A stretch of DNA of 64,000 bases, from positions 1-64,000 of the forward strand of contig JACVJC010000012.1 in the NCBI GenBank assembly GCA_015711795.1, in the 5' to 3' direction. The notes under the pieces are model-generated. The model was not told where the DNA came from. It did no database searches and saw only the letters and a list, made by a program, of their open reading frames with translations. The position numbers were made by a program, and so were the translations under genes. Origin of the DNA: Candidatus Geothermocultor quzhuomuensis (GTDB lineage: Bacteria; Actinomycetota; Aquicultoria; Geothermocultorales; Geothermocultoraceae). Positions 1 through 64,000 of this stretch are shown here, one piece after another (position 1 is the stretch's first letter; each line of letters opens with the position of its first letter).

Positions 1-388
<388 letters not shown>

Positions 389-470
389 TTTTTGACCAGA
401 GGTCAATCTTACACCATCTTCACTGGCTTCTCGCACGCTGTTTAGTTTTCAAGGTACAAAGTAAAAGTAT

Positions 471-499
471 ATTTTATCAATTTAATATATTTATGTCAA
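471..499 (-). promoter_or_regulatory. Strong sigma-70-type promoter of the rRNA operon
   Basis: On the minus strand a perfect -35 box TTGACA (494-499) is followed, after a 17-base AT-rich spacer, by TAAAAT (471-476). Transcription would start near 464, about 75 bases before the 16S 5' end, which is normal for rRNA precursors. Confidence 0.8.
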
Positions 500-513
500 C
501 AATTTCTTCTTTT

Positions 514-635
514 TTAAATATAAAACCGCCAAAGTGGCGGCGACTTTAAACTCACTATAGAGATAGTTAATAAACCTCTATAGAACATCGCCTCCACTTT
601 TATAAAATGTCAATCTTCTTTCTCCTCTTATCATT
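514..635 (-). promoter_or_regulatory. Structured leader with alternative hairpins and a possible leader peptide
   Basis: Downstream of the promoter at 642-670 the minus-strand RNA can fold in two mutually exclusive ways. Bases 588-597 can pair with 534-543 (GTGGAGGCGA with TCGCCGCCAC), enclosing an 8-bp hairpin formed by 555-562 and 576-583. Alternatively 526-531 pairs with 535-540 to make a terminator. A 24-codon reading frame (start 588, stop 514-516, ending WRFYI) begins just after GGAGG and runs through the terminator stem. This resembles transcription attenuators controlled by leader-peptide translation or by a ligand. No protein gene follows, only the 16S rRNA, so the regulated target is unclear; it could be a stand-alone small RNA. 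Function is inference. Confidence 0.5.
516..540 (-). terminator. Rho-independent terminator upstream of 16S
   Basis: On the minus strand CCGCCA and TGGCGG form a six-base stem with a three-base loop, followed by TTTTATATTT. It lies between the leader promoter and the rRNA promoter. It would end the leader transcript unless the alternative stem at 534-543/588-597 forms. Confidence 0.65.
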
Positions 636-641
636 AAGTTT

Positions 642-670
642 AAGATACCACTTAGTCTCCTTTATGTCAA
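642..670 (-). promoter_or_regulatory. Promoter of the leader RNA
   Basis: On the minus strand a perfect TTGACA (665-670), a 17-base spacer and TATCTT (642-647) predict a start near 635. The transcript would begin immediately before the structured leader. Confidence 0.6.
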
Positions 671-689
671 GAAATTAAAAAAATTTTTT

Positions 690-1162
690 TAAAAGAGAAA
701 GGCTATATCAAAAGTGATTTATAGGGATTTTTATAAGCAAATTTAATTTTTTTTGGGTCGGCTTTTCAAGTGAAATTATGACTCCTTAACTAAGTTTATT
801 GAGCCTAGAAAGTCAACCTTTAAGATAAAGGGGGAATTAAAATTACTTAAATTCACAATCTCACTAAACAATAAACTTCTCCTTCTCAAGCTGCCTATTC
901 CAATGTTCTTAAGAATTTGAGAACAAGATTGGGAGATAAGGTATCAGCTCTTCCCTTAAAGGTATTTAAAGATGTTCAAAATTTAAATCTATTTGGGACT
1001 GACAAAATAAATCTTTTTTTAATCTCACCCTTCTATTTCAACCTTTCTCTGAAATGAAAGAAAGCAAGTAAGTTCTAAATCCAGTCCCTATTTTAGTGGT
1101 TACACCTCCACCCTGCTGGTAAAGAGAAACTGTGGAGAGACTAAATAGAAAAATCATAACAA
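690..1162. other. AT-rich stretch without a recognisable gene
   Basis: I see no intact gene between the leader promoter and tyrS. A segment at about 870-1015 stays open on the plus strand, but both of its ends dissolve into noise. It contains a 30-base string (about 896-925) that recurs with one mismatch, inverted, at about 21073-21102. It may be a decayed coding remnant. Confidence 0.3.
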
Positions 1163-2416
1163 TTAATGACTAATTACTAATCGGGCAAATTTTCTCTTGC
1201 CGACTTGAATAATATCGTTTTCCTTTATTTTCAATTCTAATTCTGGTGACTTAATAATTTTATTATTAATTTTAACTCCACCCTGCTCTATCAAGCGCCT
1301 GGCATTACTGTTGCTTTTAGCAAAACCAATTGTCACTAAAAGTCTAACAACCCAAACTTTACTATTTTTAAAAATTTCTCTTGGTACCTTAAACTCAGGA
1401 ATCTCTGATGGCAGTTTTTTCTCCTTAAATACCCGATCAAACTCCGCTTGAGCCTCTAAAGCTGTTTTTCGGTCATAATAAAGCGTAACGATTTCTCTGC
1501 CGAGCCTTCTTTTAACTTCAGCAGGATGCAAAGTTCCATCGTTCAAGCCTTTTTCTATCTTTTTAACTTCATCTTCCTCTAAATTAGTTGCCAAGTTAAA
1601 GTAGCGTATCATTAATTCATCAGGAATTGACATAACTTTACCAAACATCTCCTTTGCCGGTTCGGTCAAACCAATATAATTTCCTAAGCTCTTGCTCATC
1701 CTTTGAACCCCATCAATGCCTTCAAGGATGGGCATAGTAATAACCACCTGTGGGTCCTGACCAAAATCTATCTGAAGACTTCGGCCCGCAAGCATATTAA
1801 ACTTCTGATCAGTACCACCTATCTCAACATCACTCTTTAAAGCTACTGAGTCATATCCTTGCATTACAGGGTAAAGAAATTCGTGAAGAAAAATAGGTGT
1901 TCCCTTTTGATAGCGAATTGAAAAATCGTCCCTTTCTAATAACCGAGCAATTGTGAATTTTGAAGTAAGCTTTAATAAATCATTAAAATTCATCTTGGAA
2001 AACCAACGACTGTTGTAATCAATTCTGGTTTTTTTGGGATCTAAAATTTTAAAAGCTTGGTCAGTATAAGTTTTCGCATTTTTTTCAATTTTTTTTGGAG
2101 AAAGTTGAGGCCGGGTAACCGACCGACCTGAAGGGTCTCCCACCCGAGCAGTATAATCTCCAATTAAAAGAATAACGATATGACCAAAATCTTGAAATTG
2201 TTTAAGCTTATGTAAGATAACCGCATGGCCAAGATGAAGATCAGGAGAAGTTGGGTCAACACCGAATTTTATTTTTAAAGGTTTATTCTGCTCAATTGAT
2301 TTTTTAATTTTTTTCTCAAAATCCTCTAAGGGAAGAATTTCCTCCATACCCCTAGAGATAATTTTAACCTGCTCATCAACTAATTTTTCTATCTTGCTTT
2401 TTTTACTGCTTTTCAT
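1163..2416 (-). CDS. tyrS: Tyrosyl-tRNA synthetase
   Basis: This enzyme charges tRNA-Tyr with tyrosine using ATP in the cytoplasm. The 417-residue protein has the class I signatures HLGH (residues 61-64, in the context [12 protein letters not shown]) and the KMSKS equivalent RMSKS (239-243). The tyrosine-binding region GGTDQKFN follows around residue 200. A C-terminal S4 RNA-binding domain spans about 350-415. The [12 protein letters not shown] form is typical of the TyrZ/Thermus-type branch rather than the E. coli type. It stands alone on the minus strand, separated from its neighbours by non-coding DNA on both sides. I saw no T-box in the upstream region. Confidence 0.97.
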
Positions 2417-2828
2417 CTTACAATCCTTTGTTGACTGATCTGCCCTCAGCTTTTAATTGAAATCAAAAGTTAAAAAATTAATAAACATATCATCTTTACG
2501 GTCTAGTCACCTGTCCGCCATCGTTATACTTAGGCATTGGCAAGCGATCCAGGGACTATTGTTCAGTAAATTTTGACCCTTGACCAGTCCTTAAACCTTC
2601 TCTTTTAAGCTGATTTTTGCATTTTGATTCTTTATTTTTTACTCAGCCTCAGCTTCTGCTTCAACCTTACTTATCTCTTTAATCCTGCCAATAACTTTAG
2701 AAATCTTATCATAAGCTTTCTTTGCTGTCTATTTAAACTTGCCAAGAACTCCCTGGTCTCTCCTAAAACTAGTTATAAGAGTTTCCACTTCACTTTGTTC
2801 ACCTATGATATAATTTAACCAGATAATT
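2417..2828 (-). pseudogene. Possible coiled-coil gene remnant upstream of tyrS
   Basis: On the minus strand about 2645-2818 reads as a charged helical segment (ITSFRRDQGVLGKFK, stop, TAKKAYDKISKVIGRIKE, then EAEAEAE and a stop) interrupted by one TAG. Around 2497-2560 another short segment reads SLDRLPMPKYNDGGQVTRP. I do not recognise the family. The composition looks like decayed coding sequence rather than random AT-rich DNA, but the evidence is weak. The region also contains the plus-strand promoter of the next gene: a TATAAT box at 2809-2814 lies only 15 bases before its ATG. Confidence 0.25.
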
Positions 2829-5306
2829 ATGTCTAGACGGAGCAGGAATAGAAGAAAAAAATGGAGTAATCAGAGAAAATTAAAAATTGTTATTTTGATT
2901 TCTTTTCTCTTTTTTCTCCCTTTTATTTTCCTCTTTGTTGCAGGAATTGTTTTCATCGCTGATAGCATTCGTGAGCTTCCTAATCTTGAAAAACAAGCTC
3001 TTGTCAACCCTGCTCAGACAACTAAAATATATGCTTCTGATGGAAGTTGGATTACCGACCTTTATGCTGAAGAAAACAGAGTTATTGTCCCCTTATCCAG
3101 CATTTCTCCGATTCTTAGAGATGCGGTTATCTCTATTGAAGATGAGAGATTTTACCGTCATCACGGAGTTGATTTAGAAGCAGTTGTAAGAGCACTTGTT
3201 GTTGATATCAAAACAGGAAGAAAAATTGAAGGTGGGAGCACTATAACCCAACAGTATGTAAGAAATATTTTCCTAACCCCCGAAAAAACTTTTAAGAGAA
3301 AAATTAAAGAAGCAGTTCTTGCTTTTCAAGTTGAAAATCTTTACAGTAAAGATAAAATTCTTGAAAAATATTTAAATACTGTTTATTTTGGTCAAGGATG
3401 CTATGGAATAGAAACAGCTTCTCAGGTCTTTTTTGGAAAATCAGCTAAAGACTTAACCTTACCAGAAGCAGCTCTTCTAGCTGGTGTCATTCGCTCACCT
3501 AATCGATATTCTCCCTATACCAATCCTCAGGATGCAAGAAAGAGGCGAAATATTGTCTTAAATAAAATGCTTGAGCTTGATTTTATTACGAAAGAAGAAG
3601 CAGAAAATGCTCAAAAATCTCCGCTGATAGTCAAGGCAATTGCCCAAAAGAAGTTATTAGCTCCTTATTTTGTTGAATATGTTAAACAAATCCTTCTTGA
3701 TAAATTTGGTGCAAATCTCGTTTTTAAAGGAGGATTAAGAGTTTATACCACAATTGATTTAAAGCTCCAATCGCTTGCTGAAAAAGCCGTTTGGGAAACC
3801 CTAAACAAGCCAAATGACCCGAGTGCGTCTTTAGTAGCTATTGACCCAAAAACTGGTTATATCAAAGCAATGGTTGGAGGGAGAGATTTTAGTAAACAAA
3901 AATTTAATCTAGCCGTTCAAGGAAAAAGACAAGCTGGTTCCTCCTTTAAAGTCTTTGTCTTAACAACCGCTATTGAAAAAGGAATTTCCCCAAGCAAAGT
4001 TTATGCTTCTTCCCCCGTTACCATTAAGCTTCCAGGAAAAGATTGGAAAGTTCGTAATGCTACTGAGGGAAGTGGAGGGGAACCTATGACTATTAGGCAA
4101 GCGACTATTCACTCAGTTAATGCCGTTTTTGCTCGACTAATCATGGATGTAAAACCTGAAAATGTCGTTAAGGTTGCAAAAAAGATGGGCATTATTAGCC
4201 CAATTGATCCTGTTCCTGCTATTGCCCTTGGGGGCTTAAGGGTTGGCGTTTCCCCACTTGAAATGGCTTCAGCCTTTGGCACTTTAGCCAACTCAGGAAT
4301 TCATGCAAAGCCAATTGCCATCACCAAGGTTACTGATGTCAAAGGAAAGATAATCTTCCAAAACAAAGTTTCAACTAATGAGGCTATTAATCCTGTTACT
4401 GCTTATTTAGTCAATGACATTTTAGAAGATGTCATTAAATATGGAACAGGAAGAAGAGCCAACATTGGAAGACCAGCAGCAGGCAAAACAGGAACAACTC
4501 AAAATTATCGTGATGCTTGGTTTGTTGGTTATACCCCTGATTTAGCTTGTGCTGTTTGGGTAGGATATCCCCACGGTCAAATTGAGATGAAAAACCTTCA
4601 TGGCTTTAGAAGAGTAGCTGGCGGTACCATCCCGGCTCAAATTTGGGCAAAATTTATGAAAAAAGCTCACGAAGGAATAGCAAAAAGTGAATTTTTACCC
4701 CTCAATGCAAAAATTTCCCGCATTAGAATCTGTGTTGAAAGTGGTCTTCGGGCTACTCCTTACTGCCCTGATACATCGGTAGGTATTTTTCTCAAAGGCC
4801 AAGGTCCAACAAAATATTGTAATATTCATTCAGGAGTTAAAGTGCCAAATGTAGTTGGTAAAACCTCTCATGAAGCAAGAAAAATTTTGAAGGAACTTAA
4901 TTTAAGGGTCAATTTGGTTGAAGTTTATAGCTCAAATATACCAGTCGGCCAAGTAGTAGCACAAGAACCTTCAGCTGGAACAAAAGTAGCTGAAGAATCA
5001 GTGGTAATGGTTAAGGTAAGTAAAGGTGCTGCTCCTAATCAAATACCATTTCCTTCTTTCATTAGTATCCCAGCCTCTCCTAAAGTAGATGAAACAGTCA
5101 CCTTCGATGCCACTTCTTCTAAGGACAGTGATGGAGAAATTGTCCTTTATAGCTGGAATTTTGGCGATGGTAATTCTGGTTCTTCTCAAACACCCCAAAT
5201 TACTCATAATTATAGTTCACCTGGTACCTATTCGGTTTCTTTAACTGTAACCGATGACCAAGGTGCTACTAGCTCAACGAGCTTAACCCTTACAGTTCTC
5301 CCATAA
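2829..5306 (+). CDS. Class A penicillin-binding protein with PASTA and PKD domains
   Basis: This is a bifunctional peptidoglycan synthase: glycosyltransferase polymerisation plus DD-transpeptidase cross-linking outside the membrane. A basic N-terminal tail precedes one membrane helix (about 19-44). The GT51 domain has the catalytic EDERFYRHHGVD block (from residue 104) and GGSTITQQ (135-142). The transpeptidase has SSFK (S371 nucleophile, K374), the SVN motif and KTGTT. Two domains follow: a PASTA domain (about 670-735, starting VPNVVGKTS) and a C-terminal PKD domain (about 742-825, with the core YSWNFGDG and the ending SVSLTVTDDQGATSS). PASTA tails are common on Gram-positive PBPs; an added PKD domain is unusual. 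No clear Shine-Dalgarno sequence is visible and the TATAAT box is very close, so the mRNA may be nearly leaderless. Confidence 0.95.
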   Translation: MSRRSRNRRKKWSNQRKLKIVILISFLFFLPFIFLFVAGIVFIADSIRELPNLEKQALVNPAQTTKIYASDGSWITDLYAEENRVIVPLSSISPILRDAVISIEDERFYRHHGVDLEAVVRALVVDIKTGRKIEGGSTITQQYVRNIFLTPEKTFKRKIKEAVLAFQVENLYSKDKILEKYLNTVYFGQGCYGIETASQVFFGKSAKDLTLPEAALLAGVIRSPNRYSPYTNPQDARKRRNIVLNKMLELDFITKEEAENAQKSPLIVKAIAQKKLLAPYFVEYVKQILLDKFGANLVFKGGLRVYTTIDLKLQSLAEKAVWETLNKPNDPSASLVAIDPKTGYIKAMVGGRDFSKQKFNLAVQGKRQAGSSFKVFVLTTAIEKGISPSKVYASSPVTIKLPGKDWKVRNATEGSGGEPMTIRQATIHSVNAVFARLIMDVKPENVVKVAKKMGIISPIDPVPAIALGGLRVGVSPLEMASAFGTLANSGIHAKPIAITKVTDVKGKIIFQNKVSTNEAINPVTAYLVNDILEDVIKYGTGRRANIGRPAAGKTGTTQNYRDAWFVGYTPDLACAVWVGYPHGQIEMKNLHGFRRVAGGTIPAQIWAKFMKKAHEGIAKSEFLPLNAKISRIRICVESGLRATPYCPDTSVGIFLKGQGPTKYCNIHSGVKVPNVVGKTSHEARKILKELNLRVNLVEVYSSNIPVGQVVAQEPSAGTKVAEESVVMVKVSKGAAPNQIPFPSFISIPASPKVDETVTFDATSSKDSDGEIVLYSWNFGDGNSGSSQTPQITHNYSSPGTYSVSLTVTDDQGATSSTSLTLTVLP

Positions 5307-5329
5307 AAAGTTTCCAAACTGGTGAACTA

Positions 5330-5760
5330 CTTAGCTCTTTAGCTTGAAGAATTCCTCAAAAATTTTTTTATCTCAGCAAATTACTTTAATTCTCCATTTC
5401 CCCGCTAAAATAATTCTTTTAAAACCCTTTTCTTCAAGAAGTCTTGCTTGTTTGAAATTGTGAAACATTTAATTGAGTACTGGCATGAAAAATTGCCCAT
5501 TTTTGAACAATAAAATACCATCCGCCTTAGTTTCAACCACTTTTTAGGTATTTAATTACTTCTTTCATTTCATCAGAGATAAGAATATTTAAAGGGTAAA
5601 TAAGTCTTAGCTCTTCTCAGATGAGCCAAATTAACTACTTTCTTTAATTCAGCTAAGGTCAAAGTTATTTTGCTTAGCGTCGGGCGTTAAATTCCTTCAA
5701 GATAAGGTAAACTGCACCAGTCTCATTTGAAAGGGTAGCTCTTAAAGAATCCTAGTAGCC
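5330..5760 (-). pseudogene. Decayed peptidase U32 family gene
   Basis: On the minus strand, fragments in shifting frames match the U32 peptidase N-terminal half in the right order. These are GAVYLILKEFNARR (near 5715), LTLAELKKVVNLAH (near 5650), a DEMKEVIKYLK segment (near 5570), KNGQFF/WAIFHASTQLNVS (near 5490) and FKQARLLEEKGFKRIILA (near 5440). In intact U32 proteins these correspond to the GADAVYLG, FTLEEL and HASTQLNVHN-type blocks. Many stops and frame changes interrupt them, so the gene is dead. It lies between the PBP and the NIF3 gene. Recognition rests on my knowledge of the family; a translated search would settle it. Confidence 0.6.
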
Positions 5761-5911
5761 AAAAGCTAAAAGCTCCAGAACGGATAGTTGTTAGTAGCTA
5801 ATATGAAAGTTCATAGTTATTACTTCTGCGAGGCTCATCAGAGCCAAAATAGTTTCTAGCTTTATCTTAAACTTTTTTAGTTTTTGAAGACTAATATCAG
5901 AAGGTGTGATT

Positions 5912-6871
5912 TTAGCTACGTTTGACTCTGGTTAAGCCAGAACAAGTCAGAATTTTTACTCCTCGCTTTTCAACTTGGTCAAGGAAAAGATTAAGCCCGA
6001 TATTATCTGAAGCAATATGACCAGCAATTATCACATTTACCTTTGATTCTTCAGCTTTCTTTTTTAATTTATCCCCCATATGCATACAAACTAAAGTGCC
6101 TACCCCAGCTTGAGCCAATTTTTCAATTGCTCCTTCTGGACCTTCAGTGCCACCAGTCATATCAACCATTATTTTTCCAGCTCTTTTCTCTGAATCACCC
6201 ACCAAAATGGTAGGACCAGCATTCTCATAGGATGCCCCCTTATATTCAGGAATTTTTTTAAGAAAATCAACCACCTCTCCCACTGTCTCTAAGGAATTTT
6301 GATCAACTTGCTTTTGCAAAAAATTGCTGACTAGGTTATCAGCTGGTGTATGAACGCTCATATAAGCAAAGTTAAGGAGACGGGCAGCATCAATTGCCCT
6401 TGCATGATTAACTGGTAAAAGGGAGCGGAAAACTTCTTTAGCTCTTTCACTAATTAAAACATCACCAATATTAATTGGCACACCGAATTTATGCCAGATA
6501 TCAGCTTGGAGTCCCATAACCTCATGAAGAGCTGCTAAAGCCTTTCCTTCTGGATGATGAGCTAAAAGCAAATCAATTTTTTCGCCTTTTTCTCTTAGGC
6601 GGTCAGCCAAAACAACTTCTCCAACTTCCAAATCAATCCCAGCTAAGATTCCCTTTACCTCAATCTCGGGGTCACCCGCCAAAACTCTAGTATCAGCATA
6701 GGGATTTTTAAGTTTATCTTTATCGAAAAACTTTTTATCTCCTTTATCCAGTTTTTGATAATCTTTTCTTGCCTTTTCTAAAACTTTTTTAACTTCCTTC
6801 CTTCCTCGAGGATCAGCCTCAACCCCCATCTTAATAGCTAACTCATAGATTTCTTTTAATTTCATTTTCAC
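5912..6871 (-). CDS. NIF3-like (NGG1p-interacting factor 3) family protein
   Basis: This 319-residue protein belongs to the NIF3/YbgI-like family of putative dinuclear-metal proteins; the physiological role of the family is unsettled. Visible family features are the ILAGIDL strand, the metal-ligand motif LLLAHHPEGKAL in the first half, and a C-terminal block with TLVCMHMGDKLK, NVIIAGHIASDNIGLN and a final TCSGLTRVK. The central part matches the long form of the family. An N-terminal extension of about 55 charged residues precedes the core. A 3-methyladenine glycosylase follows it on the opposite side of a short gap. Metal-dependent hydrolase activity is inference. Confidence 0.8.
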   Translation of the reverse strand: MKMKLKEIYELAIKMGVEADPRGRKEVKKVLEKARKDYQKLDKGDKKFFDKDKLKNPYADTRVLAGDPEIEVKGILAGIDLEVGEVVLADRLREKGEKIDLLLAHHPEGKALAALHEVMGLQADIWHKFGVPINIGDVLISERAKEVFRSLLPVNHARAIDAARLLNFAYMSVHTPADNLVSNFLQKQVDQNSLETVGEVVDFLKKIPEYKGASYENAGPTILVGDSEKRAGKIMVDMTGGTEGPEGAIEKLAQAGVGTLVCMHMGDKLKKKAEESKVNVIIAGHIASDNIGLNLFLDQVEKRGVKILTCSGLTRVKRS

Positions 6872-6906
6872 ACCTCATCTTTTTGCTACCAGCTTCAAAT
6901 AGGAAT

Positions 6907-7500
6907 TTATTTTTTTGATACATATTTATTGCCTTTAATATAGTACCTGAAGTTATCGAAAGGGTCTAGAGGAACGCCAATACGGGGGCTTTTGACAATA
7001 TCAAAACCTACAAAGCCATCATCGATAACCACGAGCCTCCCTTGAGTAATATCCCTTCGATTTAAGTCAAGAGTAATATCTAAAGCTTGCGTTAGCTTGG
7101 CAGGCCCATTAGTTAAATTTCTAAAGGTTGCTTTCGGCCTCCTCTTTATCATTAAATCAATGCCTTCTAACGGTTCAAGGGCTCGAATTAAAACTGCTCC
7201 AGCTTTTCCTTCTTCCTCAGTCACAATATTAAACAAATAGTGCATCCCATAGGTAAAATAAACATAGGCGTGGCCAGGTGGCCCAAACATAACTGAAGAA
7301 CGGGGAGTAGGACCCCGATGAGCATGACTAGCAATATCACCAGGACCAAAATAAGCTTCAGTCTCAACAATCCGCCCAGTCATCTTACCTTGCGAAGTTT
7401 CTCGCACTAAAAGCTTGCCCAAAAGCTCTTGGGCAACCAGCTTTGTATCCCGTTCATAAAAAGACCGCTCTAAGATTTTCATCTTATCTCCGTGTCTCAT
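6907..7500 (-). CDS. 3-methyladenine DNA glycosylase (AAG/MPG family)
   Basis: This enzyme removes alkylated purines such as 3-methyladenine from DNA, starting base-excision repair. The protein has the AAG-family core: ARELLGKLL-like (AQELLGKLLVRE), the catalytic region IVETEAYFGPGDIASHAHRG with the key Glu, MFGPPGHAYVYFTYGMHYLFN, and AGAVLIRALEPLEG. At about 190 residues it has normal bacterial length. The stretch before KILERSFYERDT is not conserved, so translation probably starts at the internal ATG at 7482 rather than at 7500. It lies just outside the restriction island. Confidence 0.93.
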   Translation of the reverse strand: MRHGDKMKILERSFYERDTKLVAQELLGKLLVRETSQGKMTGRIVETEAYFGPGDIASHAHRGPTPRSSVMFGPPGHAYVYFTYGMHYLFNIVTEEEGKAGAVLIRALEPLEGIDLMIKRRPKATFRNLTNGPAKLTQALDITLDLNRRDITQGRLVVIDDGFVGFDIVKSPRIGVPLDPFDNFRYYIKGNKYVSKK

Positions 7501-7581
7501 CGCTCGTCGCTCGAAAAACCCTTAACGAAAAGCCTTTAATGGATGACCTCGCCTATTTACTATACAATGAGCTATTTCTTC

Positions 7582-7716
7582 TTACAGCTTTTTTGACTTT
7601 TCCCGTTGGGATAAAGCACTTCCAGCACCCGTCTTCATAGTTTTACCAGTCTTTTTGGTCCGAAGAACCTTAGAAGCGGCTTTTGCAACTCTTGGACTTG
7701 TAACTTTATTTGCCAT
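7582..7716 (-). CDS. Small basic MANKVTS-type protein (44 aa)
   Basis: This short gene begins one base after the stop of the YgjP-like gene and encodes 44 residues. It starts MANKVTSPRVAKAASKVL, has a KTGKTMKTGAGSALSQ centre and ends EKSKKL. It resembles a small protein family I know from plasmids and accessory regions (xxVASKASKVL...AGSALSQ), whose function is unknown to me. It is rich in Lys, Ala and Ser and has no Cys or membrane segment. The tight spacing argues that it is the last gene of the restriction-modification operon. The family match is from memory. Confidence 0.6.
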   Translation of the reverse strand: MANKVTSPRVAKAASKVLRTKKTGKTMKTGAGSALSQREKSKKL

Positions 7717-7717
7717 T

Positions 7718-8269
7718 TCAAGCACCCCCTAAACTTTTGACTTCTTGAATCAAAAACCAGTAGGTAAATAGCTCTTTCTCCAACTCATCATGGTTATCAA
7801 AATATTTCGAGATTATATTCCAGAATCTTTCTTTGTGACCTCTTTCAATTAAATGAGTGGCTTCGTGAAAAACAACATACTCGATGAGCTTTTCAGGCAA
7901 ATGTTTCATCAAAGTATTGAAAGTTAGATTTTTCCTTGAGCTACAGCTAGCCCATTTGGTTCTCATTTTTCGGAACATAACTTTGTTCACTTCGACGCCA
8001 AGCTCCTTGGAGATTCTCTCTATACAAGAAAACACCAAACTTTTGAAATCTCCAACTGCGCGATTACAAATCTCTTTGCCAGCAGAATCTTTTAAACATT
8101 CTTTAATAAACTGCGATTTCCTCAATATCCACCTTTTGTGCTTGCTGAGAACAAAATCAGGGTCATATCCAGGAGGCAAAACAACTAAAAGTTCCTTGGT
8201 TCTAAACTCCAGCCGCGGATATCTTACCTTCCTAAATGAAACTTTATAATCTACTTGCTTTTGGTCCAT
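7718..8269 (-). CDS. YgjP/SprT-like zinc metalloprotease (DUF45)
   Basis: This 183-residue protein has the YgjP-like architecture (also called DUF45, M48-type): an N-terminal beta-rich part (YPRLEFRTKELLVVLPPG), then KMRTKWASCSSRKNLTFN, the zinc motif HEATH (in YVVFHEATHLIERGH) and a downstream HKERFW third-ligand block. The expected length is 160-240 residues. Its start overlaps the 3' end of hsdR by 26 bases, showing co-transcription. In many genomes such proteins sit directly next to hsdR, as here. Its role in the restriction system is not established; proteolytic control of the enzyme is a speculation. Confidence 0.88.
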   Translation of the reverse strand: MDQKQVDYKVSFRKVRYPRLEFRTKELLVVLPPGYDPDFVLSKHKRWILRKSQFIKECLKDSAGKEICNRAVGDFKSLVFSCIERISKELGVEVNKVMFRKMRTKWASCSSRKNLTFNTLMKHLPEKLIEYVVFHEATHLIERGHKERFWNIISKYFDNHDELEKELFTYWFLIQEVKSLGGA

Positions 8270-11200
8270 AATTTTTCACGCTCTCCATCAGCTTGTTATA
8301 TATCTCATTCATCTTATCTAACGAAAAGTTATATTTATTTTTTAAGCTCCGCGCGAATTTCCGTACCGCACGCTCAACTTCTTTCTTGTCTGTTACCTGA
8401 CTTATCCAGCCTGGAAAAAGGCATTTTTTAAGAAGACTGGAAAGGTTCTTAACTTCTTCAATCAGACTGTCATTCGCCTCCAGATTTCGCTCCAGCACAA
8501 GTAACAAAGCGTATTCAAGCTTTGAAAAACCAAGTTTTTCTTGCCGCTCCGTAAGCGTTTCGATATTCTTAAGCACCTTTAATCCTTCCAGATAAAGCTG
8601 TTTGTAATCCTTTTTTTTCTCTCTCCATAACTTTAAAAGTCTCTCCACCCGCTCCGTCAAAGTCTCATAAATCGGGCTTCTGTGTCGCTCAACCAAAACC
8701 ATTTTGTTTAGGGTGAAAAGGATATTTGCCGCTTGTTCTTTCTTATCCTTTACTTTTTCTTCCAGTTTTTTCAGATAATCCAAGCCAAACCCAATAGAAG
8801 GTAAGCTCTTCTCTAAACTCTCTACCTCAGTAGACTTATGAATATATCGAACAGTTTTGTTAAAGTATTTTTCAATATCGCCATAGTAAATCGGTCTTTG
8901 AACCACTACTTTCATATAATATACATAAATAGCTGAAAGCCACTTGAAGTCATCGAAGTATTCCAGTTTAACTTCATTTGGTCCAAGCAGTTCGAAAACC
9001 TTCCTGAGTTGGCGGTATTTTTCAACAAAAGTTTTTTCCTTCTTTTCATTGCTGGTAATAACTTCCACCGCCTTAAGCAATGTCTCTCGCTCATAACTCT
9101 TAGGAACATTTTCAAGAATTTTAAATACCTCCTTTATAATCTTAATTAAATCGTTCTTTAAACTATCATATCCTATAAAAACATTAGCAATGTCATTCTC
9201 GCTGTAAATTTCCAAAGCCCTTTTAAAATTTTTTAAGATGCCAACATAATCTATGATTAAACCGGCTTCTTTTACATCCTTATATGGCCTGTTGGTTCTG
9301 GCAACCGCTTGCAAAAGCCTGTGTTCTTTCAAGGGCTTATCTAGATACATTGTTTGTAGGACAGGAGCATCAAAGCCAGTGAGCAGCATATCAGTAACAA
9401 TAAGAATTTTCGGAAACTCTTCTTCTTTATACTGGTTGATAATGTTTTTCCTGATGGCTTCGGGATCCCAATGTCCATATCTGGCGACTGTTTCAGCAAC
9501 ATAATCCTGTAATTTTTGCTCCTTTTCGCGTGTCTGAATGGTCATAACTACCTCTGAGTATTCTGGTGGTAGATGCTTATCAAGTGCCTTTTTATAGATT
9601 ATGCAAGCTTTACGGCTTGCCGCAACAACCATTGCTTTAAACCGGTCATCAACATTTTCGCGGAAATGTTCAGCTATGTCTTTAGCCTTCAAGGCAATGC
9701 GTTGGGGATTTTCAAGGAATACGTTGATGGCGTTAAGCCGCGGCTTTATTTTCTCCTCGACAATTTCCCTCGAATCCTCGGGAATTTCCTCTAGCATGCT
9801 TTCGAGAAAAGCTTCAAGTAAGTCTTTTTTTAAATGTTCCTTTTCTAACCTCGGTTGATAAACAATTTTTACGGTAAAACCATCCCGTATTGAATCAGTA
9901 ATGAAATACCTATCAAGATAAGGCTCCGCTGGCGGGTAGCTAAACTCCCGATAAGTGTCTCTTCTTTTCTTTGAGATGGGAGTGCCAGTCAGAGCAAAGA
10001 AGAAAGCACTCTTCAAAATAGCTTTCATCTGGGCAGCCAGCAAACCATATTGCGTCCGGTGCCCTTCATCTATAAAAGCAACAATATTTTTCCGGTCCAT
10101 TACGGTTTCTTTTTGCTTTGAAACTTCTTCCAACTGTGTCTGCAGTTCTTTTAGCTCTTCAGGTCTAAACTTATGAATAAGGACGATGAAAACCCCGCGC
10201 TTACCACGATAATCATCGTAAGCTAAAACATTTTTAAGCTCTTCAATAGACCCAATAATTTCCGGCTGAACAAGGTCGAGAGAGTAAAATTCTTGGTAAA
10301 GTTGTTCTTCAAGTTCAATACGGTCAACAATGAAAAATATGGACGGGTTTTCCAACTCAGAAGCATAATAAAGTTTGTTAGCAGCAAATATCATAGTAAG
10401 TGTCTTTCCGCTTCCTTGCCAATGCCAGATAAGTCCTTTGTTTTTTTCTTCTTGCCCTCTGAGATTATTGATAACTCTGCTTACCATCTTATTTGCAGCT
10501 CTATATTGCATATATCTGGTGATGACTTTAGTGGCTTCACCGTGTTCCAATCGGAAAAAGAGAAAGTTTTGAAGAATATCCAGCAGGACATTAGGAGAAA
10601 ACATTTCCAAAGCAGCATCGACACCCTCATCTAACTTCCCCTTAAGGGGAGAAATATTAACATAGCGCCATTCATGCGCAGCAACATCATCTTGCCAAGG
10701 CACGATGGGAAAATATTTGGCTTTGCTCTCGGCTGCTAAACCAACCTGAACATATTTATATAGCTCAGGAACGATTTTTTCATATTCTTTTATTTGCCGA
10801 TATGCATTAAACCAGTTTTCAGAGATATTTGTCGGATTTTTACATTCAATATTTACCAAAGGAATACCATTAACATAAAGGATTATGTCGTTCCTAATTC
10901 TTTCGCTACCATTATTGTTTACTTGGGTAGAAACCACAAATTCGTTGTTTTCAATGTTGTCGTAGTCAAAAAGCCTGACATAGCGAACAACTTTGTCTTT
11001 TTCGAATTTCACCGGGAGACCGAATTTGTAAAAGTTTAAAATGCTTTTTGCCCCCTCTACCCCCGTACCTGTAAGCCTCAGCTCATTCAACACCTTATTT
11101 ATCTCTTCGTCTCCAACATCAAGCCCTTTGTTTATCCTTTCAACCGCCCTAACGAGATTAGGAATTAAAAGAGGTTCCTCATAGGTATCTCTTCCAAGCT

Positions 11201-11285
11201 CTTCAGCTGGAACAAACTTCCAGCCTTTTTCAACTAACTTGTTGACTATATAATCCTCAACCAAAGTTTTCTCATCAAAACCCAT
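8244..11285 (-). CDS. hsdR: Type I restriction enzyme, R subunit (ATP-dependent translocase/nuclease)
   Basis: This is the motor and nuclease subunit of a type I restriction-modification complex. The 1013-residue protein has an N-terminal PD-(D/E)xK nuclease (D133 and the ECK triad at 147-149 in PLVNIECKNPTN). The SF2 translocase follows, with Walker A GSGKT (291-295), DEGH (406-409), LTGTP (432-436) and the motif VI-like LLQAVARTNRPYK around residue 665. A helical C-terminal domain would bind the methylase complex. Length and order are normal and the frame is open throughout. It lies downstream of hsdM and hsdS on the same strand, separated from hsdS by a broken four-helix-bundle gene and repeats. 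Confidence 0.96.
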   Translation of the reverse strand: MGFDEKTLVEDYIVNKLVEKGWKFVPAEELGRDTYEEPLLIPNLVRAVERINKGLDVGDEEINKVLNELRLTGTGVEGAKSILNFYKFGLPVKFEKDKVVRYVRLFDYDNIENNEFVVSTQVNNNGSERIRNDIILYVNGIPLVNIECKNPTNISENWFNAYRQIKEYEKIVPELYKYVQVGLAAESKAKYFPIVPWQDDVAAHEWRYVNISPLKGKLDEGVDAALEMFSPNVLLDILQNFLFFRLEHGEATKVITRYMQYRAANKMVSRVINNLRGQEEKNKGLIWHWQGSGKTLTMIFAANKLYYASELENPSIFFIVDRIELEEQLYQEFYSLDLVQPEIIGSIEELKNVLAYDDYRGKRGVFIVLIHKFRPEELKELQTQLEEVSKQKETVMDRKNIVAFIDEGHRTQYGLLAAQMKAILKSAFFFALTGTPISKKRRDTYREFSYPPAEPYLDRYFITDSIRDGFTVKIVYQPRLEKEHLKKDLLEAFLESMLEEIPEDSREIVEEKIKPRLNAINVFLENPQRIALKAKDIAEHFRENVDDRFKAMVVAASRKACIIYKKALDKHLPPEYSEVVMTIQTREKEQKLQDYVAETVARYGHWDPEAIRKNIINQYKEEEFPKILIVTDMLLTGFDAPVLQTMYLDKPLKEHRLLQAVARTNRPYKDVKEAGLIIDYVGILKNFKRALEIYSENDIANVFIGYDSLKNDLIKIIKEVFKILENVPKSYERETLLKAVEVITSNEKKEKTFVEKYRQLRKVFELLGPNEVKLEYFDDFKWLSAIYVYYMKVVVQRPIYYGDIEKYFNKTVRYIHKSTEVESLEKSLPSIGFGLDYLKKLEEKVKDKKEQAANILFTLNKMVLVERHRSPIYETLTERVERLLKLWREKKKDYKQLYLEGLKVLKNIETLTERQEKLGFSKLEYALLLVLERNLEANDSLIEEVKNLSSLLKKCLFPGWISQVTDKKEVERAVRKFARSLKNKYNFSLDKMNEIYNKLMESVKNYGPKASRL

Positions 11286-11347
11286 TTCTCACCTGCGGTT
11301 TAGTAGGTAGTAAACAGTAAACAGCACACAGGGATATCTTTTCCTGT

Positions 11348-11716
11348 CTACTGTATACTTTTAATGAACCTGTAAAGCATTTTCCCAATCGCATCTATTA
11401 ATTCGCACAATTCATATGTGTCTTCATAAAAACCAAGTTCCTTGGATAAAATTAGATAATATCGCAATTCTTCCAGCGAACCTTGGGCGATATTGTAGAA
11501 ATTTGCTTTATCCTTAAAGCCTCGTTTTTTAAATCCTTCTGATATATTGGCTGGTATAGAAACTGCAGCCCGCCTCATCTGGGAAACCAAACCGAATTTC
11601 TCTTCCGGAGGATAATCTCTAGTAATACCCTAGATTTTAAGGGTTAATTCATGCGCTTTCTTCCAAACCTCCAAATCCTCAAACCTCTTTGATTTCTCCT
11701 GTCTACCGTCTACCAT
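11348..11716 (-). pseudogene. Four-helix-bundle protein (S23/IVP family) with internal TAG stop
   Basis: The four-helix-bundle family (23S rRNA intervening-sequence protein, related to Avd) is recognised by FEDLEVWKKAHELTLKI, then FGLVSQMRRAAVSIPANISEG and GSLEELRYYLILSKELG. Here the frame is one continuous 122-codon unit from an ATG at 11716, except for a TAG at 11630-11632. It sits exactly where the family normally has a Tyr or similar residue (LTLKI-stop-GITRDYP). A downstream ATG at 11590 would give 80 residues lacking helix 1. The first six codons (MVDGRQ) lie inside the short repeat at 11696-11771, so the repeat may supply the start. It interrupts the hsdS-hsdR spacing. Confidence 0.8.
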
Positions 11717-11771
11717 ATACTGTCTACTCATCCTATTTCCCTGTCTACCGTCTACCGTATACTGTCTACTC
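11696..11771. repeat. Short GTCTACCGTCTAC-type repeats, intergenic copies
   Basis: Two tandem copies of a roughly 30-base unit (CTGTCTACCGTCTAC followed by CRTATACTGTCTACT) lie between the four-helix-bundle gene and hsdS, the second touching the 3' end of hsdS at 11770. The unit contains the palindrome GTATAC in one copy. Degenerate relatives occur at about 11335-11352 and 13531-13540. Confidence 0.8.
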
Positions 11772-13137
11772 ATACTGCTACTCTCTTCTTCCCTGTAAGC
11801 AAATCATTCATCAAGCCTTTCTTGACTCTTTCAAGCCTCTCTCTTCTTTTCCTCAGAAGTTCCAACCTCTTGTCAACCGTACTCAAAATCTCCGCAATTT
11901 TCTTCTGCTCAGAAAGAGGCGGAATAGGGATTGTCAACCTCTCGATATCATCTCTTTTAACAGCTTTGAAAGTTGATCCAGATGACATACTCTCAATTTT
12001 TTCCTTCTTGAGTTTAAGATAGTAAAAGAGCAAAAGATGGTGCAGCCTTTTACCGTTCACTCTGATTGCAGCCAAACCCCTGCCTATACAACACTCTGAG
12101 GGCGCTATATTAACGTCGCCTACTGGCGCCCTAACTGAAATCAAGATATCTCTTTCTTGCGCGACTTTTGCTGGCGCTGAGCAAAATAGGCCTGGTGTAG
12201 GATAAATGTCTCCAAACTCAGCCTTGCCTTGCAGAAAGGGGAGGCCTAGACCAGTTTTGTTATATGTAGATGATGGCGGAGACTGGCCCATAATTAGTTT
12301 CACAATATCTTGATTGCCAAGGCCTGCCACTTCCCAATCTTCTGGGATTTCGCCAATCTCCGTCTTCTTTAATTTCCTTTCCCCCTGTCTACCGTCTACT
12401 GTATACTGTCTACTCCCTTCCAATTCCTGTCTACCGTCTACTGTATACTGTCTACTGGGAATGCCTTTAGCAAACAGCTCCTGCATTAAGCCCTTTTTCA
12501 GCCTTTCCGTCTTCTCAATAGCTTGATCCACTTTCTCAATCCCCTCATCAACCGTACTCAAAATCTCCGCAATTTTCTTCTGCTCAGGTAGGGGTGGAAG
12601 CGGAAAATAAAGCGATTTAAGTAACGGTAAGTTGATATTTTTAAGAGTACTCCCTTGTGCCTTTTTTATATGTGTCCAATATAAATTAGATTGAAGAAAA
12701 TAATGAATAAATTGAGGATGAGCTGATGGCTTTAATTTCACCTTTATCAAATAAGATCCAAATATCACATTATTAAGGTCTCTGCCTACTAAAACAGAAA
12801 CGCCAACAGTTCCGGCTCTCGCTATCGCTATGTCCCCCCTCTTTAAAAAGTACCTGTCTAAATTATTTCTCCTCTCGGTTATCTCACAGAAGGGCAATTT
12901 GTCCCAATCTACTGAATAATCTTTAATATCAGTAGTTCTTAGTATTTTTAAGCCTGTATTTTGTTCTGTAGCTTTTGCAGTAATTCCATAGAAGATATCC
13001 TCGCTAATTTTTTTATCTCCCAGTCTTATTGCTTCCCACTCTTCTGGAATTTCGCCAATCTCCGTCTTCTTTAATTTCCTTTCCCCCTGTCTACCGTCTA
13101 CTGTATGCTGTCTACTATCTTTCATTTCACTTCCCAC
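11770..13137 (-). CDS. hsdS: Type I restriction enzyme, specificity (S) subunit with in-frame repeat linkers
   Basis: HsdS sets the DNA target of the methylase and nuclease through two target-recognition domains (TRDs). The protein has two parallel halves. Each half starts KLKKTEIGEIPEEWE or KLKKTEIGEIPEDWE, continues with a variable TRD, and ends with a conserved helix (PLPPLPEQKKIAEILSTVD and PIPPLSEQKKIAEILSTVD, then GLMQELF/GLMNDLL). Each half is preceded by peptide units SRQHTVDGRQ or SRQYTVDGRQ encoded by the short DNA repeats; the middle linker has two units. GTG at 13137 is the longest start. ATG at 13125 is a good alternative because it overlaps, as ATGA, the stop of an upstream 24-codon HsdS fragment. 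Intact frame, 451-455 residues. Confidence 0.95.
   Translation of the reverse strand: MGSEMKDSRQHTVDGRQGERKLKKTEIGEIPEEWEAIRLGDKKISEDIFYGITAKATEQNTGLKILRTTDIKDYSVDWDKLPFCEITERRNNLDRYFLKRGDIAIARAGTVGVSVLVGRDLNNVIFGSYLIKVKLKPSAHPQFIHYFLQSNLYWTHIKKAQGSTLKNINLPLLKSLYFPLPPLPEQKKIAEILSTVDEGIEKVDQAIEKTERLKKGLMQELFAKGIPSRQYTVDGRQELEGSRQYTVDGRQGERKLKKTEIGEIPEDWEVAGLGNQDIVKLIMGQSPPSSTYNKTGLGLPFLQGKAEFGDIYPTPGLFCSAPAKVAQERDILISVRAPVGDVNIAPSECCIGRGLAAIRVNGKRLHHLLLFYYLKLKKEKIESMSSGSTFKAVKRDDIERLTIPIPPLSEQKKIAEILSTVDKRLELLRKRRERLERVKKGLMNDLLTGKKRVAV
12386..12456. repeat. In-frame repeat pair inside hsdS
   Basis: Two near-identical units (CTGTCTACCGTCTACTGTATACTGTCTACT, each given here in part) lie in the central linker of hsdS. 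Read on the minus strand they encode SRQYTVDGRQ twice, separated by ELEG. They match the intergenic units at 11696-11771 and the one at 13087-13117. Adjacent coding sequence (GERKLKKTEIGEIPE) is also duplicated at 13040-13090. Confidence 0.85.
13087..13117. repeat. Repeat unit at the start of hsdS
   Basis: One unit of the same repeat, with GTATGC instead of GTATAC, encodes SRQHTVDGRQ immediately after the hsdS start. It separates the working hsdS from an orphan HsdS start fragment upstream. Confidence 0.8.
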
Positions 13138-13196
13138 CTTTCTGGCAAAAGCCCAATTTCAGTTTGCTTGCAACTAGAATTTGGATTATTGTCCAT
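13122..13196 (-). pseudogene. Orphan 5' fragment of an hsdS gene
   Basis: A 24-codon frame reads MDNNPNSSCKQTEIGLLPER followed by WEVK and a TGA. KQTEIGLLPERWEV is the classic opening of a type I S subunit (compare KLKKTEIGEIPEEWE just downstream). The original gene therefore lost its body, and a second hsdS now begins immediately after it. The TGA overlaps the ATG at 13125 in an ATGA arrangement, so the fragment may act as a translated leader for the present hsdS. Seen directly; the recombination history is inference. Confidence 0.7.
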
Positions 13197-13223
13197 TCCC
13201 TTTCTCACTTTCCCGATGGAATG

Positions 13224-13481
13224 TTAAAAACCATAACAGTAAGAATCAATTCTCTCTTTGGCAAACCATTCCGCCCCATTGATGCCCGTTTGATGCCCCT
13301 TTCGCTTCTTTATCGTTCCTTCAAAATGTAGTAAGTTCTCTTCCAGTTGTACCAACGCGCTCAAAGATTCCCCTTTTGTATTGGCAAAAGCTGCCGACGT
13401 CTCGAGCGTTTCCTTATCGAAGCTTTCCTTAAACTCAATAGTATCTGACTCGCCTTTTGCGATTAGTTCCTGTAAGTTCAT
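13224..13481 (-). pseudogene. AlbA_2 (Schlafen-like) DNA-binding domain stub
   Basis: The first 40 residues (MNLQELIAKGESDTIEFKES, then FDKETLETSAAFANTKG) match the start of the AlbA_2 or divergent AAA-4 domain found in putative ATP-binding transcriptional regulators, which are typically 400-550 residues. After AFANTKG the expected GG-x-IxIGVxD continuation is missing. It is replaced by about 45 unrelated residues (ESLSALVQLEENLLHFEGTI, ending IDSYCYGF) that I do not recognise. The product of 85 residues would lack most of the domain. It lies between the Fic remnant and hsdS in the restriction island, so it is probably a deletion remnant, although the frame is open and could be expressed. Confidence 0.6.
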
Positions 13482-13568
13482 CTTTCACCTACCACTGTTT
13501 GACAACCTTTTTTGACAACAAACCCTACTGTCTACATTCATTCTATAATCATCAACTTAATCATCAAC

Positions 13569-14042
13569 TTATTTTATTTGATAAGCCAGACTTCTCCCCT
13601 TCCCAACCGACTTAATCACATCTAATTGAACTAGCTTGTTAAGCTCTTTATGAGCGGCTTGCGCTGAAATCTTAAACATCTCTCTCACTTCACGATTCGT
13701 TATCTTCCCGTTCTGATTGATAAATTCGATCATTCTCATCCTCTCGCCATCAGTTAATTTTTCGATATTCTCCAGTGCCCATAGATAATTTAAGACCTCT
13801 TGTTTATCTTCGCGGGTTACCATTACTTCTCGTCCCTGAGCTAAATCGCTCACCTGTTCAAGAGATAATCTGTTTCCTTCAATAGCTGTGGAAGAATGAG
13901 CACTTCGGATAATGGCTTCACGACGAAGTGATACTTCCCATTTAGGGATAAACGGAGAATTCAGAATTAACTCCCTTGCTGCAGCTATCTGTGTTAGGTC
14001 ACTTACTATCTTGTCTGTATAGTGGAAATTTGGCTTAAACAT
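13569..14042 (-). CDS. Fic-family protein lacking the catalytic core
   Basis: Fic proteins transfer AMP or similar groups to target proteins. The first ~85 residues of this 157-residue product match the Fic N-terminal region, including the inhibitory-helix motif SSTAIEGN (pattern S/T-x-x-x-E-G/N) and LSLEQVSDLAQGRE. Residues ~105-157 form the usual C-terminal winged helix (NGKITNREVREMFKISAQAA, ending VGKGRSLAYQIK). The whole central Fic fold, including HPFxDGNGR, is absent, with an in-frame junction near LWALENIEKL/TDGERMRMIEF. The ATG at 14042 overlaps the hsdM stop by eight bases, so I prefer it to the longer frame starting at 14156. It is either a decayed toxin or a retained DNA-binding/inhibitory shell. 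Confidence 0.8.
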   Translation of the reverse strand: MFKPNFHYTDKIVSDLTQIAAARELILNSPFIPKWEVSLRREAIIRSAHSSTAIEGNRLSLEQVSDLAQGREVMVTREDKQEVLNYLWALENIEKLTDGERMRMIEFINQNGKITNREVREMFKISAQAAHKELNKLVQLDVIKSVGKGRSLAYQIK

Positions 14043-15813
14043 TAGTTGCTCCTCCCAACTCTTCCAGGTATCCCTCAATCTTTTTCTCAACCTCCGCAAG
14101 CTCGTCTTCGATTTTTCGGAGAGCTTCCCATTCTTGAGCAATGTCAATTGCTTCAACTTCTTCTTCGGGAAAAACGTAGAGGGTCACATTGAGGTTGTAA
14201 TCATTCTCTTTTATCTCTTCAAGGCTTACCGCTCTGGAAAAACCATCTCTGTCTGTGAATTCCTTATAAGCCTGGACAATCTTTTTGATGTGCTCATCTC
14301 CCAATCGATTGAGCTTTCTTACCTCAGGGTGCTGTTCGAACTCTCGGCTCGCGTTTATAAATAGAACCTTGCCTTTGCGCTCGGCGGGCTTGTTCTTATT
14401 AAGGATGATGATGGCTCCCGGCGCGCCAGTGTTGTAAAAAAGCTTTTCAGGCAGGAGAATAACAGTCTCAATGAGATTAGCCTCGAGCACCGCTTTGCGA
14501 ATGGCTTTTTCTTTGCCTCCCCGGAATAAACACCCATTGTCAATAACCACACCAACACGACCTGAATCATCCCGGGCTGATGCTAACATATGCTGGATCC
14601 AAGCCCAATCTGCTGACTGCTTAAGAGGGAAACCAAAAGAAAAGCGTTTTTGCCAAAACTCACCTCGTTTTAAAACCTCTTCCGGGTAGCCATCCTGATT
14701 CCAGGGCGGATTAGCAATAACCACATCAAACTGTTTTATGTTTTCCTTTTCTTTGAACTTAGGATAAAGAAGGGTGTCACCAAGCTTGAGATTAGCATTT
14801 CTAATGTCATGAATATAAACATTCATTGTAGCTAGAGAAAGAGTCTTGATATTAGCTTCTTGACCAGACAAAAAGAGTTTATCTGCAGCGGCTTTACCTT
14901 CTTCCTGTTCAACATGCTGGTAAGCACTGATAAGCATGCCTCCTGAACCGCAAGCAGGGTCATAAACACTTTCCCCAGGCTTCGGGTCAAGTATTTCAAT
15001 AATAAGCTTTATTACCTCGCGGGCTGTGTAAACCTCTCCCTCCTTAGCTTTTTGAGGAGCAAAATAACTCAATATCCATTCGTAGGCATCTCCTAAAATA
15101 TCTGGTGAAACGTGGTATAAAGTCTGAGCACTAAAAACCTCGACAAGTTGTCGCAAGATTTCGGCGTTTTCCCTACTGGTAGTAAACTGCACGAAATCAA
15201 CATTCTCAAAGATATTCTTCAACTCAGAGTTCCGTTCAGCTAGCGCCTTCATTGCTTTGGAAAAATTTTCGGGCAATCTGGCTGGCTCTTTACGAATGTT
15301 CTCCCAAAGAAATTCATCTGGGAGATCGAAATCATGGTAGACTGAGTTTTTGGCTTCCTCTTTCGCCTCCTCTTCAGTCAAACCATCTTCAAGAGCTTCC
15401 TTATATGCCTGGTCAAACTCCATTTCCCACTTGTCACTAATTCTCTTGTAAAAGAGCAGTAGAAGAATAAATGAATAGTCCACGCGAGTACGGATAAGGT
15501 CGGCAGCCTTCTTGAGAAGGGTGTGCAAATCTGCCCTATTGAGTGTTTGTTTTTCTTTTTCAAATCTTTCGACTAGGCTTTCTTCTACGCTTAATAATTT
15601 ATATATTCTCTTTCGTGCATCTTCTGGATTAAGCTTCACCTCGAGAAGGTGGTTTTTCCTTAATTGAGAAAGTGCCACATTTACCTGCTCTTCACTGTCA
15701 TGAATATCGGAGGCATCCCTCAGTGTTGTAGCCGCTTCCTCAAAAGAAAACTCAGAGTCTTTAAATACCCCCGCAAGTATCTTATATCTGTTTTCAAGCC
15801 ATTTTGGTAACAT
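14035..15813 (-). CDS. hsdM: Type I restriction enzyme, modification (M) subunit with N-terminal winged helix
   Basis: HsdM is the adenine-N6 methyltransferase of the complex and uses S-adenosylmethionine. The 592-residue protein carries motif I DPACGSGGML (about residue 285) and the catalytic NPPW (about 369), with the HsdM N-terminal helical domain before them (LLLLFYKRISDKWE). The first ~75 residues are an extra domain (ENRYKILAGVFKDSEFSFEE onward) that reads like a winged-helix module and is not part of standard HsdM. A coiled-coil-like C-terminus (EALRKIEDELAEVEKKIEGY) ends the protein. It is the promoter-proximal gene of the operon; the downstream Fic-like gene overlaps its stop. Confidence 0.95.
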   Translation of the reverse strand: MLPKWLENRYKILAGVFKDSEFSFEEAATTLRDASDIHDSEEQVNVALSQLRKNHLLEVKLNPEDARKRIYKLLSVEESLVERFEKEKQTLNRADLHTLLKKAADLIRTRVDYSFILLLLFYKRISDKWEMEFDQAYKEALEDGLTEEEAKEEAKNSVYHDFDLPDEFLWENIRKEPARLPENFSKAMKALAERNSELKNIFENVDFVQFTTSRENAEILRQLVEVFSAQTLYHVSPDILGDAYEWILSYFAPQKAKEGEVYTAREVIKLIIEILDPKPGESVYDPACGSGGMLISAYQHVEQEEGKAAADKLFLSGQEANIKTLSLATMNVYIHDIRNANLKLGDTLLYPKFKEKENIKQFDVVIANPPWNQDGYPEEVLKRGEFWQKRFSFGFPLKQSADWAWIQHMLASARDDSGRVGVVIDNGCLFRGGKEKAIRKAVLEANLIETVILLPEKLFYNTGAPGAIIILNKNKPAERKGKVLFINASREFEQHPEVRKLNRLGDEHIKKIVQAYKEFTDRDGFSRAVSLEEIKENDYNLNVTLYVFPEEEVEAIDIAQEWEALRKIEDELAEVEKKIEGYLEELGGATNV

Positions 15814-16199
15814 AAATATTCCTTTATTAGCTAAATATTTTTAATAAATTATTTATATGATAAATCAAAATGAATTTATTGTAAAGCCCTTCCTAAAATT
15901 TTTTTAAAGTTTTTTAACTTTTGCCGTTTCTCCTGCAAAACTTTCCACTAGATAAAAAATTATCAGTTTGCATAAAAGAATTTTAGTGTACGACTGTGAC
16001 GATTCGAAAAGTAGGAATAAGTTTGGGTCTGGAAATTCTCTGGCATAACCTTAATAGGTTTACTCTTAAAGAACCTGAAAACATTTGGCTTTAAGGAGCT
16101 TACTAATCACGAGCAACAAGTCAAGAACCAAGAGTCACTTTACCTTAACCTTTAACTTTATTTCTCGCTCATCAGCTTGCAAGCCAGTCAGCTTGTCAG
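15814..16199. other. Intergenic region upstream of hsdM
   Basis: About 390 bases lie between the 3' end of polX and the start of hsdM. I see no gene, RNA or clear terminator in it. It must contain the promoter of the restriction operon, but no convincing -35/-10 pair was identified. Confidence 0.4.
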
Positions 16200-17930
16200 C
16201 TAAGACACCTGCTTCTCCTTCAGCCTCTTAAGTAGCTTGTCGAGTGAATATGTATTCACCACATCTTGGGGTTCAAGCCAGCCACGCTGAGCCGTTGCCA
16301 CTCCATATTTAATATAAGGCAATTGACCTGCTCCGTGAGCATCGGTACCAATTAAAAACTGGCAACCATATTTCTCTTTGGCTTCTCGAAGATAATCATC
16401 TTTTAAATCAAGGCGATCAGGAAACGAATTAAGCTCAAGCAAGGTCCCTGTTTTGGCTGCCATTTGAAAAATCATTTCCATATTGAGTAAATAAGGGTCA
16501 CGTTTTCCAATAATCCTTCCTGTTGGATGACTAATACAGTGAATGTAGGGATTTTCCATCGCTTTTATAATTCTTTCAGTTAACTGCTCCTTTGACTGAC
16601 CAAATCCCCAGTGAATTGAAGCGGTAACTAAATCAAATTGGGCTAAAATCTCTTCGGGATAATCAACCGTTCCATCATTTTCAATGTTTAATTCCACTCC
16701 ATTTAAAACCTTAAATCCAGGATATTTTTGATTAACTCTCTTTATTTCAACCAGACGTTCTTCCACTTCCTTAATACTCATTCCCCTAGCCACTTTCAAT
16801 CGAGCAGCATGGTCACAAAGACCTAGATATTCATAGCCTAATTCAAGAGCAACTCCAACTAGCTGCTCAATTTGGCTCGAACCATCACTCCAAATTGAAT
16901 GAACATGCAAGTCACCACGAATATCGCTTAACTCAACTAGCTGTGGAAGGTTGTGATTTAAAGCTCTTTCAACCTCACCCGTATCTTCTCTTAGCATTGG
17001 AGGGATAAAATCCATCCCCAAAATTCGATAAATATCCTCTTCATCTTCCCCTCCAATTTTTTCCTCATTTTCTACCTTAAAAATGCCGTATTCGCTTATT
17101 TTTAGCCCTTTTTTCTTAGCTATTTCCCTCAGGCGAATGTTATGAGCTTTGGAACCGGTAAAATATTGAAGAGCAGCCCCATAAGATAAAGTCGGAACAA
17201 CCCTGAGGTCAACTTGAAGACCTGTTTTAACCACAATACTGCATTTAGTTTCACCCTTAGCTAAGACATTAGCTACATCAGGTAAAGAGCAAAAGGCTTC
17301 AGCAACTTTATCAGGCTCATTACTGGCGGCTAAAATATCAATATCGCCAATTGTTTCCTTCATCCTTCTTAGGGAACCAGCCATATCAACATTCTTAACC
17401 GCTGAGTTTTCTCTTAACTTTTCAATAATTTCTTGAGCCAGTGAATGTGCTTCAAAAAGAAGAATCCTCTCCCGTCCTCGTTGAAATAATTGAATGCCCC
17501 GTAAGATATTTTCTTCAGTCTTAACACCCATCCCTTTTAAAGGAGCAATCTTGTGATTTTCAATTGCTTGAAGAAGCTCTTCAACTGTAGTTATCCCAAG
17601 CTCTTCATAAAAGATTTTTGCTTTTTTAGGACCAACACTCGGAATTTGCATTAAAGCAAGAAGAGAAGGTGGAACTTTCTCTTTAAGCTCTTCGTAAAAA
17701 ACTAGTTTTCCCGTCTCTAAAAGCTCCTTAACTTTTTCAGCAATGCTAGCTCCAACCCCTTTAATATCTTGAAGACGGTTTTCTTTATTAACTTTTTCAA
17801 TCTCTTGAGAATAGCTCCGGATAGCATTAGCTGCCCGATGATAAGCATTTACTTTAAAAGGATTTTCCCCTTGGATGTCGAGCATATCCCCAATATCATC
17901 AAGAATAGCTGCTACCTCTTCATTAGTCAT
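16200..17930 (-). CDS. polX: DNA polymerase X with PHP phosphoesterase domain
   Basis: Bacterial PolX is a gap-filling repair polymerase with 3'-5' exonuclease activity from its PHP domain. The 576-residue protein has an N-terminal 8-kDa helix-hairpin-helix region (IKGVGASIAEKVKELL and IPSVGPKKAKIFYEEL). The nucleotidyltransferase core has GSLRRMKETIGDIDIL with the catalytic Asp pair near residue 193. A C-terminal PHP domain starts at GDLHVHSIWSDG (about 337) and contains GVELNIENDG, ASIHWGF, ISHPTGR and IGTDAHG. Length and domain order match the family (about 570 residues). It is monocistronic on the minus strand, upstream of the restriction operon. Confidence 0.95.
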   Translation of the reverse strand: MTNEEVAAILDDIGDMLDIQGENPFKVNAYHRAANAIRSYSQEIEKVNKENRLQDIKGVGASIAEKVKELLETGKLVFYEELKEKVPPSLLALMQIPSVGPKKAKIFYEELGITTVEELLQAIENHKIAPLKGMGVKTEENILRGIQLFQRGRERILLFEAHSLAQEIIEKLRENSAVKNVDMAGSLRRMKETIGDIDILAASNEPDKVAEAFCSLPDVANVLAKGETKCSIVVKTGLQVDLRVVPTLSYGAALQYFTGSKAHNIRLREIAKKKGLKISEYGIFKVENEEKIGGEDEEDIYRILGMDFIPPMLREDTGEVERALNHNLPQLVELSDIRGDLHVHSIWSDGSSQIEQLVGVALELGYEYLGLCDHAARLKVARGMSIKEVEERLVEIKRVNQKYPGFKVLNGVELNIENDGTVDYPEEILAQFDLVTASIHWGFGQSKEQLTERIIKAMENPYIHCISHPTGRIIGKRDPYLLNMEMIFQMAAKTGTLLELNSFPDRLDLKDDYLREAKEKYGCQFLIGTDAHGAGQLPYIKYGVATAQRGWLEPQDVVNTYSLDKLLKRLKEKQVS

Positions 17931-18116
17931 TTATTACCCCTTTCTTAACCTCAATCTTTACCTTCACTTAAAGTCTTGCAACTTTATGACAAATTAATTT
18001 TAGTAAAACCTATTGGAGTGGTAAATCTAAAGAAAGAAATTTGTTATCCAAAATTGGACTCTTGACAGGTGCCATTAGGTTAACCAAAATATATTAAAAG
18101 GTTTGAAGAGAGAAAA

Positions 18117-18404
18117 ATGAAAAAAGAAAAGTTAGATAAGAAACAAAAATTAGAAATCGGGCCTCAAGAGTGTATCTTTGACCTTGAGGCATTGAGTAAA
18201 GAGCTAGTCGAAGCAAGGGAAAGCTTGTTTCGAGCCGAAAACCCTGAATTTTCACCTTGCGCTACCTGCCCTTATGCAAGTGGTAATTGCACTGATTTAT
18301 CAAATTTACCTATTTCTCCCTGCCATGATTCTTCCTTTCAAGAAAACTACCCACCGGTCACCTCGTTCAAGAAAATAAAAAACCCAAGAGAAAGTAAAGA
18401 ATGA
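18117..18404 (+). CDS. Small cysteine-containing hypothetical protein
   Basis: I do not recognise this 95-residue protein. It has a lysine-rich start, a helical segment (FDLEALSKELVEARESLFRA) and a cysteine cluster CATCPYASGNC with further Cys at about residues 19 and 69. The CxxC...C spacing could bind a metal or form disulfides. No signal peptide or membrane segment is seen. It is followed after 18 bases by the archaemetzincin on the same strand, so the two are probably co-transcribed. A TTGACA at about 18062 could be part of its promoter, but the matching -10 box has poor spacing. Confidence 0.6.
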   Translation: MKKEKLDKKQKLEIGPQECIFDLEALSKELVEARESLFRAENPEFSPCATCPYASGNCTDLSNLPISPCHDSSFQENYPPVTSFKKIKNPRESKE

Positions 18405-18422
18405 AAAAAAGACAAAAAGTAA

Positions 18423-19040
18423 ATGAAAAGAGGATTTTTAACTGCTCTTGCTTTTGCCTTATTACTTTCAAGTTGTTCCCAACCAAATCAATGGCAAAAT
18501 AAAGGTAAAGTTAAATCAACTGAAAAAATTGTCCTTGTCCCAATAGGTAATGTACCAAAAGAAATTCTCACTTTTTTAAAAGAAAAACTAGCTAAAAAGT
18601 TTGGTGTAGAAGTTGTTATCGGTAAATCACTGCCTTTCCCTTATTACGCTGAAGTACCTTCACGAAAACAGTTCTCATCATCCCAAATATTAGATAAGCT
18701 TTTAGAAGCTAAGGGGGGAAAAGAGAGGATATTGGGTTTAGTCGATGTTGACCTTTTTGTTGAAAATCTCAATTTTGTCTTCGGTCAAGCAAGCTTGACC
18801 GAAAAAGTAGCATTAATTTCCTTAACTCGTTTAAGACAAGAATTTTATCGCCAACCCCCAGATGCTAATTTATTTCTTGAAAGAACCCTAAAAGAAGCGG
18901 TTCATGAGCTCGGGCATACTTACGGGTTGAATCATTGCCCAAATTCTGAATGTGTAATGCATTTTTCCAACTCTCTAGCAGACACCGATTATAAAAAATC
19001 AGATTTTTGCTCTAACTGTGAAAAGAAGCTCTATCAGTAA
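18423..19040 (+). CDS. Archaemetzincin-type zinc protease, predicted lipoprotein
   Basis: The C-terminal part carries the archaemetzincin signature: HELGHTYGLNHC (zinc ligands His162, His166, His172; Glu163 catalytic) followed by the four-Cys zinc site completed by CVM and FCSNC. The spacing C-x4-C-x17-C-x2-C fits the family. Upstream segments (FGVEVVIGKSL and ILGLVDVDLFVENLNFVFGQA) match its usual N-terminal half. The start MKRGFLTALAFALLLSSCSQ is a lipoprotein signal with Cys at residue 18. Archaemetzincins I know lack such a signal, so surface anchoring is unusual. The substrate is unknown. Confidence 0.9.
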   Translation: MKRGFLTALAFALLLSSCSQPNQWQNKGKVKSTEKIVLVPIGNVPKEILTFLKEKLAKKFGVEVVIGKSLPFPYYAEVPSRKQFSSSQILDKLLEAKGGKERILGLVDVDLFVENLNFVFGQASLTEKVALISLTRLRQEFYRQPPDANLFLERTLKEAVHELGHTYGLNHCPNSECVMHFSNSLADTDYKKSDFCSNCEKKLYQ

Positions 19041-19309
19041 CACTAGCAAGCAGCAGGCAAAGTAGAGTGAAGATAATAGAATGAAATCTTTAAGGAAGCA
19101 GGCATTGAAATCGCCAATGAAAGGAGAAAAACTATTGACAAGATAGTTCACTAAAATTGTGAGTGTGCCTTGTAAAGAATGTCCCAAAGCCTGGCGAACC
19201 CTTAAGGAATGGTTAACAGACAAGGAATTCCGCCCAAGATATAGACTGTCTGAACCCCGGAGCTTATTTCTTTAAGATAATCTCTCGAAGCAGATGAACT
19301 GTTTAAATC

Positions 19310-20935
19310 GCTTAGATAAACAAGGATTTAAGAGAGCCAAGTTTAGCTCCTAATGCGCCTTCTGTTAAGGCATCAAGATAGTTTTAGCCTGTAGCAATGA
19401 GGATTTTAGATGTAGTCATTCCTTGATTAATAGCATATTTAGAAATTTCGGTGCCAGTTTGGTATCGGTCTTATCCTGATAGTCTTAAGGAAGATAGAAG
19501 ATTTGTAGCAACAGCAAAAAAATAACTCCCTCCTCTTAAACAATAATTGTCTTGGTGATACCAAGTTCTATCAAGGCTGTTTGAGCAGAAGAAGGAATTA
19601 AATCTTTCTTAACAAGCAAAATTGGCATACCTTTGTTTGCTACCAAGGAAGAAATGGCTAAAGCATCAGGGTAGTTAGCACCAGTTGCAATAATTGCTGT
19701 TCCTCCCAAAGTACCTAGTTTTTCCTTTAGTTTGCGGGCAATACTCACTGGTGTTTCATATCTATCTTTTCCGCTCACTCTAGTAACGGTTAAACCAAGA
19801 TTTTCTAGTTTATCCTCAACGCTTGAGGAAATGGCACCTGTTCCCCCTACGAAAATGCATTCTTAGCGTTGAGTCTTTTAATTTCTTCTTCTGTTTCTTA
19901 AGGCAAAGAGGCTGAATCATTTAAAAGAATAGGGAAAAAATAAGCATATACCAAGGGAGCTCCAGCTAAGGCATCCGGAAAGTTAGCACCGGTTGCAATA
20001 ACAACATAAATTGGTTCCTAATTGCCGGTCGTTCCATTCAATCAGAAAGCTTTGATGGTATTTTTGCCAATCCTCTCATAAGTTAATATACTCAGAAACA
20101 CTGTCATTATATGGAAGGACAACCGTCGCATTCTTGTTAAATTGAGCATAAACAGATGAATATGCCAATGCCACTGAAACAATCCTCACCTCATCAGTAG
20201 GAACTTCAAAAGCCCCTAGTAAAACAGTGTAATTGAAAGGAATGAAGGTAAATTCTGTAGTCTCGGGAAAAACACTCGCTGGTATATTTATGCTGAAAGC
20301 TCTTGTGGAATACCGACCGCTGGATGTTCCAGTCTCAGTTCTTACAGACGAAACCGTAGCAGTAGATGCAGCCCTCGCTTCCTCGAGGTCGTGAGATGAT
20401 GAAAGAGTATGTGTAATGGTACCTCTAGGCAATCTGCCTTTCATCTGGTCTGCTTGGCTGCTAGAATCATCAACTCTAATTGCATGACCCAACTCATGTT
20501 TAGCATTAGAAATAGGGTCAAACGTATCACTTCCGGTTGTACCTCATGGACTTCCTGGTTTACTATCAAAAGTAATCGTAACCTTAGATGTCTTTCCTGT
20601 ACTTCTGTCAAACCCTGGACTAACATCTGTCAACCCAAGCGCATCTATGTCTGCCATCTTTATCTCTAGTTGAACTTGAGAAGGGTTAGTAGCCTCAGTA
20701 AGTGTCCAACCAGCACCCGCATTATTCCATTGCTGAGCCGTTTCTCTCACCCATCCTTTGTGTTACTCTGTAACTGAACTATTAAAACTATAATGTATTT
20801 CCATCTTCGGTTTGCCATCTACATCGTGCCAATCCCAAGCACACCAAACATTGGCTAAGACTTGGTGCCCAAGAAGAAAAACTATAGAAAGAGCCAATAA
20901 GATAAGTGTTAATGATTTTCTTAAAGAAACATTTT
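19310..20935 (-). pseudogene. Decayed secreted zinc metalloprotease with cell-wall-binding repeats
   Basis: Reading on the minus strand, a signal peptide (SLTLILLALSIVFLLGHQVLA) is followed by a protease domain with KHELGHAIRVDD, an HExxHxxxxxD zinc motif. It continues to about 20076. Then come degraded cell-wall-binding type 2 repeats: YVVIATGANFPDALAG, VGGTGAISSSVEDKL, SGKDRYETPVSIARKL and a third unit near 19330-19480. The protease part is one frame broken by TAA (20763-20765) and TGA (20544-20546). The start ATG is out of frame with the signal, and the repeat part has several shifts and stops. All three damage types occur, so recoding is unlikely. An intact relative of the repeats lies at 63298-64000. 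Confidence 0.8.
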
Positions 20936-20952
20936 ATGTGGTTAGATTTTGA

Positions 20953-21080
20953 AGTTGCCCCGCTTATGCTTTTTTAAATATACCGCAACGCCAACAAGAG
21001 TCAAAACAAAAATAAGAGAAAACATCAGAAAGAAAACATTTTTCTCGGTCTTTCTTGTTTTCTTTTTCTGATATTCTCAA
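20953..21080 (-). pseudogene. Fragment with C-terminal membrane anchor
   Basis: On the minus strand the sequence ends in NVFFLMFSLIFVLTLVGVAV followed by YLKKHKRGNFKI and a stop: one hydrophobic helix with a basic tail, like the membrane anchor of a surface protein. Upstream the frame is stopped at once, so only the 3' end survives. It lies just ahead of the decayed metalloprotease, suggesting a former cluster of surface proteins. Confidence 0.4.
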
Positions 21081-21196
21081 ATTCTTAAGAATATTGGAAT
21101 AGGCTGATTAGGTAAGATGAAGGTGCTTTTAAAACAAGGATTTATTATCGCTGGTTAAGATATACGAGAGAGTCTGACCTTCTTTATCATCAGCAC

Positions 21197-22591
21197 TTAA
21201 CTAAGCCATTCTTTTTGCCGCTTTAAAATTGCTTTTGCTCGTTTGAGCTGTTCTTCAACTCGTTTAGGAGCAGTACTGCCATAGCTATCGCGACGATTAA
21301 GGCAATTCTTAATTTTAATGTACTCTAAAACATCCTCCTCAAAATGGAAAGAAAATCTCTTCCACACCTCAAGGTCAAGTTTCTCCAAAGGTAAGTTAAA
21401 CTTGGAGCAATGCTTAACCATTTCTCCGACAATCTTATGGGCTTCCCGAAAAGGCACACCCTTTCTAACTAAATAATCGGCTGCATCAGTGGCATTAACA
21501 AAACTTTTCTCTAAAGCTCGCTTCATTGCCTCAACGTTTATTTTCATTGTCGAAAGGATTCCTGACATTAAATCTAAACATGCCTTTAATGTATCAATTG
21601 TGTCAAATAAGCCCCCTTTATCTTCCTGCATATCACGATGATAAGAAAGAGGTAATCCTTTCATAGTTGAAAGCATCGCCATTAAATTACCGAAAATTCG
21701 ACCAGCTTTCCCTCGAATTAACTCAGCTACATCAGGATTTTTCTTTTGAGGCATAATTGATGAACCTGTAGTATAAGCATCATCAAGCTCAACAAAGCTA
21801 AATTCCTGAGTCGACCAAATAATGAGTTCCTCCGCCAAGCGACTGAGGTGAACCATTAAAATAGATGACTGGCTTAAAAAGTGCAAAATAAAATCCCTAT
21901 CAGAAACAGCATCAACACTATTATCAGAAATATAGTTAAAGCCTAGCTCCTTGGCTAAAAATTCGCGGTTAATTGGACAAGTTGTTCCTGCAAAAGCGGC
22001 TGAACCTAAAGGCATAAAATCCATTTTCTTAAAGCAACTCACCATCCGATCAAAATCACGTTTAAACATCCAAAAATAAGCCATTATATAATGAGAAAAT
22101 AAAACTGGTTGAGCAACTTGAAGATGGGTATAACCAGGCATTATAATATCAACATTTTTTTCTGCTACCTCAATAATCGTCTGGCAAAGATTATTAAGTA
22201 GCCCATTTACTGCCTTGATTTCTTTTTTTAAATACATCCGCAAATCGGTTGCCACTTGGTCATTTCGGCTCCTCCCGGTGTGAAGCTTTCCCCCAACTGC
22301 TCCAATTTTCTCAATCAATGCTCGCTCAATTGCCATGTGAATATCCTCATCGGCTATATCGAAAGGAAACTTTCCCTTATCAATTTCCTTTTTTATCTCT
22401 TCTAAGCCTTGAGTGATTTTCCTTGCTTCTTCTTCGCTAATTACTTTTGCCCGCGCTAAAGCTTGAGCCCAAGCAATGCTTCCTTTGATATCCTCTTTGT
22501 AAAGGCGCTCATCAAAAGAGATCGAAGCAACAAACTCTTCAACTTTCTTTTCCGGTTCTTTTTCGAAACGCCCAGCCCAAGGTTTCATCAC
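21197..22591 (-). CDS. argH: Argininosuccinate lyase
   Basis: ArgH splits argininosuccinate into arginine and fumarate, the last step of arginine synthesis. The 464-residue protein shows the start MKPWAGRFEKEPEK and the substrate-binding TGRSRNDQVATDLR (about residues 107-120). GYTHLQVAQPV and the superfamily signature GSSIMPQKKNPD (about 275-286, with the catalytic Ser) follow. Length is normal. It is the last gene of the argCJBDFRGH operon and follows argG by 22 bases. The start could be GTG at 22591 or the adjacent ATG. Confidence 0.97.
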   Translation of the reverse strand: MMKPWAGRFEKEPEKKVEEFVASISFDERLYKEDIKGSIAWAQALARAKVISEEEARKITQGLEEIKKEIDKGKFPFDIADEDIHMAIERALIEKIGAVGGKLHTGRSRNDQVATDLRMYLKKEIKAVNGLLNNLCQTIIEVAEKNVDIIMPGYTHLQVAQPVLFSHYIMAYFWMFKRDFDRMVSCFKKMDFMPLGSAAFAGTTCPINREFLAKELGFNYISDNSVDAVSDRDFILHFLSQSSILMVHLSRLAEELIIWSTQEFSFVELDDAYTTGSSIMPQKKNPDVAELIRGKAGRIFGNLMAMLSTMKGLPLSYHRDMQEDKGGLFDTIDTLKACLDLMSGILSTMKINVEAMKRALEKSFVNATDAADYLVRKGVPFREAHKIVGEMVKHCSKFNLPLEKLDLEVWKRFSFHFEEDVLEYIKIKNCLNRRDSYGSTAPKRVEEQLKRAKAILKRQKEWLS

Positions 22592-22613
22592 AAACCAGCT
22601 CCCTGTTTAGCCT

Positions 22614-23816
22614 TTAGCCATCGGCTTTCTTTTTTGCCCAGGTTTTAATGGGTAAGCCAAAAAGCTCAATAAAGCCTTTAGCGGAATCGTGGGAAAAAAG
22701 GTCTTCTCTCTTCTCATAAGTAGCTAATGAATAATCGTAAAGAGCTTTCTCTGATTTTCGCCCGACTACTTGACAAGAACCTTTATAGTATTTTAACTTA
22801 ACTGTTCCTGATACACTTTCTTGAGTCTTTTCAAAAAAAGCATCTAAAGCTTCTTTTAACGGAGAGTACCAAAGCCCATAGTAGATAAGCTCAGCATATT
22901 TAATTTCCATCCTTGATTTAAAATGAAGAAGTTCCCTTTCTAAAGTTAAATCCTCAAGGTCACAATGGGCAGTAATTAAACTCAAAGCTCCTGGAACTTC
23001 GTAAACTTCCCTTGACTTTATTCCCACCAGGCGATTCTCAATCATGTCAACCCTTCCAAAACCACTCTCTCCAGCAATTTTATTAACTTGATTAATAATT
23101 TTGATCAAGGGTAAATTCTTTCCGTTAAGAGCTACTGGTTTCCCCTTTTCAAATGCAATCTCAAGATACTTTGGTTTCTCCGAAGCCTGTTCAGGGGCTA
23201 CCGTTAATTTAAAAGCTTCTTCAGGTGGTTCAAGCCAAGGGTCCTCTAATATTCCACACTCAATTGTCCGCCCCCAGAGATTTTCATCAACACTATAAGG
23301 ACTTTTCTTAGTTACTTCCACCGGAATATCATGTTTTTGAGCATACTCGATAGCTTCTTGGCGTGACATTTTCCACTCCCGAATAGGCGCAATTATCTTT
23401 AATTCTGGATTAAGAGCCACAATAGAAACTTCAAAGCGAACCTGGTCATTACCTTTCCCCGTGCATCCATGTGCCACAAAGGAAGCTTTAACTTTCTCCG
23501 CAACTTTAACCAGGTGCTTAGCGATCAAGGGGCGGGAAAGTGATGAAACAAGAGGATACTTACCCTCATACAAAGCATTAGCTTTTAAGGCTTTAAGAAT
23601 AAAATCTTGAGCAAATTCTTCCTTTGCATCAATAAGATAGAAGTCTTTTGCTCCAATTTTAAGACCTCTTTCCCTTATTTTATCAAGTTCCTCAATTTGG
23701 CCAACATCAACAGTAACTGCTATGACATCAAGATTATATTTCTCCTCAAGCCATTTAATAGCCACTGAAGTATCCAAGCCACCTGAATATGCTAAGACAA
23801 CCTTATCTTTCCCCAA
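22614..23816 (-). CDS. argG: Argininosuccinate synthase
   Basis: ArgG condenses citrulline and aspartate with ATP to form argininosuccinate. The 400-residue protein has the PP-loop AYSGGLDTSV (residues 9-18), VAHGCTGKGNDQVRFE and YSVDENLWGR, all hallmarks of the family. It starts with TTG (MGKDKVVLAYSGG), consistent with the conserved N-terminus. It lies between argR and argH; a gap of about 150 bases separates it from argR without an obvious terminator. Confidence 0.97.
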   Translation of the reverse strand: MGKDKVVLAYSGGLDTSVAIKWLEEKYNLDVIAVTVDVGQIEELDKIRERGLKIGAKDFYLIDAKEEFAQDFILKALKANALYEGKYPLVSSLSRPLIAKHLVKVAEKVKASFVAHGCTGKGNDQVRFEVSIVALNPELKIIAPIREWKMSRQEAIEYAQKHDIPVEVTKKSPYSVDENLWGRTIECGILEDPWLEPPEEAFKLTVAPEQASEKPKYLEIAFEKGKPVALNGKNLPLIKIINQVNKIAGESGFGRVDMIENRLVGIKSREVYEVPGALSLITAHCDLEDLTLERELLHFKSRMEIKYAELIYYGLWYSPLKEALDAFFEKTQESVSGTVKLKYYKGSCQVVGRKSEKALYDYSLATYEKREDLFSHDSAKGFIELFGLPIKTWAKKKADG

Positions 23817-23965
23817 TTATTAGCTCCTTCTCTTACAATTAAGAAGGGTTTAACCAGCCCATTATGAATTTAAAGATTGTGTAAGCTTGTGCGCTCAAAG
23901 AAAAAAGAGAAAGCAACCAACCTCAAATTGTCAACCTTAATGAGCCATTTAAAAGACAACCCTTT

Positions 23966-24403
23966 TTACTTAACTAATTTTTTTATTCGGTCAACAACAG
24001 TTTTAGCTGCTTTTTCTCCCTTACCAACAGCTAAAATAGTGTCATCGCCAGCAACGGTTCCCAAAATCTCTTCCCACTTAGCTGCGTCGATTGCTGAAGC
24101 AACACTTTGAGCCCCACCTGGTATCGTCTTAATAACAACTAAATTATTGCTTTGGTCAGCTGAGATTACTAAATCTTCACACATTCTTCTCAAATGTTTG
24201 TCTTCAGCCAAAATATAAGTGCTTTTTCCCGTTTCCGAAGGCATCTTTTCTAACCCTAACTGATTAACATCTCGGGAAACCGTTGCTTGAGTAACTTTAA
24301 ACCCTAACTTAGCTAACTCCCGAACCAAATCAGCTTGGGTTCTTATTGCTTTTTCTCTAATTATTCTCCTGATAGTATCATGCCTACTCCCTTTTTTAGC
24401 CAT
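23966..24403 (-). CDS. argR: Arginine repressor
   Basis: ArgR binds ARG-box operators when loaded with arginine and represses the biosynthetic genes. The 145-residue protein has the winged-helix N-terminus (IRTQADLVRELAKLGFKVTQ, then ATVSRDVNQLGLEK) and the C-terminal hexamerisation and arginine-binding domain with GTVAGDDTILAVG. In Actinobacteria argR is embedded between argF and argG exactly as here. The likely target is the promoter ahead of argC at 29900-29928. Confidence 0.95.
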   Translation of the reverse strand: MAKKGSRHDTIRRIIREKAIRTQADLVRELAKLGFKVTQATVSRDVNQLGLEKMPSETGKSTYILAEDKHLRRMCEDLVISADQSNNLVVIKTIPGGAQSVASAIDAAKWEEILGTVAGDDTILAVGKGEKAAKTVVDRIKKLVK

Positions 24404-24413
24404 CTAAATCACC

Positions 24414-25334
24414 TCACATAATTAAATTCAAAAGAGCCTTCTGTATATGAAGCCTGTTTTCGGCTTGTTCAAAAACAACTGAATGCTTCCCATCAATAAT
24501 CTCACCTACCACCTCCTCTCCTCGATGAGCTGGCAAGCAATGCATAAAAATAAATGATTCATCAGCCAATGAAACTAAGTCTTCGTTAACTTGATAAAAT
24601 TGAAATACCTTACGCTTCTTACCCGCTTCTTCCTCTTGACCCATGCTTACCCATGTGTCAGTATAAATAATATCAGCTCCCTTAACTGCCTCTTTGGGAT
24701 CATTTATCACCTTTACTATTGACTCTCCCTTAGCATTGGTTAAAGCTAGATCAATAACCTCTTTTTTAGGAGCATATCCATTGGGACAGCTAACCCAAAT
24801 ATCCATTTTTAATTTTGAACAGCCAATTAAAAGGGTTTGGGCTATGTTATTTCCATCACCCACATAAGCTAGCTTTAAATCACTTAATCGCCTTTTCTTC
24901 TCATAGATAGTTAAAAAATCAGCCAAAATTTGACAGGGATGAAAATCGTCAGTTAAAGCATTAATCACAGGAACACTTGAATAATAAGCTAATTTATTCA
25001 ATCTATCCTGAGAATAAGTCCTCATTACAATAGCATCTACATAACGAGATAGAACCTTAGCTGTGTCTTCAATTGATTCCCCCCTGCTTATTTGAAGGTC
25101 TGAACTGTCTAAATAAATTGGTTCAGCACCTAAATGAGCAATAGCCACTTCAAAAGAAACCCTTGTCCTAGTCGAAGGCTTCTCGAAAAGCAAAGCGATT
25201 GTTTTACCTTTAAGGAATTGGTGCTCTTTCCTCATTCGAAGCCAGCTTTTTAATTCTTTTGCCCGGCTTAAAATAGCGTAAATCTCATCTTGTTCTAGCT
25301 CTTGAAGTGTTTTAATGCTTTTGCCCCTCAGCAA
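24414..25334 (-). CDS. argF: Ornithine carbamoyltransferase
   Basis: ArgF makes citrulline from ornithine and carbamoyl phosphate. The 306-residue protein has the carbamoyl-phosphate motif STRTR (in FEKPSTRTRVSFE), the HPCQ block (DDFHPCQILADFLT), VGDGNNIAQTL and the ornithine-loop motif HCLPAHRGEEV. Its start overlaps the argD stop by a few bases, indicating translational coupling. Confidence 0.97.
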   Translation of the reverse strand: MLRGKSIKTLQELEQDEIYAILSRAKELKSWLRMRKEHQFLKGKTIALLFEKPSTRTRVSFEVAIAHLGAEPIYLDSSDLQISRGESIEDTAKVLSRYVDAIVMRTYSQDRLNKLAYYSSVPVINALTDDFHPCQILADFLTIYEKKRRLSDLKLAYVGDGNNIAQTLLIGCSKLKMDIWVSCPNGYAPKKEVIDLALTNAKGESIVKVINDPKEAVKGADIIYTDTWVSMGQEEEAGKKRKVFQFYQVNEDLVSLADESFIFMHCLPAHRGEEVVGEIIDGKHSVVFEQAENRLHIQKALLNLIM

Positions 25335-26536
25335 GAAACTTCGCTCTCCTTTAAAATACTTTTAAATTCAGTAATTACGGTATCAACCTCTTGGTAGTTT
25401 ATACAAAGTGGAGGAAGGAAACGAATAATTTTCCTCCCAATATTACCACAAGTTATGCCTCGCTTTAAAAACTTTAAGACAATTTCCCATGCAATTTCCT
25501 CCGAAAATTCAACTCCAATCATCAACCCATGAGCCCGAATCTCTTTTATCAAAGTAGCTTCCTTAGCAACTTTTTCTAACTCAATTTTAAAATAATTGCC
25601 AACTTTTGCACAATTTTCAACTAAATTTTCATCAATTATAATTTTAACAGTTTCAAGAGCGCCACTGCAAACTAATGGATTACCCCCAAAAGTAGAACCA
25701 TGGTCACCAGGCTCAAAAGCTTTAGCAATCTCATTTTTAGCGATAAAAGCTCCAATAGGCAAACCTCCCCCCAAGCCTTTTGCGAGAGTAATAATATCTG
25801 GTTCAATCCCATAATTTTCATAACCAAACATTTTCCCTGTTCGACCCATTCCGGTCTGAACCTCATCAAGAATGAGGAGTAACCCTTCTTCATTACAAAT
25901 TTTTCGCACCTCTCTTAAGTATTCAAGACTGCAAGGGTAAATGCCCCCTTCACCTTGAATTGGCTCGAGCATAATGGCCAAAGTATTTTTACTAATCGCC
26001 TTTTTTAAAGCTTTAATGTCATTTAAGGGAACATGTTTAAAGCCAGGGGGTAAAGGCTCAAAGTCTTTTTTCTTTTCTGCCTGACCAGTGGCAGACAGCA
26101 TCTCAAAAGTTCGTCCATGAAAAGAGCGATAAGCAGTGATAACCTCAAATTTATCAACCTCCATACTAGTTTTGGCAAACTTCCGAGCTAATTTGACTGC
26201 TCCCTCATTTGCTTCAACCCCACTATTAGTAAAAAAACATTTTCCCCTAATTGATAACTCAGATAAAACTTTCCCCAATTCAATTTGGGGAATAGTATAG
26301 TAAAGGTTAGAAACTTGCATTAGATTTTGAGCTTGTTGAGTGATTGCTTTGACTAACCGAGGGTGAGAATGGCCAACAACACAAACTCCTAGTCCTCCTA
26401 TAAAATCCAAATATTCTCTCCCCTCTATATCCCAAAGTTTTGTTCCCTTCCCTTTAACAAATAAAACGGGATATCGAGAGTAAGTTGGTAAAATATATTT
26501 TTTCTCAAGTTTTTCATAATCTTGAAATGTTTTCAT
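25328..26536 (-). CDS. argD: Acetylornithine aminotransferase
   Basis: ArgD is a class III, PLP-dependent aminotransferase that converts N-acetylglutamate semialdehyde to N-acetylornithine. Visible features are FTNSGVEANEGAVKLAR, the FHGRTFEMLSATGQ block, EPIQGEGGI, LILDEVQTGMGRTGK and the PLP lysine in ITLAKGLGGGLPIGA. Length is typical (402 residues). It follows argB by 22 bases and overlaps argF at its end. Confidence 0.96.
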   Translation of the reverse strand: MKTFQDYEKLEKKYILPTYSRYPVLFVKGKGTKLWDIEGREYLDFIGGLGVCVVGHSHPRLVKAITQQAQNLMQVSNLYYTIPQIELGKVLSELSIRGKCFFTNSGVEANEGAVKLARKFAKTSMEVDKFEVITAYRSFHGRTFEMLSATGQAEKKKDFEPLPPGFKHVPLNDIKALKKAISKNTLAIMLEPIQGEGGIYPCSLEYLREVRKICNEEGLLLILDEVQTGMGRTGKMFGYENYGIEPDIITLAKGLGGGLPIGAFIAKNEIAKAFEPGDHGSTFGGNPLVCSGALETVKIIIDENLVENCAKVGNYFKIELEKVAKEATLIKEIRAHGLMIGVEFSEEIAWEIVLKFLKRGITCGNIGRKIIRFLPPLCINYQEVDTVITEFKSILKESEVSC

Positions 26537-26557
26537 TTAAACCACTAGCTTCAAAGC

Positions 26558-27448
26558 TCATTTAGTTATCATTGTTCCAATACCTTCGTCAGTAAATATC
26601 TCTAAGAGAAGCGCATGAGGAAGAGTCCCATTTAAAATATGAGCCCGTTCAACACCCCTTTTAAGTGCAATTAATGAGCCTTTTATTTTAGGAATCATCC
26701 CTTCCGAAATTTCTCCTTTAACCATCCTCTCTTCGCACTCCTCAATAGTAATTTGGGAAATCAAGGAACTTTTATCTTTAAAATCATGGTAAAGACCATC
26801 AACATCAGTTAAAAAAATAACTTTATTAGCTTGAAGTGAAGCAGCAATTTCTCCAGCAGCTAAATCCGCATTGATGTTGTAACTTTGCCCTCTCTCATCA
26901 GTACCAATTGAAGCTATCACTGGAATAAAATTTTCTTTAATCAGGTTCTCAACAATTTTAGTGTTTATCTTTTTCACATTGCCAACAAAGCCTAATTCTC
27001 CCTCGCCAGAAATTTTTTCGGCCAAAATAAATCTACCATCTTCGCCACTGATACCAACTGAGAGGCAACCGTGTCGATTAATTAAAGACACCAGTTCTTT
27101 GTTAATCTTACCTACTAAAACCATCTGAACTATTTCCATTGTTTCAGCATCAGTAACCCGCAAACCTTTGACAAATTGGGCTTCTTTTGAAAGTTTTTTC
27201 ATATAGTCAGTAATTTGAGGACCTCCGCCATGAACAATAACTGGGCTAATCCCGACCAACTTCATCAAAACAATATCCGTAGCCACTGACTCCTTTAACT
27301 CCTCACTGACCATTGCATTTCCACCATATTTAATAACTATCGTTTGACCATGGTATTCCTTTATATAAGGGAGAGCCTCCATTAAGACTTCTGCTTTCAC
27401 CCTAGGATCTTCCATTTTTACTTCCTCCCCTTCAGATAATAAATTCAA
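26558..27448 (-). CDS. argB: Acetylglutamate kinase
   Basis: ArgB phosphorylates N-acetylglutamate. The amino-acid kinase fold is shown by IVIKYGGNAMV, PVIVHGGGPQI, VGISGEDG, the NINADLAAGEIA substrate segment and FLTDVDGLYHD. The frame opens at 27448, but the conserved N-terminus starts at MEDPRVKAEVLMEALPYI. A GGGGAGG ribosome-binding site lies eight bases before the ATG at 27415, which I prefer as the start (285 residues). Confidence 0.96.
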   Translation of the reverse strand: MNLLSEGEEVKMEDPRVKAEVLMEALPYIKEYHGQTIVIKYGGNAMVSEELKESVATDIVLMKLVGISPVIVHGGGPQITDYMKKLSKEAQFVKGLRVTDAETMEIVQMVLVGKINKELVSLINRHGCLSVGISGEDGRFILAEKISGEGELGFVGNVKKINTKIVENLIKENFIPVIASIGTDERGQSYNINADLAAGEIAASLQANKVIFLTDVDGLYHDFKDKSSLISQITIEECEERMVKGEISEGMIPKIKGSLIALKRGVERAHILNGTLPHALLLEIFTDEGIGTMITK

Positions 27449-27533
27449 AATTCTAAATTTTAATTTTCCCTTACTCCTCTTAAATCATTTAGCTCCCTCG
27501 CCCAAGGTAAGCGTAAGGCAAATTCTTAATTCT

Positions 27534-28745
27534 TTAGGTTCGATATGCTGAATTTATCTTTACATATTCATAAGATAAATCAGTTGTATAAATTACTGTC
27601 CCTTCTTTCCCTCTTTTTAAGTCAATAATTAAATTAATCCTTTTCTTTTTAAAAATTTTTTTGGCTTCTTTTTGATTAAAATTAGCTTTAACTCCATTTT
27701 TAACTAAAAGAAGCGTGTCAATTAAAATATCAATTTTTTCAGGATTAATTGGAACCCCAGCTGAGCCAATTGCCCCCATTATCCTTCCCCAATTGGGATC
27801 CTCCCCGAAAAAAGCCGTCTTAACAAGAGGAGAATTAGCTATCTTAAAACCAACTTTTCTTGCTTCCTTAATGGAATTAGCTCGCCTCACTTCAATTTGG
27901 ATAAACTTAGTGGCTCCCTCACCATCTTGGATAATCATCTTTGCAAGTTCACTTGTGGTAAACTCAAGAGCCTCTTTAAAAACTTTTGCCCACAAAGAAT
28001 TGGATTTAATTTCTTGATTTCCTGCTTTACCATTAGCTAAGATTACACTCATATCATTGGTACTCATATCCCCATCAACTGTTATTGAATTAAATGACTT
28101 ATCAATAGCAGTCTGAAAGGTTTGCCTCAAAAAACTAGTTTCAATTAAGGCATCTGTTGTAAAAAAACTTAAGGTAGTTGCCATATAAGGAGCAATCATC
28201 CCAGCCCCTTTTGCCATTCCACCTATTCGCACTTTTTGATTGTCTATTTTAAATTCAATCGCTATCTCTTTGGGGAAAGTATCAGTTGTCATAATAGCCT
28301 TAGCTGCGTCGCTGCTTCCCTCCTTAGATAAATTCTTTACTGCTTTTTTAATTCCCCGTCTAATCTTATCAATTGGTAAAGGCTCTCCAATAATTCCTGT
28401 TGAAGCAACTAAAACATTGGGATAAGGCAACTTTAAAAGGTTCGATACCAAGTTAACCATTTCTTTCGCTTTGCTCAAGCCATCCTTACCAGTGCAAGCA
28501 TTAGCATTCCCACTATTTACAACTACTGCTCGAATAGTTTGATATTTTTTTAAAATTTCTTGACTCACCAAAATAGGAGCAGCTTTAACTCGGTTAGTAC
28601 TAAAAAGAGAAGCAACCTTAGCTGGTTCTTCAGAAAAGATTAAAGCCAAGTCTTTTTTGCCACTCTTTTTAACTCCACAAGCAATACCCGATGCTTTATA
28701 ACCCTTTGGTGCTGTTATTCCACCTTTTACTACTTTAAACACCAC
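27534..28745 (-). CDS. argJ: Bifunctional ornithine acetyltransferase / N-acetylglutamate synthase
   Basis: ArgJ recycles the acetyl group from acetylornithine to glutamate and, in bifunctional forms, also uses acetyl-CoA. The 403-residue precursor is normally self-cleaved at an ATM-T motif. Here KGAGMIAPYMATTLSFFTTD contains the cleavage-site Thr. SGNANACTGKDG and NSITVDGDMSTNDM are also typical. Translation starts with GTG. Presence of argJ indicates the cyclic acetyl pathway, which fits the absence of argA and argE in the cluster. The gene ends the common actinobacterial C-J-B order. Confidence 0.96.
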   Translation of the reverse strand: MVFKVVKGGITAPKGYKASGIACGVKKSGKKDLALIFSEEPAKVASLFSTNRVKAAPILVSQEILKKYQTIRAVVVNSGNANACTGKDGLSKAKEMVNLVSNLLKLPYPNVLVASTGIIGEPLPIDKIRRGIKKAVKNLSKEGSSDAAKAIMTTDTFPKEIAIEFKIDNQKVRIGGMAKGAGMIAPYMATTLSFFTTDALIETSFLRQTFQTAIDKSFNSITVDGDMSTNDMSVILANGKAGNQEIKSNSLWAKVFKEALEFTTSELAKMIIQDGEGATKFIQIEVRRANSIKEARKVGFKIANSPLVKTAFFGEDPNWGRIMGAIGSAGVPINPEKIDILIDTLLLVKNGVKANFNQKEAKKIFKKKRINLIIDLKRGKEGTVIYTTDLSYEYVKINSAYRT

Positions 28746-28827
28746 AACCCCTAAAAATCAAAGTAAAGTTAACAGACTGAAGTCTGAAGTAAAATCCTTA
28801 GTCTTTTGGCTTCAGCCTTCAATCCCC

Positions 28828-29868
28828 CTAAGGGTACAGTACTAGTGCTTCAAGTCCCTCTGTTTCACTAAAGCCACACATCAAATTCATATTTTGGATG
28901 GCTTGCCCTGAAGCACCTTTAACTAAGTTATCAATTGCTGAAAAAACAATCACTCGCCCAGTGCGTTTATCAACCTCTAAACCGATATGACAAAAGTTCG
29001 AACCCCTTACAGCTTTAACTTGTGGATAAATTCCTTCATCTAGAATCTTAATGAAGTGCTTTCCTCGATAAAAGCTCCGATAAGTTTCTAGAAGTTCAGT
29101 GGTTGTCTTTTCTTCTCTTAAAGTTAAATAAATCGTGCTGTAAATTCCTCGAGAAAAAGGAGCAAGATGAGGAGTGAAAGAAATCTGTATTTCTCCCCCA
29201 GCTAAATGACTTAGTTCTTGCTCCATCTCTGGAATATGCTGATGAGTCCCGCCAACTTTATAAACACTAACATTCTCATTGCAAAAGCAGTAATGAGTTT
29301 CCTCTTTAGCTCCCCGTCCTGAACCTGATACCCCACTTAGTGAATGGATAATAATACTACTTTCCAAAACAAGCTTTGAGCTCAAAAGAGGAGCAATTGC
29401 TAAGATGACACTAGTTGGATAACAACCAGGATTGGCAACCAATTGAGCCTTTTTAATCTTATCTTTGTATAATTCAGGCAGTCCATAGACTGCTTTGCCT
29501 AAAAGCCCAGGAGCAGTATGATCACTTTTATACCATTGAGAATACAATTCTTTATCGTGTAAACGAAAATCACCAGTTAAATCAACGACTTTGCATTTAG
29601 CTTTTAAGAGCTCAGGAGTAATTTCCATCGACTTACCATGGGGCAAAGCAATAAAGAAAAACTCTGCTTCCTCTATTGCTTCTTCTAGTTTAAACTCCTT
29701 AAAAAAGCAATTTTTAAAATCAAATAAATGATAATAAAGGGAAGTTACAGGTTGCCCCGCATATTGATGAGCTGACAAATAAGTTATTTCAGCCTGAGAA
29801 TGGTTAACTAATAATCGCAATAACTCAGCTCCTGTGTATCCTGAACCACCAATTATGCCAATTTTTAT
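28828..29868 (-). CDS. argC: N-acetyl-gamma-glutamyl-phosphate reductase, probable AUA start
   Basis: ArgC reduces N-acetylglutamyl phosphate with NADPH. The Rossmann start KIGIIGGSGYTGAEL is fully present, but no ATG, GTG or TTG precedes it. The first standard candidate, TTG at 29820, falls after the nucleotide-binding loop. The frame upstream closes at a TAG. ATA at 29866-29868 lies seven bases after an AGGGGG ribosome-binding site, so it is the best start (346 residues); ATT at 29862 is an alternative. The catalytic region NPGCYPTSVILAI and the HQHIPEMEQEL block are intact. This is the first gene of the arginine operon, and the promoter lies just upstream. Confidence 0.93.
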   Translation of the reverse strand: MKIGIIGGSGYTGAELLRLLVNHSQAEITYLSAHQYAGQPVTSLYYHLFDFKNCFFKEFKLEEAIEEAEFFFIALPHGKSMEITPELLKAKCKVVDLTGDFRLHDKELYSQWYKSDHTAPGLLGKAVYGLPELYKDKIKKAQLVANPGCYPTSVILAIAPLLSSKLVLESSIIIHSLSGVSGSGRGAKEETHYCFCNENVSVYKVGGTHQHIPEMEQELSHLAGGEIQISFTPHLAPFSRGIYSTIYLTLREEKTTTELLETYRSFYRGKHFIKILDEGIYPQVKAVRGSNFCHIGLEVDKRTGRVIVFSAIDNLVKGASGQAIQNMNLMCGFSETEGLEALVLYP

Positions 29869-29899
29869 TCTAAATACCCCCTAATCTAAAGTTTTTATT

Positions 29900-29928
29900 A
29901 GTATAAATAAATATGAATTATTTGTCAA
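29900..29928 (-). promoter_or_regulatory. Promoter of the arg operon, candidate ArgR site
   Basis: On the minus strand a perfect TTGACA (29923-29928), a 17-base spacer and TATACT (29900-29905) predict transcription starting near 29893, about 25 bases ahead of argC. The AT-rich spacer contains half-sites resembling an ARG box (ATTCAT and AATAATT), which would place ArgR over the -35/-10 region. The operator is inference. Confidence 0.75.
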
Positions 29929-29975
29929 GATAATTTAAAAAAATTTTTATTGTAAGAGGATATAAAAGGTTAGTG

Positions 29976-32378
29976 CTATGCTGTTCTAATTGTTGCTTCT
30001 AGTTCTGACTGAAGAACAGCGATAACCCGATGGAAAACTTCCTTTGCTTCCTCTTCCGTCAAAGTTCTTTCTAAAGAACGGAAGGTCAATGAAAAAGCAA
30101 GGCTTTTTTTGCCCTTTGGAATTTTTTTCCCTTGGTAAATGTCAAAAACCTCCACTTTCTCTAAGAGTTTCTCTCCAGCCTTTAAGATAACATCTCTTAC
30201 TTTTTGTGAAGGGATACTCTCATCTAAAATCACCGCAACATCATAAACTACTGGAGGATAGCGTGGTATTTCCTTAAAAGAACGAGATAAATTAGCTAAA
30301 TTTAATATTTCGCCCAATTCTAACTCAATTAAAATTGGATTCTCTGGTAAATCATACTCTTTACTAACCTCATAATAAAGCTCCCCAATGATTCCCAAAA
30401 CTTTACTATTAAAAACAACTTGGGCTCCTCTTTCGGGATGAAAGAATGGCTGATTAATCTTTTCTAAACGCCAGCCTTCAATTCCTAATCGGTTAAATAA
30501 AGCTTCTAAAAAGCCTTTGCCATCAAAGAAATCAATTTTTTCCTCTTTTCGATACCAAACCCTCCCACGCCAAGAACCAAGAAGAGCTAGCGCTATCTTC
30601 TCACATTCATCAGGCAAAATGGCATCATCTTTTGGTTGAAAAACCACTCCTATCTCAAAAAAAGCTAAATTTTGAATCCCTCTGTTGACATTCCGTTGCA
30701 AAACTTCAAGAAGGCCTGGAAGTAACGATGTTCTCATCACCGATTGGTCTTGGCTTAAAGGATTAGCAATTTTTAAAACCTTCCGCCAAGGATGGTTTGG
30801 ATTAAGTTTTAAATAATCAAAGCTGGCTGGATTAATAAAGCTATAAGTAAAAACTTCCCAAAAACCCGAGGAAATGGCAAAATTTCTTATTTCCTTCTTG
30901 AGCTTCTGCTTTAAAGAAAGTCCTCCTGGCTTTCCTCGCTCAGGCAGAGTTGAAGCAATTTTACTGTATCCATATTCACGAGCCACCTCCTCAATTAAAT
31001 CAATTTCTCTTTCCAAATCGAAACGGAAGGTTGGTATGAAAACTTTGAAAATTCCTTGCTCTTCAGCGACATCAAGGTCCAAACCTTTGAGAATAGAATT
31101 AATTTCATTCATGGTTAAATTTGTTCCCAAAATTTGATTAACTCTCCACGGACGCAAATTTACAACCCAGGGCAACCGAGGTTTAGGATAAAGATCGAGA
31201 GTTTGGCGGTAAATGTTCCCACCTGAAATTTCTTTAATCATCTGAGCTGCCCTCTCAACAGCATAAATAGTTCCACTTGGGTCAACTCCCTTCTCAAATC
31301 TAGCCGAAGCTTCCGTTAATAACCCTAATTTTCTTGAAGTTCTCAAAATCGAAGAGGGAGCAAAATGAGCCGACTCTAATAAAATTGATTGGGTTTTAGG
31401 AGAAACTTCTGAAGTACTTCCTCCCATAATACCCGCTAAAGCAACTGGATTTTGAGCATCAGCAATGACCAACATAGTTGAATCAAGCTCCCGTTCCACC
31501 CCATCAAGGGTGGTTATTCTTTCGCCATTATGAGCCCGGCGAACGATTATCGTTGATTGAGCCAACATCTCAAAGTCAAAAGCATGAAGAGGTTGACCCG
31601 TTTCCAACATCACGTAATTAGTTATGTCCACAACATTATTAATCGGCCTGATCCCTGAAAATCTAAGTCTCCTCTGCATCCAAGGAGGTGAAGGAGCAAT
31701 TTTAACACCTGTTATCAAGCGGGCTGAATAACGAGGGCAAAGATAAGGGTCAGCTATTTCTATTTTAACTTTCGAAGATATTGATTCTTCAATCTCAGTT
31801 AGTTTAACTAAAGGTTTTTTTAACCCTCTCTTTAAAAGAGCAGCTACTTCTCGCGAAATGCCAATTATTCCTAAGCAATCAGGTCGATTAGGAGTTATCT
31901 CAAATTCAATTAAATAGTCGTCTAAGCCAAGAACTTTTTTAACTTCAGTTCCAATAGCTGTTTCCTTTGGAAAGACTAAAATTCCTGAGGTGTCATCACC
32001 AGCTCCTAGCTCTGCCTCAGAACAAATCATTCCTTGAGAAAGAGCTCCTTTAATGTTTACCTCTTCAATTCTCATGTTATTAGGTAAAATCGCACCAGGT
32101 AAAGCAACTGGAACCTTTTGACCAACTTCTATGTTAGGAGCGCCACAAACAACTGAAAGATTTTCCTTCCCCACACTCACTTGGCATAAGCTCAAATGAG
32201 TTGCCTGTGGGTGTGGAGTTATCTCAACTATTTCCCCCACTACTACTTGGTCTAACTTTTCCCCTAAATACTTAACACTTTCCACTGGAATACCAGCATT
32301 TGAAAGTCGATCAGCTAATTCAAATGGTGAAAGGTCAAAATCAACATATTCTTTTAGCCAATTTAAGAGGACTTTCAT
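29976..32378 (-). CDS. pheT: Phenylalanyl-tRNA synthetase, beta subunit
   Basis: PheT is the editing and structural subunit of the alpha2-beta2 enzyme. The 800-residue protein contains an N-terminal tRNA-binding OB domain (VVVGEIVEITPHPQATHLSL), a B3/B4 editing region, B5 (RRLRFSGIRPINNVVDITNY), a catalytic-like core and a C-terminal anticodon-binding domain (YPPVVYDVAVILDE onward). Length is normal. It lies 42 bases after pheS in the usual pheST pair. Confidence 0.97.
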   Translation of the reverse strand: MKVLLNWLKEYVDFDLSPFELADRLSNAGIPVESVKYLGEKLDQVVVGEIVEITPHPQATHLSLCQVSVGKENLSVVCGAPNIEVGQKVPVALPGAILPNNMRIEEVNIKGALSQGMICSEAELGAGDDTSGILVFPKETAIGTEVKKVLGLDDYLIEFEITPNRPDCLGIIGISREVAALLKRGLKKPLVKLTEIEESISSKVKIEIADPYLCPRYSARLITGVKIAPSPPWMQRRLRFSGIRPINNVVDITNYVMLETGQPLHAFDFEMLAQSTIIVRRAHNGERITTLDGVERELDSTMLVIADAQNPVALAGIMGGSTSEVSPKTQSILLESAHFAPSSILRTSRKLGLLTEASARFEKGVDPSGTIYAVERAAQMIKEISGGNIYRQTLDLYPKPRLPWVVNLRPWRVNQILGTNLTMNEINSILKGLDLDVAEEQGIFKVFIPTFRFDLEREIDLIEEVAREYGYSKIASTLPERGKPGGLSLKQKLKKEIRNFAISSGFWEVFTYSFINPASFDYLKLNPNHPWRKVLKIANPLSQDQSVMRTSLLPGLLEVLQRNVNRGIQNLAFFEIGVVFQPKDDAILPDECEKIALALLGSWRGRVWYRKEEKIDFFDGKGFLEALFNRLGIEGWRLEKINQPFFHPERGAQVVFNSKVLGIIGELYYEVSKEYDLPENPILIELELGEILNLANLSRSFKEIPRYPPVVYDVAVILDESIPSQKVRDVILKAGEKLLEKVEVFDIYQGKKIPKGKKSLAFSLTFRSLERTLTEEEAKEVFHRVIAVLQSELEATIRTA

Positions 32379-32420
32379 AGCTCTCCCTTTTATTGTTTGG
32401 CCAACATAACAAGGGCCAAG

Positions 32421-33503
32421 TTAAAATTGCTGAAGAAACCTCAAATCATTCTCGAAAAAGAGCCGAATATCATTAATTCCATATTTAAGCATAGCGATTC
32501 TTTCTACACCCATCCCAAAGGCAAAACCAGTGACACTTTCAGGGTCGTAACCAACTTCTTTAAAAACATTAGGGTCAATCATTCCTGCCCCCAGAATCTC
32601 GAGCCAACCACTTTCCTTGCAAATCCGACAACCTCGCCCGTCACAAATAATACAAGATACATCCACTTCAGCGCTGGGTTCAGTAAATGGAAAAAAGGAA
32701 GGACGGAATCTAATCTTTCTCTCTTGACCAAACATTTCCTTGACAAAAACTTCTAGAGTGCCTTTCAAGTCACCTAAAGTAATCTTTTGGTCAACAGCAA
32801 AACCTTCAACTTGATGAAATTGGGGAGAGTGAGTTGCATCAGGGACATCATGGCGAAAACAACGACCTGGCGCAATAATAAACAAGGGTGGTTTCCTTTT
32901 TTCCATTACCCGTATTTGAATTGGAGAGGTATGGGTTCTTAATAAAGCAATTTTAGAAGAAATTTCTTTGATTTCTTGGTTAGATAATCCCTCACCAAAC
33001 GAAATTCCCTCAGTAATATAAAAAGTATCTTGCAAAGACCTAGCAGGATGGTCTACAGGAGTATTTAAAGCTAAAAAGTTATAATAATCAAGTTCAACTT
33101 CAGGCCCTTCAGCAACTTCATAGCCCAAACCAATAAATATTTCAGTAATTTCATCAATGACTCGATTTAAAATGTGAGGGCGTCCGACTAGAGGTAACTT
33201 ACCAGGTAAACTAAGGTCAACTACCTCTTCTTTTAGCTTCTTTTTAAGAGCTGCTTCTTCAATCTCTTTCTTTCTCTTCCCTAATCCTTTTTCAAAGAAA
33301 TCTTTAATTTCATTAGCAACCTTCCCAGCTTTAGGTCTCTCTTCTAGTGGAAGAGAACTTACCTTCTTAATAAGAGCTGTTAATTTTCCTTTCCGGCCAA
33401 GGAGAGTTATCCTTATCTTTTCAAGCTGGTCAAGCCGAGTAGCTTTTTCAATTGCTTTTTCCCCTTCGCTTTTCAGCTTTTGCAAATCTTCAAGCAAAGA
33501 CAT
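32421..33503 (-). CDS. pheS: Phenylalanyl-tRNA synthetase, alpha subunit
   Basis: PheS carries the class II active site that charges tRNA-Phe. The N-terminal coiled coil (LLGRKGKLTALIKKVSSLP) is followed by motif 1 (HILNRVIDEITEIFIGLGYE), motif 2 (PGRCFRHDVPDATHSPQFHQ) and motif 3 (FGMGVERIAMLKYGI). A CxxC-type insert (CIICDGRGCRIC) is present; such zinc-type inserts occur in some bacterial PheS proteins. It follows rplT by three bases, so it is transcribed with the ribosomal genes. Confidence 0.97.
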   Translation of the reverse strand: MSLLEDLQKLKSEGEKAIEKATRLDQLEKIRITLLGRKGKLTALIKKVSSLPLEERPKAGKVANEIKDFFEKGLGKRKKEIEEAALKKKLKEEVVDLSLPGKLPLVGRPHILNRVIDEITEIFIGLGYEVAEGPEVELDYYNFLALNTPVDHPARSLQDTFYITEGISFGEGLSNQEIKEISSKIALLRTHTSPIQIRVMEKRKPPLFIIAPGRCFRHDVPDATHSPQFHQVEGFAVDQKITLGDLKGTLEVFVKEMFGQERKIRFRPSFFPFTEPSAEVDVSCIICDGRGCRICKESGWLEILGAGMIDPNVFKEVGYDPESVTGFAFGMGVERIAMLKYGINDIRLFFENDLRFLQQF

Positions 33504-33506
33504 TGC

Positions 33507-33869
33507 TTAGCCTACTTCTAGTTTCTCTTTTGCAAGTTCTACTAACCTGGAAAAACTTTCTGGGTCATTTACCGCCATTTCACTTAAAATTTTCCGATTA
33601 AGTTCAATGTCAGCCATCTTAAGACCATTAATAAAGCGGCTATAAGAAAGGCCATGAATTCGAGCCGCTGCATTAATTCGAGTAATCCAAAGTCTCCGAA
33701 AATCTCTTTTGCGTCTTCTCCGGTCTCGATAAGAATACATTAATGAGTGAGCTACTTGCTCTTTAGCAGAGCGGAAAGTTCGACTTTTTGAACCATAGTA
33801 CCCTTTAGCTAGCTTCAATATTTTTTTATGCTTTTTCCTAGCGCTAATAGCTCTTTTTACCCTTGCCAT
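33507..33869 (-). CDS. rplT: Ribosomal protein bL20
   Basis: bL20 is an early 23S rRNA-binding assembly protein. The 120-residue basic protein has the typical start [20 protein letters not shown], then [17 protein letters not shown] and [20 protein letters not shown]. It lies in the standard infC-rpmI-rplT order. Confidence 0.98.
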
Positions 33870-33883
33870 CTAACAATCCTCCC

Positions 33884-34087
33884 TCAAACTCCTAACATTC
33901 TTCGAACTTTCTTTTTAAAACTGGGGCTAACTTTCTCTTCTTTCCTCAAGTATCTTTTTCTTTTGGAAGATTTTTTACTTAAAAGATGACTTTTCCCAGT
34001 TTTAACTCTTTTAACCTTTCCTGAAGCAGTAATTTTAAATCTTTTGGCTGCTCCGCGGTGAGTTTTCATTTTTGGCATATTTATCAC
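33884..34087 (-). CDS. rpmI: Ribosomal protein bL35
   Basis: A small basic protein of about 64 residues with the family core [20 protein letters not shown] and [16 protein letters not shown]. The frame opens at 34087, but MPKMKTHRG, the conserved start, begins at the ATG at 34078. It lies between infC and rplT. Confidence 0.97.
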
Positions 34088-34094
34088 TTTCCTT

Positions 34095-34616
34095 TCAAGA
34101 CTTTACTTGATGCAAAGCAGTTAAAACCATAACCATATTTCTTCCATCTAACTTTGGTGCTGATTCAACCATTCCTAACTCTTTAACACCATCTGCCAAC
34201 TGATTTAAAAGCTTTACCCCTAGCTCAGGGTGGGTAACTTCTCTTCCCCTGAACATAATGGTCACTTTAACTTTAGCTCCTGCCTGCAAAAATCTAACCA
34301 CATGTTTCTTTTTTACTTCAAAGTCATGTTTATCAATCTTTGGCCGCATTTTAATTTCTTTAATAACGATGTGTGATTGGTGCTTCTTTGATTTCTTGTG
34401 TTTTTGCTCTAACTCATATTTATACTTACCAAAATCCATTATTCGACAAACTGGGGGGTTGGCGTTGGGGGCTACCTCTACTAAATCTAGTCCATAATCT
34501 TCAGCCATCTTTAGAGCTTCTTTTAGTTCCTTAACCCCAATATTTTTACCTTCAGGTGAAACAACAACTACTACAGGAGCCTTTATCTTTTCATTCACTT
34601 TTATATCCAAATGAAT
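34095..34616 (-). CDS. infC: Translation initiation factor IF-3, probable non-AUG start
   Basis: IF-3 binds the 30S subunit and rejects non-standard start codons. The protein shows INE-like [17 protein letters not shown], the linker and the C-terminal domain ([36 protein letters not shown]). The only in-frame start candidates are TTG 34610, ATT 34616 and ATA 34619. The ribosome-binding site GAGGTGAT lies much closer to ATT and ATA than to TTG. AUU is the known autoregulatory start of infC in E. coli, so I chose it. A 12-codon frame (ATG just after the GAGGTG) overlaps the start region. Confidence 0.94.
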
Positions 34617-34651
34617 TATCCAGCATCACCTCTTAAAAGTTTTCTTCCATT

Positions 34652-34678
34652 TTAAAAGGGTGACCAAAGCCACCCTCA
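34652..34678 (-). terminator. Hairpin terminator/attenuator upstream of infC
   Basis: On the minus strand GGGTGGC, the loop TTTG and GTCACCC form a seven-base stem (34658-34675) followed by TTTT. It lies between thrS and infC. It may end the thrS transcript or serve as a transcription attenuator in the infC leader; the leader upstream is further structured. Confidence 0.6.
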
Positions 34679-34792
34679 TTTCGACCCTACGAGCAACCTC
34701 ACTTTCTAAGGCACTGTAAGGTGAGAAGCAGCAGCTCCTACTTTTCTGTATTAAATTAATTAATGAAGTATACACATTATTAAGAAATTTGT

Positions 34793-36523
34793 CTAGAATT
34801 TTTCTTCAATTTCTTTCTTTATTTTTTTAATAAAATTATCGAGTGAGATTTGACCTTTGTCCCCTTCTTTTCTTTCCCTTAAAGCTACTACCCTTTTTTC
34901 TACCTCTTTATCGCCCACCACTAACATATAAGGAACCTTTTGAATTTGTGCGTCTCTCACTTTCTTCCCGATTGATTCGCTCCTTTCATCAACTTCAAAT
35001 CTGATTTTTTCCTGAGATAACCTTTGAGCAACTTTTTGAGCATAGTCAAAATGGCGGTTAGCAATGGGGATAACAACAACCTGAACTGGTGAGAGCCATA
35101 CAGGTAAAGCTCCTGCATAATGTTCAATTAAAGCTCCAGTAAATCTCTCTAAACTCCCAAAGATGGCTCGATGAATCATTACTGGTTGATGCTGTAAGTT
35201 GTCTTGTCCCCAATAAACCATATCAAAGCGTTCAGGATTATTAAAATCAACTTGGATAGTTGTTGCTTGCCAAAAGCGCCCAATTGCATCTTTTAACTTA
35301 ATATCAATCTTGGGACCATAAAAAACTCCTTCGCCCGGATCAACTTCATAAGCAACTCCGTGGTGTTCCATTGCTTGCTTTAAAGCTTTAGTTGCTTCCT
35401 CCCAAATCTCTGGCGTTCCAGCATATTTCTCAGGACGAGTGGAAAGTTTAATCTCATATTCTTTAAAACCAAATGTTTTTAAAGTATAAAAGGCAAAATC
35501 TAAAACCCCTATTATTTCATCTTCCAGCTGTTCAATAGAGCAAAAAATGTGAGCATCATCTTGAGTAAAACCCCTAACCCTTAAAAGACCATGTAAAACA
35601 CCTGAGCGTTCATATCGGTAAACAGTGCCAAGTTCAAAAAATCGGATTGGTAACTCGCGATAACTTCTTGGTTTAGTTTGATAAATAAGGATATGACCAA
35701 GGCAATTCATTGGCTTAACCGCATATTCCTTTTCATCTATTTCAAAAAAATACATATTTTCTCGATAAAAATCATAATGTCCCGAAATTTTCCACAAATC
35801 ACCTTTGAGGATGTGGGGAGTTATAACAAACTGGTAACCTCTTTTTGCGTGCTCCATCTTAATGAAATCCTCAAGAATAAAACGTAAGACTGCTCCCTTG
35901 GGATGATAAAAAACAAGTCCAGCACCAGCTACTTCGTGAAAGCTAAAGAGGTCAAGTTCTTTCCCCAATTTTCGGTGGTCTCGTTTAGCTGCCTCTTCCA
36001 ACTTTTTAAGATATTCATCAAGTTCATTTTGAGTTTTAAAGGAAGTGCCATAAATCCTTTGAAGCATTGCATTTTTCTCGTCCCCTCGCCAGTAAGCACC
36101 AGCCACACTAAGCAACTTAAAGGCCTTTATCTTTCCCGTGGATGAAAGATGAGGACCACGGCATAAATCAACAAAATTTCCTTCCCGATAAATTGTTAAC
36201 TTATCATCTTCAATTTCCTTAATGAGTTCTACTTTAAAAGGCTGGTTAAGGGAGGTAAAAAGCTTTATCGCTTCATCTTTAGGGATTTCTTCTCGGATAA
36301 AAGGCTCATCGCGCTTAACTATTTCTCTCATCTTTTCTTCAATTTTCTCAAGGTCCTCAGTGGTTAAAGAGTGGTCTAAATCAAAATCATAGTAAAAACC
36401 ATCTTCAATTGGTGGGCCAATCCCAAGCTTGACGCCAGGAAAAAGCTCAGAAACAGCATGAGCCATAACATGAGCCGCAGAGTGACGATAAATTTCTAGT
36501 TCATCATCTTTTTGAACTGCCAT
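34793..36523 (-). CDS. thrS: Threonyl-tRNA synthetase without TGS domain
   Basis: ThrRS charges tRNA-Thr and edits mischarged serine. This 576-residue protein begins directly at the N2 editing domain (HSAAHVMAHAVSELFPGVKL and the HxxxH zinc-type motif) and lacks the usual ~60-residue N-terminal TGS domain. The class II core is complete (motif 2 YRYERSGVLHGLLRVRGFTQ, motif 3 near IHRAIFGSLERF), as is the anticodon-binding domain (SPVQVVVIPIANRHFDYA). Nothing resembling TGS is encoded upstream. A promoter is seen at 36557-36586. Confidence 0.96.
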   Translation of the reverse strand: MAVQKDDELEIYRHSAAHVMAHAVSELFPGVKLGIGPPIEDGFYYDFDLDHSLTTEDLEKIEEKMREIVKRDEPFIREEIPKDEAIKLFTSLNQPFKVELIKEIEDDKLTIYREGNFVDLCRGPHLSSTGKIKAFKLLSVAGAYWRGDEKNAMLQRIYGTSFKTQNELDEYLKKLEEAAKRDHRKLGKELDLFSFHEVAGAGLVFYHPKGAVLRFILEDFIKMEHAKRGYQFVITPHILKGDLWKISGHYDFYRENMYFFEIDEKEYAVKPMNCLGHILIYQTKPRSYRELPIRFFELGTVYRYERSGVLHGLLRVRGFTQDDAHIFCSIEQLEDEIIGVLDFAFYTLKTFGFKEYEIKLSTRPEKYAGTPEIWEEATKALKQAMEHHGVAYEVDPGEGVFYGPKIDIKLKDAIGRFWQATTIQVDFNNPERFDMVYWGQDNLQHQPVMIHRAIFGSLERFTGALIEHYAGALPVWLSPVQVVVIPIANRHFDYAQKVAQRLSQEKIRFEVDERSESIGKKVRDAQIQKVPYMLVVGDKEVEKRVVALRERKEGDKGQISLDNFIKKIKKEIEEKF

Positions 36524-36556
36524 GCTTTCTCCCCTTCCGACAAAACTTCAAAAAAA

Positions 36557-36586
36557 ATAATACCTTAGGCTAAATTAAAGGGTCAA
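36557..36586 (-). promoter_or_regulatory. Candidate thrS promoter
   Basis: On the minus strand TTGACC (36581-36586), an 18-base spacer and TATTAT (36557-36562) lie about 35 bases ahead of thrS. Confidence 0.55.
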
Positions 36587-36682
36587 CACTCCCGCACCCC
36601 ACCCTCTCTCAAAGACCTGCCTCCTGCAGTTAGAGAAAGAGGGGGATAAATTGCTTTTCTCTTCACTCCTCGATCTTTGCCC

Positions 36683-39403
36683 CTACTTTTCTTGCCTCTT
36701 TCCCACTTTTTCTTTGAGGATATTTAAAATTTCACCTAATTTTTTCATTTCCTCACCGTAGGCAGCCCAATCACTTCCTTTTAAATAATTAAGCCCTCTT
36801 TGATAGTGATTGTAAGCAGCCTCGACTAAATCAACTATTTTTTCCTTCTCCACTTTTACTTCCTCAGGTTTCTTAACTTTCTCAGCTACACCAAATACCT
36901 TTTCAATTGCCTTATCTAAATCATCCTCCATAACAATGCGTGAACCATAAGCTAAAGTTACCCGCTTCAGCTCAGGCAACTGGCTTTGTTCCGCTTGAAG
37001 ATAAAGAGGTTCAACATAGAGAAGAGACCTTTCAATTGGAATAACCAGCAAGTTTCCTCTAATGACTTGAGAACCTCTTTGCCCCCAAAGGGTTAGAAGC
37101 TTGGAGATTTCTGGGTCTTGGTTAATTCTCGCTTCAATTTGCATTGGTCCATAAATAAGCTTTTGTTTAAAAAATTTATAAACTAAGAGGTTGCCATAGT
37201 CTGGCCAATCACAATTAGCCGAGAGCCAAGCTATCATATTATTTCGATTAGAGGGAGTAAAGGGGAGCATTAAAAGAAATTTCTCTCTCTTCTCACCAGA
37301 AAATTTCATTATTATGTAGTAAGGTTCCATAGGCTGTTCTTGGTTTTCAAAGATTTCGTTAGGGATACTCCAAAGGTCTTCCTTATTGTAAAAAACTTGA
37401 GGGTCTTTCATATGGTATGAGCTATATAAGTTGGCTTGGATTTTAAACATATCAACTGGATAACGGAGGTGCTTCTTTAAACCCAAAGGCATCTGATTAA
37501 ATGACCGGAAAAGAAGGGGAAAAATCCTCCTATAAGTTTTTATTAAAGGGTCTTTTTCATCGACCACATAAAATTTAGTTTCGCCGTTGTAAGCATCGAC
37601 CACAACTTTGACCGAATTTCGAATGTAGTTATTTTTCCCGTCAAAAGGTTCTGAGTAAGGATACATATCGGTAAGAGTATAAGCATCTAGAATCCAGAAA
37701 AGCCTACCCTGATGAAGAACTAAATAAGGGTCAGCGTCATAATAAAGGAAAGGAGCAATTAACTTTAAGCGTTCACTAATTTGGCGGCGAAAAATAATTC
37801 GACTTTCCGAAGTAATAGCATTGGAGAGAAGCAATTGAAGATCACCAAAACGCCAAGCAAAGAGAGCTTTCCTTAAAAACGAAGAAAGAAGAACACCTCC
37901 TTTACCTTGATAAAGAGTATATTTATTTTTGTCACCTAATGGATAATCAAATTCTTTTGTTTTGGTCTTCACAACGACATAGTCATTAGTTTCCTCACCA
38001 AAGTAAATTTCGGGTCGAATAACTTTTAAATTGATGCTACTAATTGGAGGGATATCCTTAATTAAAAATCTAGGCAAGCCTTCTCTAGTTACCTCATTAA
38101 CAGGACTTAAGCATAAACCGTAACCATGAGTGTAAACTAAATGCTGATTAATCCAAGTTTTTGCTTTTTGGGGTAACTTCTGAAGTGATAACTCTCGAGC
38201 TGAAAGCAGAACTTGTCGATACTCCCCGTTAATTTGGTACCGGTCAACATCAACATCATGAAAAGTGTAGTAAAGGCGAATTTCCTGAAGTTGGGCATAT
38301 GTTTTAAGGAGAGGGCGCCAGTCCCAAAGGCGAATATTTTTAATAGTTACTTCATTTTCTTTAATCTCTTCTAGGGTTAAATCTCCTTCAGTAGGAAAAA
38401 ATGATTCCTTAATGTTATCAAGGTTATAAGCTTTTCGAGTATAAGCAATATTATATTTGATATATTTCTTCTCGCAAACAATCTCATTGGGGGCTACCTT
38501 ATACCTTTGGATAATTTCAGGGTAAACAACCCCGGCTAGGAAAGAAGAAGCAATAAGAATGATTACTCCAGCTATTGGTAAGGTTAAACCGCGCAAATAA
38601 AGGTTTATAATGAATAAAATAGCACATAAAACAGCGACAAAAATTAAAAGCTTAAGAGCAGGTAGAAGCGCATGAAAATCAGTATAGCTAGCTCCAAAAA
38701 CAACACCCCTTGGAGAATAAACTAGCTCATAAATATTAAGATAGTAGCCAAAAGCTTTAAGAATAAAACCCAAGCCTATTAAGATTGATAAATGAGCTTT
38801 GACATAAAGAGAAAAAAACTGTCCTCCTCTTCGGAAGTTTATGGCACCATCAATTAAGTGAACAACTGCAGTTAAAATAGTAGTAATAACAATGAGGCTC
38901 ATTAAAAAATAATATAAAGATTGATATAAAGGAAGAGAAAAGATGTAAAAACCAACATCTCGATGGAAAATGGGGTCAGAAAGGTTAAAGGAAGTTTGAT
39001 TAAAATACCTAAGGACAGTATCCCACTTATCAATAGAAAAAATCCCTGCTATTAAAGCAATAATAAATGATACACCCAAGAAAATGAGAAGGTTAAATCG
39101 AGTCAAAAATGCCCTAGTACTTTCAATTATTTCATCTTCGCTTATTACTCGCCACTTAGGAGCCAAGCTCTTAGCTAGTAAAAGGTTTAAAAAAATAAAG
39201 ATGAAAAAGATACCCCCAGCCCCAAACCCTATAAGAAGCTTAGTTAAAATAATCTTCAAAAAAACAGATTGATAACCAACCTCGTTAAACCAAAGCCAAT
39301 CAGTATAAATTCTTGCCAGAACACTTCCTAGGGGAATAGAAACGATAATTAGGACAATTATGATAATCCTAATTAAGTTAAGGGTATTAATTTTTCTCTT
39401 CAT
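36683..39403 (-). CDS. UPF0182 family large membrane protein
   Basis: This 906-residue protein belongs to the uncharacterised UPF0182 (COG1615) family, known mainly from Actinobacteria, Cyanobacteria and some Firmicutes. About seven hydrophobic helices fill the first ~330 residues (for example LIRIIIIVLIIVSIPLGSVL and GFGAGGIFFIFIFLNLLLA). A large extracytoplasmic domain follows, with the family blocks NIRLWDWRPLLKTYAQLQ, THGYGLCLSPVNEV, FWILDAYTLTDMYPYSEP and MLPFTPSNRNNMIAWLSA. A charged coiled tail ends it. The function of the family is unknown. Confidence 0.92.
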   Translation of the reverse strand: MKRKINTLNLIRIIIIVLIIVSIPLGSVLARIYTDWLWFNEVGYQSVFLKIILTKLLIGFGAGGIFFIFIFLNLLLAKSLAPKWRVISEDEIIESTRAFLTRFNLLIFLGVSFIIALIAGIFSIDKWDTVLRYFNQTSFNLSDPIFHRDVGFYIFSLPLYQSLYYFLMSLIVITTILTAVVHLIDGAINFRRGGQFFSLYVKAHLSILIGLGFILKAFGYYLNIYELVYSPRGVVFGASYTDFHALLPALKLLIFVAVLCAILFIINLYLRGLTLPIAGVIILIASSFLAGVVYPEIIQRYKVAPNEIVCEKKYIKYNIAYTRKAYNLDNIKESFFPTEGDLTLEEIKENEVTIKNIRLWDWRPLLKTYAQLQEIRLYYTFHDVDVDRYQINGEYRQVLLSARELSLQKLPQKAKTWINQHLVYTHGYGLCLSPVNEVTREGLPRFLIKDIPPISSINLKVIRPEIYFGEETNDYVVVKTKTKEFDYPLGDKNKYTLYQGKGGVLLSSFLRKALFAWRFGDLQLLLSNAITSESRIIFRRQISERLKLIAPFLYYDADPYLVLHQGRLFWILDAYTLTDMYPYSEPFDGKNNYIRNSVKVVVDAYNGETKFYVVDEKDPLIKTYRRIFPLLFRSFNQMPLGLKKHLRYPVDMFKIQANLYSSYHMKDPQVFYNKEDLWSIPNEIFENQEQPMEPYYIIMKFSGEKREKFLLMLPFTPSNRNNMIAWLSANCDWPDYGNLLVYKFFKQKLIYGPMQIEARINQDPEISKLLTLWGQRGSQVIRGNLLVIPIERSLLYVEPLYLQAEQSQLPELKRVTLAYGSRIVMEDDLDKAIEKVFGVAEKVKKPEEVKVEKEKIVDLVEAAYNHYQRGLNYLKGSDWAAYGEEMKKLGEILNILKEKVGKRQEK

Positions 39404-39482
39404 CTTCCTCCCTTAAATTAAAACATTTCCTATTATAGCTTAAATGGCTTAAAAGCGAACCCTGCGAAATAACTTTGGTTAT

Positions 39483-40229
39483 TTAGGTTTTTAGCTCTTT
39501 AAGGTAACTTTTGAGATAAGGAAAGTTGTGCTTTAAGAGGTCAACTGGTTTAGTTATATCTTTCGAGCTTTTAATTAAAACTCCTCTTATCTTACCACCC
39601 TCATCAATTATATTTTGAAGAGCCATTGCTAACTCATAGATTCCTTTTGAAGAAGGCTTCAATTTTTCCAGATACTTCCAGATTGTTTTAGATTTAAAAA
39701 GATAAATAGGAGCCACTGAGATTAAACTAAGCTCTTCCCCTTCTTGAGGCTTTTCAATTATTTTTTGAAGAAAAAAGTTTTGGTCAATTTTGGTCGTGCT
39801 CCTCTCCTTAATTTCTTCCCGCCTTACCTTCTTCAAGCCAACCACTACTTGAAAACTTCCTTCCTTAAATACTTGAATAATTTTTCTAATATCTTTTTCC
39901 CTAAAAACTGTGTCTGCCGCCATGGCTAAAAAATCATTTTTGAGCTTTTTTCTTGCTGCCACTATAGCATCGGCACTCCCAAGCAATCTTTCTTGATAAG
40001 CATAATCAATCTTCAAAGAAGAAGGTTTATTTTCTTCCAAGAAATCTTCTATTTTTTCGCTGAGATAACCTAAGGTAACAATGATTTCTCTAAATCCTAT
40101 CGATTTTAAAGTCTCAAGAATGTGAAGAATTACTGGTTTTCCATCAATCGGCAAAAGAGGCTTGGGGATAAAGTCGGTCAAAGGTCTCAATCTTTCCCCT
40201 CGACCAGCTGCCAAGATAAGAGCTTGCAC
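39483..40229 (-). CDS. Sugar-1-phosphate nucleotidyltransferase
   Basis: A nucleotide-sugar pyrophosphorylase with the signature LILAAGRGERLRPLTDFIPK followed by PLLPIDGKPVI, and a metal-binding Asp in MAADTVF. At 248 residues it is a single-domain form without the left-handed helix acetyltransferase tail. It resembles the glucose-1-phosphate thymidylyltransferase or mannose-1-phosphate guanylyltransferase group; the exact sugar cannot be read from the sequence. It directly precedes UPF0182 with no clear partner genes. Confidence 0.88.
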   Translation of the reverse strand: MQALILAAGRGERLRPLTDFIPKPLLPIDGKPVILHILETLKSIGFREIIVTLGYLSEKIEDFLEENKPSSLKIDYAYQERLLGSADAIVAARKKLKNDFLAMAADTVFREKDIRKIIQVFKEGSFQVVVGLKKVRREEIKERSTTKIDQNFFLQKIIEKPQEGEELSLISVAPIYLFKSKTIWKYLEKLKPSSKGIYELAMALQNIIDEGGKIRGVLIKSSKDITKPVDLLKHNFPYLKSYLKELKT

Positions 40230-40895
40230 TTATCCTCCTTTTAAAAGCTTGCGCTTGATTTTCACGTTTTTCCCATTTTGAAATGTTACGCATTTCTTCT
40301 TAGATTGCTAAATAGCATAGGGAGCATAATACCTTAAAGACGGTCTGATTTTACAATTTTACAATGGAGTTGTCACCCCCTAGGCCTGGGAAAAAATTGC
40401 AAACCACTATAAAAATCTCAAGAAAAGCTTCAAGAAGAAAAACTAAGTTTTACTTTAGTACTATTATGCTAGCGTGACAAAAACATTTACAAGAGTTTTG
40501 AAGACGTGACATACAAAAAGAATCTCAAGAATTAAGTGAGTTTTTACTTCTCAATGTTCCCTTCCGCAAGTAAAGAGTTGGGCTCAGACTTGGGAACCAT
40601 ACAATCTCCGATTACTTTGATTAAATTCGTGCTTCAAGCTTACTGTCAAATTTTCTAAGGTGTAAATTCCTCAATGGAGAAGGAGATAAGCCACTCGTCC
40701 TTCTCTATTTTCTTTCTCTAGTTAGAAGCTAAACATTAGATGAAAAGCATCTTTCGTGACTTTAAAATTCTCAGATGGAAAAAATAAAAAGGACACTGGA
40801 TTGTATGAATATTTTTGATGTTATAAGTTTTACATTCGAGATATAATATCATGCTTCTTGAATCTATTACCTCGAAGTCAGGATAACCGGAAGGA
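40230..40895. other. Intergenic stretch ahead of the arsenic island
   Basis: About 670 bases without a recognisable gene or RNA. The sequence is AT-rich like the chromosome, and the left border of the GC-richer island lies somewhere inside it. No inverted repeats marking an element end were found. Confidence 0.4.
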
Positions 40896-40898
40896 TAC

Positions 40899-40926
40899 TT
40901 GACACGCAAATCTATATAGCTATAAT
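40899..40926 (+). promoter_or_regulatory. Promoter and probable ArsR operator of the arsenic cluster
   Basis: TTGACA (40899-40904), a 16-base spacer and TATAAT (40921-40926) form a near-consensus promoter about 35 bases before arsR. The segment from about 40911 to 40952 is a symmetric AT-rich sequence (CTATATAGC ... ACTATATATG) overlapping the -10 box, as expected of an ArsR operator. Release by arsenite would switch on the downstream genes. Operator identity is inference. Confidence 0.7.
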
Positions 40927-40960
40927 ATTATATAATAATAAAACTATATATGAGGCGGAC

Positions 40961-41281
40961 ATGCTTAATAATAAACAAGCGGAAATATTGAAAGCTCTCG
41001 CCCACCCAACCCGAATAGAGTTGGTAAAGTTGCTTTCAGCAGGGGAAAAATGCCTATGCCAGGTACTCCCTCTGCTCAAGCTTGAGCAGCCTATTGTGTC
41101 GCAACACTTAGCTGTTCTTCGCCATGCCGGCGTGGTTGAAGCGGAAAAAAGAGGACTTTATGTATTTTACCGATTGAAGAATAAAAAGTTCACAAAAATT
41201 ATTGGGCTTATCGATGAGATTCTTGTGGATGAACTAAAGGAGAGCCAGAAAGAGCTACGGGAAGCGGTGAAGGCGCGATGA
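40961..41281 (+). CDS. arsR: ArsR-family metalloregulator
   Basis: A 106-residue winged-helix repressor. The typical metal site is GEKCLCQVLPLL (compare ELCVCDL), here CLC, which would bind arsenite or antimonite. The recognition helix is EQPIVSQHLAVLRHAGVVEA. It starts the island behind a palindromic promoter and overlaps the permease gene by four bases (ATGA). A GAGGCGG ribosome-binding site precedes the ATG. Confidence 0.93.
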   Translation: MLNNKQAEILKALAHPTRIELVKLLSAGEKCLCQVLPLLKLEQPIVSQHLAVLRHAGVVEAEKRGLYVFYRLKNKKFTKIIGLIDEILVDELKESQKELREAVKAR

Positions 41282-42330
41282 TTACCCTCCATTCGCTCTT
41301 ACTTGGCGGTTGGCAAGCGCTGGTCGATTATGTTCTGCGTCATACACTGACCTGTCTTGTCCCCGCTTTTTTCATCGCCGGCGGCATTTCTGCTTTTGTC
41401 TCCAAAGAATCGGTGTTAAAGTATTTTGGTCCGCGAGCTAACAAAGTTCTTTCTTATAGTGTCGCTTCAATTTCCGGCGCCATTTTAGCGGTTTGTTCCT
41501 GCACCGTCTTACCCCTATTTGCTGGAATTCATCGGCGGGGAGCCGGGTTGGGACCAGCCATTGCCTTTCTTTACTCCGGACCGGCGATCAATGTTCTGGC
41601 TATTATCTACACTGCCCGCCTGCTTGGTTTTGACCTCGGCCTAGCTCGGGCGCTTTTTGCCGTTTTATTTGCAGCAATCATCGGACTGATTATGGCGCTT
41701 TTATTTCGGAGGGAGGAGGCAGAAAAAAAAGCAAATTCAACTGAATTTGTCCTGGCCGAAGAAAATAAGGGAACTGATTTTCACCGCCTTATTTTTTTGC
41801 TCACCTTAATCGCTATTCTCATTACCGCGACTTCAAAATTAGTTGATATTGTCAAGTGGCCTTTGGTCACAAGCGAAATTGCGGTAGTTGTCGCGATGGC
41901 TCTGGGCTGGTTTGAGCGCAGAGAGGTGAGCGACTGGCTAGCTGAGACCTGGAATTTAGCCAGGCTTATTACGCCAGTGCTTCTGGTCGGGGTGTTTGCG
42001 GCTGGTATCGTTAAAGTTATTCTTCCTCCGGAGTGGGTCAGCCGTTTCGTCGGCGGAAATACTTTGCTGGGCAACTTTGTTGCTTCATTTTCCGGTGCCT
42101 TGATGTATTTTGCCACTTTGACTGAAGTGCCTATTGTTAAGAGCTTGATGGCACTGGGAATGGGGAAAGGTCCAGTTCTGGCTCTACTGCTAGCCGGACC
42201 GGCTCTTTCTTTGCCCTCGATGCTGGCTATCCAGAGAATTATCGGTACTAAAAAAATGCTTACTTATGTCTCCTTGGTAGTTTTTTTCTCTACCTTTGTT
42301 GGTTTTGCTTTTGGAAATTTTGTAAGCTGA
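41278..42330 (+). CDS. COG0701 permease (ArsP-like)
   Basis: A 350-residue inner-membrane protein of the DUF318/COG0701 permease family, with about eight hydrophobic helices and the conserved block CSCTVLPLFAGIHRRGAGLG (about residues 65-84). The second half has ATLTEVPIVKSLMALGMGKG and GPALSLPSMLAI. Members of the ArsP branch export trivalent organoarsenicals; others are associated with thioredoxin-like partners. Its position after arsR and before a redox-active thioredoxin-like protein supports an arsenic or thiol-metal role. Confidence 0.9.
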   Translation: MITLHSLLLGGWQALVDYVLRHTLTCLVPAFFIAGGISAFVSKESVLKYFGPRANKVLSYSVASISGAILAVCSCTVLPLFAGIHRRGAGLGPAIAFLYSGPAINVLAIIYTARLLGFDLGLARALFAVLFAAIIGLIMALLFRREEAEKKANSTEFVLAEENKGTDFHRLIFLLTLIAILITATSKLVDIVKWPLVTSEIAVVVAMALGWFERREVSDWLAETWNLARLITPVLLVGVFAAGIVKVILPPEWVSRFVGGNTLLGNFVASFSGALMYFATLTEVPIVKSLMALGMGKGPVLALLLAGPALSLPSMLAIQRIIGTKKMLTYVSLVVFFSTFVGFAFGNFVS

Positions 42331-42352
42331 AAATTGCGAAGGAGGTGAAAGA

Positions 42353-42598
42353 GTGGAAATCAAAGTACTGGGACCCGGTTGCCCGAGGTGCAAGGCTCTT
42401 GAGGAAGCTACTCGAAAGGCCCTTCAAGAACTGGGAGTAGAAGCAACAATTACCAAGGTTAAGGAGATGAATGCGATTATGGCCTATCCGATTATGTTTA
42501 CTCCTGCTCTGGTGGTCAATGAAAAAGTGGTTCTTTCGGGAAAAGTTCCCACCGTTGAAGAGGTTAAGGAACTTCTCAAAAAAGAAATAGAAAGATAA
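42353..42598 (+). CDS. Thioredoxin-like redox-active disulfide protein
   Basis: An 81-residue minimal thioredoxin fold with the active site GPGCPRCKAL (Cys11, Cys14), FTPALVVNEKVVLSGKVPT containing the cis-Pro, and a helical end. Family members (redox-active disulfide protein 2) are commonly next to COG0701 permeases, as here. It would reduce or bind arsenical thiols for the permease. Starts with GTG, GGAGG nine bases upstream. Confidence 0.9.
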   Translation: MEIKVLGPGCPRCKALEEATRKALQELGVEATITKVKEMNAIMAYPIMFTPALVVNEKVVLSGKVPTVEEVKELLKKEIER

Positions 42599-42766
42599 AT
42601 GAAAGAAGAAATTGTAATAGGCTTTGGACAATCCCTAAAATGCCAAGCACTGAAAAAACTCAAAGCCGACCAGAAAGCCTGAACGGATTAAGAAGCTTAA
42701 GAATATTAAAAAGTATTATTTTTAAAAAATAAATGGTGCGAAGTTAGTTACCAGGGAGGCAATTGA

Positions 42767-43156
42767 ATGAGAAATCTAAAGATTGAATGGAAACATCTGG
42801 AAACCGCCGGCAAAACTTGTTTGCGTTGCTCTGAAACAGGCAAGACTCTTTACGAAGTCGTTGAAGAGCTGGAGAAAGAACTTGCTTCACAGAACATAGA
42901 GGTAGTCTTTTCCGAAAGAAAGCTCCCGGCTGAAGAAATCAGCCAGTCAAATATGATTTTGATAAATAACCGACCGCTTGAGGACTGGTTGCCTGAAGCC
43001 CGGCCATCAGAAAATATTTGTTCTTCATGTTGTGAGCTCATCGGCGACGAGGTCTGCTGCCGGACCATCGAGTACGAAGGCGAAGTGTACGAAGCGATAC
43101 CGGAAGAGCTTATCCGTCAAGCGGTTTACGCGGCTCTAGGTCTGAAGCGAGAATAG
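42767..43156 (+). CDS. DUF2703 family cysteine-rich protein
   Basis: A 129-residue protein with [14 protein letters not shown] at the start (the family core LRC-x-T-G), [15 protein letters not shown] in the centre and [20 protein letters not shown]. The many Cys pairs suggest binding of arsenite or redox activity. The family is frequently found in ars clusters, but I know no demonstrated function. An AGGGAGG-type site precedes its ATG, and it is followed 11 bases later by the arsenite exporter. Confidence 0.85.
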
Positions 43157-43167
43157 GAGGCAATTCG

Positions 43168-44274
43168 ATGGGGAGTGATTCAAAGAAAAAACTGTCTTTG
43201 CTTGACCATTTTTTAACGCTGTGGATATTTTCCGCTATGGCTCTCGGCGTCAGTCTCGGCTATTTTGTGCCTTCTTCGCTCGAATTTATCAACCGCTTTC
43301 AAGTGGGAACAACCTCTATTCCCATCGCCATCGGTTTGATTCTGATGATGTATCCGCCGCTGGCTAAGGTCCGCTACGAGGAACTGGGAAGAGTATTTAG
43401 AAACATCAAAGTAGTCGCTCTTTCCCTTTTTCAAAACTGGGTTGTCGGGCCGATACTGATGTTTGGGCTGGCAGTCTTGTTTTTGCATAACTATCCGGAA
43501 TATATGGTCGGGTTGATCTTGATCGGTTTGGCCCGCTGCATCGCCATGGTCATCGTCTGGAACGACCTGGCCGACGGCGACCGCGAATACGCGGCCGGAC
43601 TAGTCGCCTTTAACTCCCTTTTTCAGGTCTTCTTTTATTCGGTCTACGCCTTTGTGTTCATTACTTTTTTGCCGCGCCTGCTCGGTTTGACCGGCATGGA
43701 AGTTGATATCACTATCGGCGAGATCGCCAAAAGCGTCTTTATCTACCTGGGCATACCTTTTATTGCTGGCATCATCACCCGGTTTTCGCTGGTTGGAGTA
43801 AAAGGGCGCGACTGGTACGAAAGCCGTTTCATCCCCAAGATCAGTCCGATCACTCTCATTGCTTTGCTCTTTACCATCGTCGTGATGTTTTCTCTCAAGG
43901 GAGAGTATATCGTTAAGCTGCCGCTGGACGTGGTAAAGATCGCCGTCCCCCTGTTGATTTATTTTGTCGTTATGTTCATCATCTCCTTTTTTATGAGCAA
44001 AGCCATCGGAGCGACTTACGGTCAAACGACGACGCTCGCGTTTACCGCCGCTAGCAATAATTTTGAACTGGCCATTGCCGTAGCGGTCGGTGTTTTTGGT
44101 CTCAGTTCCGGCCAAGCTTTTGCTGCCGTCATCGGCCCACTGATCGAAGTGCCGGTGATGATCAGCCTGGTCAACCTGGCGCTTTATTTTAGAAAAATTT
44201 ATTTCAAAGCTGAGATGATTGAACTTCCAGAAGCGGCGGCTGCTGGGGTAGCTTTTGGAGAAGAGGAGCTTTAG
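43168..44274 (+). CDS. acr3: ACR3-type arsenite efflux transporter
   Basis: Acr3 exports arsenite across the membrane using the proton gradient. The 368-residue protein has about ten hydrophobic helices, the conserved Cys in [19 protein letters not shown] (about residue 123) and [18 protein letters not shown] (about 290-307), both diagnostic. The sequence is visibly GC-richer than the surrounding chromosome. It is the central effector of the cluster. Confidence 0.95.
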
Positions 44275-44277
44275 TCG

Positions 44278-44775
44278 GTGAAGAAAAAACCGAAGAACAA
44301 ACAAAAAATAACCCCTAAAAACATAGCCTCTAAAAGCACAACCTCTATCATCGTTTTTATTTTCGTCCTCTTGCTGGTCGGCGGGGTTTTTGCCTACAAA
44401 TCCGCAGTTAAAAGTGGGTCCAAAGCATCAAAACAAACCAGCGCTGCCTCAAGCGGCAAAGCGCTGCTGGCTAAGGCCAAGCACGAAGGCAAGCCCGCCT
44501 ACATTCTCTTCCATTCCAGCACTTGCATCCCTTGCCAGGAAATGGAGAAGATAGCCGAAAAAGTAATCCCGTCCTTTGCGAAAAAAATCGTCTTTGTCGA
44601 CGTGAACGTCAATGACTCCTCGGAGCAAGAACTTATCAATCAGTTCGGCATCCAGACCATTCCGACCTCCATCTTCATCGGCAGAGACGGAGACATCAAG
44701 GGAGGCGAAGTCGGCGTCATGCCGGAAGAAAATTTAAAGGCACTTTTAAACAAGCTGATCGATAACAGATTATGA
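44278..44775 (+). CDS. Membrane-anchored thioredoxin-like protein
   Basis: A 165-residue protein with a basic start, one membrane helix (about 20-40, SIIVFIFVLLLVGGVFAYK) and a thioredoxin domain with the active site STCIPCQEM (Cys-Ile-Pro-Cys) and QTIPTSIFIG (cis-Pro). Starts with GTG just after the acr3 stop. It overlaps the CcdA gene by four bases (ATGA), so the two form an electron-transfer pair that brings reducing power outside the membrane. Confidence 0.92.
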   Translation: MKKKPKNKQKITPKNIASKSTTSIIVFIFVLLLVGGVFAYKSAVKSGSKASKQTSAASSGKALLAKAKHEGKPAYILFHSSTCIPCQEMEKIAEKVIPSFAKKIVFVDVNVNDSSEQELINQFGIQTIPTSIFIGRDGDIKGGEVGVMPEENLKALLNKLIDNRL

Positions 44776-45458
44776 CCGCTTTGTCCAACTTTTTATCAGG
44801 TTTATTATCAGGTGAAAACGTGGCTGCTTTTTGGCTACCGTTTGTCTCCTTGGGCGCTGGCTTCGCCAGCGCTTTTTCTCCTTGCATCCTTCCGTTAGTC
44901 CCGGCAATTATTGCCCTGATCTCCGGCGGTGAAGAGATCACTCCCAGACGAGGATTTTCCCTTTCTCTTTCCTTCGTTTTAGGAATGGCCGTCATTTATT
45001 CTTCTCTCGGGTTGCTGGCCGGCAGCGCGGGCGCCGCTTTCCGCTTTTCCCCTTTTTGGTATTACCTGGCGGCAGCGGTCTCACTAGTTATGGGCTTGAA
45101 GCTGCTTGGCGTGCTGAAGTTCGACTTTTCTTTTGGCCACTCGATCAAACGGCCGGAAGTAAAAGGACTGCCGGGCGCGTTTGTGCTGGGAGCCATCTAC
45201 GGAGTGGCGTCTTCGCCTTGTTCAACTCCTTTTCTGGCGGTCGTCCTAGCCCTCAGCGCCGCTCATGGCAAAGCGCTTTGGGGCGCTTTTATGCTCTTTA
45301 TTTATTCTCTAGGTCATGGAATCCTCATCTTGTTGGCGGGAACGCTCGCCGCTTTGGCGAGCAAGCTGCTCAGCTTTAAAAAAGGCCCGGCCTACCTGCA
45401 CAAAGCAAGCGGCTTTATCTTTTTGGGAATCGGCCTTTATTTTCTCTGGCTGGCTTAA
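44772..45458 (+). CDS. CcdA-type thiol-disulfide transmembrane electron carrier
   Basis: A 228-residue protein with about six hydrophobic helices and the two redox cysteines in FSPCILPLVPA and SSPCSTPFLAV, typical of CcdA/DsbD-beta. It passes electrons from cytoplasmic thioredoxin to the anchored thioredoxin encoded just before it. In this arsenic context it probably keeps extracytoplasmic thiols or arsenical-handling proteins reduced; this is inference. Confidence 0.92.
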   Translation: MTALSNFLSGLLSGENVAAFWLPFVSLGAGFASAFSPCILPLVPAIIALISGGEEITPRRGFSLSLSFVLGMAVIYSSLGLLAGSAGAAFRFSPFWYYLAAAVSLVMGLKLLGVLKFDFSFGHSIKRPEVKGLPGAFVLGAIYGVASSPCSTPFLAVVLALSAAHGKALWGAFMLFIYSLGHGILILLAGTLAALASKLLSFKKGPAYLHKASGFIFLGIGLYFLWLA

Positions 45459-45468
45459 AGGAGGCTTA

Positions 45469-45834
45469 ATGGATCTGACTGTCGTCATCTATCTCTTACT
45501 GGCAATCATTCTTTTAGCCGCCTCCTTTTTTAAGGACCAGCAGAAAACGCGTCTCGCATTGAAAGCCTCGGTCAAGACGTTTTCTTCTCTTTTCCCCCTG
45601 CTCCTTTTTGTCTTTGTGCTGATGGGCTTATCTCAAGCTTATGTCTCTCGCGATACGATTGCCGCCGCCAAGTGGGGTCCCAAATGGGGCAAGGGCCAAG
45701 TGGGGTCAGCCAAGTGGGGTCAGGTCTTGAATCTTGCCAAGCATAAACCAAGTGGGGTCAGCAAGTGGGGTCAGGTCTTGAATCTTGCCAAGCATAAAAT
45801 TAAAGACTTCAAAGATTGGATGATTTCTAAATAA
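45469..45834 (+). pseudogene. Second COG0701-type permease, truncated by repeats
   Basis: A strong AAAGGAGG site precedes the ATG. The first ~65 residues (helices VIYLLLAIILLAASFF and SLFPLLLFVFVLMGLSQAYVS) look like the N-terminus of another permease. At about 45667 the coding sequence runs into the repeats of the transposase element, and the frame continues as WGPKWGKGQVGSAKWGQ to a stop at 45834. The gene therefore lost the rest of its length when the repeats or the element arrived. Confidence 0.7.
45711..45798 (+). repeat. Direct repeats at the left side of the REP transposase element
   Basis: A 37-base unit (CAAGTGGGGTCAGGTCTTGA plus 17 bases, ending GCATAAA) occurs identically at 45711-45747 and 45762-45798. 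Shorter copies of AAGTGGGGTC flank it from about 45669, and GGTCTTGAATCTTGACT recurs at about 45888-45904. The inverted counterpart occurs right of the transposase at 46803-46918. Confidence 0.88.
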
Positions 45835-45934
45835 AAAGAGGTCATTTCAAATTCTAAAAAAGCGGTCATTTTAAATACGGAACAACAAGGTCTTGAATCT
45901 TGACTCCTTTTGACTTCTGTGCTAAAAGATACTC

Positions 45935-46813
45935 ATGGCCAGACCATTAAGAATAGAATATCCCGGCGCGCTTTATCATCTTACCTCTCGTGGTAACGCA
46001 CGGCAAAGAATCTTTTTAGATAAAGAAGATTACATACTCTTTCTCAATCTTTTGTATCAAGTCAATCAGAGATATCACTTTCTTTGTCATGCTTACTGTC
46101 TGATGCCCAACCATTATCATCTGCTGATTGAAACCTCTGAAGGCAATCTTTCTCGCGGCATGCGGCAACTAAACGGAGTCTACACTCAAAGCTTCAATCG
46201 TCGTCACAGGCGGATCGGTCACCTCTTTCAAGGCCGGTATAAAGCTCATCTGGTTGAGAAAGAGAGCCACCTTTTAGAAGTTGCCCGCTACATCGTTTTG
46301 AATCCGGTAAGAGTACGTCTTGCTGAGCAAGCGGATAAGTGGCCCTTCAGTAGTTATCGCTCAACCGCCGGTCTGGAAAAGCCTCATCCTTGTCTTACTC
46401 TAGACTGGGTGCTGGCTCAATTTGGGGAAAGTACGAGGAAAGCCAGAAAACGATACATGAGGTTTGTCCAAGAAGGAAAAAGTTCCGGACCGATCTGGGA
46501 AAACGTCAAAGGCCAGATTCTTTTAGGTTCAGAGGGGTTTGCCCAGCAATTTTCCGAATACCTTAAAGGCTATCTTGAAAACAAAGAGATCCCACGCACT
46601 CAGCGATTTGCAGGCCGGCCTAGTCTGGGTGAACTATTTGGAGAAGGTGTCTTGTCTAACTTTCGTCTAAGGAATAAAAAGATAGTAGAAGCCGTCGAGC
46701 ATTTCGGCTACAGCCAGCAGGAGATTGCTACTCATCTTAAGATGCACTATTCTACAGTTAGCAAATTGATAAAAGCTTATAAAACAGGAGGGATACCAAA
46801 TATCAAGACCTGA
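45935..46813 (+). mobile_element. REP-associated tyrosine transposase (RAYT, Y1 family)
   Basis: A 292-residue single-strand transposase of the Y1_Tnp type (IS200/IS605-like HUH). Features: ARPLRIEYPGALYHLTSRGN at the start, the HUH motif in MPNHYHLLIET, the catalytic Tyr region GVYTQSFNRRH/GHLFQGRYKA, and a C-terminal helix-turn-helix (FGYSQQEIATHLKMHYSTVS) that is typical of the long form. Such proteins move or domesticate short palindromic repeats. Here they are the TGGGGTCAGGTCTTGA repeats present on both flanks in inverted orientation. The frame is intact. Confidence 0.93.
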
Positions 46814-46920
46814 CCCCAAATGCAGACCCCAAATGCCAAATGGCCCAAATGGCCAAATATCAAGACCTGACCCCAAATGAGACCTGACCCCAAATGGCAC
46901 TGACCCCAAATGGCAAATGG
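46803..46920. repeat. Inverted counterpart repeats right of the transposase
   Basis: TCAAGACCTGACCCCAAATG occurs at 46803-46822 and 46860-46879 with shorter GACCTGACCCCAAATG or TGACCCCAAATG copies at about 46881-46912. These are the inverted complement of the left-side units (AAGTGGGGTCAGGTCTTGA), so the element has inverted termini about 1.1 kb apart. Confidence 0.88.
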
Positions 46921-47092
46921 ATTTTACATTTGATTTTGAAACACCAAAATATTTTGCCAGCGCTTTAATTAAAGCTTCATTGGCCCGGCCCCGATCAGGA
47001 GACTCTTTTATTGATACGGCAAAAGTGTTTTTATCGATTTTTTCAATTTTTTCTTGCTTTGCTGATGGTTTTACTTTAACAAAAAATTTCAT
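46916..47092 (-). pseudogene. DUF167 (YggU) family gene, 3' end replaced by repeats
   Basis: The first ~58 residues match DUF167: MKFFVKVKPSAKQEKIEKID, then VSIKESPDRGRANEALIKAL and AKYFGVSKSNVK. The usual C-terminal strand (xIVSGxxSRxKxxxI) is missing. The frame instead enters the right-hand transposase repeats at about 46920. The permease on the left flank and this gene on the right flank are both truncated at the element boundaries, so insertion was accompanied by a rearrangement rather than a simple target duplication. Confidence 0.75.
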
Positions 47093-47309
47093 TTATTAAA
47101 TTTTTCAAAATTTTTAAATTTTCTTCAGGAAGCCACACCAACTATAATTAACTATAATTATAATTAAAGTATAAACAAAGCGCAAAATTATTTTGCCAAT
47201 AATTAAACATAAGCAGAAAAAAATTAATTTCAAAAATCCGTGGAATTATCTTGCCGAAATACCTGCCGAAGCGAGGGGCGAAGCCCCGAGCAAGGCGGCT
47301 AGTTCAATC

Positions 47310-47385
47310 TGGTGGAGCATAGCGGATTCGAACCGCTGACCTCTTCCGTGCGAAGGAAGCGCTCTCCCAACTGAGCTAATGCCCC
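47310..47385 (-). tRNA. tRNA-Ala (anticodon CGC)
   Basis: On the minus strand a full cloverleaf is visible: acceptor GGGGCAT paired with ATGCTCC, D-arm GCTCAGTTGGGAGAGC, anticodon stem CTTCC/GGAAG with loop TTCGCAC (anticodon CGC), T-arm AGCGGTTCGAATCCGCT, discriminator A and an encoded CCA. CGC reads Ala codon GCG. Confidence 0.95.
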
Positions 47386-47493
47386 ACAAAACAGTTGATA
47401 GTTGTTAGTAAAATCATACCATAAGGAAGAACTAGCAGGTCGCCTTACAACTAAAGCTAATTAATTCGTTACTAGCAATTTGCTGCTCGCTTC

Positions 47494-49008
47494 TTACTGC
47501 TCACTATCTAAAATTGCTTTAACTAAACCATCAACGGTATATTCTTTCGCCACTATTTCAACTTTAAATCCAAGGTCTTTAGCAGTCTTAGCAGTAATAG
47601 GCCCAATACAAGCAATTTTTGCTCCTTTAAATACCTTCCTCAAGTTAGCTCGTTCTTTCACCAACTTTACAAAATTCTTAACCGTTGAGGAGCTAGTAAA
47701 AGTGATAAAGTCAACCTTTTTCCCTTTCAATCTTTTAACTGCCATTTCGACTTTTCCTTCGTCTGCTACCGTTTGATAAACAGAAACCACATCAATTTGA
47801 GCTCCCATTTCTTTAAGTTCCTCAGGCAAAACCTCCCTTGCTTCTTTAGCTCGAGGAAGAAGAATCCTTTTGCCTCTAATATCTTCTCTTTTAAATCCTT
47901 CAGCCAATGCCTCAGCCTTATATTCCTCCGGAAGATAATCGATTGAAAAGCCTAAATTTTCTAAAGCCTTGGCAGTAGCAGGACCAATAGCGGCTAGCTT
48001 TATCCCTTTTAGCTCCCTCAAATCCCGTTTTAAATCACGCATTCTTTGGAAAAAGTATTGGACACCATTAACACTGGTAAAAATGAGCCAGTTGTAACTT
48101 GACAAATTCTCAATTGATTTATCAACTTGAGCAAAGCTCTCAGGCGGGATAACCTTAATTACTGGAAACTCGACTACTTCAGCTCCCAATTCTTCAAGCC
48201 TTTCGGTTAAATTAAAAGTTTGAGCCTGAGGGCGGGTAGTGACAATAATTTTGTTAAAGAGCGGTTTATTCTCAAACCAATTAAGTTTATCTCTTAAAGA
48301 AACCACTTCTCCGACAACAATTACAGCTGGTGGTTTAAACTTTTTCTCCTTTACCTTTGGGATAATATCCTTCAAAGTCCCGACTAAAGTTTCTTGACTT
48401 CCTCTCGTTCCCCAACGAATTATCGCTATAGGTGTATCTGGCGAAGAACCATTTTCCATCAGCCGTTTAGTAATAAAAGAAAGATTATTTAATCCCATTA
48501 AAAAAACTAAAGTCCCTATTGAAGCTATCTTTTTCCAGTCTATTTCAGCATCGAGCGTATTAGTAGTTCCGTGCCCGGTAAGAACAGTTAAAGTTGAAGT
48601 GTAACCTCGCTGAGTAACAGGAATCCCAGCATAAGCAGGAACAGCATAGGCTGAAGTAACACCAGGAATAACCTCAAAAGGAATACCTACCTTGACTAGT
48701 TCTAAGGCTTCTTCTCCCCCCCGGCCAAAAACAAAGGGGTCTCCTCCCTTTAGTCGAACAACCATTTTCCCTTCAAGACTCTTCTCAACTAAAAGTCGGT
48801 TAATTCTTTCCTGGTCAATGTGGTGAGCCCCGGGTGCCTTTCCAACATAAATAAGCTCTACTCCCTCTTTAACATAAGACAAAAGTCTTGGGTTGACTAA
48901 ACGGTCATAAATTACTACATCAGCTTGCTTGAGACAATTAAGACCTTTTACTGTTATTAGCCCAGCGTCACCTGGACCTGCGCCAATCAGATAAACTTTT
49001 CCTGACAA
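47494..49008 (-). CDS. cobA-hemD: Uroporphyrinogen-III C-methyltransferase / uroporphyrinogen-III synthase fusion
   Basis: One 504-residue polypeptide combines SUMT (residues 1 to ~245; VYLIGAGPGDAGLITVKGL, VRLKGGDPFVFGRGGEE, GIPVTQRG) and HemD (about 250-504; IIVTTRPQAQTFNLTERLEE and TFTSSSTVKNFVKL). HemD closes the uroporphyrinogen-III ring; SUMT adds two methyl groups toward precorrin-2, siroheme and corrinoids. The fusion is common in Clostridia and Actinobacteria. It follows hemC by a single base and is the last gene of a hemA-hemC-cobA/hemD run. Confidence 0.96.
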   Translation of the reverse strand: MSGKVYLIGAGPGDAGLITVKGLNCLKQADVVIYDRLVNPRLLSYVKEGVELIYVGKAPGAHHIDQERINRLLVEKSLEGKMVVRLKGGDPFVFGRGGEEALELVKVGIPFEVIPGVTSAYAVPAYAGIPVTQRGYTSTLTVLTGHGTTNTLDAEIDWKKIASIGTLVFLMGLNNLSFITKRLMENGSSPDTPIAIIRWGTRGSQETLVGTLKDIIPKVKEKKFKPPAVIVVGEVVSLRDKLNWFENKPLFNKIIVTTRPQAQTFNLTERLEELGAEVVEFPVIKVIPPESFAQVDKSIENLSSYNWLIFTSVNGVQYFFQRMRDLKRDLRELKGIKLAAIGPATAKALENLGFSIDYLPEEYKAEALAEGFKREDIRGKRILLPRAKEAREVLPEELKEMGAQIDVVSVYQTVADEGKVEMAVKRLKGKKVDFITFTSSSTVKNFVKLVKERANLRKVFKGAKIACIGPITAKTAKDLGFKVEIVAKEYTVDGLVKAILDSEQ

Positions 49009-49009
49009 C

Positions 49010-49951
49010 TTAACCTCCAGTTGAAAATTTTTCCCGTACTTCTTTTAAAATCTTATCGGCTCCCTTTTTAAGCAAATCTTCTGCTAAGGAAATCCCTAAT
49101 TCTTCTGCCTTTTCCGACTCTCCTCTTATCTCTCCTCTGATTAGTTTTTCACCATTTAAGGAAGCAACCATAGCTCTTAAAATCAATGAATTATCACTAA
49201 CTTGCCCCAAAGCTCCAATGGGAACTTGGCATCCACCTTCCAATCTTTTCATCAATGACCTTTCAGCGAAAACAGCCAATCGCGTTTCCTTATCATCAAT
49301 TTGGGAAACTAATTCCAAAATTTCTTTATCGTCATCTCTTGTCTCAACTGCAATTGTCCCTTGACCAACTGCTGGAAGCATTATCTCAAGTGGCAAAATC
49401 TCAGTTGCCCGATCCAGCCAGCCCATTCTTTTAAGCCCAGCTGCCGCTAAGACCATTGCTTCAAATTGACCCTCTGCCATCTTTTTCAAGCGAGTATCAA
49501 GATTCCCTCTAACATCCACAATTTTAAAATCAGGTCGGAAATTTAAAAGTTGCGCTTTTCGCCTGAGACTACTTGTTCCAATTACTGCCCCTTGAGGCAA
49601 ATCTTTAAGATGAACACTATTAGCTGAAATTACAACATCCCTCGCGTCTTCCCTTTTAATAACAGATGCAATTGTTAAGCCTTTAGGAATTTCAGTCGGA
49701 ACATCTTTCATTGAATGAACAGCTAAATCTATTTCCCTTTTCTCCAGTGCAACCTCAATTTCTTTAACAAAAAGGCCCTTGCCTCCAATTCTAGCTAAAG
49801 GGGAGTCTAATATTTTGTCCCCCGTCGTTTTAATTTTTTTAATGTTAACGGTTAAAGAAGGAAAAATTTCTTTTAGTAGTTTGGCTATGAGATTAGCTTG
49901 CCAAAGAGCTAAAACACTTCCACGACTACCAATAACTAATTCCCTTCTCAA
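49010..49951 (-). CDS. hemC: Porphobilinogen deaminase
   Basis: HemC joins four porphobilinogen units into hydroxymethylbilane. The 313-residue protein has IGSRGSVLALWQANLI at the start, KTTGDKILDSPL, AVHSMKDVPTEIP, GTSSLRRKAQLL and the dipyrromethane-cofactor Cys in RLEGGCQVPIGA (about residue 241). It overlaps hemA by four bases and precedes the cobA-hemD fusion. Confidence 0.97.
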   Translation of the reverse strand: MRRELVIGSRGSVLALWQANLIAKLLKEIFPSLTVNIKKIKTTGDKILDSPLARIGGKGLFVKEIEVALEKREIDLAVHSMKDVPTEIPKGLTIASVIKREDARDVVISANSVHLKDLPQGAVIGTSSLRRKAQLLNFRPDFKIVDVRGNLDTRLKKMAEGQFEAMVLAAAGLKRMGWLDRATEILPLEIMLPAVGQGTIAVETRDDDKEILELVSQIDDKETRLAVFAERSLMKRLEGGCQVPIGALGQVSDNSLILRAMVASLNGEKLIRGEIRGESEKAEELGISLAEDLLKKGADKILKEVREKFSTGG

Positions 49952-51240
49952 CCTTTTTTCCCCTCTTTTAATTCCTTGTGTTTTAAATCAAAAAGGTGGC
50001 GAAGGGATTCAACATAAAGATAACCATCTTTTTGGCAAGCTACCTCTTTGAGCTTAATAATTGGCTCATGAAGGAATTTATTAACTATCCCACTAGCCAA
50101 AGCATTAATCAGATTTTTTTCTTTTTCCCCAATATTTCCCAATTTTTTGAGATACTTTTCGAGTTGAGTAGCTTTGATTTCTTCTGCTTTTTCAATTAAC
50201 TCTTTGATGGTAGGGACAACCTCAAGAGTAGTTAGCCAAGTAGCGAAATCTTCAACTTTATTTTCCACAATCTTTTCTGCTTTTTCAGCTTCACGAGACC
50301 TTTCATCAATATTTGCCTTAACTACCGACTCCAAATCATCGATGTCATAAAGAAAAACATTGTAAAGCTTACCGACCTCAGGTTCAATATCCCTTGGAAC
50401 AGCTATATCGATAAAGAAAAGAGGCTTATTTTTCCTCATCTTCATCACTTTAATAACATCTTCTTTTTTAATTATGGGGAAGGGGGCACCTGTTGAGCTT
50501 ATAATTATATCGGCATTAACTAAATTATTGACTCTTTCTTCAAATTTAACAGCCTGACCGTTAAATTTCTCAGCTAACTCGACTGCCCTTTGGTAGGTCC
50601 GGTTAGTAACAAAAATTGATTTAACTCCGTTCGAAACAAGATGGCGAACTGTAAGTTCGCTCATTTCCCCAGCCCCAATAACCATAACAACTCGATCTGA
50701 TAAATCCTCAAAAACGGTTTTAGCCAGCTGAACAGCAGCATAACTAATGGAAACGGCACTCTCACCAATCTCCGTTTCAGTCCTAACTTTTTTACCGACC
50801 TCAAAAGCATATCGAAAGAGACGATTTAAAACTAAACTGGTTACTCCAGCCTGATAAGCATGGTTATAAGCCTCTTTGACCTGGCCTAAAATTTGAGGTT
50901 CACCGACCATCATTGAATCAAGACTAGAAGCAACTCTAAAAAGATGCTGGATTGCAGCCCTTTCGGTATAGAAGTAAAGATAATCAAGAAACTTTTCCTT
51001 TGGGATGCCTCGAGAGCGAGTGAGAAATTTTATTAATTCTTTTTTGCCTTCTTCTATATCACTACTCACTACACAAATTTCCGTTCGGTTACAAGTTGAA
51101 ATGATAACCACCTCAGCTAAATGAGGTTCTTGAATAAGGAGTTGTAAATATTCCTTAAGTTGATTCTCAGGAAAAGCCAAACCTTCTCTAATCTCAACTG
51201 GTGCTGTTTTATGGCTTAAACCTAAAATTAAGAGATGCAC
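49948..51240 (-). CDS. hemA: Glutamyl-tRNA reductase
   Basis: HemA reduces glutamyl-tRNA to glutamate-1-semialdehyde, the committed step of tetrapyrrole synthesis by the C5 route. The 430-residue protein begins MHLLILGLSHKTAPVEIRE, has the catalytic Cys50 in STCNRTEI, the specificity block AIQHLFRVASSLDSMMVGEP, an NADPH domain (VMVIGAGEMSELTVRHL) and a C-terminal dimerisation helix. Overlaps the preceding siroheme-synthase gene by 13 bases. Confidence 0.97.
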   Translation of the reverse strand: MHLLILGLSHKTAPVEIREGLAFPENQLKEYLQLLIQEPHLAEVVIISTCNRTEICVVSSDIEEGKKELIKFLTRSRGIPKEKFLDYLYFYTERAAIQHLFRVASSLDSMMVGEPQILGQVKEAYNHAYQAGVTSLVLNRLFRYAFEVGKKVRTETEIGESAVSISYAAVQLAKTVFEDLSDRVVMVIGAGEMSELTVRHLVSNGVKSIFVTNRTYQRAVELAEKFNGQAVKFEERVNNLVNADIIISSTGAPFPIIKKEDVIKVMKMRKNKPLFFIDIAVPRDIEPEVGKLYNVFLYDIDDLESVVKANIDERSREAEKAEKIVENKVEDFATWLTTLEVVPTIKELIEKAEEIKATQLEKYLKKLGNIGEKEKNLINALASGIVNKFLHEPIIKLKEVACQKDGYLYVESLRHLFDLKHKELKEGKKG

Positions 51241-51854
51241 TCCTCTACCCTCTTTCGAGCTTGATTTTCCTTCCCTTCTTTGAGATAGGTAAAAGCATCT
51301 GATTCAATTATTTTCCTTAATATTTTCCTACGCTCACTTGGGGAAAAAGACCTTTCTTTAATTTTTAATTCTACTTCTTTAAGTAATTTAAGAAACTTGG
51401 AATAATCGCTGACTAACTTTTCCTTCAAGTCCTCTTTAATTTTCTTAGAAAGAAGAGGATATTTACCCGAGGTTGAAATGCTAATAATTAAATCTCCTTG
51501 CTTGATAATTGAGGGGAAAATGAAATTTCCTAATTTAGGAGCATTAACAATATTAGTAAGCAAATTTTTTTTGAGAGCAACCTTGCTGACCCTTTGATTA
51601 ACTTCGAAATTATCGGTAGCCCCAATTACAAGGAAGCAATCCACAATATCCTCCTCTTCAAACTCTTTCCTTGACCACTCAATCTTGCCTTCTAAAAAAA
51701 GTTGGTGAAGATAACTGGTCAGTTTGGGACTTACCAATTTGACTTTTGCCCCGCAGCTAAGCAAAGAGGAGGCTTTTCTCTCAGCGATTCTTCCTCCACC
51801 AATAATTATACACTTCTTGTTCTTTAACGAAATATCTATCGGGAAAAAACTCAT
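51228..51854 (-). CDS. Precorrin-2 dehydrogenase (siroheme synthase N-domain type)
   Basis: A 208-residue protein of the Met8p/CysG N-terminal type, which oxidises precorrin-2 to sirohydrochlorin with NAD. Features: FPIDISLKNKKCIIIGGGRI, then AERKASSLLSCGAKVKLVSP and LLTNIVNAPKLGNFIFPS. It lacks a ferrochelatase or methyltransferase partner domain; the methyltransferase is supplied by the cobA-hemD fusion downstream. It overlaps hemA. Confidence 0.9.
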   Translation of the reverse strand: MSFFPIDISLKNKKCIIIGGGRIAERKASSLLSCGAKVKLVSPKLTSYLHQLFLEGKIEWSRKEFEEEDIVDCFLVIGATDNFEVNQRVSKVALKKNLLTNIVNAPKLGNFIFPSIIKQGDLIISISTSGKYPLLSKKIKEDLKEKLVSDYSKFLKLLKEVELKIKERSFSPSERRKILRKIIESDAFTYLKEGKENQARKRVEECIS

Positions 51855-51860
51855 TTTTCT

Positions 51861-52736
51861 CTAAAATCCCCGTCCCCAAACATGCATGCTCTTCAAGATG
51901 TAAGGAACGAAGTAAGTAAAAATAGCTGATAAATATCCGATAATGGCTAAAAAACTTCCTTTCTTCCCACGCCAGCCCATAACTTCCCAGGTAAAAAGGT
52001 AAACCCCATAGATTATCACCATTATCAAGGTTAAAACCATCCGAGGCTCGCGCCAATCCCACATCTTACCCCATTCCATTTGAGCGGTTAGCATTCCAGT
52101 TAAAAGTAAAATGACTGAAAAAACAAAGCCAACTGCTACTGCTTTAAAACAAAGCTCATCGGAAGATTCAAGAGAAGGAAATTTACGCCAAATTTGACTT
52201 GGATTCTTACTCCTTAATTGATGCTCCTGGAGAAGATACATAATAGCTAGAAAGGTAGCGATAGTGAAAGCACCATAAGCAATTAAAGCTGAAGAAACAT
52301 GAATAAAAACTCGAAAACTTTTAAGCTTAGGAGGAATTTCAGCCGAAACTTGATATGATTTCCAGGCAAACAACATCAGAGCAACTGCAACTGGCATAAC
52401 AAACATGCCTAGAAATCTTGTTTTTACCGCTTTAAATGAGTAAAGAAGTTCAATTAAGAGAAAAATTCCTATCACTGAAAAAGCAAAGAAGGTACGGGCA
52501 GTAAAGGGACCAGAAAAAGGATGGAGACCAACTCGAAACCAATGAATTCCTAAAAGAAGCAAAAGGAAAAAAAAGCTAATGGAAGCAGCAATACTACCCA
52601 GACGAATAAAGATATTCTCTTCCCTTCGAACAAAAAAATTTCTAATGTAAATTATTGAACTAACCCCTGCTAAAACAAGAGCTAACCAAAAAAGAATAAA
52701 TTCTAATCTTTCCACTAAAATCAACCTTTTTGCCAT
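51861..52736 (-). CDS. Cytochrome c assembly protein (CcsA/CcmC family)
   Basis: A 291-residue integral membrane protein with about eight hydrophobic helices. The family heme-handling motif is WGKMWDWREPRMVLTL (about residues 225-240), flanked by His residues in VFIHVSSALIAYGAFT and YILKSMHVW. It resembles the CcsA/ResC type used in cytochrome c maturation. No ResB partner is seen next to it; the neighbouring gene at 52863 encodes a related CcmC-like protein. Starts 7 bases before the siroheme gene in transcription order. Confidence 0.88.
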   Translation of the reverse strand: MAKRLILVERLEFILFWLALVLAGVSSIIYIRNFFVRREENIFIRLGSIAASISFFFLLLLLGIHWFRVGLHPFSGPFTARTFFAFSVIGIFLLIELLYSFKAVKTRFLGMFVMPVAVALMLFAWKSYQVSAEIPPKLKSFRVFIHVSSALIAYGAFTIATFLAIMYLLQEHQLRSKNPSQIWRKFPSLESSDELCFKAVAVGFVFSVILLLTGMLTAQMEWGKMWDWREPRMVLTLIMVIIYGVYLFTWEVMGWRGKKGSFLAIIGYLSAIFTYFVPYILKSMHVWGRGF

Positions 52737-52862
52737 TCATTATAGCACAAACACTTAAGAAATAATTTCCGAGCATAACAGGTAAGTCCAAAATTCCAAT
52801 AAAATTCTTGTAAATAAGAAGAAAGATTTATAGATTAACTAGCAGGCAAGCTGTTTAGCTGT

Positions 52863-53519
52863 TTAGCTGTTTAGCTGTTTACGCCAAAAAGTCGAGAGAA
52901 TAAAGCTAATGGAAAAAATGGTCAAAAAAATGGCGCCAAAGAAAACTTTTAATTCTAAGGAAGGAGAAGAACCAATAGCATTTTTAGGATGAAAAACGTC
53001 TTTGGTGGTAGCAAGGGCGACTAACACAGTTATTGACATAACAACATAAGCAATTGAAAGAAATTTAGGTTCACGGAAAAATTCTGAGAAAATTGCGAGA
53101 ACCAAAACACCAAATAAAATAATCAAGCTTGTTTTAACCTTTGGCTCGCTCCACAAAAAACCACCCCAGACCAGTTTCATAATCAAAGCCCCCAAAAGAG
53201 ATTGGACTATCCAGAGAGTAAAAGCCATCAACTCAAAAGCTTTTGACCAAGAGAAAAAAGACATTTTCTTTAAAGAAAAAAGAGCCAAAATACCAGCTAA
53301 AATAAAAAAAATAATGCCACTTTGAGCAATACTAGCATGAAAGTATATGAGTTTTACATTTGAACCTAAAGTTTCTTCAGCTGGAGAAAAGTAAAGAAGT
53401 AACATTAACAGAAAGGTAAGAGCTAATAAAAGAAAATGCTCTTTTTTCCAGTGTAAATTAGTACTTCTTTTATCTTGTTGCACATTCGCCCCCTCTTCCA
53501 GTAAGTATTTCAATAGCAT
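52863..53519 (-). CDS. CcmC-like heme-handling membrane protein
   Basis: About six hydrophobic helices and a divergent tryptophan-rich block, VWGGFLWSEPKVKTSLIILF, where CcmC/CcsA proteins have WG-x-W-W-x-WD. IYFHASIAQSGIIFFILAG and FHPKNAI supply candidate His ligands. The conserved part starts after a hydrophilic leader, and GTG at 53483 behind GAGGGGG is a better start than the ATG at 53519, which lies deep within the mog reading frame. Two such proteins in tandem suggest an unusual heme export pair. Substrate assignment is inference. Confidence 0.75.
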   Translation of the reverse strand: MLLKYLLEEGANVQQDKRSTNLHWKKEHFLLLALTFLLMLLLYFSPAEETLGSNVKLIYFHASIAQSGIIFFILAGILALFSLKKMSFFSWSKAFELMAFTLWIVQSLLGALIMKLVWGGFLWSEPKVKTSLIILFGVLVLAIFSEFFREPKFLSIAYVVMSITVLVALATTKDVFHPKNAIGSSPSLELKVFFGAIFLTIFSISFILSTFWRKQLNS

Positions 53520-53982
53520 GAAAAAGAACCGGCAAAACCACTTCTAAACATTCTCTCACCCCTTTAGGGCTACCCGGTAAGTTGATAATTAAAGTTTTTC
53601 CTCTAATTCCAGAGACAGCTCGAGAAAGCATGGCATGGGGAGTAAACTTCAAGCTAGATGCTCTCATTGCTTCAGCTAAACCTGGTGCTTGCCTCTCAAT
53701 AACTTTAAGGGTAGCCTCAGGAGTAACATCACGGGGGGAAAACCCTGTCCCCCCCGAAGTTAAAATTAAATCGACCTTTTCTCTATCGCAAAGATTAATA
53801 AGCTTCATCTTAATCATCTCTTCTTCGTCTGGGAGAATTTCATAATCAATAATTTCAGCTCCAGCTTCTTTCATCATTTTCAACGCAATCTTTCCACTCT
53901 CATCTTTTCTTTTTCCCTCATACCCTTTATCAGAAATAGTTAAAATAGCTACCTTCATCACTCCTCCATACATCCTGATCAC
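53470..53982 (-). CDS. Molybdopterin adenylyltransferase-type protein (MogA/MoaB)
   Basis: A 170-residue protein with the MoCF-binding fold: VAILTISDKGYEGKRKDESG, DLILTSGGTGFSPRDVTPEA and INLPGSPKGVRECLE. It would adenylate molybdopterin ahead of metal insertion by MoeA. The first eight residues are not conserved; MKVAILT, starting at 53958, is the probable start. It overlaps the following CcmC-like gene. Confidence 0.92.
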   Translation of the reverse strand: MIRMYGGVMKVAILTISDKGYEGKRKDESGKIALKMMKEAGAEIIDYEILPDEEEMIKMKLINLCDREKVDLILTSGGTGFSPRDVTPEATLKVIERQAPGLAEAMRASSLKFTPHAMLSRAVSGIRGKTLIINLPGSPKGVRECLEVVLPVLFHAIEILTGRGGECATR

Positions 53983-54040
53983 TGCTCCTGTTCTTTGTTT
54001 TCAGCCAAGAGCTATTTTGAGCTTTCTAGCCCTTTTGTCC

Positions 54041-54505
54041 TTAATCCTGCTCTAAATCTACTATTGTTATGGGGTCCCCAACTTTAATTTCCCCACCCTT
54101 TACTACCTTCGCAAAAATGCCTTCTTTGGGCATCACGCAATCTCCCGCCTGGTAATAAATGGCACACTTAGTGTGACAAATTTTACCAATCTGAGAAACT
54201 TCCAACAAAGCATCCCTGCCAATTCTCATTCTTGTTCCAACAGGTAGAGAAATAAGGTTAACCCCTTCAGTAGTTATGTTCTCAGCAAAATCCCCTGGTC
54301 CTACCTTTAAACCCATCTTTTGCATCTTTTTAATGCTCTCAAGAGCTAAAAGGCTAACTTGCCGATGCCAGTCACCAGCATGAGCATCATCTTCAAAGCC
54401 ATAATTCACTCGGAGACACCCTTCTCCAACTGGCTTTTTCCGAACGCTCTTTTTCTTACTGACATTTACTGAAACAACTCGCCCCTTACCTTTCAGCATT
54501 TCCAT
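54041..54505 (-). CDS. MOSC domain protein
   Basis: A 154-residue single MOSC domain, as in molybdenum-cofactor sulfurase C-terminal proteins: KGRVVSVNVSKKKSVRKKPV, DDAHAGDWHRQVSLLALESI, FAENITTEGVNL and the Cys motif IGKICHTKCAIYYQAGDCVM. MOSC proteins bind the cofactor or deliver sulfur. It lies among moa/moe genes, which supports a role in final cofactor maturation. Confidence 0.92.
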   Translation of the reverse strand: MEMLKGKGRVVSVNVSKKKSVRKKPVGEGCLRVNYGFEDDAHAGDWHRQVSLLALESIKKMQKMGLKVGPGDFAENITTEGVNLISLPVGTRMRIGRDALLEVSQIGKICHTKCAIYYQAGDCVMPKEGIFAKVVKGGEIKVGDPITIVDLEQD

Positions 54506-54664
54506 AACTCCCCTTATTTTCTAAGAAATAACTTAACTCAAAAGTAAATTCTAACCAAATCTAATTTTGAATAACCCAAACATTTTGGAATTTTATGTTT
54601 CATCCTTTGTGCTTGTTTTGTATTTCAAATTTTTGCTTTTCCTTACCTCTTTCAACTCTTAATC

Positions 54665-55144
54665 CTAGTTTTTCCAAGTAAAGTCACCACTTTTTCCACC
54701 ACTTTTTTTAACCAAACGAACATCCCTAATGACCATTTTTTTATCGACTCCTTTACACATATCATAAATAGCAAGAGCAGAAGCTACGATCGCAGTTAAA
54801 GCTTCCATTTCCACTCCTGTTCTGTCCCTTGCCCTAACCACACTTTTGATTGAAATTGCTGAAGTTTCTTCTTTAAGTTTTAGTTCAACATCAATATGAG
54901 TTATCTTTAGAGGATGGCAAAGGGGAATTAGCTCAGGGGTGCGCTTAGCAGCCATAATTCCTGCAATCTTAGCAACACTTAAGACATCACCTTTGGGCAC
55001 CTTACCTTCTTTAATAAGGTTTAATGTTTCAGGAGCCATCGAGATTTCCCCTTGAGCAATTGCTTCTCGCAAGGTAACATCCTTCTGACTGACATCAACC
55101 ATTTTTGCTTTACCTTTCTCATCCAAATGGGTTAATTTTTTCAT
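54665..55144 (-). CDS. moaC: Cyclic pyranopterin monophosphate synthase
   Basis: MoaC converts the MoaA product to cPMP, the first stable molybdopterin precursor. The 159-residue protein shows THLDEKGKAKMVDVSQKDVT, AAKRTPELIPLCHPLKITHI and GVEMEALTAIVASALAIYDM, with KSGGKSG at the end. It follows moaA, giving the usual moaA-moaC pair. Confidence 0.97.
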   Translation of the reverse strand: MKKLTHLDEKGKAKMVDVSQKDVTLREAIAQGEISMAPETLNLIKEGKVPKGDVLSVAKIAGIMAAKRTPELIPLCHPLKITHIDVELKLKEETSAISIKSVVRARDRTGVEMEALTAIVASALAIYDMCKGVDKKMVIRDVRLVKKSGGKSGDFTWKN

Positions 55145-55228
55145 TTTACCTCCTTCTATACTTATAATAGTCAGCTCCCTGCTTACTATTTTCTCCTTAA
55201 CTTCCCCTCTATTTTACCTGCTGTTTAA

Positions 55229-56200
55229 CTATCCTCCTATCTCACTCATTTTCTTTCCTTTCTTCCCTCGATGAGCCTTCCAACGATTTTTAGGTTTCCC
55301 GGCTATGGCTTCTCGAATAATTTTCTCTATCTCCTCGTCAGTTGCTCCTCTTCTCATTGGTGTCTTCAAATCAATCTCATCATCGGAAAAAAGGCACAGT
55401 CTTAAATGACCATCAGCTGTAATCCTTAAACGATTGCAAGAAGCACAAAAGTGTTCAGTATAGGGGAAAATAAATCCAATTGTCCCTTGAGCTCCTTTAA
55501 GCTTAAAATAGTGAGCAGGGCCCGAACCCTTAGGTGAATCAACATCTTCTAAGCTACTTCCCCGTAAAATAAGCTCCTTTGCTTCTTGACCAGAAAGGAA
55601 AAGGTTATCACGATTGGGCAAAAAATCCATTAATTCAATAAAACGAATATGAATCGGTAGCTTTAAAGTAAGTTTCGTAAATGACTCTAAATTTTCCTTA
55701 GACCCTTTTAATAAAACCACATTAACCTTAACTGGGTTAAATCCTTTCTCAATTGCTGCCATTACCCCTTTCCATGCCTGACTCAAGCTCCCTCCCCTAG
55801 TTATTCTTTTATAAACCTCAGGATTTAAAGAATCAAGGCTGATATTTATTCGTCTTAAGCCTGCTTCCCAAAGTTCATCTATGTAATCTTTCAAAAGAAT
55901 GCCATTAGTAGTTAAAGAAAGGTCTTCAATCCCAGGGAGAGAATTTAAAGAAGCAATAAGGGAAGGTAAATCTCTCCGCAATAAAGGTTCGCCTCCAGTC
56001 AAACGAATTCGAGAAATGCCCATCCCTAAAGCAATTTTAGCTAACCGTTCAATCTCCTCATAACTTAATATTTCTTCATGCCTTTTCCATTCTATTCCGT
56101 GATAAGGGATACAGTAAATACATCTTAAATTACAGCGGTCAGTTATAGCAAAACGTAAATAATTAATTTTTCGTTTATAAGAATCACGCAATTCCACCAA
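55229..56200 (-). CDS. moaA: GTP 3',8-cyclase (radical SAM)
   Basis: MoaA starts molybdopterin synthesis from GTP. The radical-SAM cluster is C23-x3-C27-x2-C30 (CNLRCIYC), with RLTGGEPLLRRDL. The C-terminal second cluster is CASCNRLRITADGHLRLCLF (Cys about 255, 258, 272). The final GG expected of MoaA is present (IGG at the C-terminus). It sits between moeA and moaC. Confidence 0.97.
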   Translation of the reverse strand: MVELRDSYKRKINYLRFAITDRCNLRCIYCIPYHGIEWKRHEEILSYEEIERLAKIALGMGISRIRLTGGEPLLRRDLPSLIASLNSLPGIEDLSLTTNGILLKDYIDELWEAGLRRINISLDSLNPEVYKRITRGGSLSQAWKGVMAAIEKGFNPVKVNVVLLKGSKENLESFTKLTLKLPIHIRFIELMDFLPNRDNLFLSGQEAKELILRGSSLEDVDSPKGSGPAHYFKLKGAQGTIGFIFPYTEHFCASCNRLRITADGHLRLCLFSDDEIDLKTPMRRGATDEEIEKIIREAIAGKPKNRWKAHRGKKGKKMSEIGG

Positions 56201-56235
56201 CTGATCCTCCTTTAGCTAAAGTCTTTAGTTAAAAG

Positions 56236-57471
56236 TTAATTCTCTTTTAAGCTGAATAGTTCCTGAGAAAGTAATTGGACCTTAACCACTTCGCCCTTTT
56301 TAACAAGTGATTTATCTTTAGGAATCAAGGCAATCCCATTCGCTTGAGAAAATGATTTTAAAACCCCAGAACCTTGATGTCCGCTTAATGAAGCATAAAA
56401 AGTTTCCCCCTTTTTTTGAACAAAAACGCGAGCAAAATTTAACCTACCAGGCTTTTTTTTGATATCCTCATTTAAAACCACTTCAATCTCTGGACGAAAG
56501 ATATCTTTTCTCCCCATCATTTTTAAGATAGAAGGCCTGACATACTCTTCAAATGCGATGAAAACAGCGCCTGGGTTCCCTGGTAAACCAAATAAAAATT
56601 TCTCTTGATAAGTAAAGAAAGCCAAAGGTTTAGCTGGCTTTTGAGCTACTTTCCAGAACTTCATCTCAGCTCCAATTTCCTCAATTGCCTCTTTAACAAG
56701 GTCATACTCGCCAACTGATACCCCTCCAGTAGTTAAAACTATGTCTGCTTCCTGAAGAGCTTTCCTAACTTTTTCTTTAATTTTTCCAATTTCGTCCGGG
56801 ACTACTCCCAAATCTAAGGGCTTAGCACCTACTTCAAGAATAAGTGACCAAAGAAGATAACTGTTGCTGTTCCTGATTTTACCTGGGGTAAGGGCCTCTT
56901 CTAAACCAACCAGCTCGTCTCCAGTAGTAATAATAGCAACAACTGGCTTTCTAAATACCTGCACTTTGCTCTGGCCTAAAGCAGCTAATAACCCTATTTC
57001 AATGGGGCGAATTTTTGTCCCTTTCCTTAAAACAAGCTCCCCGCTCTTAACATCTTCACCAGCCAATCTGATGTTTTCACCTTCTTTAAGCTCCTTGAAA
57101 ACTTTAACTTCGTCCCCTTCTTCTTGAGTAAATTCAACAGGAACAACACTATTAGCTCCCTCAGGAAGAGGTGCTCCAGTCATTATCTTAAGAGCAGTTC
57201 CTGAAGAAACCTTTCTTTGGCTAACCTTACCAGCAGGCTCGCTATCGATAATCTTGAGTTTAATAGGATTTGACTCACTTGCTCCTTTAGTATCTTCAAA
57301 ACGACAAGCAAAGCCGTCCATAGCGGAATTATCAAAGGGGGGCAAATTTAAAGAAGAATAAATATCCTCTGCTAAAACATAATTTAAAGCTTCAACTAAC
57401 CTTACTTCTATCCTGTCAAGCTCATTGACATTCTTAATGACTATCTCTCTTGCTTCCTCAAAATCAATCAT
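56236..57471 (-). CDS. moeA: Molybdopterin molybdenumtransferase (MoeA)
   Basis: MoeA inserts molybdate or tungstate into adenylated molybdopterin. The 411-residue protein has DNSAMDGFACR, MTGAPLPEGANSVVPVE, the MoCF domain TTGDELV and TGGVSVGEYD, and PAKPLAFFTYQEKFLFGLPG (domain III). Normal length. It follows the tungstate transporter ATPase by 15 bases. Confidence 0.96.
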   Translation of the reverse strand: MIDFEEAREIVIKNVNELDRIEVRLVEALNYVLAEDIYSSLNLPPFDNSAMDGFACRFEDTKGASESNPIKLKIIDSEPAGKVSQRKVSSGTALKIMTGAPLPEGANSVVPVEFTQEEGDEVKVFKELKEGENIRLAGEDVKSGELVLRKGTKIRPIEIGLLAALGQSKVQVFRKPVVAIITTGDELVGLEEALTPGKIRNSNSYLLWSLILEVGAKPLDLGVVPDEIGKIKEKVRKALQEADIVLTTGGVSVGEYDLVKEAIEEIGAEMKFWKVAQKPAKPLAFFTYQEKFLFGLPGNPGAVFIAFEEYVRPSILKMMGRKDIFRPEIEVVLNEDIKKKPGRLNFARVFVQKKGETFYASLSGHQGSGVLKSFSQANGIALIPKDKSLVKKGEVVKVQLLSQELFSLKEN

Positions 57472-57486
57472 TTTCTCCCCCTTTCC

Positions 57487-58566
57487 TCATTCACGTTCAA
57501 TCAAATGAACTGCCGTGGCTTTAAAAGAAGCCCAGATTTCCTTTCCTTCAGCTAAATTTAGCTCTTCCAAAGCTGGCTTGGTAACAAAAGCAGCTAAAGG
57601 AAAACCCGCATCTAAAAAAACCTTATGAAAGTAACCAAAGGGAATTATCTTTTTAATTAAGGCTTTTACCTGATTGCGAGGGCTGGATTTATTTGGTTGA
57701 GCGCTCAAAACAACTTCTTCCGGTCTTAAACAAAGGATTACCTTCCTAGCTTGGCATTGAGCAGCCACCTCAATTTCCCCCTTACCAACAGCTACCTTAA
57801 CTAACCCATTATCTTCCCCAATAACTTTTCCTTCTAGGACTGTCTCAACACCAACAAAGCGCGCTACTTCCTCTGAAGCCGGGAAATTAAAGACTTCCTC
57901 TGGTTTTCCTTCCTGAACTAAATACCCATTAATTAAAATGCCTAAGTGGTCAGCCAGAAAAAGAGCCTCCTCTCGTTCATGGGTAACATAGACAACTGTT
58001 AAATTTAGCTGTCTGAAAAGTCTTTTTGATTCCAGAAGAAATTTTTCTCGACTTGGTGCATCTAGGTTAGCCAAAGGCTCATCGAGTAAGAAAATTAAAG
58101 GTTTGAGAACTAAAGATCGTGCCAAATTTACCCTCTGAGCTTCCCCACCTGAAAGAAGGTAAGCAGGAACATCAGCTAAATGCTCAATTTTAAGCCAAGC
58201 AAGGGCTTTATTAACCCTCTGCTTAACCTCACCAGGTTTAACTCCTCTAATCTTTAAGCCATATGCAACATTATCAAAAACAGTTGAGTTAAAAAGGAGA
58301 GATTCTTGAAAAACTAAGGACATTTGACGACGAAGTGAAAATCTTTGAGCTTTTCCTTCAACTAAATTACCTTGAAAGAAAATTTTCCCTTGAGTTGGAA
58401 ATTCAAGGAAATTTAACAAGCGAAGAAAGGTGCTTTTCCCAGAACCATTGGGACCTAAAATAACATAAATTTCACCTTGAGCAACTTCCCAATTAGGAAT
58501 ATTAAGAACAAATCTTTCTCCAAGTTGATATTTAAGGTCTTTTACCGCCAAAATGGTTTTGCCCAT
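57487..58566 (-). CDS. tupC: Tungstate/molybdate ABC transporter, ATP-binding protein
   Basis: A 359-residue ATPase with Walker A GPNGSGKST (residues 38-46), the signature LSGGEAQRV, Walker B FLLDEPLANLD and H-loop VTHEREEA. A C-terminal regulatory TOBE-like domain follows (about 290-359). The linked permease and solute-binding protein are TupB and TupA, so tungstate is the likely substrate. Overlaps tupB by 25 bases. Confidence 0.92.
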   Translation of the reverse strand: MGKTILAVKDLKYQLGERFVLNIPNWEVAQGEIYVILGPNGSGKSTFLRLLNFLEFPTQGKIFFQGNLVEGKAQRFSLRRQMSLVFQESLLFNSTVFDNVAYGLKIRGVKPGEVKQRVNKALAWLKIEHLADVPAYLLSGGEAQRVNLARSLVLKPLIFLLDEPLANLDAPSREKFLLESKRLFRQLNLTVVYVTHEREEALFLADHLGILINGYLVQEGKPEEVFNFPASEEVARFVGVETVLEGKVIGEDNGLVKVAVGKGEIEVAAQCQARKVILCLRPEEVVLSAQPNKSSPRNQVKALIKKIIPFGYFHKVFLDAGFPLAAFVTKPALEELNLAEGKEIWASFKATAVHLIERE

Positions 58567-59264
58567 TCAACCTTACCCCTTTGTTGAATATAAGATAAAA
58601 CCAAATTAACCAAAAAGGTTAAAGTGAGAAGAATTAAACTCAAGGCAATGGCAATTTCAAAATGTCCCATTCGAGTTTCCATCACAATAGCTGTGGTTAA
58701 AACTCTTGTCTGCCCTTTGATATTCCCCCCAACCATCATTACCGCTCCTATCTCTGAAATAACCCCACCAAAGCCAGCCATAATAGCTGCTAGTAAAGGT
58801 AATCTCGCTTCAAGAGCTAGTTTTACCACCATTTGAAAAGGAGTAGCACCTAAGGAAATAATTTGCCACCTCAGTTTGGGGTCAATGTGCTGAAAAGCAG
58901 CCATGGAAAGACCAGCCACAATAGGAAAAGCAATGATAACTTGAGCAATTACCATAGCCGTTGGCGTATAAAGGAGTTCCAGAAAGCCCAAAGGCCCACT
59001 TCGCCAAAGAAAGAGAGAAACTAAAAGACCAACCACAACCGGTGGCAAGCCCATTCCCGTGTTAACCAAAGCAATAGCGATTTGGCGCCCTCGGAAAGGA
59101 ACTAAAGCTAAAAAAACTCCTAAGGGGATTCCAATAAAAAGGGAAAGAAAAGTGGCTGTTCCTGAAACTTTTAGGGAAAGGAGGGTAATATCAATAATTT
59201 CAGGATTAAGAGAGAAAATCATTAATACTGCCTTTTTTAACCCTATCCAAATTAATTCCATCAA
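58542..59264 (-). CDS. tupB: Tungstate ABC transporter, permease protein
   Basis: A 240-residue binding-protein-dependent permease with about five helices and the EAA-type loop LRWQIISLGATPFQMVVKLA. MGLPPVVVGLLVSLFLWRSG is typical of the Tup/Vup permeases. It couples to the tupC ATPase, which overlaps it. Confidence 0.92.
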   Translation of the reverse strand: MMELIWIGLKKAVLMIFSLNPEIIDITLLSLKVSGTATFLSLFIGIPLGVFLALVPFRGRQIAIALVNTGMGLPPVVVGLLVSLFLWRSGPLGFLELLYTPTAMVIAQVIIAFPIVAGLSMAAFQHIDPKLRWQIISLGATPFQMVVKLALEARLPLLAAIMAGFGGVISEIGAVMMVGGNIKGQTRVLTTAIVMETRMGHFEIAIALSLILLTLTFLVNLVLSYIQQRGKVEWAKPFWR

Positions 59265-59343
59265 ATCCCCCCCTCTTTATATTGAGTAGTGAAAGTTAAG
59301 CGGTTTTTTGTCTTTCTCTCCCTGCTCAATTCCTCTCCGTTCA

Positions 59344-60180
59344 CTATTTAATTGCATCTTGAATAAAAAGGGGTTCGCTAAATTTATCTTTACCAAAATC
59401 TTTAATAATAGCCTGACCTTCAATGCCAGTAATAAAATTGACAAAATCTTGAGCTAGTTTACGGTGCACTTTGGGAAATTTTCGGGCGTTCACCACAATA
59501 ACACTATAGGCATTTTTTAGGTCCTCGCTCTCACCTAGTAAAATCTTGAGGCCAGTCCCCGCCCTAGTTGCTAAATAAGTTCCTTTATCAGTTAAAGTAT
59601 ATGCCCCTTTTTCGCTAGCAATTTTAAGGGTCTCAGCCATTCCTTGCCCAGTTTGAATATACCATAAACCACTAGGCTTGATTCTTGCCTCCTCCCAAAT
59701 TTTCATTTCTTTCCTATGAGTACCTGAATTATCAGCTCGAGAAGCAAAAAGAGCTTTTTCCCGAGCTATCCTTCTAAATGCCTCCTTTGCAGTTTTTGCT
59801 TTCTTAATTTGAGCTGGGTCAGTTGGAGGCCCTACAATAATAAAAAAGTTGTGCATAACATCCTTACGAACTTCGCCATAGCTATTAGCCATAAATTTCT
59901 CCTCATCTTCCCTGGAATGAACTAAAAGGACATCGGCGTCACCGCGCATCCCCATCTTTAAAGCTTCTCCCGTCCCAACAGCAATTACTTTTACCTTAAC
60001 ATGGTATTTTTTTTCAAATTTTGGAATAAGAACATCTAAAAGTCCGGTGTCCTGAGTGCTTGTCGTTGTAGCTAAAATTAATGTTTCTGGATTTTTACTT
60101 CCTTTCTTTTGAAAATTACAACCTGCTAAAACTAACACAAAAATGATTAAAAAACCAAAAAACCAAATATTTTTTTTCAG
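59344..60180 (-). CDS. tupA: Tungstate-binding lipoprotein, probable CTG start
   Basis: The extracellular solute-binding subunit of the Tup transporter. The signature ATTTSTQDTGLLDVLIPKFE and SRADNSGTHRKEMKIWEE (oxyanion contacts) identify TupA rather than ModA. Standard starts give only GTG at 60138, which would leave six residues before the lipid-anchor Cys of VLAGC. The full signal peptide, KKNIWFFGFLIIFVLVLAGC, is encoded upstream in frame. The only codon in the right place is CTG at 60178-60180, preceded by GGGGG at a normal distance and by an in-frame TAG. I therefore extend the gene to CTG. Confidence 0.9.
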   Translation of the reverse strand: MKKNIWFFGFLIIFVLVLAGCNFQKKGSKNPETLILATTTSTQDTGLLDVLIPKFEKKYHVKVKVIAVGTGEALKMGMRGDADVLLVHSREDEEKFMANSYGEVRKDVMHNFFIIVGPPTDPAQIKKAKTAKEAFRRIAREKALFASRADNSGTHRKEMKIWEEARIKPSGLWYIQTGQGMAETLKIASEKGAYTLTDKGTYLATRAGTGLKILLGESEDLKNAYSVIVVNARKFPKVHRKLAQDFVNFITGIEGQAIIKDFGKDKFSEPLFIQDAIK

Positions 60181-60291
60181 CTTCTACCCCCAACTTTTCA
60201 GCTCTTTAATCTTTTAACTTCCAACGCTTTATCACTGATTTTCTATTTTTAACTTTACCCCTTTACCTTAACCTCAACCTTAGCTTTGCTT

Positions 60292-60471
60292 TTAAAAGCA
60301 ACCCAACTCGCATGCGAATATTTTAATTCTCAATTGATTACAAGCATCTCCAACCAACTTAACTGAGACATTAAAATCTTCTGCAATTTTTCGGGCTTTG
60401 GGGCAAGAAATTTTACCGTCTTCAGCCTTTTCTTTAACCGCTTGCAGAATTTCCTCAGGAATATTTGACAT
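60292..60471 (-). CDS. Small conserved protein ending in a QLRIK...LGCF motif (59 aa)
   Basis: A short gene between the riboswitch-terminator and tupA. Its 59 residues begin SNIPEEILQAVKEKAEDGKI, then SCPKARKIAEDFNVSVKLVG (a compact helix-turn-helix-like arrangement) and end CNQLRIKIFACELGCF. I recall similar small proteins ending in xLxIKIxxCQLGCF from anaerobic Firmicutes near molybdenum or tungsten genes; I know no function. The Cys residues at positions 23, 44, 53 and 58 could bind a metal. Position as first gene after the riboswitch suggests it is co-regulated with the tungstate transporter. Confidence 0.7.
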   Translation of the reverse strand: MSNIPEEILQAVKEKAEDGKISCPKARKIAEDFNVSVKLVGDACNQLRIKIFACELGCF

Positions 60472-60532
60472 TTTTCACCTCTCAAAGTTAAAAGATTTAA
60501 AACAAATAAGCATTTTATTTACCCTTAAGACG

Positions 60533-60563
60533 AAAAAACGTGCTCCCATCAGGAAAGCACGTT
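60533..60563 (-). terminator. Riboswitch expression-platform terminator
   Basis: On the minus strand ACGTGCT and AGCACGT form a seven-base stem with an 11-base loop, followed by TTTTTT. It sits immediately after the riboswitch candidate and about 60 bases before the 59-residue gene, so it would stop transcription of the tungstate genes. Confidence 0.8.
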
Positions 60564-60574
60564 TCAAAGAAATA

Positions 60575-60660
60575 AGCTTTAAATTTAACTCTCCTTTCCA
60601 AAATGGGAGGCATTAGAGTTTCCCCTGATACCCTACCGGCTATTCTCCATAGCATTAACT
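60575..60660 (-). promoter_or_regulatory. Molybdenum/tungsten-cofactor-type riboswitch (Moco/Tuco motif)
   Basis: The minus-strand RNA contains, in order, a small hairpin GCTATGGAGAATAGC, CCGGTAGGG, GGGGAAACTC, GCCTCCCATTTTGGAAAGG and AGAGTT. The elements GCCTCCC and GGAAAGG and the closing stem AACTCT/AGAGTT match the conserved core of the Moco RNA motif as I remember it; the Tuco variant is the tungsten form. It is followed by a terminator and then tungstate uptake and cofactor genes, the expected target. Binding and sign of regulation are inference. Confidence 0.65.
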
Positions 60661-60712
60661 TTAGGAAAAATAGCTCGGAGAGAAATATATTAAATATTTC
60701 AAAGAACTTAAA

Positions 60713-60943
60713 TTACCCTTTCTTCTTTTTCCGGGCGACTTTTTCTTTTTCCTCCTCTTCCTCCTCTTCCTCGTCTTTACCTTCAGAAGTCTTACGAAGC
60801 TCCCTTATCGTTCTACCTATAGCCTTGCCCATCTCTGGTAATCTTTTAGGACCAAAAATAAGAAGAATAACAAAAAGAATTATTCCCAGTTCAACAGGGC
60901 CTAGTCCAAACAATCCAATTGCTATAAACATTAGCCTCCTCAC
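60713..60943 (-). CDS. tatA: Twin-arginine translocase subunit TatA/TatE
   Basis: A 76-residue protein with one N-terminal membrane helix (LGPVELGIILFVILLIFG), the FGPKRLPEMGKAIG amphipathic helix and a long acidic then basic tail (EEEEEEEEKEK). TatA forms the pore that exports folded cofactor-loaded proteins. Its location between MobA-FdhD and the tungsten operon suggests that it serves export of a formate-dehydrogenase-like enzyme. Confidence 0.93.
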   Translation of the reverse strand: MRRLMFIAIGLFGLGPVELGIILFVILLIFGPKRLPEMGKAIGRTIRELRKTSEGKDEEEEEEEEKEKVARKKKKG

Positions 60944-61047
60944 TTCCCTCTGTCTTTCTCATTACTTAATATAAGCTTTTAAACTATACCAATCTTTGAG
61001 GAAATTTGCAACACCTAGCTTAAATTTCAAACGCCCATAATAGTTCT

Positions 61048-62400
61048 TCAGTTTTCAGCTACCAATCTCTCCTTGTGAGTATAAACAACCATATTCTTCC
61101 CCCGTACATAACCAATTATTGTTAACTTATATTTTTTGCCCAGTTCAACTGAGGCATCAGTTGGAGAAGAAAGTGAAACAATTATGGGCAAGCGAGCCCT
61201 TATTGCTTTAAGAAGCACCTCAGATGAGATTCTTCCCGTAGTTATCAAGATTTTTCCCTCCATTAATTTTCCTTTTAATAAGCAATCTCCAATTACTTTA
61301 TCAACACTATTATGTCTTCCAATGTCCTCCTTAATTGAAAGAATTTTCTCACTTGAAGAGATAGAAGAGGAGTGAATCCCTCCACTTTCTCGATATAAAG
61401 AAGCGCTTTGCGTAGTTTCCTTAACTAGCTCAAAAATTTTAATTGGTGAAACCTTAAAAGAATCCTTCACTTGAGTTAAGATTTTTTCATTAAAAGAAAA
61501 GGTAAAGCCTCTTCCGCAACCCGAGGTTAAAATCCGCCGTTGGAGTCGAGGAAAGGAAATTTTTTTCCTAACTTTAACCCAAATATAATAATCAGCATCG
61601 ACACTTATCTCTTTAATCTCATCAACCTTTTCAATAATCCCTTCAGTAAAGAGAAAACCAATTGCCAATTCTTTAAGGTCTCTTGGCGTAGCTGAGAGAG
61701 TAACCAGCTCTTTTTCGTTTAAAATGATTGTTGCCCCTCGTTCTTCAGGCAAATTTCGATTAAATCTTTTGCGAGCTTTTTTCCTGCTTATAATGGGTTT
61801 CAAAGCTACTTCTCTTCCCGCAATTGCTAAAGCTTTTTGATAATCCCCATCAGTATTGATATTGAAAAATGACAACAATTCTGGGTCATACTTTCTTACC
61901 TCTTCCTCATCAACATATTTAACATTTACATCAGAAAAAAAAGAGATAACTTTTCGCTCTCCTTCCTTTACTTTCTTTTCTATCGCTTTAAGGCAGCTTT
62001 TAGAATAAAAGGCAAAAAGTGGTTCTGGCTTTCCATTTAAAAAAGGAACAACTACATCAAAATCCTCTCTTTGGCTTGCTAAGAAGTTTATTAAATCAAG
62101 ATTTATGAAAGGCATATCCCCAGCAACAACAAAGTTCCAATAAGAACTGGAAGCTTTGAGTCCGCTTAAGATACCTCCAAGGGGACCAAAATAAGGAAAA
62201 TCATCGAAAACAACTTTTGCTAAATCTATTTTTTTTAAAGGTTTTTTGTTGACCACAAAAATTATTTCCTTTGAGACCCGAGCTAGCTTTTCAACTTGAA
62301 TTTCCAAAATATTCTTACCCTTAATCTTTAAGAAGGGTTTGTTTTTGCCAATCCTTTCCCCTTTACCTCCACCCAAAATGATTAAGGAAAACCCCACCAT
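61048..62400 (-). CDS. MobA-FdhD fusion: molybdopterin guanylyltransferase plus sulfurtransferase
   Basis: The N-terminal ~190 residues match MobA (LIILGGGKGERIGKNKPFLK, then FDDFPYFGPLGGILSGL, VVAGDMPFINLDLI), which attaches GMP to molybdopterin. Residues ~195-450 match FdhD: RGATIILNEKELVTLSATPR, ELAIGFLFTEGII, TSGCGRGF, SGGIHSS and KEDIGRHNSVDKVIGDCLL. FdhD transfers sulfur to the cofactor of formate dehydrogenases. The usual CxxC is reduced to a single Cys in SGCG, as in many FdhD proteins. Fusing guanylation and sulfuration in one chain is uncommon and ties both steps to the same enzyme. Confidence 0.93.
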   Translation of the reverse strand: MVGFSLIILGGGKGERIGKNKPFLKIKGKNILEIQVEKLARVSKEIIFVVNKKPLKKIDLAKVVFDDFPYFGPLGGILSGLKASSSYWNFVVAGDMPFINLDLINFLASQREDFDVVVPFLNGKPEPLFAFYSKSCLKAIEKKVKEGERKVISFFSDVNVKYVDEEEVRKYDPELLSFFNINTDGDYQKALAIAGREVALKPIISRKKARKRFNRNLPEERGATIILNEKELVTLSATPRDLKELAIGFLFTEGIIEKVDEIKEISVDADYYIWVKVRKKISFPRLQRRILTSGCGRGFTFSFNEKILTQVKDSFKVSPIKIFELVKETTQSASLYRESGGIHSSSISSSEKILSIKEDIGRHNSVDKVIGDCLLKGKLMEGKILITTGRISSEVLLKAIRARLPIIVSLSSPTDASVELGKKYKLTIIGYVRGKNMVVYTHKERLVAEN

Positions 62401-62421
62401 CTTCAGCCTTAAAAACCTTTC

Positions 62422-63093
62422 TTAAGAAGTTCTAGAGAGAAAATATAAAGTGTGAAGGAGGTCAACCACAGGATTTGTATTGTGAACCTTTACTGAAGAA
62501 GGAGCATGAACCATTTCAGAAGAATAATTGATAATTACTTTAATCCCGGCACTTACAAGTTCATCTGCAACCTCCTGAGCTGCTTCTTCAGGAACAGCAA
62601 TAATCCCAATTTCAATCTTATTTCTTTTTATCACTGGCTTTAATTGGTTAATGTGATAAATTTTCAAACCTGCAATTTTTTTGCCAATCTTTCTTAAATC
62701 ATTATCAAATAGGGCAGAAATATTAAATCCATACCTCTTTAAACTTTGATATCCCGCTATAGCGGTCCCTAAATGACCTACTCCAACCAAAGCAATCTTG
62801 TGAATCTTACCAACACCTAAAATTTTTTGAATTTCCGCGATTAAAAGATCAATAGGATAACCAACTCCCTTTTTTCCAAAAGAACCAAATTGAATTAAGT
62901 CTCTCCGAATTTGGGCTGGATTGACCCCAGAAAACTCACTCAGCTCTTGAGAGGAAATAACCTTCTTTTTTTCTTCCTTATGATGAAGCAAGCATTCAAA
63001 ATACAATGAGAAACGTTCTATCATACCCTCAGGCAATTTTTTATTAACTTTTCTTTTAGCTTTTTCTATTCTTTCTTGCTTCAAAAGCTTCAC
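62422..63093 (-). CDS. rex: Redox-sensing transcriptional repressor Rex
   Basis: Rex senses NADH/NAD and represses anaerobic genes. The 223-residue protein has a winged-helix N-terminus (ISSQELSEFSGVNPAQIRRD, then LIQFGSFGKKGVGYP) and a Rossmann domain with VGVGHLGTAIAGY and IIAVPEEAAQEVADEL, plus the domain-swap helix at the C-terminus. It is transcribed ahead of MobA-FdhD with 21 bases between the genes. Confidence 0.96.
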   Translation of the reverse strand: MKLLKQERIEKAKRKVNKKLPEGMIERFSLYFECLLHHKEEKKKVISSQELSEFSGVNPAQIRRDLIQFGSFGKKGVGYPIDLLIAEIQKILGVGKIHKIALVGVGHLGTAIAGYQSLKRYGFNISALFDNDLRKIGKKIAGLKIYHINQLKPVIKRNKIEIGIIAVPEEAAQEVADELVSAGIKVIINYSSEMVHAPSSVKVHNTNPVVDLLHTLYFLSRTS

Positions 63094-63297
63094 CCAATCT
63101 CATCTAATAAAGGTTAAATCCTAATTTCTCAAAAACTTGACTAAAGTTTATCACACGAGAAATTTATTAACAAGTAACTTTTGTTATTAAGTCTTGCTGG
63201 TGAGTTAGCTAAATTCACGCTCTCCTAGCTCACAAGGATTTATTAGGCTTTTCTCGCTTTCTCACGAAAGTGAGAAAAGGTATTTAAGAGGTAGGAG

Positions 63298-64000
63298 TTA
63301 CTTAAATATCTCATTTAGTTCTGTTTTAACAGTATCAGAGATAGCTCCTGTTCCCCCTAAGATAAAGATGTTTTGAATGGTTAGTTTGTTTTGAGTGATG
63401 AAATCTTTAGAAATTTGAGATAAAGCTTCTTTTTTAGTTAAAACTAAGGGAGATGAAAGTTTAGCTCCCAAAGCTCCACCAGCTAAAGCATCAGGGAAGT
63501 TTTCACCAGTTGCCAGAAGTATCTTAGCTGAGGTCATCCCTTGAGAAAGAGCATAAGAAGCAATTTCTATTGCTGTTTGGTATCTATCTTGACCTGAAAT
63601 TCTTGTTGGTGAAGGTAAGCTTGATTGGAGAGATGAAGAGATAACACCAGTTCCACCAACAATTATTGTCTTTGTAATTGAAAGCTCTTGTAAGACTTCT
63701 TGAGTTGATGAAGGAATTGAGTCTTTCTTAGTAAGTAATATAGGTATATTTTTATAAGCAGCTAAGGAAGAAATTGCTAAGGCATCAGGATAGTTAGCAC
63801 CTGTTGCAATAATAGCTTCTCCTTTTAAAGAACCAAGTTTTTCTTTTAGTTTGCGGGCAATGTTTGAAGCTGTTTCATATCTATCTTTGCCACTTATTCT
63901 TACAATAGTTAAGCCAAGGGAGGCAAGTTTATCTTCAACCCCTGAAGAAATAGCACCAGTCCCACCTAAGATAAAGGCATTTTTTGCATTAAGTCTTTTT
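63298..64000 (-). CDS. Cell-wall-binding repeat 2 protein, C-terminal part (cut by window edge)
   Basis: The frame is open from the window edge (first full codon at 63999) to a stop at 63298-63300. It carries about three cell-wall-binding type 2 repeats, each with GGTGAISS or GGTGVISS, SGKDRYETA or SGQDRYQTA, and ATGANYPDALA or ATGENFPDALA. This domain anchors surface proteins to anionic cell-wall polymers in Gram-positive bacteria. The N-terminal functional domain lies outside the window. It is the intact relative of the decayed repeats at 19310-20040. Confidence 0.93.
   Translation of the reverse strand, partial: KRLNAKNAFILGGTGAISSGVEDKLASLGLTIVRISGKDRYETASNIARKLKEKLGSLKGEAIIATGANYPDALAISSLAAYKNIPILLTKKDSIPSSTQEVLQELSITKTIIVGGTGVISSSLQSSLPSPTRISGQDRYQTAIEIASYALSQGMTSAKILLATGENFPDALAGGALGAKLSSPLVLTKKEALSQISKDFITQNKLTIQNIFILGGTGAISDTVKTELNEIFK

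Follow-up and report, generated by a model that had tools for sequence, protein, structure and literature searches.

The sequence analysed, hereafter termed the window, comprises 64,000 nt from Candidatus Geothermocultor quzhuomuensis (positions 1-64,000 of contig JACVJC010000012.1, assembly GCA_015711795.1). The locus of interest lies on its minus strand, where the order is rex, a mobA-fdhD fusion (61048-62400), tatA (60713-60943), a riboswitch aptamer, a gene encoding a 59-residue protein, denoted p59 (60292-60471), tupA (59344-60138), tupB (58542-59264), tupC (57487-58566), moeA (56236-57471), moaA (55229-56200), moaC (54665-55144), a gene for a MOSC-domain protein (54041-54505) and a mog/moaB-like gene (53470-53982). 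The fusion, tupB, tupC, moeA and the MOSC gene were assigned from profile matches, tatA from its open reading frame and a profile match, and moaA from a score above the NCBIfam cut-off, whereas moaC and mog were named from their sequences and the conserved gene order. An earlier note, made from the letters of the window, had placed a 59-residue protein, tupA-B-C and moeA/moaA/moaC downstream of a Moco-like RNA: the 59-codon frame is there, and the genes that follow it are as described. After mog, cytochrome c assembly and haem-synthesis genes continue on the same strand (47494-53519), possibly as part of one long operon. The edges of the window are occupied by the 5' end of a 16S rRNA gene (1-386) and by repeats, named from sequence, that resemble cell-wall-binding repeat 2 (63298-63999).

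An Rfam covariance scan of the whole window gave a match to RF01055 (Molybdenum/Tungsten riboswitch aptamer) at 60692-60575 of the minus strand, with a score of 80.8 bits, against a gathering score of 36 bits, and an E-value of 5.4 × 10−18. The cmscan alignment spans positions 1-135 of the model, and, therefore, the aptamer is complete; no second copy was found in the 1.76-Mb genome. The sequence motifs on which the earlier note had based its assignment to the Moco family, namely, GCCTCCC (60611-60605), GGAAAGG (from 60599) and a closing stem, are all present on the minus strand, and the two checks that it proposed, a covariance search with RF01055 and folding, were both positive. Only its boundaries need correction: the interval 60292-60660 takes in the 3' part of the aptamer, but cuts off the 5' 32 nt (60692-60661), which hold the 5' strand of P1 and the start of P2.

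The RF01055 alignment contains P1, P2, P4 and P5 around the conserved junction. P1 is formed by CTCTCC (60677-60682) and GGAGAG (60589-60594), as placed by the alignment and by folding, whereas P2 (60639-60674) and P4 (60608-60634) are additionally supported by compensatory pairs. P4 is capped by a GNRA tetraloop, GAAA (60622-60619), and P2 carries a tetraloop-receptor-like bulge, CCTAAA...TATGG, which is close to the usual CCTAAG...TATGG. The two helices are connected by a 3-nt GGU linker (60635-60637) in place of P3, the columns of which are deleted in the alignment. Fourteen P3-less relatives, mostly from the same class, could be aligned with the window aptamer, and RNAalifold recovered P1, P2, P4 and P5 from them, with compensatory changes in 13 of the 28 pairs. 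The conserved core is intact with the exception of one commonly varied position, an A for the usual G after CCUCCC, and this substitution is shared with L121 and L131. The full-length model match, the conserved junction, the four helices, the GAAA tetraloop and the position ahead of cofactor and transporter genes (here tupABC, moeA, moaA and moaC) are all features of the Moco RNA motif (PMC2408646), from which the window aptamer differs by the A after CCUCCC and by the lack of P3, the latter being likewise a property of the known Tuco subtype. Judged by sequence and fold, the window RNA is thus confirmed as a well-formed member of the known Moco/Tuco riboswitch class.

Between the aptamer and p59 lies an intrinsic terminator, identified by a terminator scan and by folding: a hairpin of 13 pairs followed by a T run (60565-60535, minus strand). 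It is the sole terminator-like site within 60200-61100, and it bears out the clean terminator of the earlier note. A match to the tpke11 sRNA over this hairpin was rejected as a chance likeness of a terminator (23.7 bits versus a cut-off of 43). Within the hairpin, CTTTCCTGATGGGAG (60543-60557) is complementary to CTCCCATTTTGGAAAG (60594-60609) in the 3' core of the aptamer; a duplex test and folding, together with relatives in the case of the core, mark these as the putative 3' and 5' arms, respectively, of an antiterminator. The predicted duplex has an energy of -22.4 kcal/mol, compared with a mean of -8.3 kcal/mol for random hairpins matched to the real terminator in base pairs and loop letters (p 0.002); this control was preferred to a z-score for the whole-downstream duplex because GC-rich loci gave uninformative shuffles. 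The same complementarity reaches p<0.05 in 9 of the 14 class loci that have a terminator (Fisher 7 × 10−11) and in 18 of 40 loci of a phylum sample (Fisher 4 × 10−16), although these combined values exaggerate the evidence, since the loci are related and non-independent. Given that the aptamer core is conserved, the stronger point is the covariation of the terminator, the letters of which follow changes in the core: CCCAU/AUGGG in the window, CCCGU/ACGGG in L016 and CCCGUAC/GUACGGG in L049.

The last of the tatA codons lies just 20 nt ahead of the aptamer, which is followed by a good terminator hairpin; it could, therefore, be argued that the element is mainly a constitutive terminator for tatA, in which an aptamer motif persists after sensing has been lost. 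We regard this as very improbable: the core is intact but for one commonly varied position, the terminator matches that core beyond chance, and the arrangement is retained in several families. The reading that we favour, and consider probable, is that a P3-less (Tuco/Wco-type) riboswitch attenuates transcription of p59-tupABC-moeA-moaA-moaC-MOSC-mog through alternative antiterminator and terminator structures, with the tungsten cofactor as its ligand. Under this attenuation model, when the cofactor is scarce, the 3' core of the aptamer (60609-60594) would pair with 60557-60543 as it emerges, the terminator would be blocked and the polymerase would read through, thereby allowing tungstate import and pterin synthesis; when it is plentiful, P1 and P4 would be stabilized, the core would be occupied, the 60565-60535 terminator would fold and transcription would end.

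Folding is compatible with such a mechanism. In the computed structures, the antiterminator is exclusive with both the aptamer and the terminator, and for a nascent chain ended at 60543 the antiterminator pairing is preferred. Constrained folding gave -42.8 kcal/mol for the consensus aptamer plus terminator and -47.2 kcal/mol for the antiterminator, compared with -48.9 kcal/mol for the free minimum, in which the terminator is formed; the gaps between these alternative states are smaller than the error of the method. Within that error, the consensus aptamer appears to be less stable than either alternative when no ligand is bound, which fits a structure whose formation is paid for by ligand binding. 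The leader is, therefore, predicted to act as a transcriptional OFF switch. With terminator arms complementary to an aptamer element, and folds that are mutually exclusive, it shows no basic difference from transcription-terminating OFF riboswitches in general; in the window, the 5' arm of the antiterminator is the aptamer's own conserved 3' core.

The switch probably lies within an operon rather than at its head. A promoter-like site is found ahead of tatA (61011-60983), such sites being only weakly above chance in that scan, whereas a consensus promoter was sought between tatA and the aptamer and none was found; for this reason, we favour transcription that starts ahead of tatA and reads through, and tatA and the aptamer would share one transcript. 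The order tatA-aptamer-p59-tupABC-moe-moa, with a P3-less aptamer, is kept in L032-L034 and L036. In L035, the order is similar and the aptamer again lacks P3, but p59 precedes it.

The choice of ligand rests on the P3 helix and on the genes under control. The presence or absence of P3 divides the Moco-family RNAs, with 58 of 176 lacking it, and 17 of 19 organisms having P3-less RNAs also carry tungsten-cofactor genes (Regulski et al. 2008, PMC2408646). The same study did not obtain direct binding of either cofactor to the RNA, Moco and Tuco being unstable, and could not exclude a protein factor; terminator expression platforms are, on the other hand, established for the family (PMC2408646). 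The window leader shares with the Tuco (Wco) subtype the 3-nt linker replacing P3, a tungstate-type transporter downstream and a terminator platform. The earlier note had suggested the tungsten-cofactor variant from the position of the RNA before a tungstate transporter. The missing P3 now supplies a structural basis for that suggestion, but relatives of the window weaken it: in L043, L044, L045, L046 and L047, which belong to the same class, a single P3-bearing aptamer stands ahead of tupA, counter to the rule that P3-bearing RNAs accompany Moco genes only. With P3-bearing aptamers before the same tupABC in sister lineages, the P3 rule is weaker in this class, where P3 status may be unable to tell the metal. 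The tungsten cofactor is accordingly a plausible ligand from the sequence, and the same RNA, with the same attenuation, might instead respond to the molybdenum cofactor, or to both cofactors without discrimination. The loose coupling of aptamer type to operon speaks for this alternative, whereas the clean loss of P3, the 17 of 19 organisms cited above and the nature of the transporter speak against it; we consider it rather unlikely, albeit the most serious competitor.

The transporter is itself divergent. TupA matches a solved tungstate-binding protein (PDB code: 3lr1) with an E-value of 3.5 × 10−75, and both TupA and the permease TupB fall under the NCBIfam equivalog cut-offs (219.1 versus 400 bits and 160.9 versus 320 bits, respectively); the system is completed by TupC, an ATPase with a TOBE domain. 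From these matches, we take tupABC to encode a divergent TupABC-like system and a putative tungstate transporter. It is the sole Mo/W-type uptake system found in the genome: the only other SBP_bac_11 match is probably phosphate-specific, as it lies beside genes that read as pstC/A/B and phoU. Elsewhere in the genome there is a gene for a formate dehydrogenase alpha subunit (L077 2952-5645; G000:C17), with an in-frame TGA at the place expected for selenocysteine and, when this codon is read as Sec, a score of 920.8 bits to TIGR01591; it adjoins a gene for a 940-residue NuoF-like/NADPH-GltA-like protein, and a second formate dehydrogenase-like protein is encoded at a contig edge (C32). A search of the genome for the AFOR_C domain of AOR-family enzymes found none, which sets it apart from the Tuco subtype, as does the fact that its relatives have aptamers of both kinds, with and without P3, ahead of this operon. 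With this family not found, the selenocysteine formate dehydrogenase is the likely client of the cofactor. Formate dehydrogenases can hold either Mo or W, and both this versatility and the lack of an AOR-type enzyme, which would be obligately tungsten-dependent, are to be counted in favour of a molybdenum or indiscriminate ligand.

The small protein encoded directly after the terminator belongs to a recurrent family. Relatives of p59 occur in 20 of 36 class genomes (20 of the 26 near-complete ones), with C23, C54 and C58 invariant and a CxLGCF motif at the C-terminal end. Among 397 genomes sampled from the phylum, p59 is present in 59, of which 56 also have a listed RF01055 match, and in 43 genomes of that sample the two lie within 10 kb of each other on one strand; p59 thus represents an unnamed family that nearly always co-occurs with Moco RNAs. 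An AF2 model (pLDDT 83.6) comprises three helices and a small β-hairpin, from which a helix-turn-helix fold is predicted, and a Foldseek comparison of the model with solved structures gave no significant match (best E-value 0.77). Pfam PF24655 (DUF7645) aligns with residues 7-45 of p59 (E-value 4.1 × 10−5) and stops ahead of the CxLGCF tail; it was rejected as an assignment, as it scores 23.9 bits versus a gathering value of 27, and other members score lower still. In genomes of the Geothermincolia type (L002, Candidatus Solincola quzhuomuensis, and the majority of L094-L103), p59 forms the C-terminus of an open frame with a P-loop domain; the family member in L002 spans 6001-6174. MobB was considered for the P-loop part and dropped (Pfam E-value 0.07, with no solved homologue). 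Plasmid-borne copies of p59 were looked for and none was found.

Its genomic context suggests a role for p59 in Mo/W cofactor handling. Expression might even be set by a protein sensor, with p59 as one candidate, that binds the leader RNA or DNA, making the RNA a target rather than a direct sensor of the cofactor; the predicted helix-turn-helix, the frequent adjacency to RF01055 and the protein factor left open by the founding paper (PMC2408646) would all fit. We consider this improbable, because direct sensors typically have a large, conserved RNA core of this kind and because p59 is missing from most RF01055 genomes outside the p59-bearing groups. It is, to our knowledge, also absent from organisms in which the Moco RNA family works, such as Escherichia coli.

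In some relatives, both aptamer types occur in one leader. L040 (3001-3146 and 3216-3334) and L041 (3001-3150 and 3293-3412) have a P3-bearing aptamer with a terminator, followed by a P3-less one that lies near the tupA start and lacks a good terminator, whereas the series in L104, L107 and L110 runs from a P3-bearing aptamer through p59 to a P3-less aptamer. Part of a review on tandem riboswitches gives Moco and Wco tandems separately, with no mixed ones in that part (PMC9481103). These mixed tandems, whether they stand ahead of tup genes or on both sides of p59, may constitute a two-metal gate. Extending this idea, we offer only tentatively the proposal that p59, as a new kind of small protein, handles the cofactor or has a regulatory role in partnership with Moco/Tuco riboswitches, and that, in parts of this phylum, the mixed tandems act as a two-metal NOR gate. 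If so, a tup operon under a mixed tandem would be expressed only when the Mo and W cofactors are both low, and the lone P3-less switch of the window would be one version of a control module whose forms are interchangeable.

Whether P3-less Moco RNAs sense the tungsten cofactor is a question that has stood since 2008. The riboswitch class is known, and the new detail lies in the window member and in the complementarity between its terminator and core. The locus lends itself to a simple test, as it combines one P3-less aptamer with a clear terminator, and no Mo/W-type uptake system other than tupABC was found in the genome. The mixed tandems of relatives would allow Mo/W discrimination to be tested inside one leader, and the recurring p59 family points towards a so far unstudied part of the metabolism of the tungsten or molybdenum cofactor. 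As a minor observation, L045 contains, at 9913-9931 of the minus strand, downstream of its full aptamer and terminator, a partial repeat of the aptamer P4 and 3' core.

Follow-up and report, generated by a model that had tools for sequence, protein, structure and literature searches.

The 64,000-nucleotide stretch of DNA from Candidatus Geothermocultor quzhuomuensis analysed here (the window, contig C12 of a 1.76 Mb assembly) codes for a single protein in which the guanylyltransferase MobA is joined to the formate dehydrogenase chaperone FdhD. The mobA-fdhD fusion gene (61048-62400, minus strand) comprises 450 codons from an ATG start to the stop in an unbroken frame, and its 450 aa product is matched by two near-full Pfam profiles; such a fusion had been proposed in an earlier note on this DNA and is borne out in the assembly, where one frame carries both domains in full. 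We conclude that this is a real and recurrent fusion of known parts, each of which is ordinary on its own. Judging from the sequence, we give a probability of roughly 0.68 to the reading that it is a bifunctional late-stage protein of Mo/W cofactor maturation, in which a tethered MobA would make MGD and FdhD would sulfurate the cofactor and load formate dehydrogenase.

The MobA guanylyltransferase domain (residues 1-197; 61810-62400, minus strand) was assigned from Pfam, a fold match to 3NGW and its motifs. NTP_transf_3 (PF12804) covers residues 7-153 with profile positions 2-155 of 160 (E 7.4e-31; 107.9 bits, cut-off 27), and MobA models were the best NCBIfam matches to this half, although they stayed under their cut-offs (NF001457, the best single-domain MobA model, 136.0 against 164; TIGR02665, 92.7 against 151.85). 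The FdhD domain (residues 219-446; 61063-61746, minus strand) was assigned from Pfam, NCBIfam and fold matches to 4PDE and 2PW9. FdhD-NarQ (PF02634) spans exactly these residues with profile positions 2-236 of 237 (E 9.1e-70; 235.5 bits, cut-off 27.2), and the FdhD model TIGR00129 was passed with 193.7 against 140.9, while NF001943 reached 175.4, under its cut-off of 269. It can also be seen that the MobA motifs GGG...R.G..K, GPLGG, GDMP and NINT are present in the N-terminal half, reading LGGGKGERIGKNK, VAGDMPF and FFNINT in the window, and that the motif residues are invariant across 11 aligned fusions. GG rather than AG in the nucleotide motif is taken as the mark of the GTP type. When PDB sequences were searched with phmmer, Archaeoglobus fulgidus MobA (3NGW) aligned with residues 7-195 and Desulfotalea psychrophila FdhD (2PW9) with residues 199-449, and therefore MobA and FdhD are joined almost end to end. 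Domains, folds and motifs thus agree with the earlier proposal that guanylation and sulfuration or delivery are predicted activities of one chain.

An AlphaFold2 model built from 44 sequences had a mean pLDDT of 90.2 and a pTM of 0.57, with pLDDT below 50 in two stretches, the linker at residues 198-213 (61762-61809, minus strand) and the loop at 286-295 that holds Cys295. The halves of the model were compared with PDB folds using VIA-align, a comparison that re-scores Foldseek's ranking, so that families absent there carry no meaning. The MobA half matched 3NGW with a Z of 25.9 (rmsd 1.9, 189 residues aligned, residues 4-197) and E. coli MobA 1FR9 and 1E5K with Z of 22.0 and 21.9, and the FdhD half matched E. 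coli FdhD 4PDE and D. psychrophila 2PW9 with Z of 30.0 and 29.4. The folds are therefore held in common, but the three MobA structures are stand-alone enzymes and the two FdhD structures are without a MobA domain. The disordered linker and the pTM of 0.57 point to a tether without fixed geometry, and in our reading of the model a flexible tether links two sound domains.

Cys295 (61516-61518, minus strand) is the only cysteine of the sulfur-transfer loop, whose SGCGRG aligns with TGCGVCG of E. coli FdhD. By this alignment it matches E. coli Cys121, and the position of the second cysteine of the CxxC, CGVC in E. coli, is taken by Gly298 in the window (CGRG). A loop with one cysteine was found in 15 of 18 fused proteins, namely the window, 10 from the Aquicultor family (f3), three from family f55 and one from a Coriobacteriia MAG (L106), whereas three fusions from family f21 keep the CGVC loop; D. 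psychrophila 2PW9, like the window, has one cysteine in the aligned loop. The available part of one report records FdhD loops with one or no cysteine (PMC10609526). In the split FdhD proteins of G105, G333, G126, G148 and G191 (loci L050, L051, L071, L072 and L070) the loop cysteine is replaced by phenylalanine (SGFGKG), and all five genes nonetheless lie near FDH-N genes. Since there is one loop cysteine here and a phenylalanine in five split relatives, sulfur transfer is a candidate role for Cys295.

How widespread the arrangement is was assessed in 36 genomes of the class, with open reading frames checked. One fused gene occurs in 11 of them (the window's genome and all 10 matching f3 genomes) and adjacent separate mobA and fdhD genes in 21, so that the two are fused or adjacent in 32 of the 36; G255 carries fdhD without a detected mobA, G005 has mobA and fdhD on different contigs, and G094 (f3) and G315 gave no match to the fusion in this search. 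Outside the class, fusions were found in three f55 genomes, three f21 genomes and the Coriobacteriia MAG L106; the phylum search covered 396 genomes, of which at least 322 matched one half or both, and its fusion counts are lower bounds. A scan of named genomes with the single protein as query gave no relative. With an alignment as query the scan gave 72 loci, 10 with a fused open reading frame, 11 with both genes apart and 51 with one gene; nine of the 10 fused loci duplicate genomes already covered, and only L106 is new. The search for this domain architecture suggested in the earlier note therefore yielded one-frame fusions in 16 other genomes and in L106, all with the same domain order.

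The window and f3 have well-preserved MobA motifs (the start of the G351 open reading frame does not align), and the three f21 fusions have altered ones. In L106 (161-1597) the motifs are degraded, with GDRAE for GDMPF and NINT not aligned, and its MobA half may be, to judge from these residues, an inactive relic or a structural part; not every fusion need therefore keep MobA activity. The scan also returned open reading frames of 921 and 924 aa in Caulobacter/Caulobacterales MAGs (L152, 829-3594; L163, 3764-6538) with FdhD at the C-terminal end; the L152 protein had no Pfam match outside FdhD, and both may be over-long open frames. A Treponema MAG (L116, 202-1602) encodes FdhD preceded by about 230 N-terminal residues without a Pfam match. 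Loss of MobB as a general cause of fusion was rejected, as within the class MobB is present in 8 of the 11 genomes with a fused gene and in 18 of the 23 split ones (Fisher p = 1.0; G094 and G315, which lack a fusion match and are both without MobB, were left out). A MobB match is nevertheless absent from the window's genome and from G244, G342 (79% complete) and G180, that is, from the whole set with which the window's FdhD groups.

The FdhD tree (49 rows, 18 fused) was made from the window, 39 of the 40 fetched neighbourhoods and nine of the 72 named loci, omitting L084, which holds only the mobA of G005; the MobA tree (48 rows) was made from the window, 38 neighbourhoods and nine named loci, with none from L083 or the G255 locus. 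The 63 named loci left out were nine fused and one paired duplicates, the pairs L125 and L136, and 51 loci with a single gene. In several rows the branch is long or the composition unusual. The FdhD tree calls for at least four changes between the fused and split states (four over the 5-95% range of 200 bootstrap trees), and its starred branches force four; the MobA tree calls for at least three, and its starred branches force two. These changes do not separate gain from loss of the fusion, but their number in both trees makes the fusion look convergent. In the MobA tree the f21 and Coriobacteriia fusions group together and the window has no resolved place, while in the FdhD tree the window groups with the three split genes of G244, G342 and G180 (99/97). 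The fusions of Candidatus Aquicultor and Coriobacteriia MAGs (EMTCatB1 and others) share the domain order and the single frame with the window, but they come after tupC in a tup/Moco operon with no rex or tatA in view and stand apart on the FdhD tree. Inheritance of the window's fusion together with the Aquicultor fusions is thus not favoured; because its FdhD falls among split genes and its gene order differs from theirs, a separate fusion is.

The flanking genes named earlier were confirmed by Pfam and NCBIfam: the redox-sensing repressor gene rex (62422-63093, minus strand; NF003995 over cut-off) lies 21 nt upstream of the fusion gene and tatA (60713-60943, minus strand) 104 nt downstream. 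A Moco/tungsten riboswitch (RF01055; 60575-60692, minus strand; 80.8 bits) is followed directly by an intrinsic-terminator-like hairpin with a T tract (60535-60565, minus strand), and the two together fold with -55.6 kcal/mol (z -4.28). Since the scanned region has three terminator-like sites and shuffles gave 2.0, the position of the hairpin weighs more than the number of sites. Below the terminator, all on the minus strand, are a conserved small open reading frame of 59 aa, perhaps HTH-like (60292-60471), and genes for a TupA-like tungstate-binding protein (59344-60138; 219.1 bits, NCBIfam cut-off of 400 not reached), a tupB-like permease named from position and the synteny of relatives (58542-59264), and a WtpC/TupC-like tungstate/molybdate ABC ATPase with a TOBE domain (57487-58566; below cut-off). 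These are followed by moeA (56236-57471; Pfam domains over cut-off, NCBIfam equivalog 405.2 against 440), moaA (55229-56200; TIGR02666 over cut-off), moaC (54665-55144; NCBIfam over cut-off), a gene for a MOSC-domain protein (54041-54505; Pfam) and one for a moaB/mog-like molybdopterin adenylyltransferase (53470-53982; 157.6 against 158 for NF006932). From its position, the riboswitch probably places the genes below it under cofactor feedback, with the fusion gene above it in the company of rex. Of the 40 fetched neighbourhoods, 17 contain relatives of the 59-aa frame, each together with Mo/W cofactor genes; the similarity of the frame to DUF7645 and to HTH models is weak and under cut-offs. 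Elsewhere in the window, inspection by eye showed a short Fic-like frame overlapping hsdM, with the domain core apparently missing (13569-14156, minus strand), and a putative cell-wall-binding repeat protein that runs off the window (63298-63999, minus strand).

The order rex-mobA-fdhD-tatA of the window is also found in G244, G342 and G180. FDH-N genes, whole or partial, come before mobA and/or fdhD in nine fetched relatives (G105, G333, G072, G255, G223, G191, G126, G148 and one G005 contig), and rex is in view beside them in G105, G333 and G005. The order in G105 is rex-fdnGH-...-mobA-fdhD-...-tatA; there and in G072, FdnG carries a twin-arginine signal as well as selenocysteine, and genes for FdhE and a membrane subunit lie above mobA and that for MobB below fdhD. 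At L065 (8261-15444) and L050 (8739-15978) an exported selenocysteine FDH-N, fdhE, mobA, fdhD, mobB and tatA stand in one island. By comparison the window looks like a remnant of such an island for an exported formate dehydrogenase, minus the enzyme, FdhE and MobB. The pair, whether fused or split, comes after tupC in f3, f55 and G324, and moeA is next after it in 6 of the 10 f3 genomes, the three f55 genomes and G324; G020, G169 and G060 have moaA next, with moeA not detected, and G351 is cut off by the end of its contig. A search of 15 of the 40 neighbourhoods for riboswitches showed three positions. The place between tatA and tupA that the window has is shared by G072, G255, G244 and G180; G105, G333 and G005 have theirs between rex and fdnG; and in G048, G137, G202, G035, G020, G185 and G324 they stand upstream of tupA and so precede the mobA-fdhD pair. 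The stretch from G116, which begins inside the operon, gave none. Two tandem Moco riboswitches stand upstream of tupA at L053 (5532-5865), L056 (5289-5700) and L081 (5725-6031).

Profile searches of the window's genome found one FdhD match, the fusion, which also has the top score among nine NTP_transf_3 matches. None of the six scanned among the other eight reached a MobA cut-off; these six are GlmU, GalU, IspD, RmlA-type and other nucleotidyltransferases, one with weak MobA similarity. With one good MobA and one FdhD, the chain would have to serve every bis-MGD enzyme of the genome. Three PF00384 matches resolve into two genes, both formate dehydrogenase-like. The first, on C17, codes for a complete selenocysteine formate dehydrogenase (TIGR01591, 920.8 bits against 666.25) with a NuoG-like N-terminus and adjoins NuoE-like and NuoF/GltD-like subunits, as in the NAD type; no signal peptide was seen by eye. 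Its neighbours, read by eye, we take to be HdrA, MetF, CooC and AcsE. The second, on C32, is truncated where the contig ends and is like the FDH-N alpha subunit (FdnG), with a beta-subunit-like neighbour; both score under cut-offs, and the base composition of C32 fits the rest of the genome. There was no AFOR match in the genome, and an AFOR-type tungsten enzyme was therefore rejected as a client. From its sequence, the C17 enzyme is the best-supported candidate for a client, probably a cytoplasmic one, and the C32 enzyme, possibly exported, is a candidate for a second.

The earlier note had inferred from tatA and rex that the cofactor goes to an exported formate dehydrogenase, and had pointed to fdh genes near rex and tat as a check. 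For relatives arranged like G105 that inference is right, as their rex/tatA island encodes an FDH-N with a twin-arginine signal. At the window's own locus, however, there is no FDH-N operon, the genome gave no FdhE match (E up to 1) and no MobB match, and the only complete formate dehydrogenase, of NAD type, is without a visible signal peptide. We therefore regard it as unlikely that the chain works exclusively for an exported enzyme that depends on Tat, even though nine relatives carry FDH-N genes beside mobA and/or fdhD, FdhE and MobB accompany a twin-arginine FdnG in two of them, tatC is present on C16 of the window's genome, and C32 holds FdnG-like and beta-subunit-like sequence of similar base composition. 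The N-terminus of the C32 protein is missing, so a Tat signal cannot be read there.

Two further explanations concern the junction, which is one base from an ordinary 4-nt gene overlap. It reads GTAGCTTTGAAACCC, and by eye a CTTTG run with one T fewer would restore TTGA, where the start would overlap by 4 nt with a stop in the adjacent frame, as in relatives. An extra base in the assembly could thus have joined two genes that truly overlap, and the nearest split relatives (G244, G342 and G180) do keep fdhD and mobA in different frames. The T run is only three bases long, however, all 19 other window genes chosen (9 and 10 in two scans) cover their Pfam profiles, and one-frame fusions occur in 16 other genomes, five of which were, like L106, checked with Pfam. 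We consider such an artefact very improbable, and leave it the small share that it has because the class search contained no second genome of the window's family. A gene fusion that is real but neutral, in which overlapping co-translated genes lost their boundary and the domains work as if apart with no gain in hand-off, is doubtful but deserves more weight. The 20 split-pair junctions printed, with starts chosen mechanically, comprise 16 overlaps, two pairs that abut in frame with TAA between (G105 and G333) and two short gaps. The in-frame codon TTG at Leu200 (61801-61803, minus strand) lies close to where FdhD homologues begin (the 2PW9 alignment starts at residue 199); it is a candidate for the earlier start of fdhD or for an internal one, from which free FdhD may still be made. 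L106, moreover, is fused in spite of its degraded MobA motifs. Against neutrality stand the three to four or more state changes, always with identical domain order, and the fusion of all 10 matching f3 genomes.

The reading that we prefer is that of a bifunctional chain with a direct hand-off. The MobA half would add GMP to metal-bound molybdopterin, giving MGD, and the FdhD half would bind finished bis-MGD, add the terminal sulfur via Cys295 and load formate dehydrogenase; the flexible linker would keep bis-MGD at high local concentration, and the encounter of MobA with FdhD would become intramolecular. In the available part of a study on M. extorquens, the two-hybrid signal between FdhD and MobA exceeded background, and a W-FDH required moeA1, mobB and fdhD (PMC13197769). 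For E. coli, FdhD is described in the available part of another report as carrying Mo-bisPGD and transferring sulfur via Cys121; FdhD binds bis-MGD and is thought there to pass sulfur onto the cofactor before delivery, and its dimer can hold two GDP on one face (PMC10609526). The recurrence of the fusion, the common adjacency of the genes and the published two-hybrid signal together favour a direct hand-off. They also make the channelled delivery suggested earlier plausible, but the disordered linker and the pTM of 0.57 speak for hand-off by proximity on a tether and not for a rigid tunnel. As both PF00384 genes are formate dehydrogenase-like and AFOR is absent, tying MobA to a formate dehydrogenase chaperone need starve no other client seen, and this may be why tethering is tolerated. 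A bolder and decidedly unlikely version is a convergent single-chain machine of genomes with formate dehydrogenase as the only client, in which an FdhD dimer with two MobA arms, one per guanine, would build bis-MGD on the chaperone; tethering would then be allowed only where all bis-MGD users are formate dehydrogenases, as appears to be the case here.

Fusions of neighbouring Moco steps are known, among them MobA-MobB, MoaC-MobA and MobB-MoeA (NF011056, NF011070 and NF011060), two of which contain MobA. These are without FdhD, whereas the window's protein joins synthesis to client-specific sulfuration and delivery. In Gottschalkia, mogA-mobA-fdhD end the cluster of an electron-bifurcating formate dehydrogenase (hylCBA-fdhF), but the available part of that report lists mobA and fdhD as separate genes (PMC4582583). 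We found no description of a MobA-FdhD fusion protein, and nothing on an Aquicultor formate dehydrogenase, in the open-access PMC literature searched; the available part of a paper on archaeal molybdopterin-pathway fusions treats them without the words MobA or FdhD (PMC11237513). How bis-MGD gets from MobA to a client-specific chaperone is an unsettled point in the literature, where the published contact, as far as the available text goes, consists of a two-hybrid signal and a model of low-to-moderate confidence. A natural chain for both steps is a defined object in which to study the hand-off, its stoichiometry and the loop with one cysteine, and could serve as a simple component when Mo/W formate dehydrogenases are to be produced in other hosts. 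That the fusion seems to have arisen more than once suggests that the MobA and FdhD steps work hand in hand.
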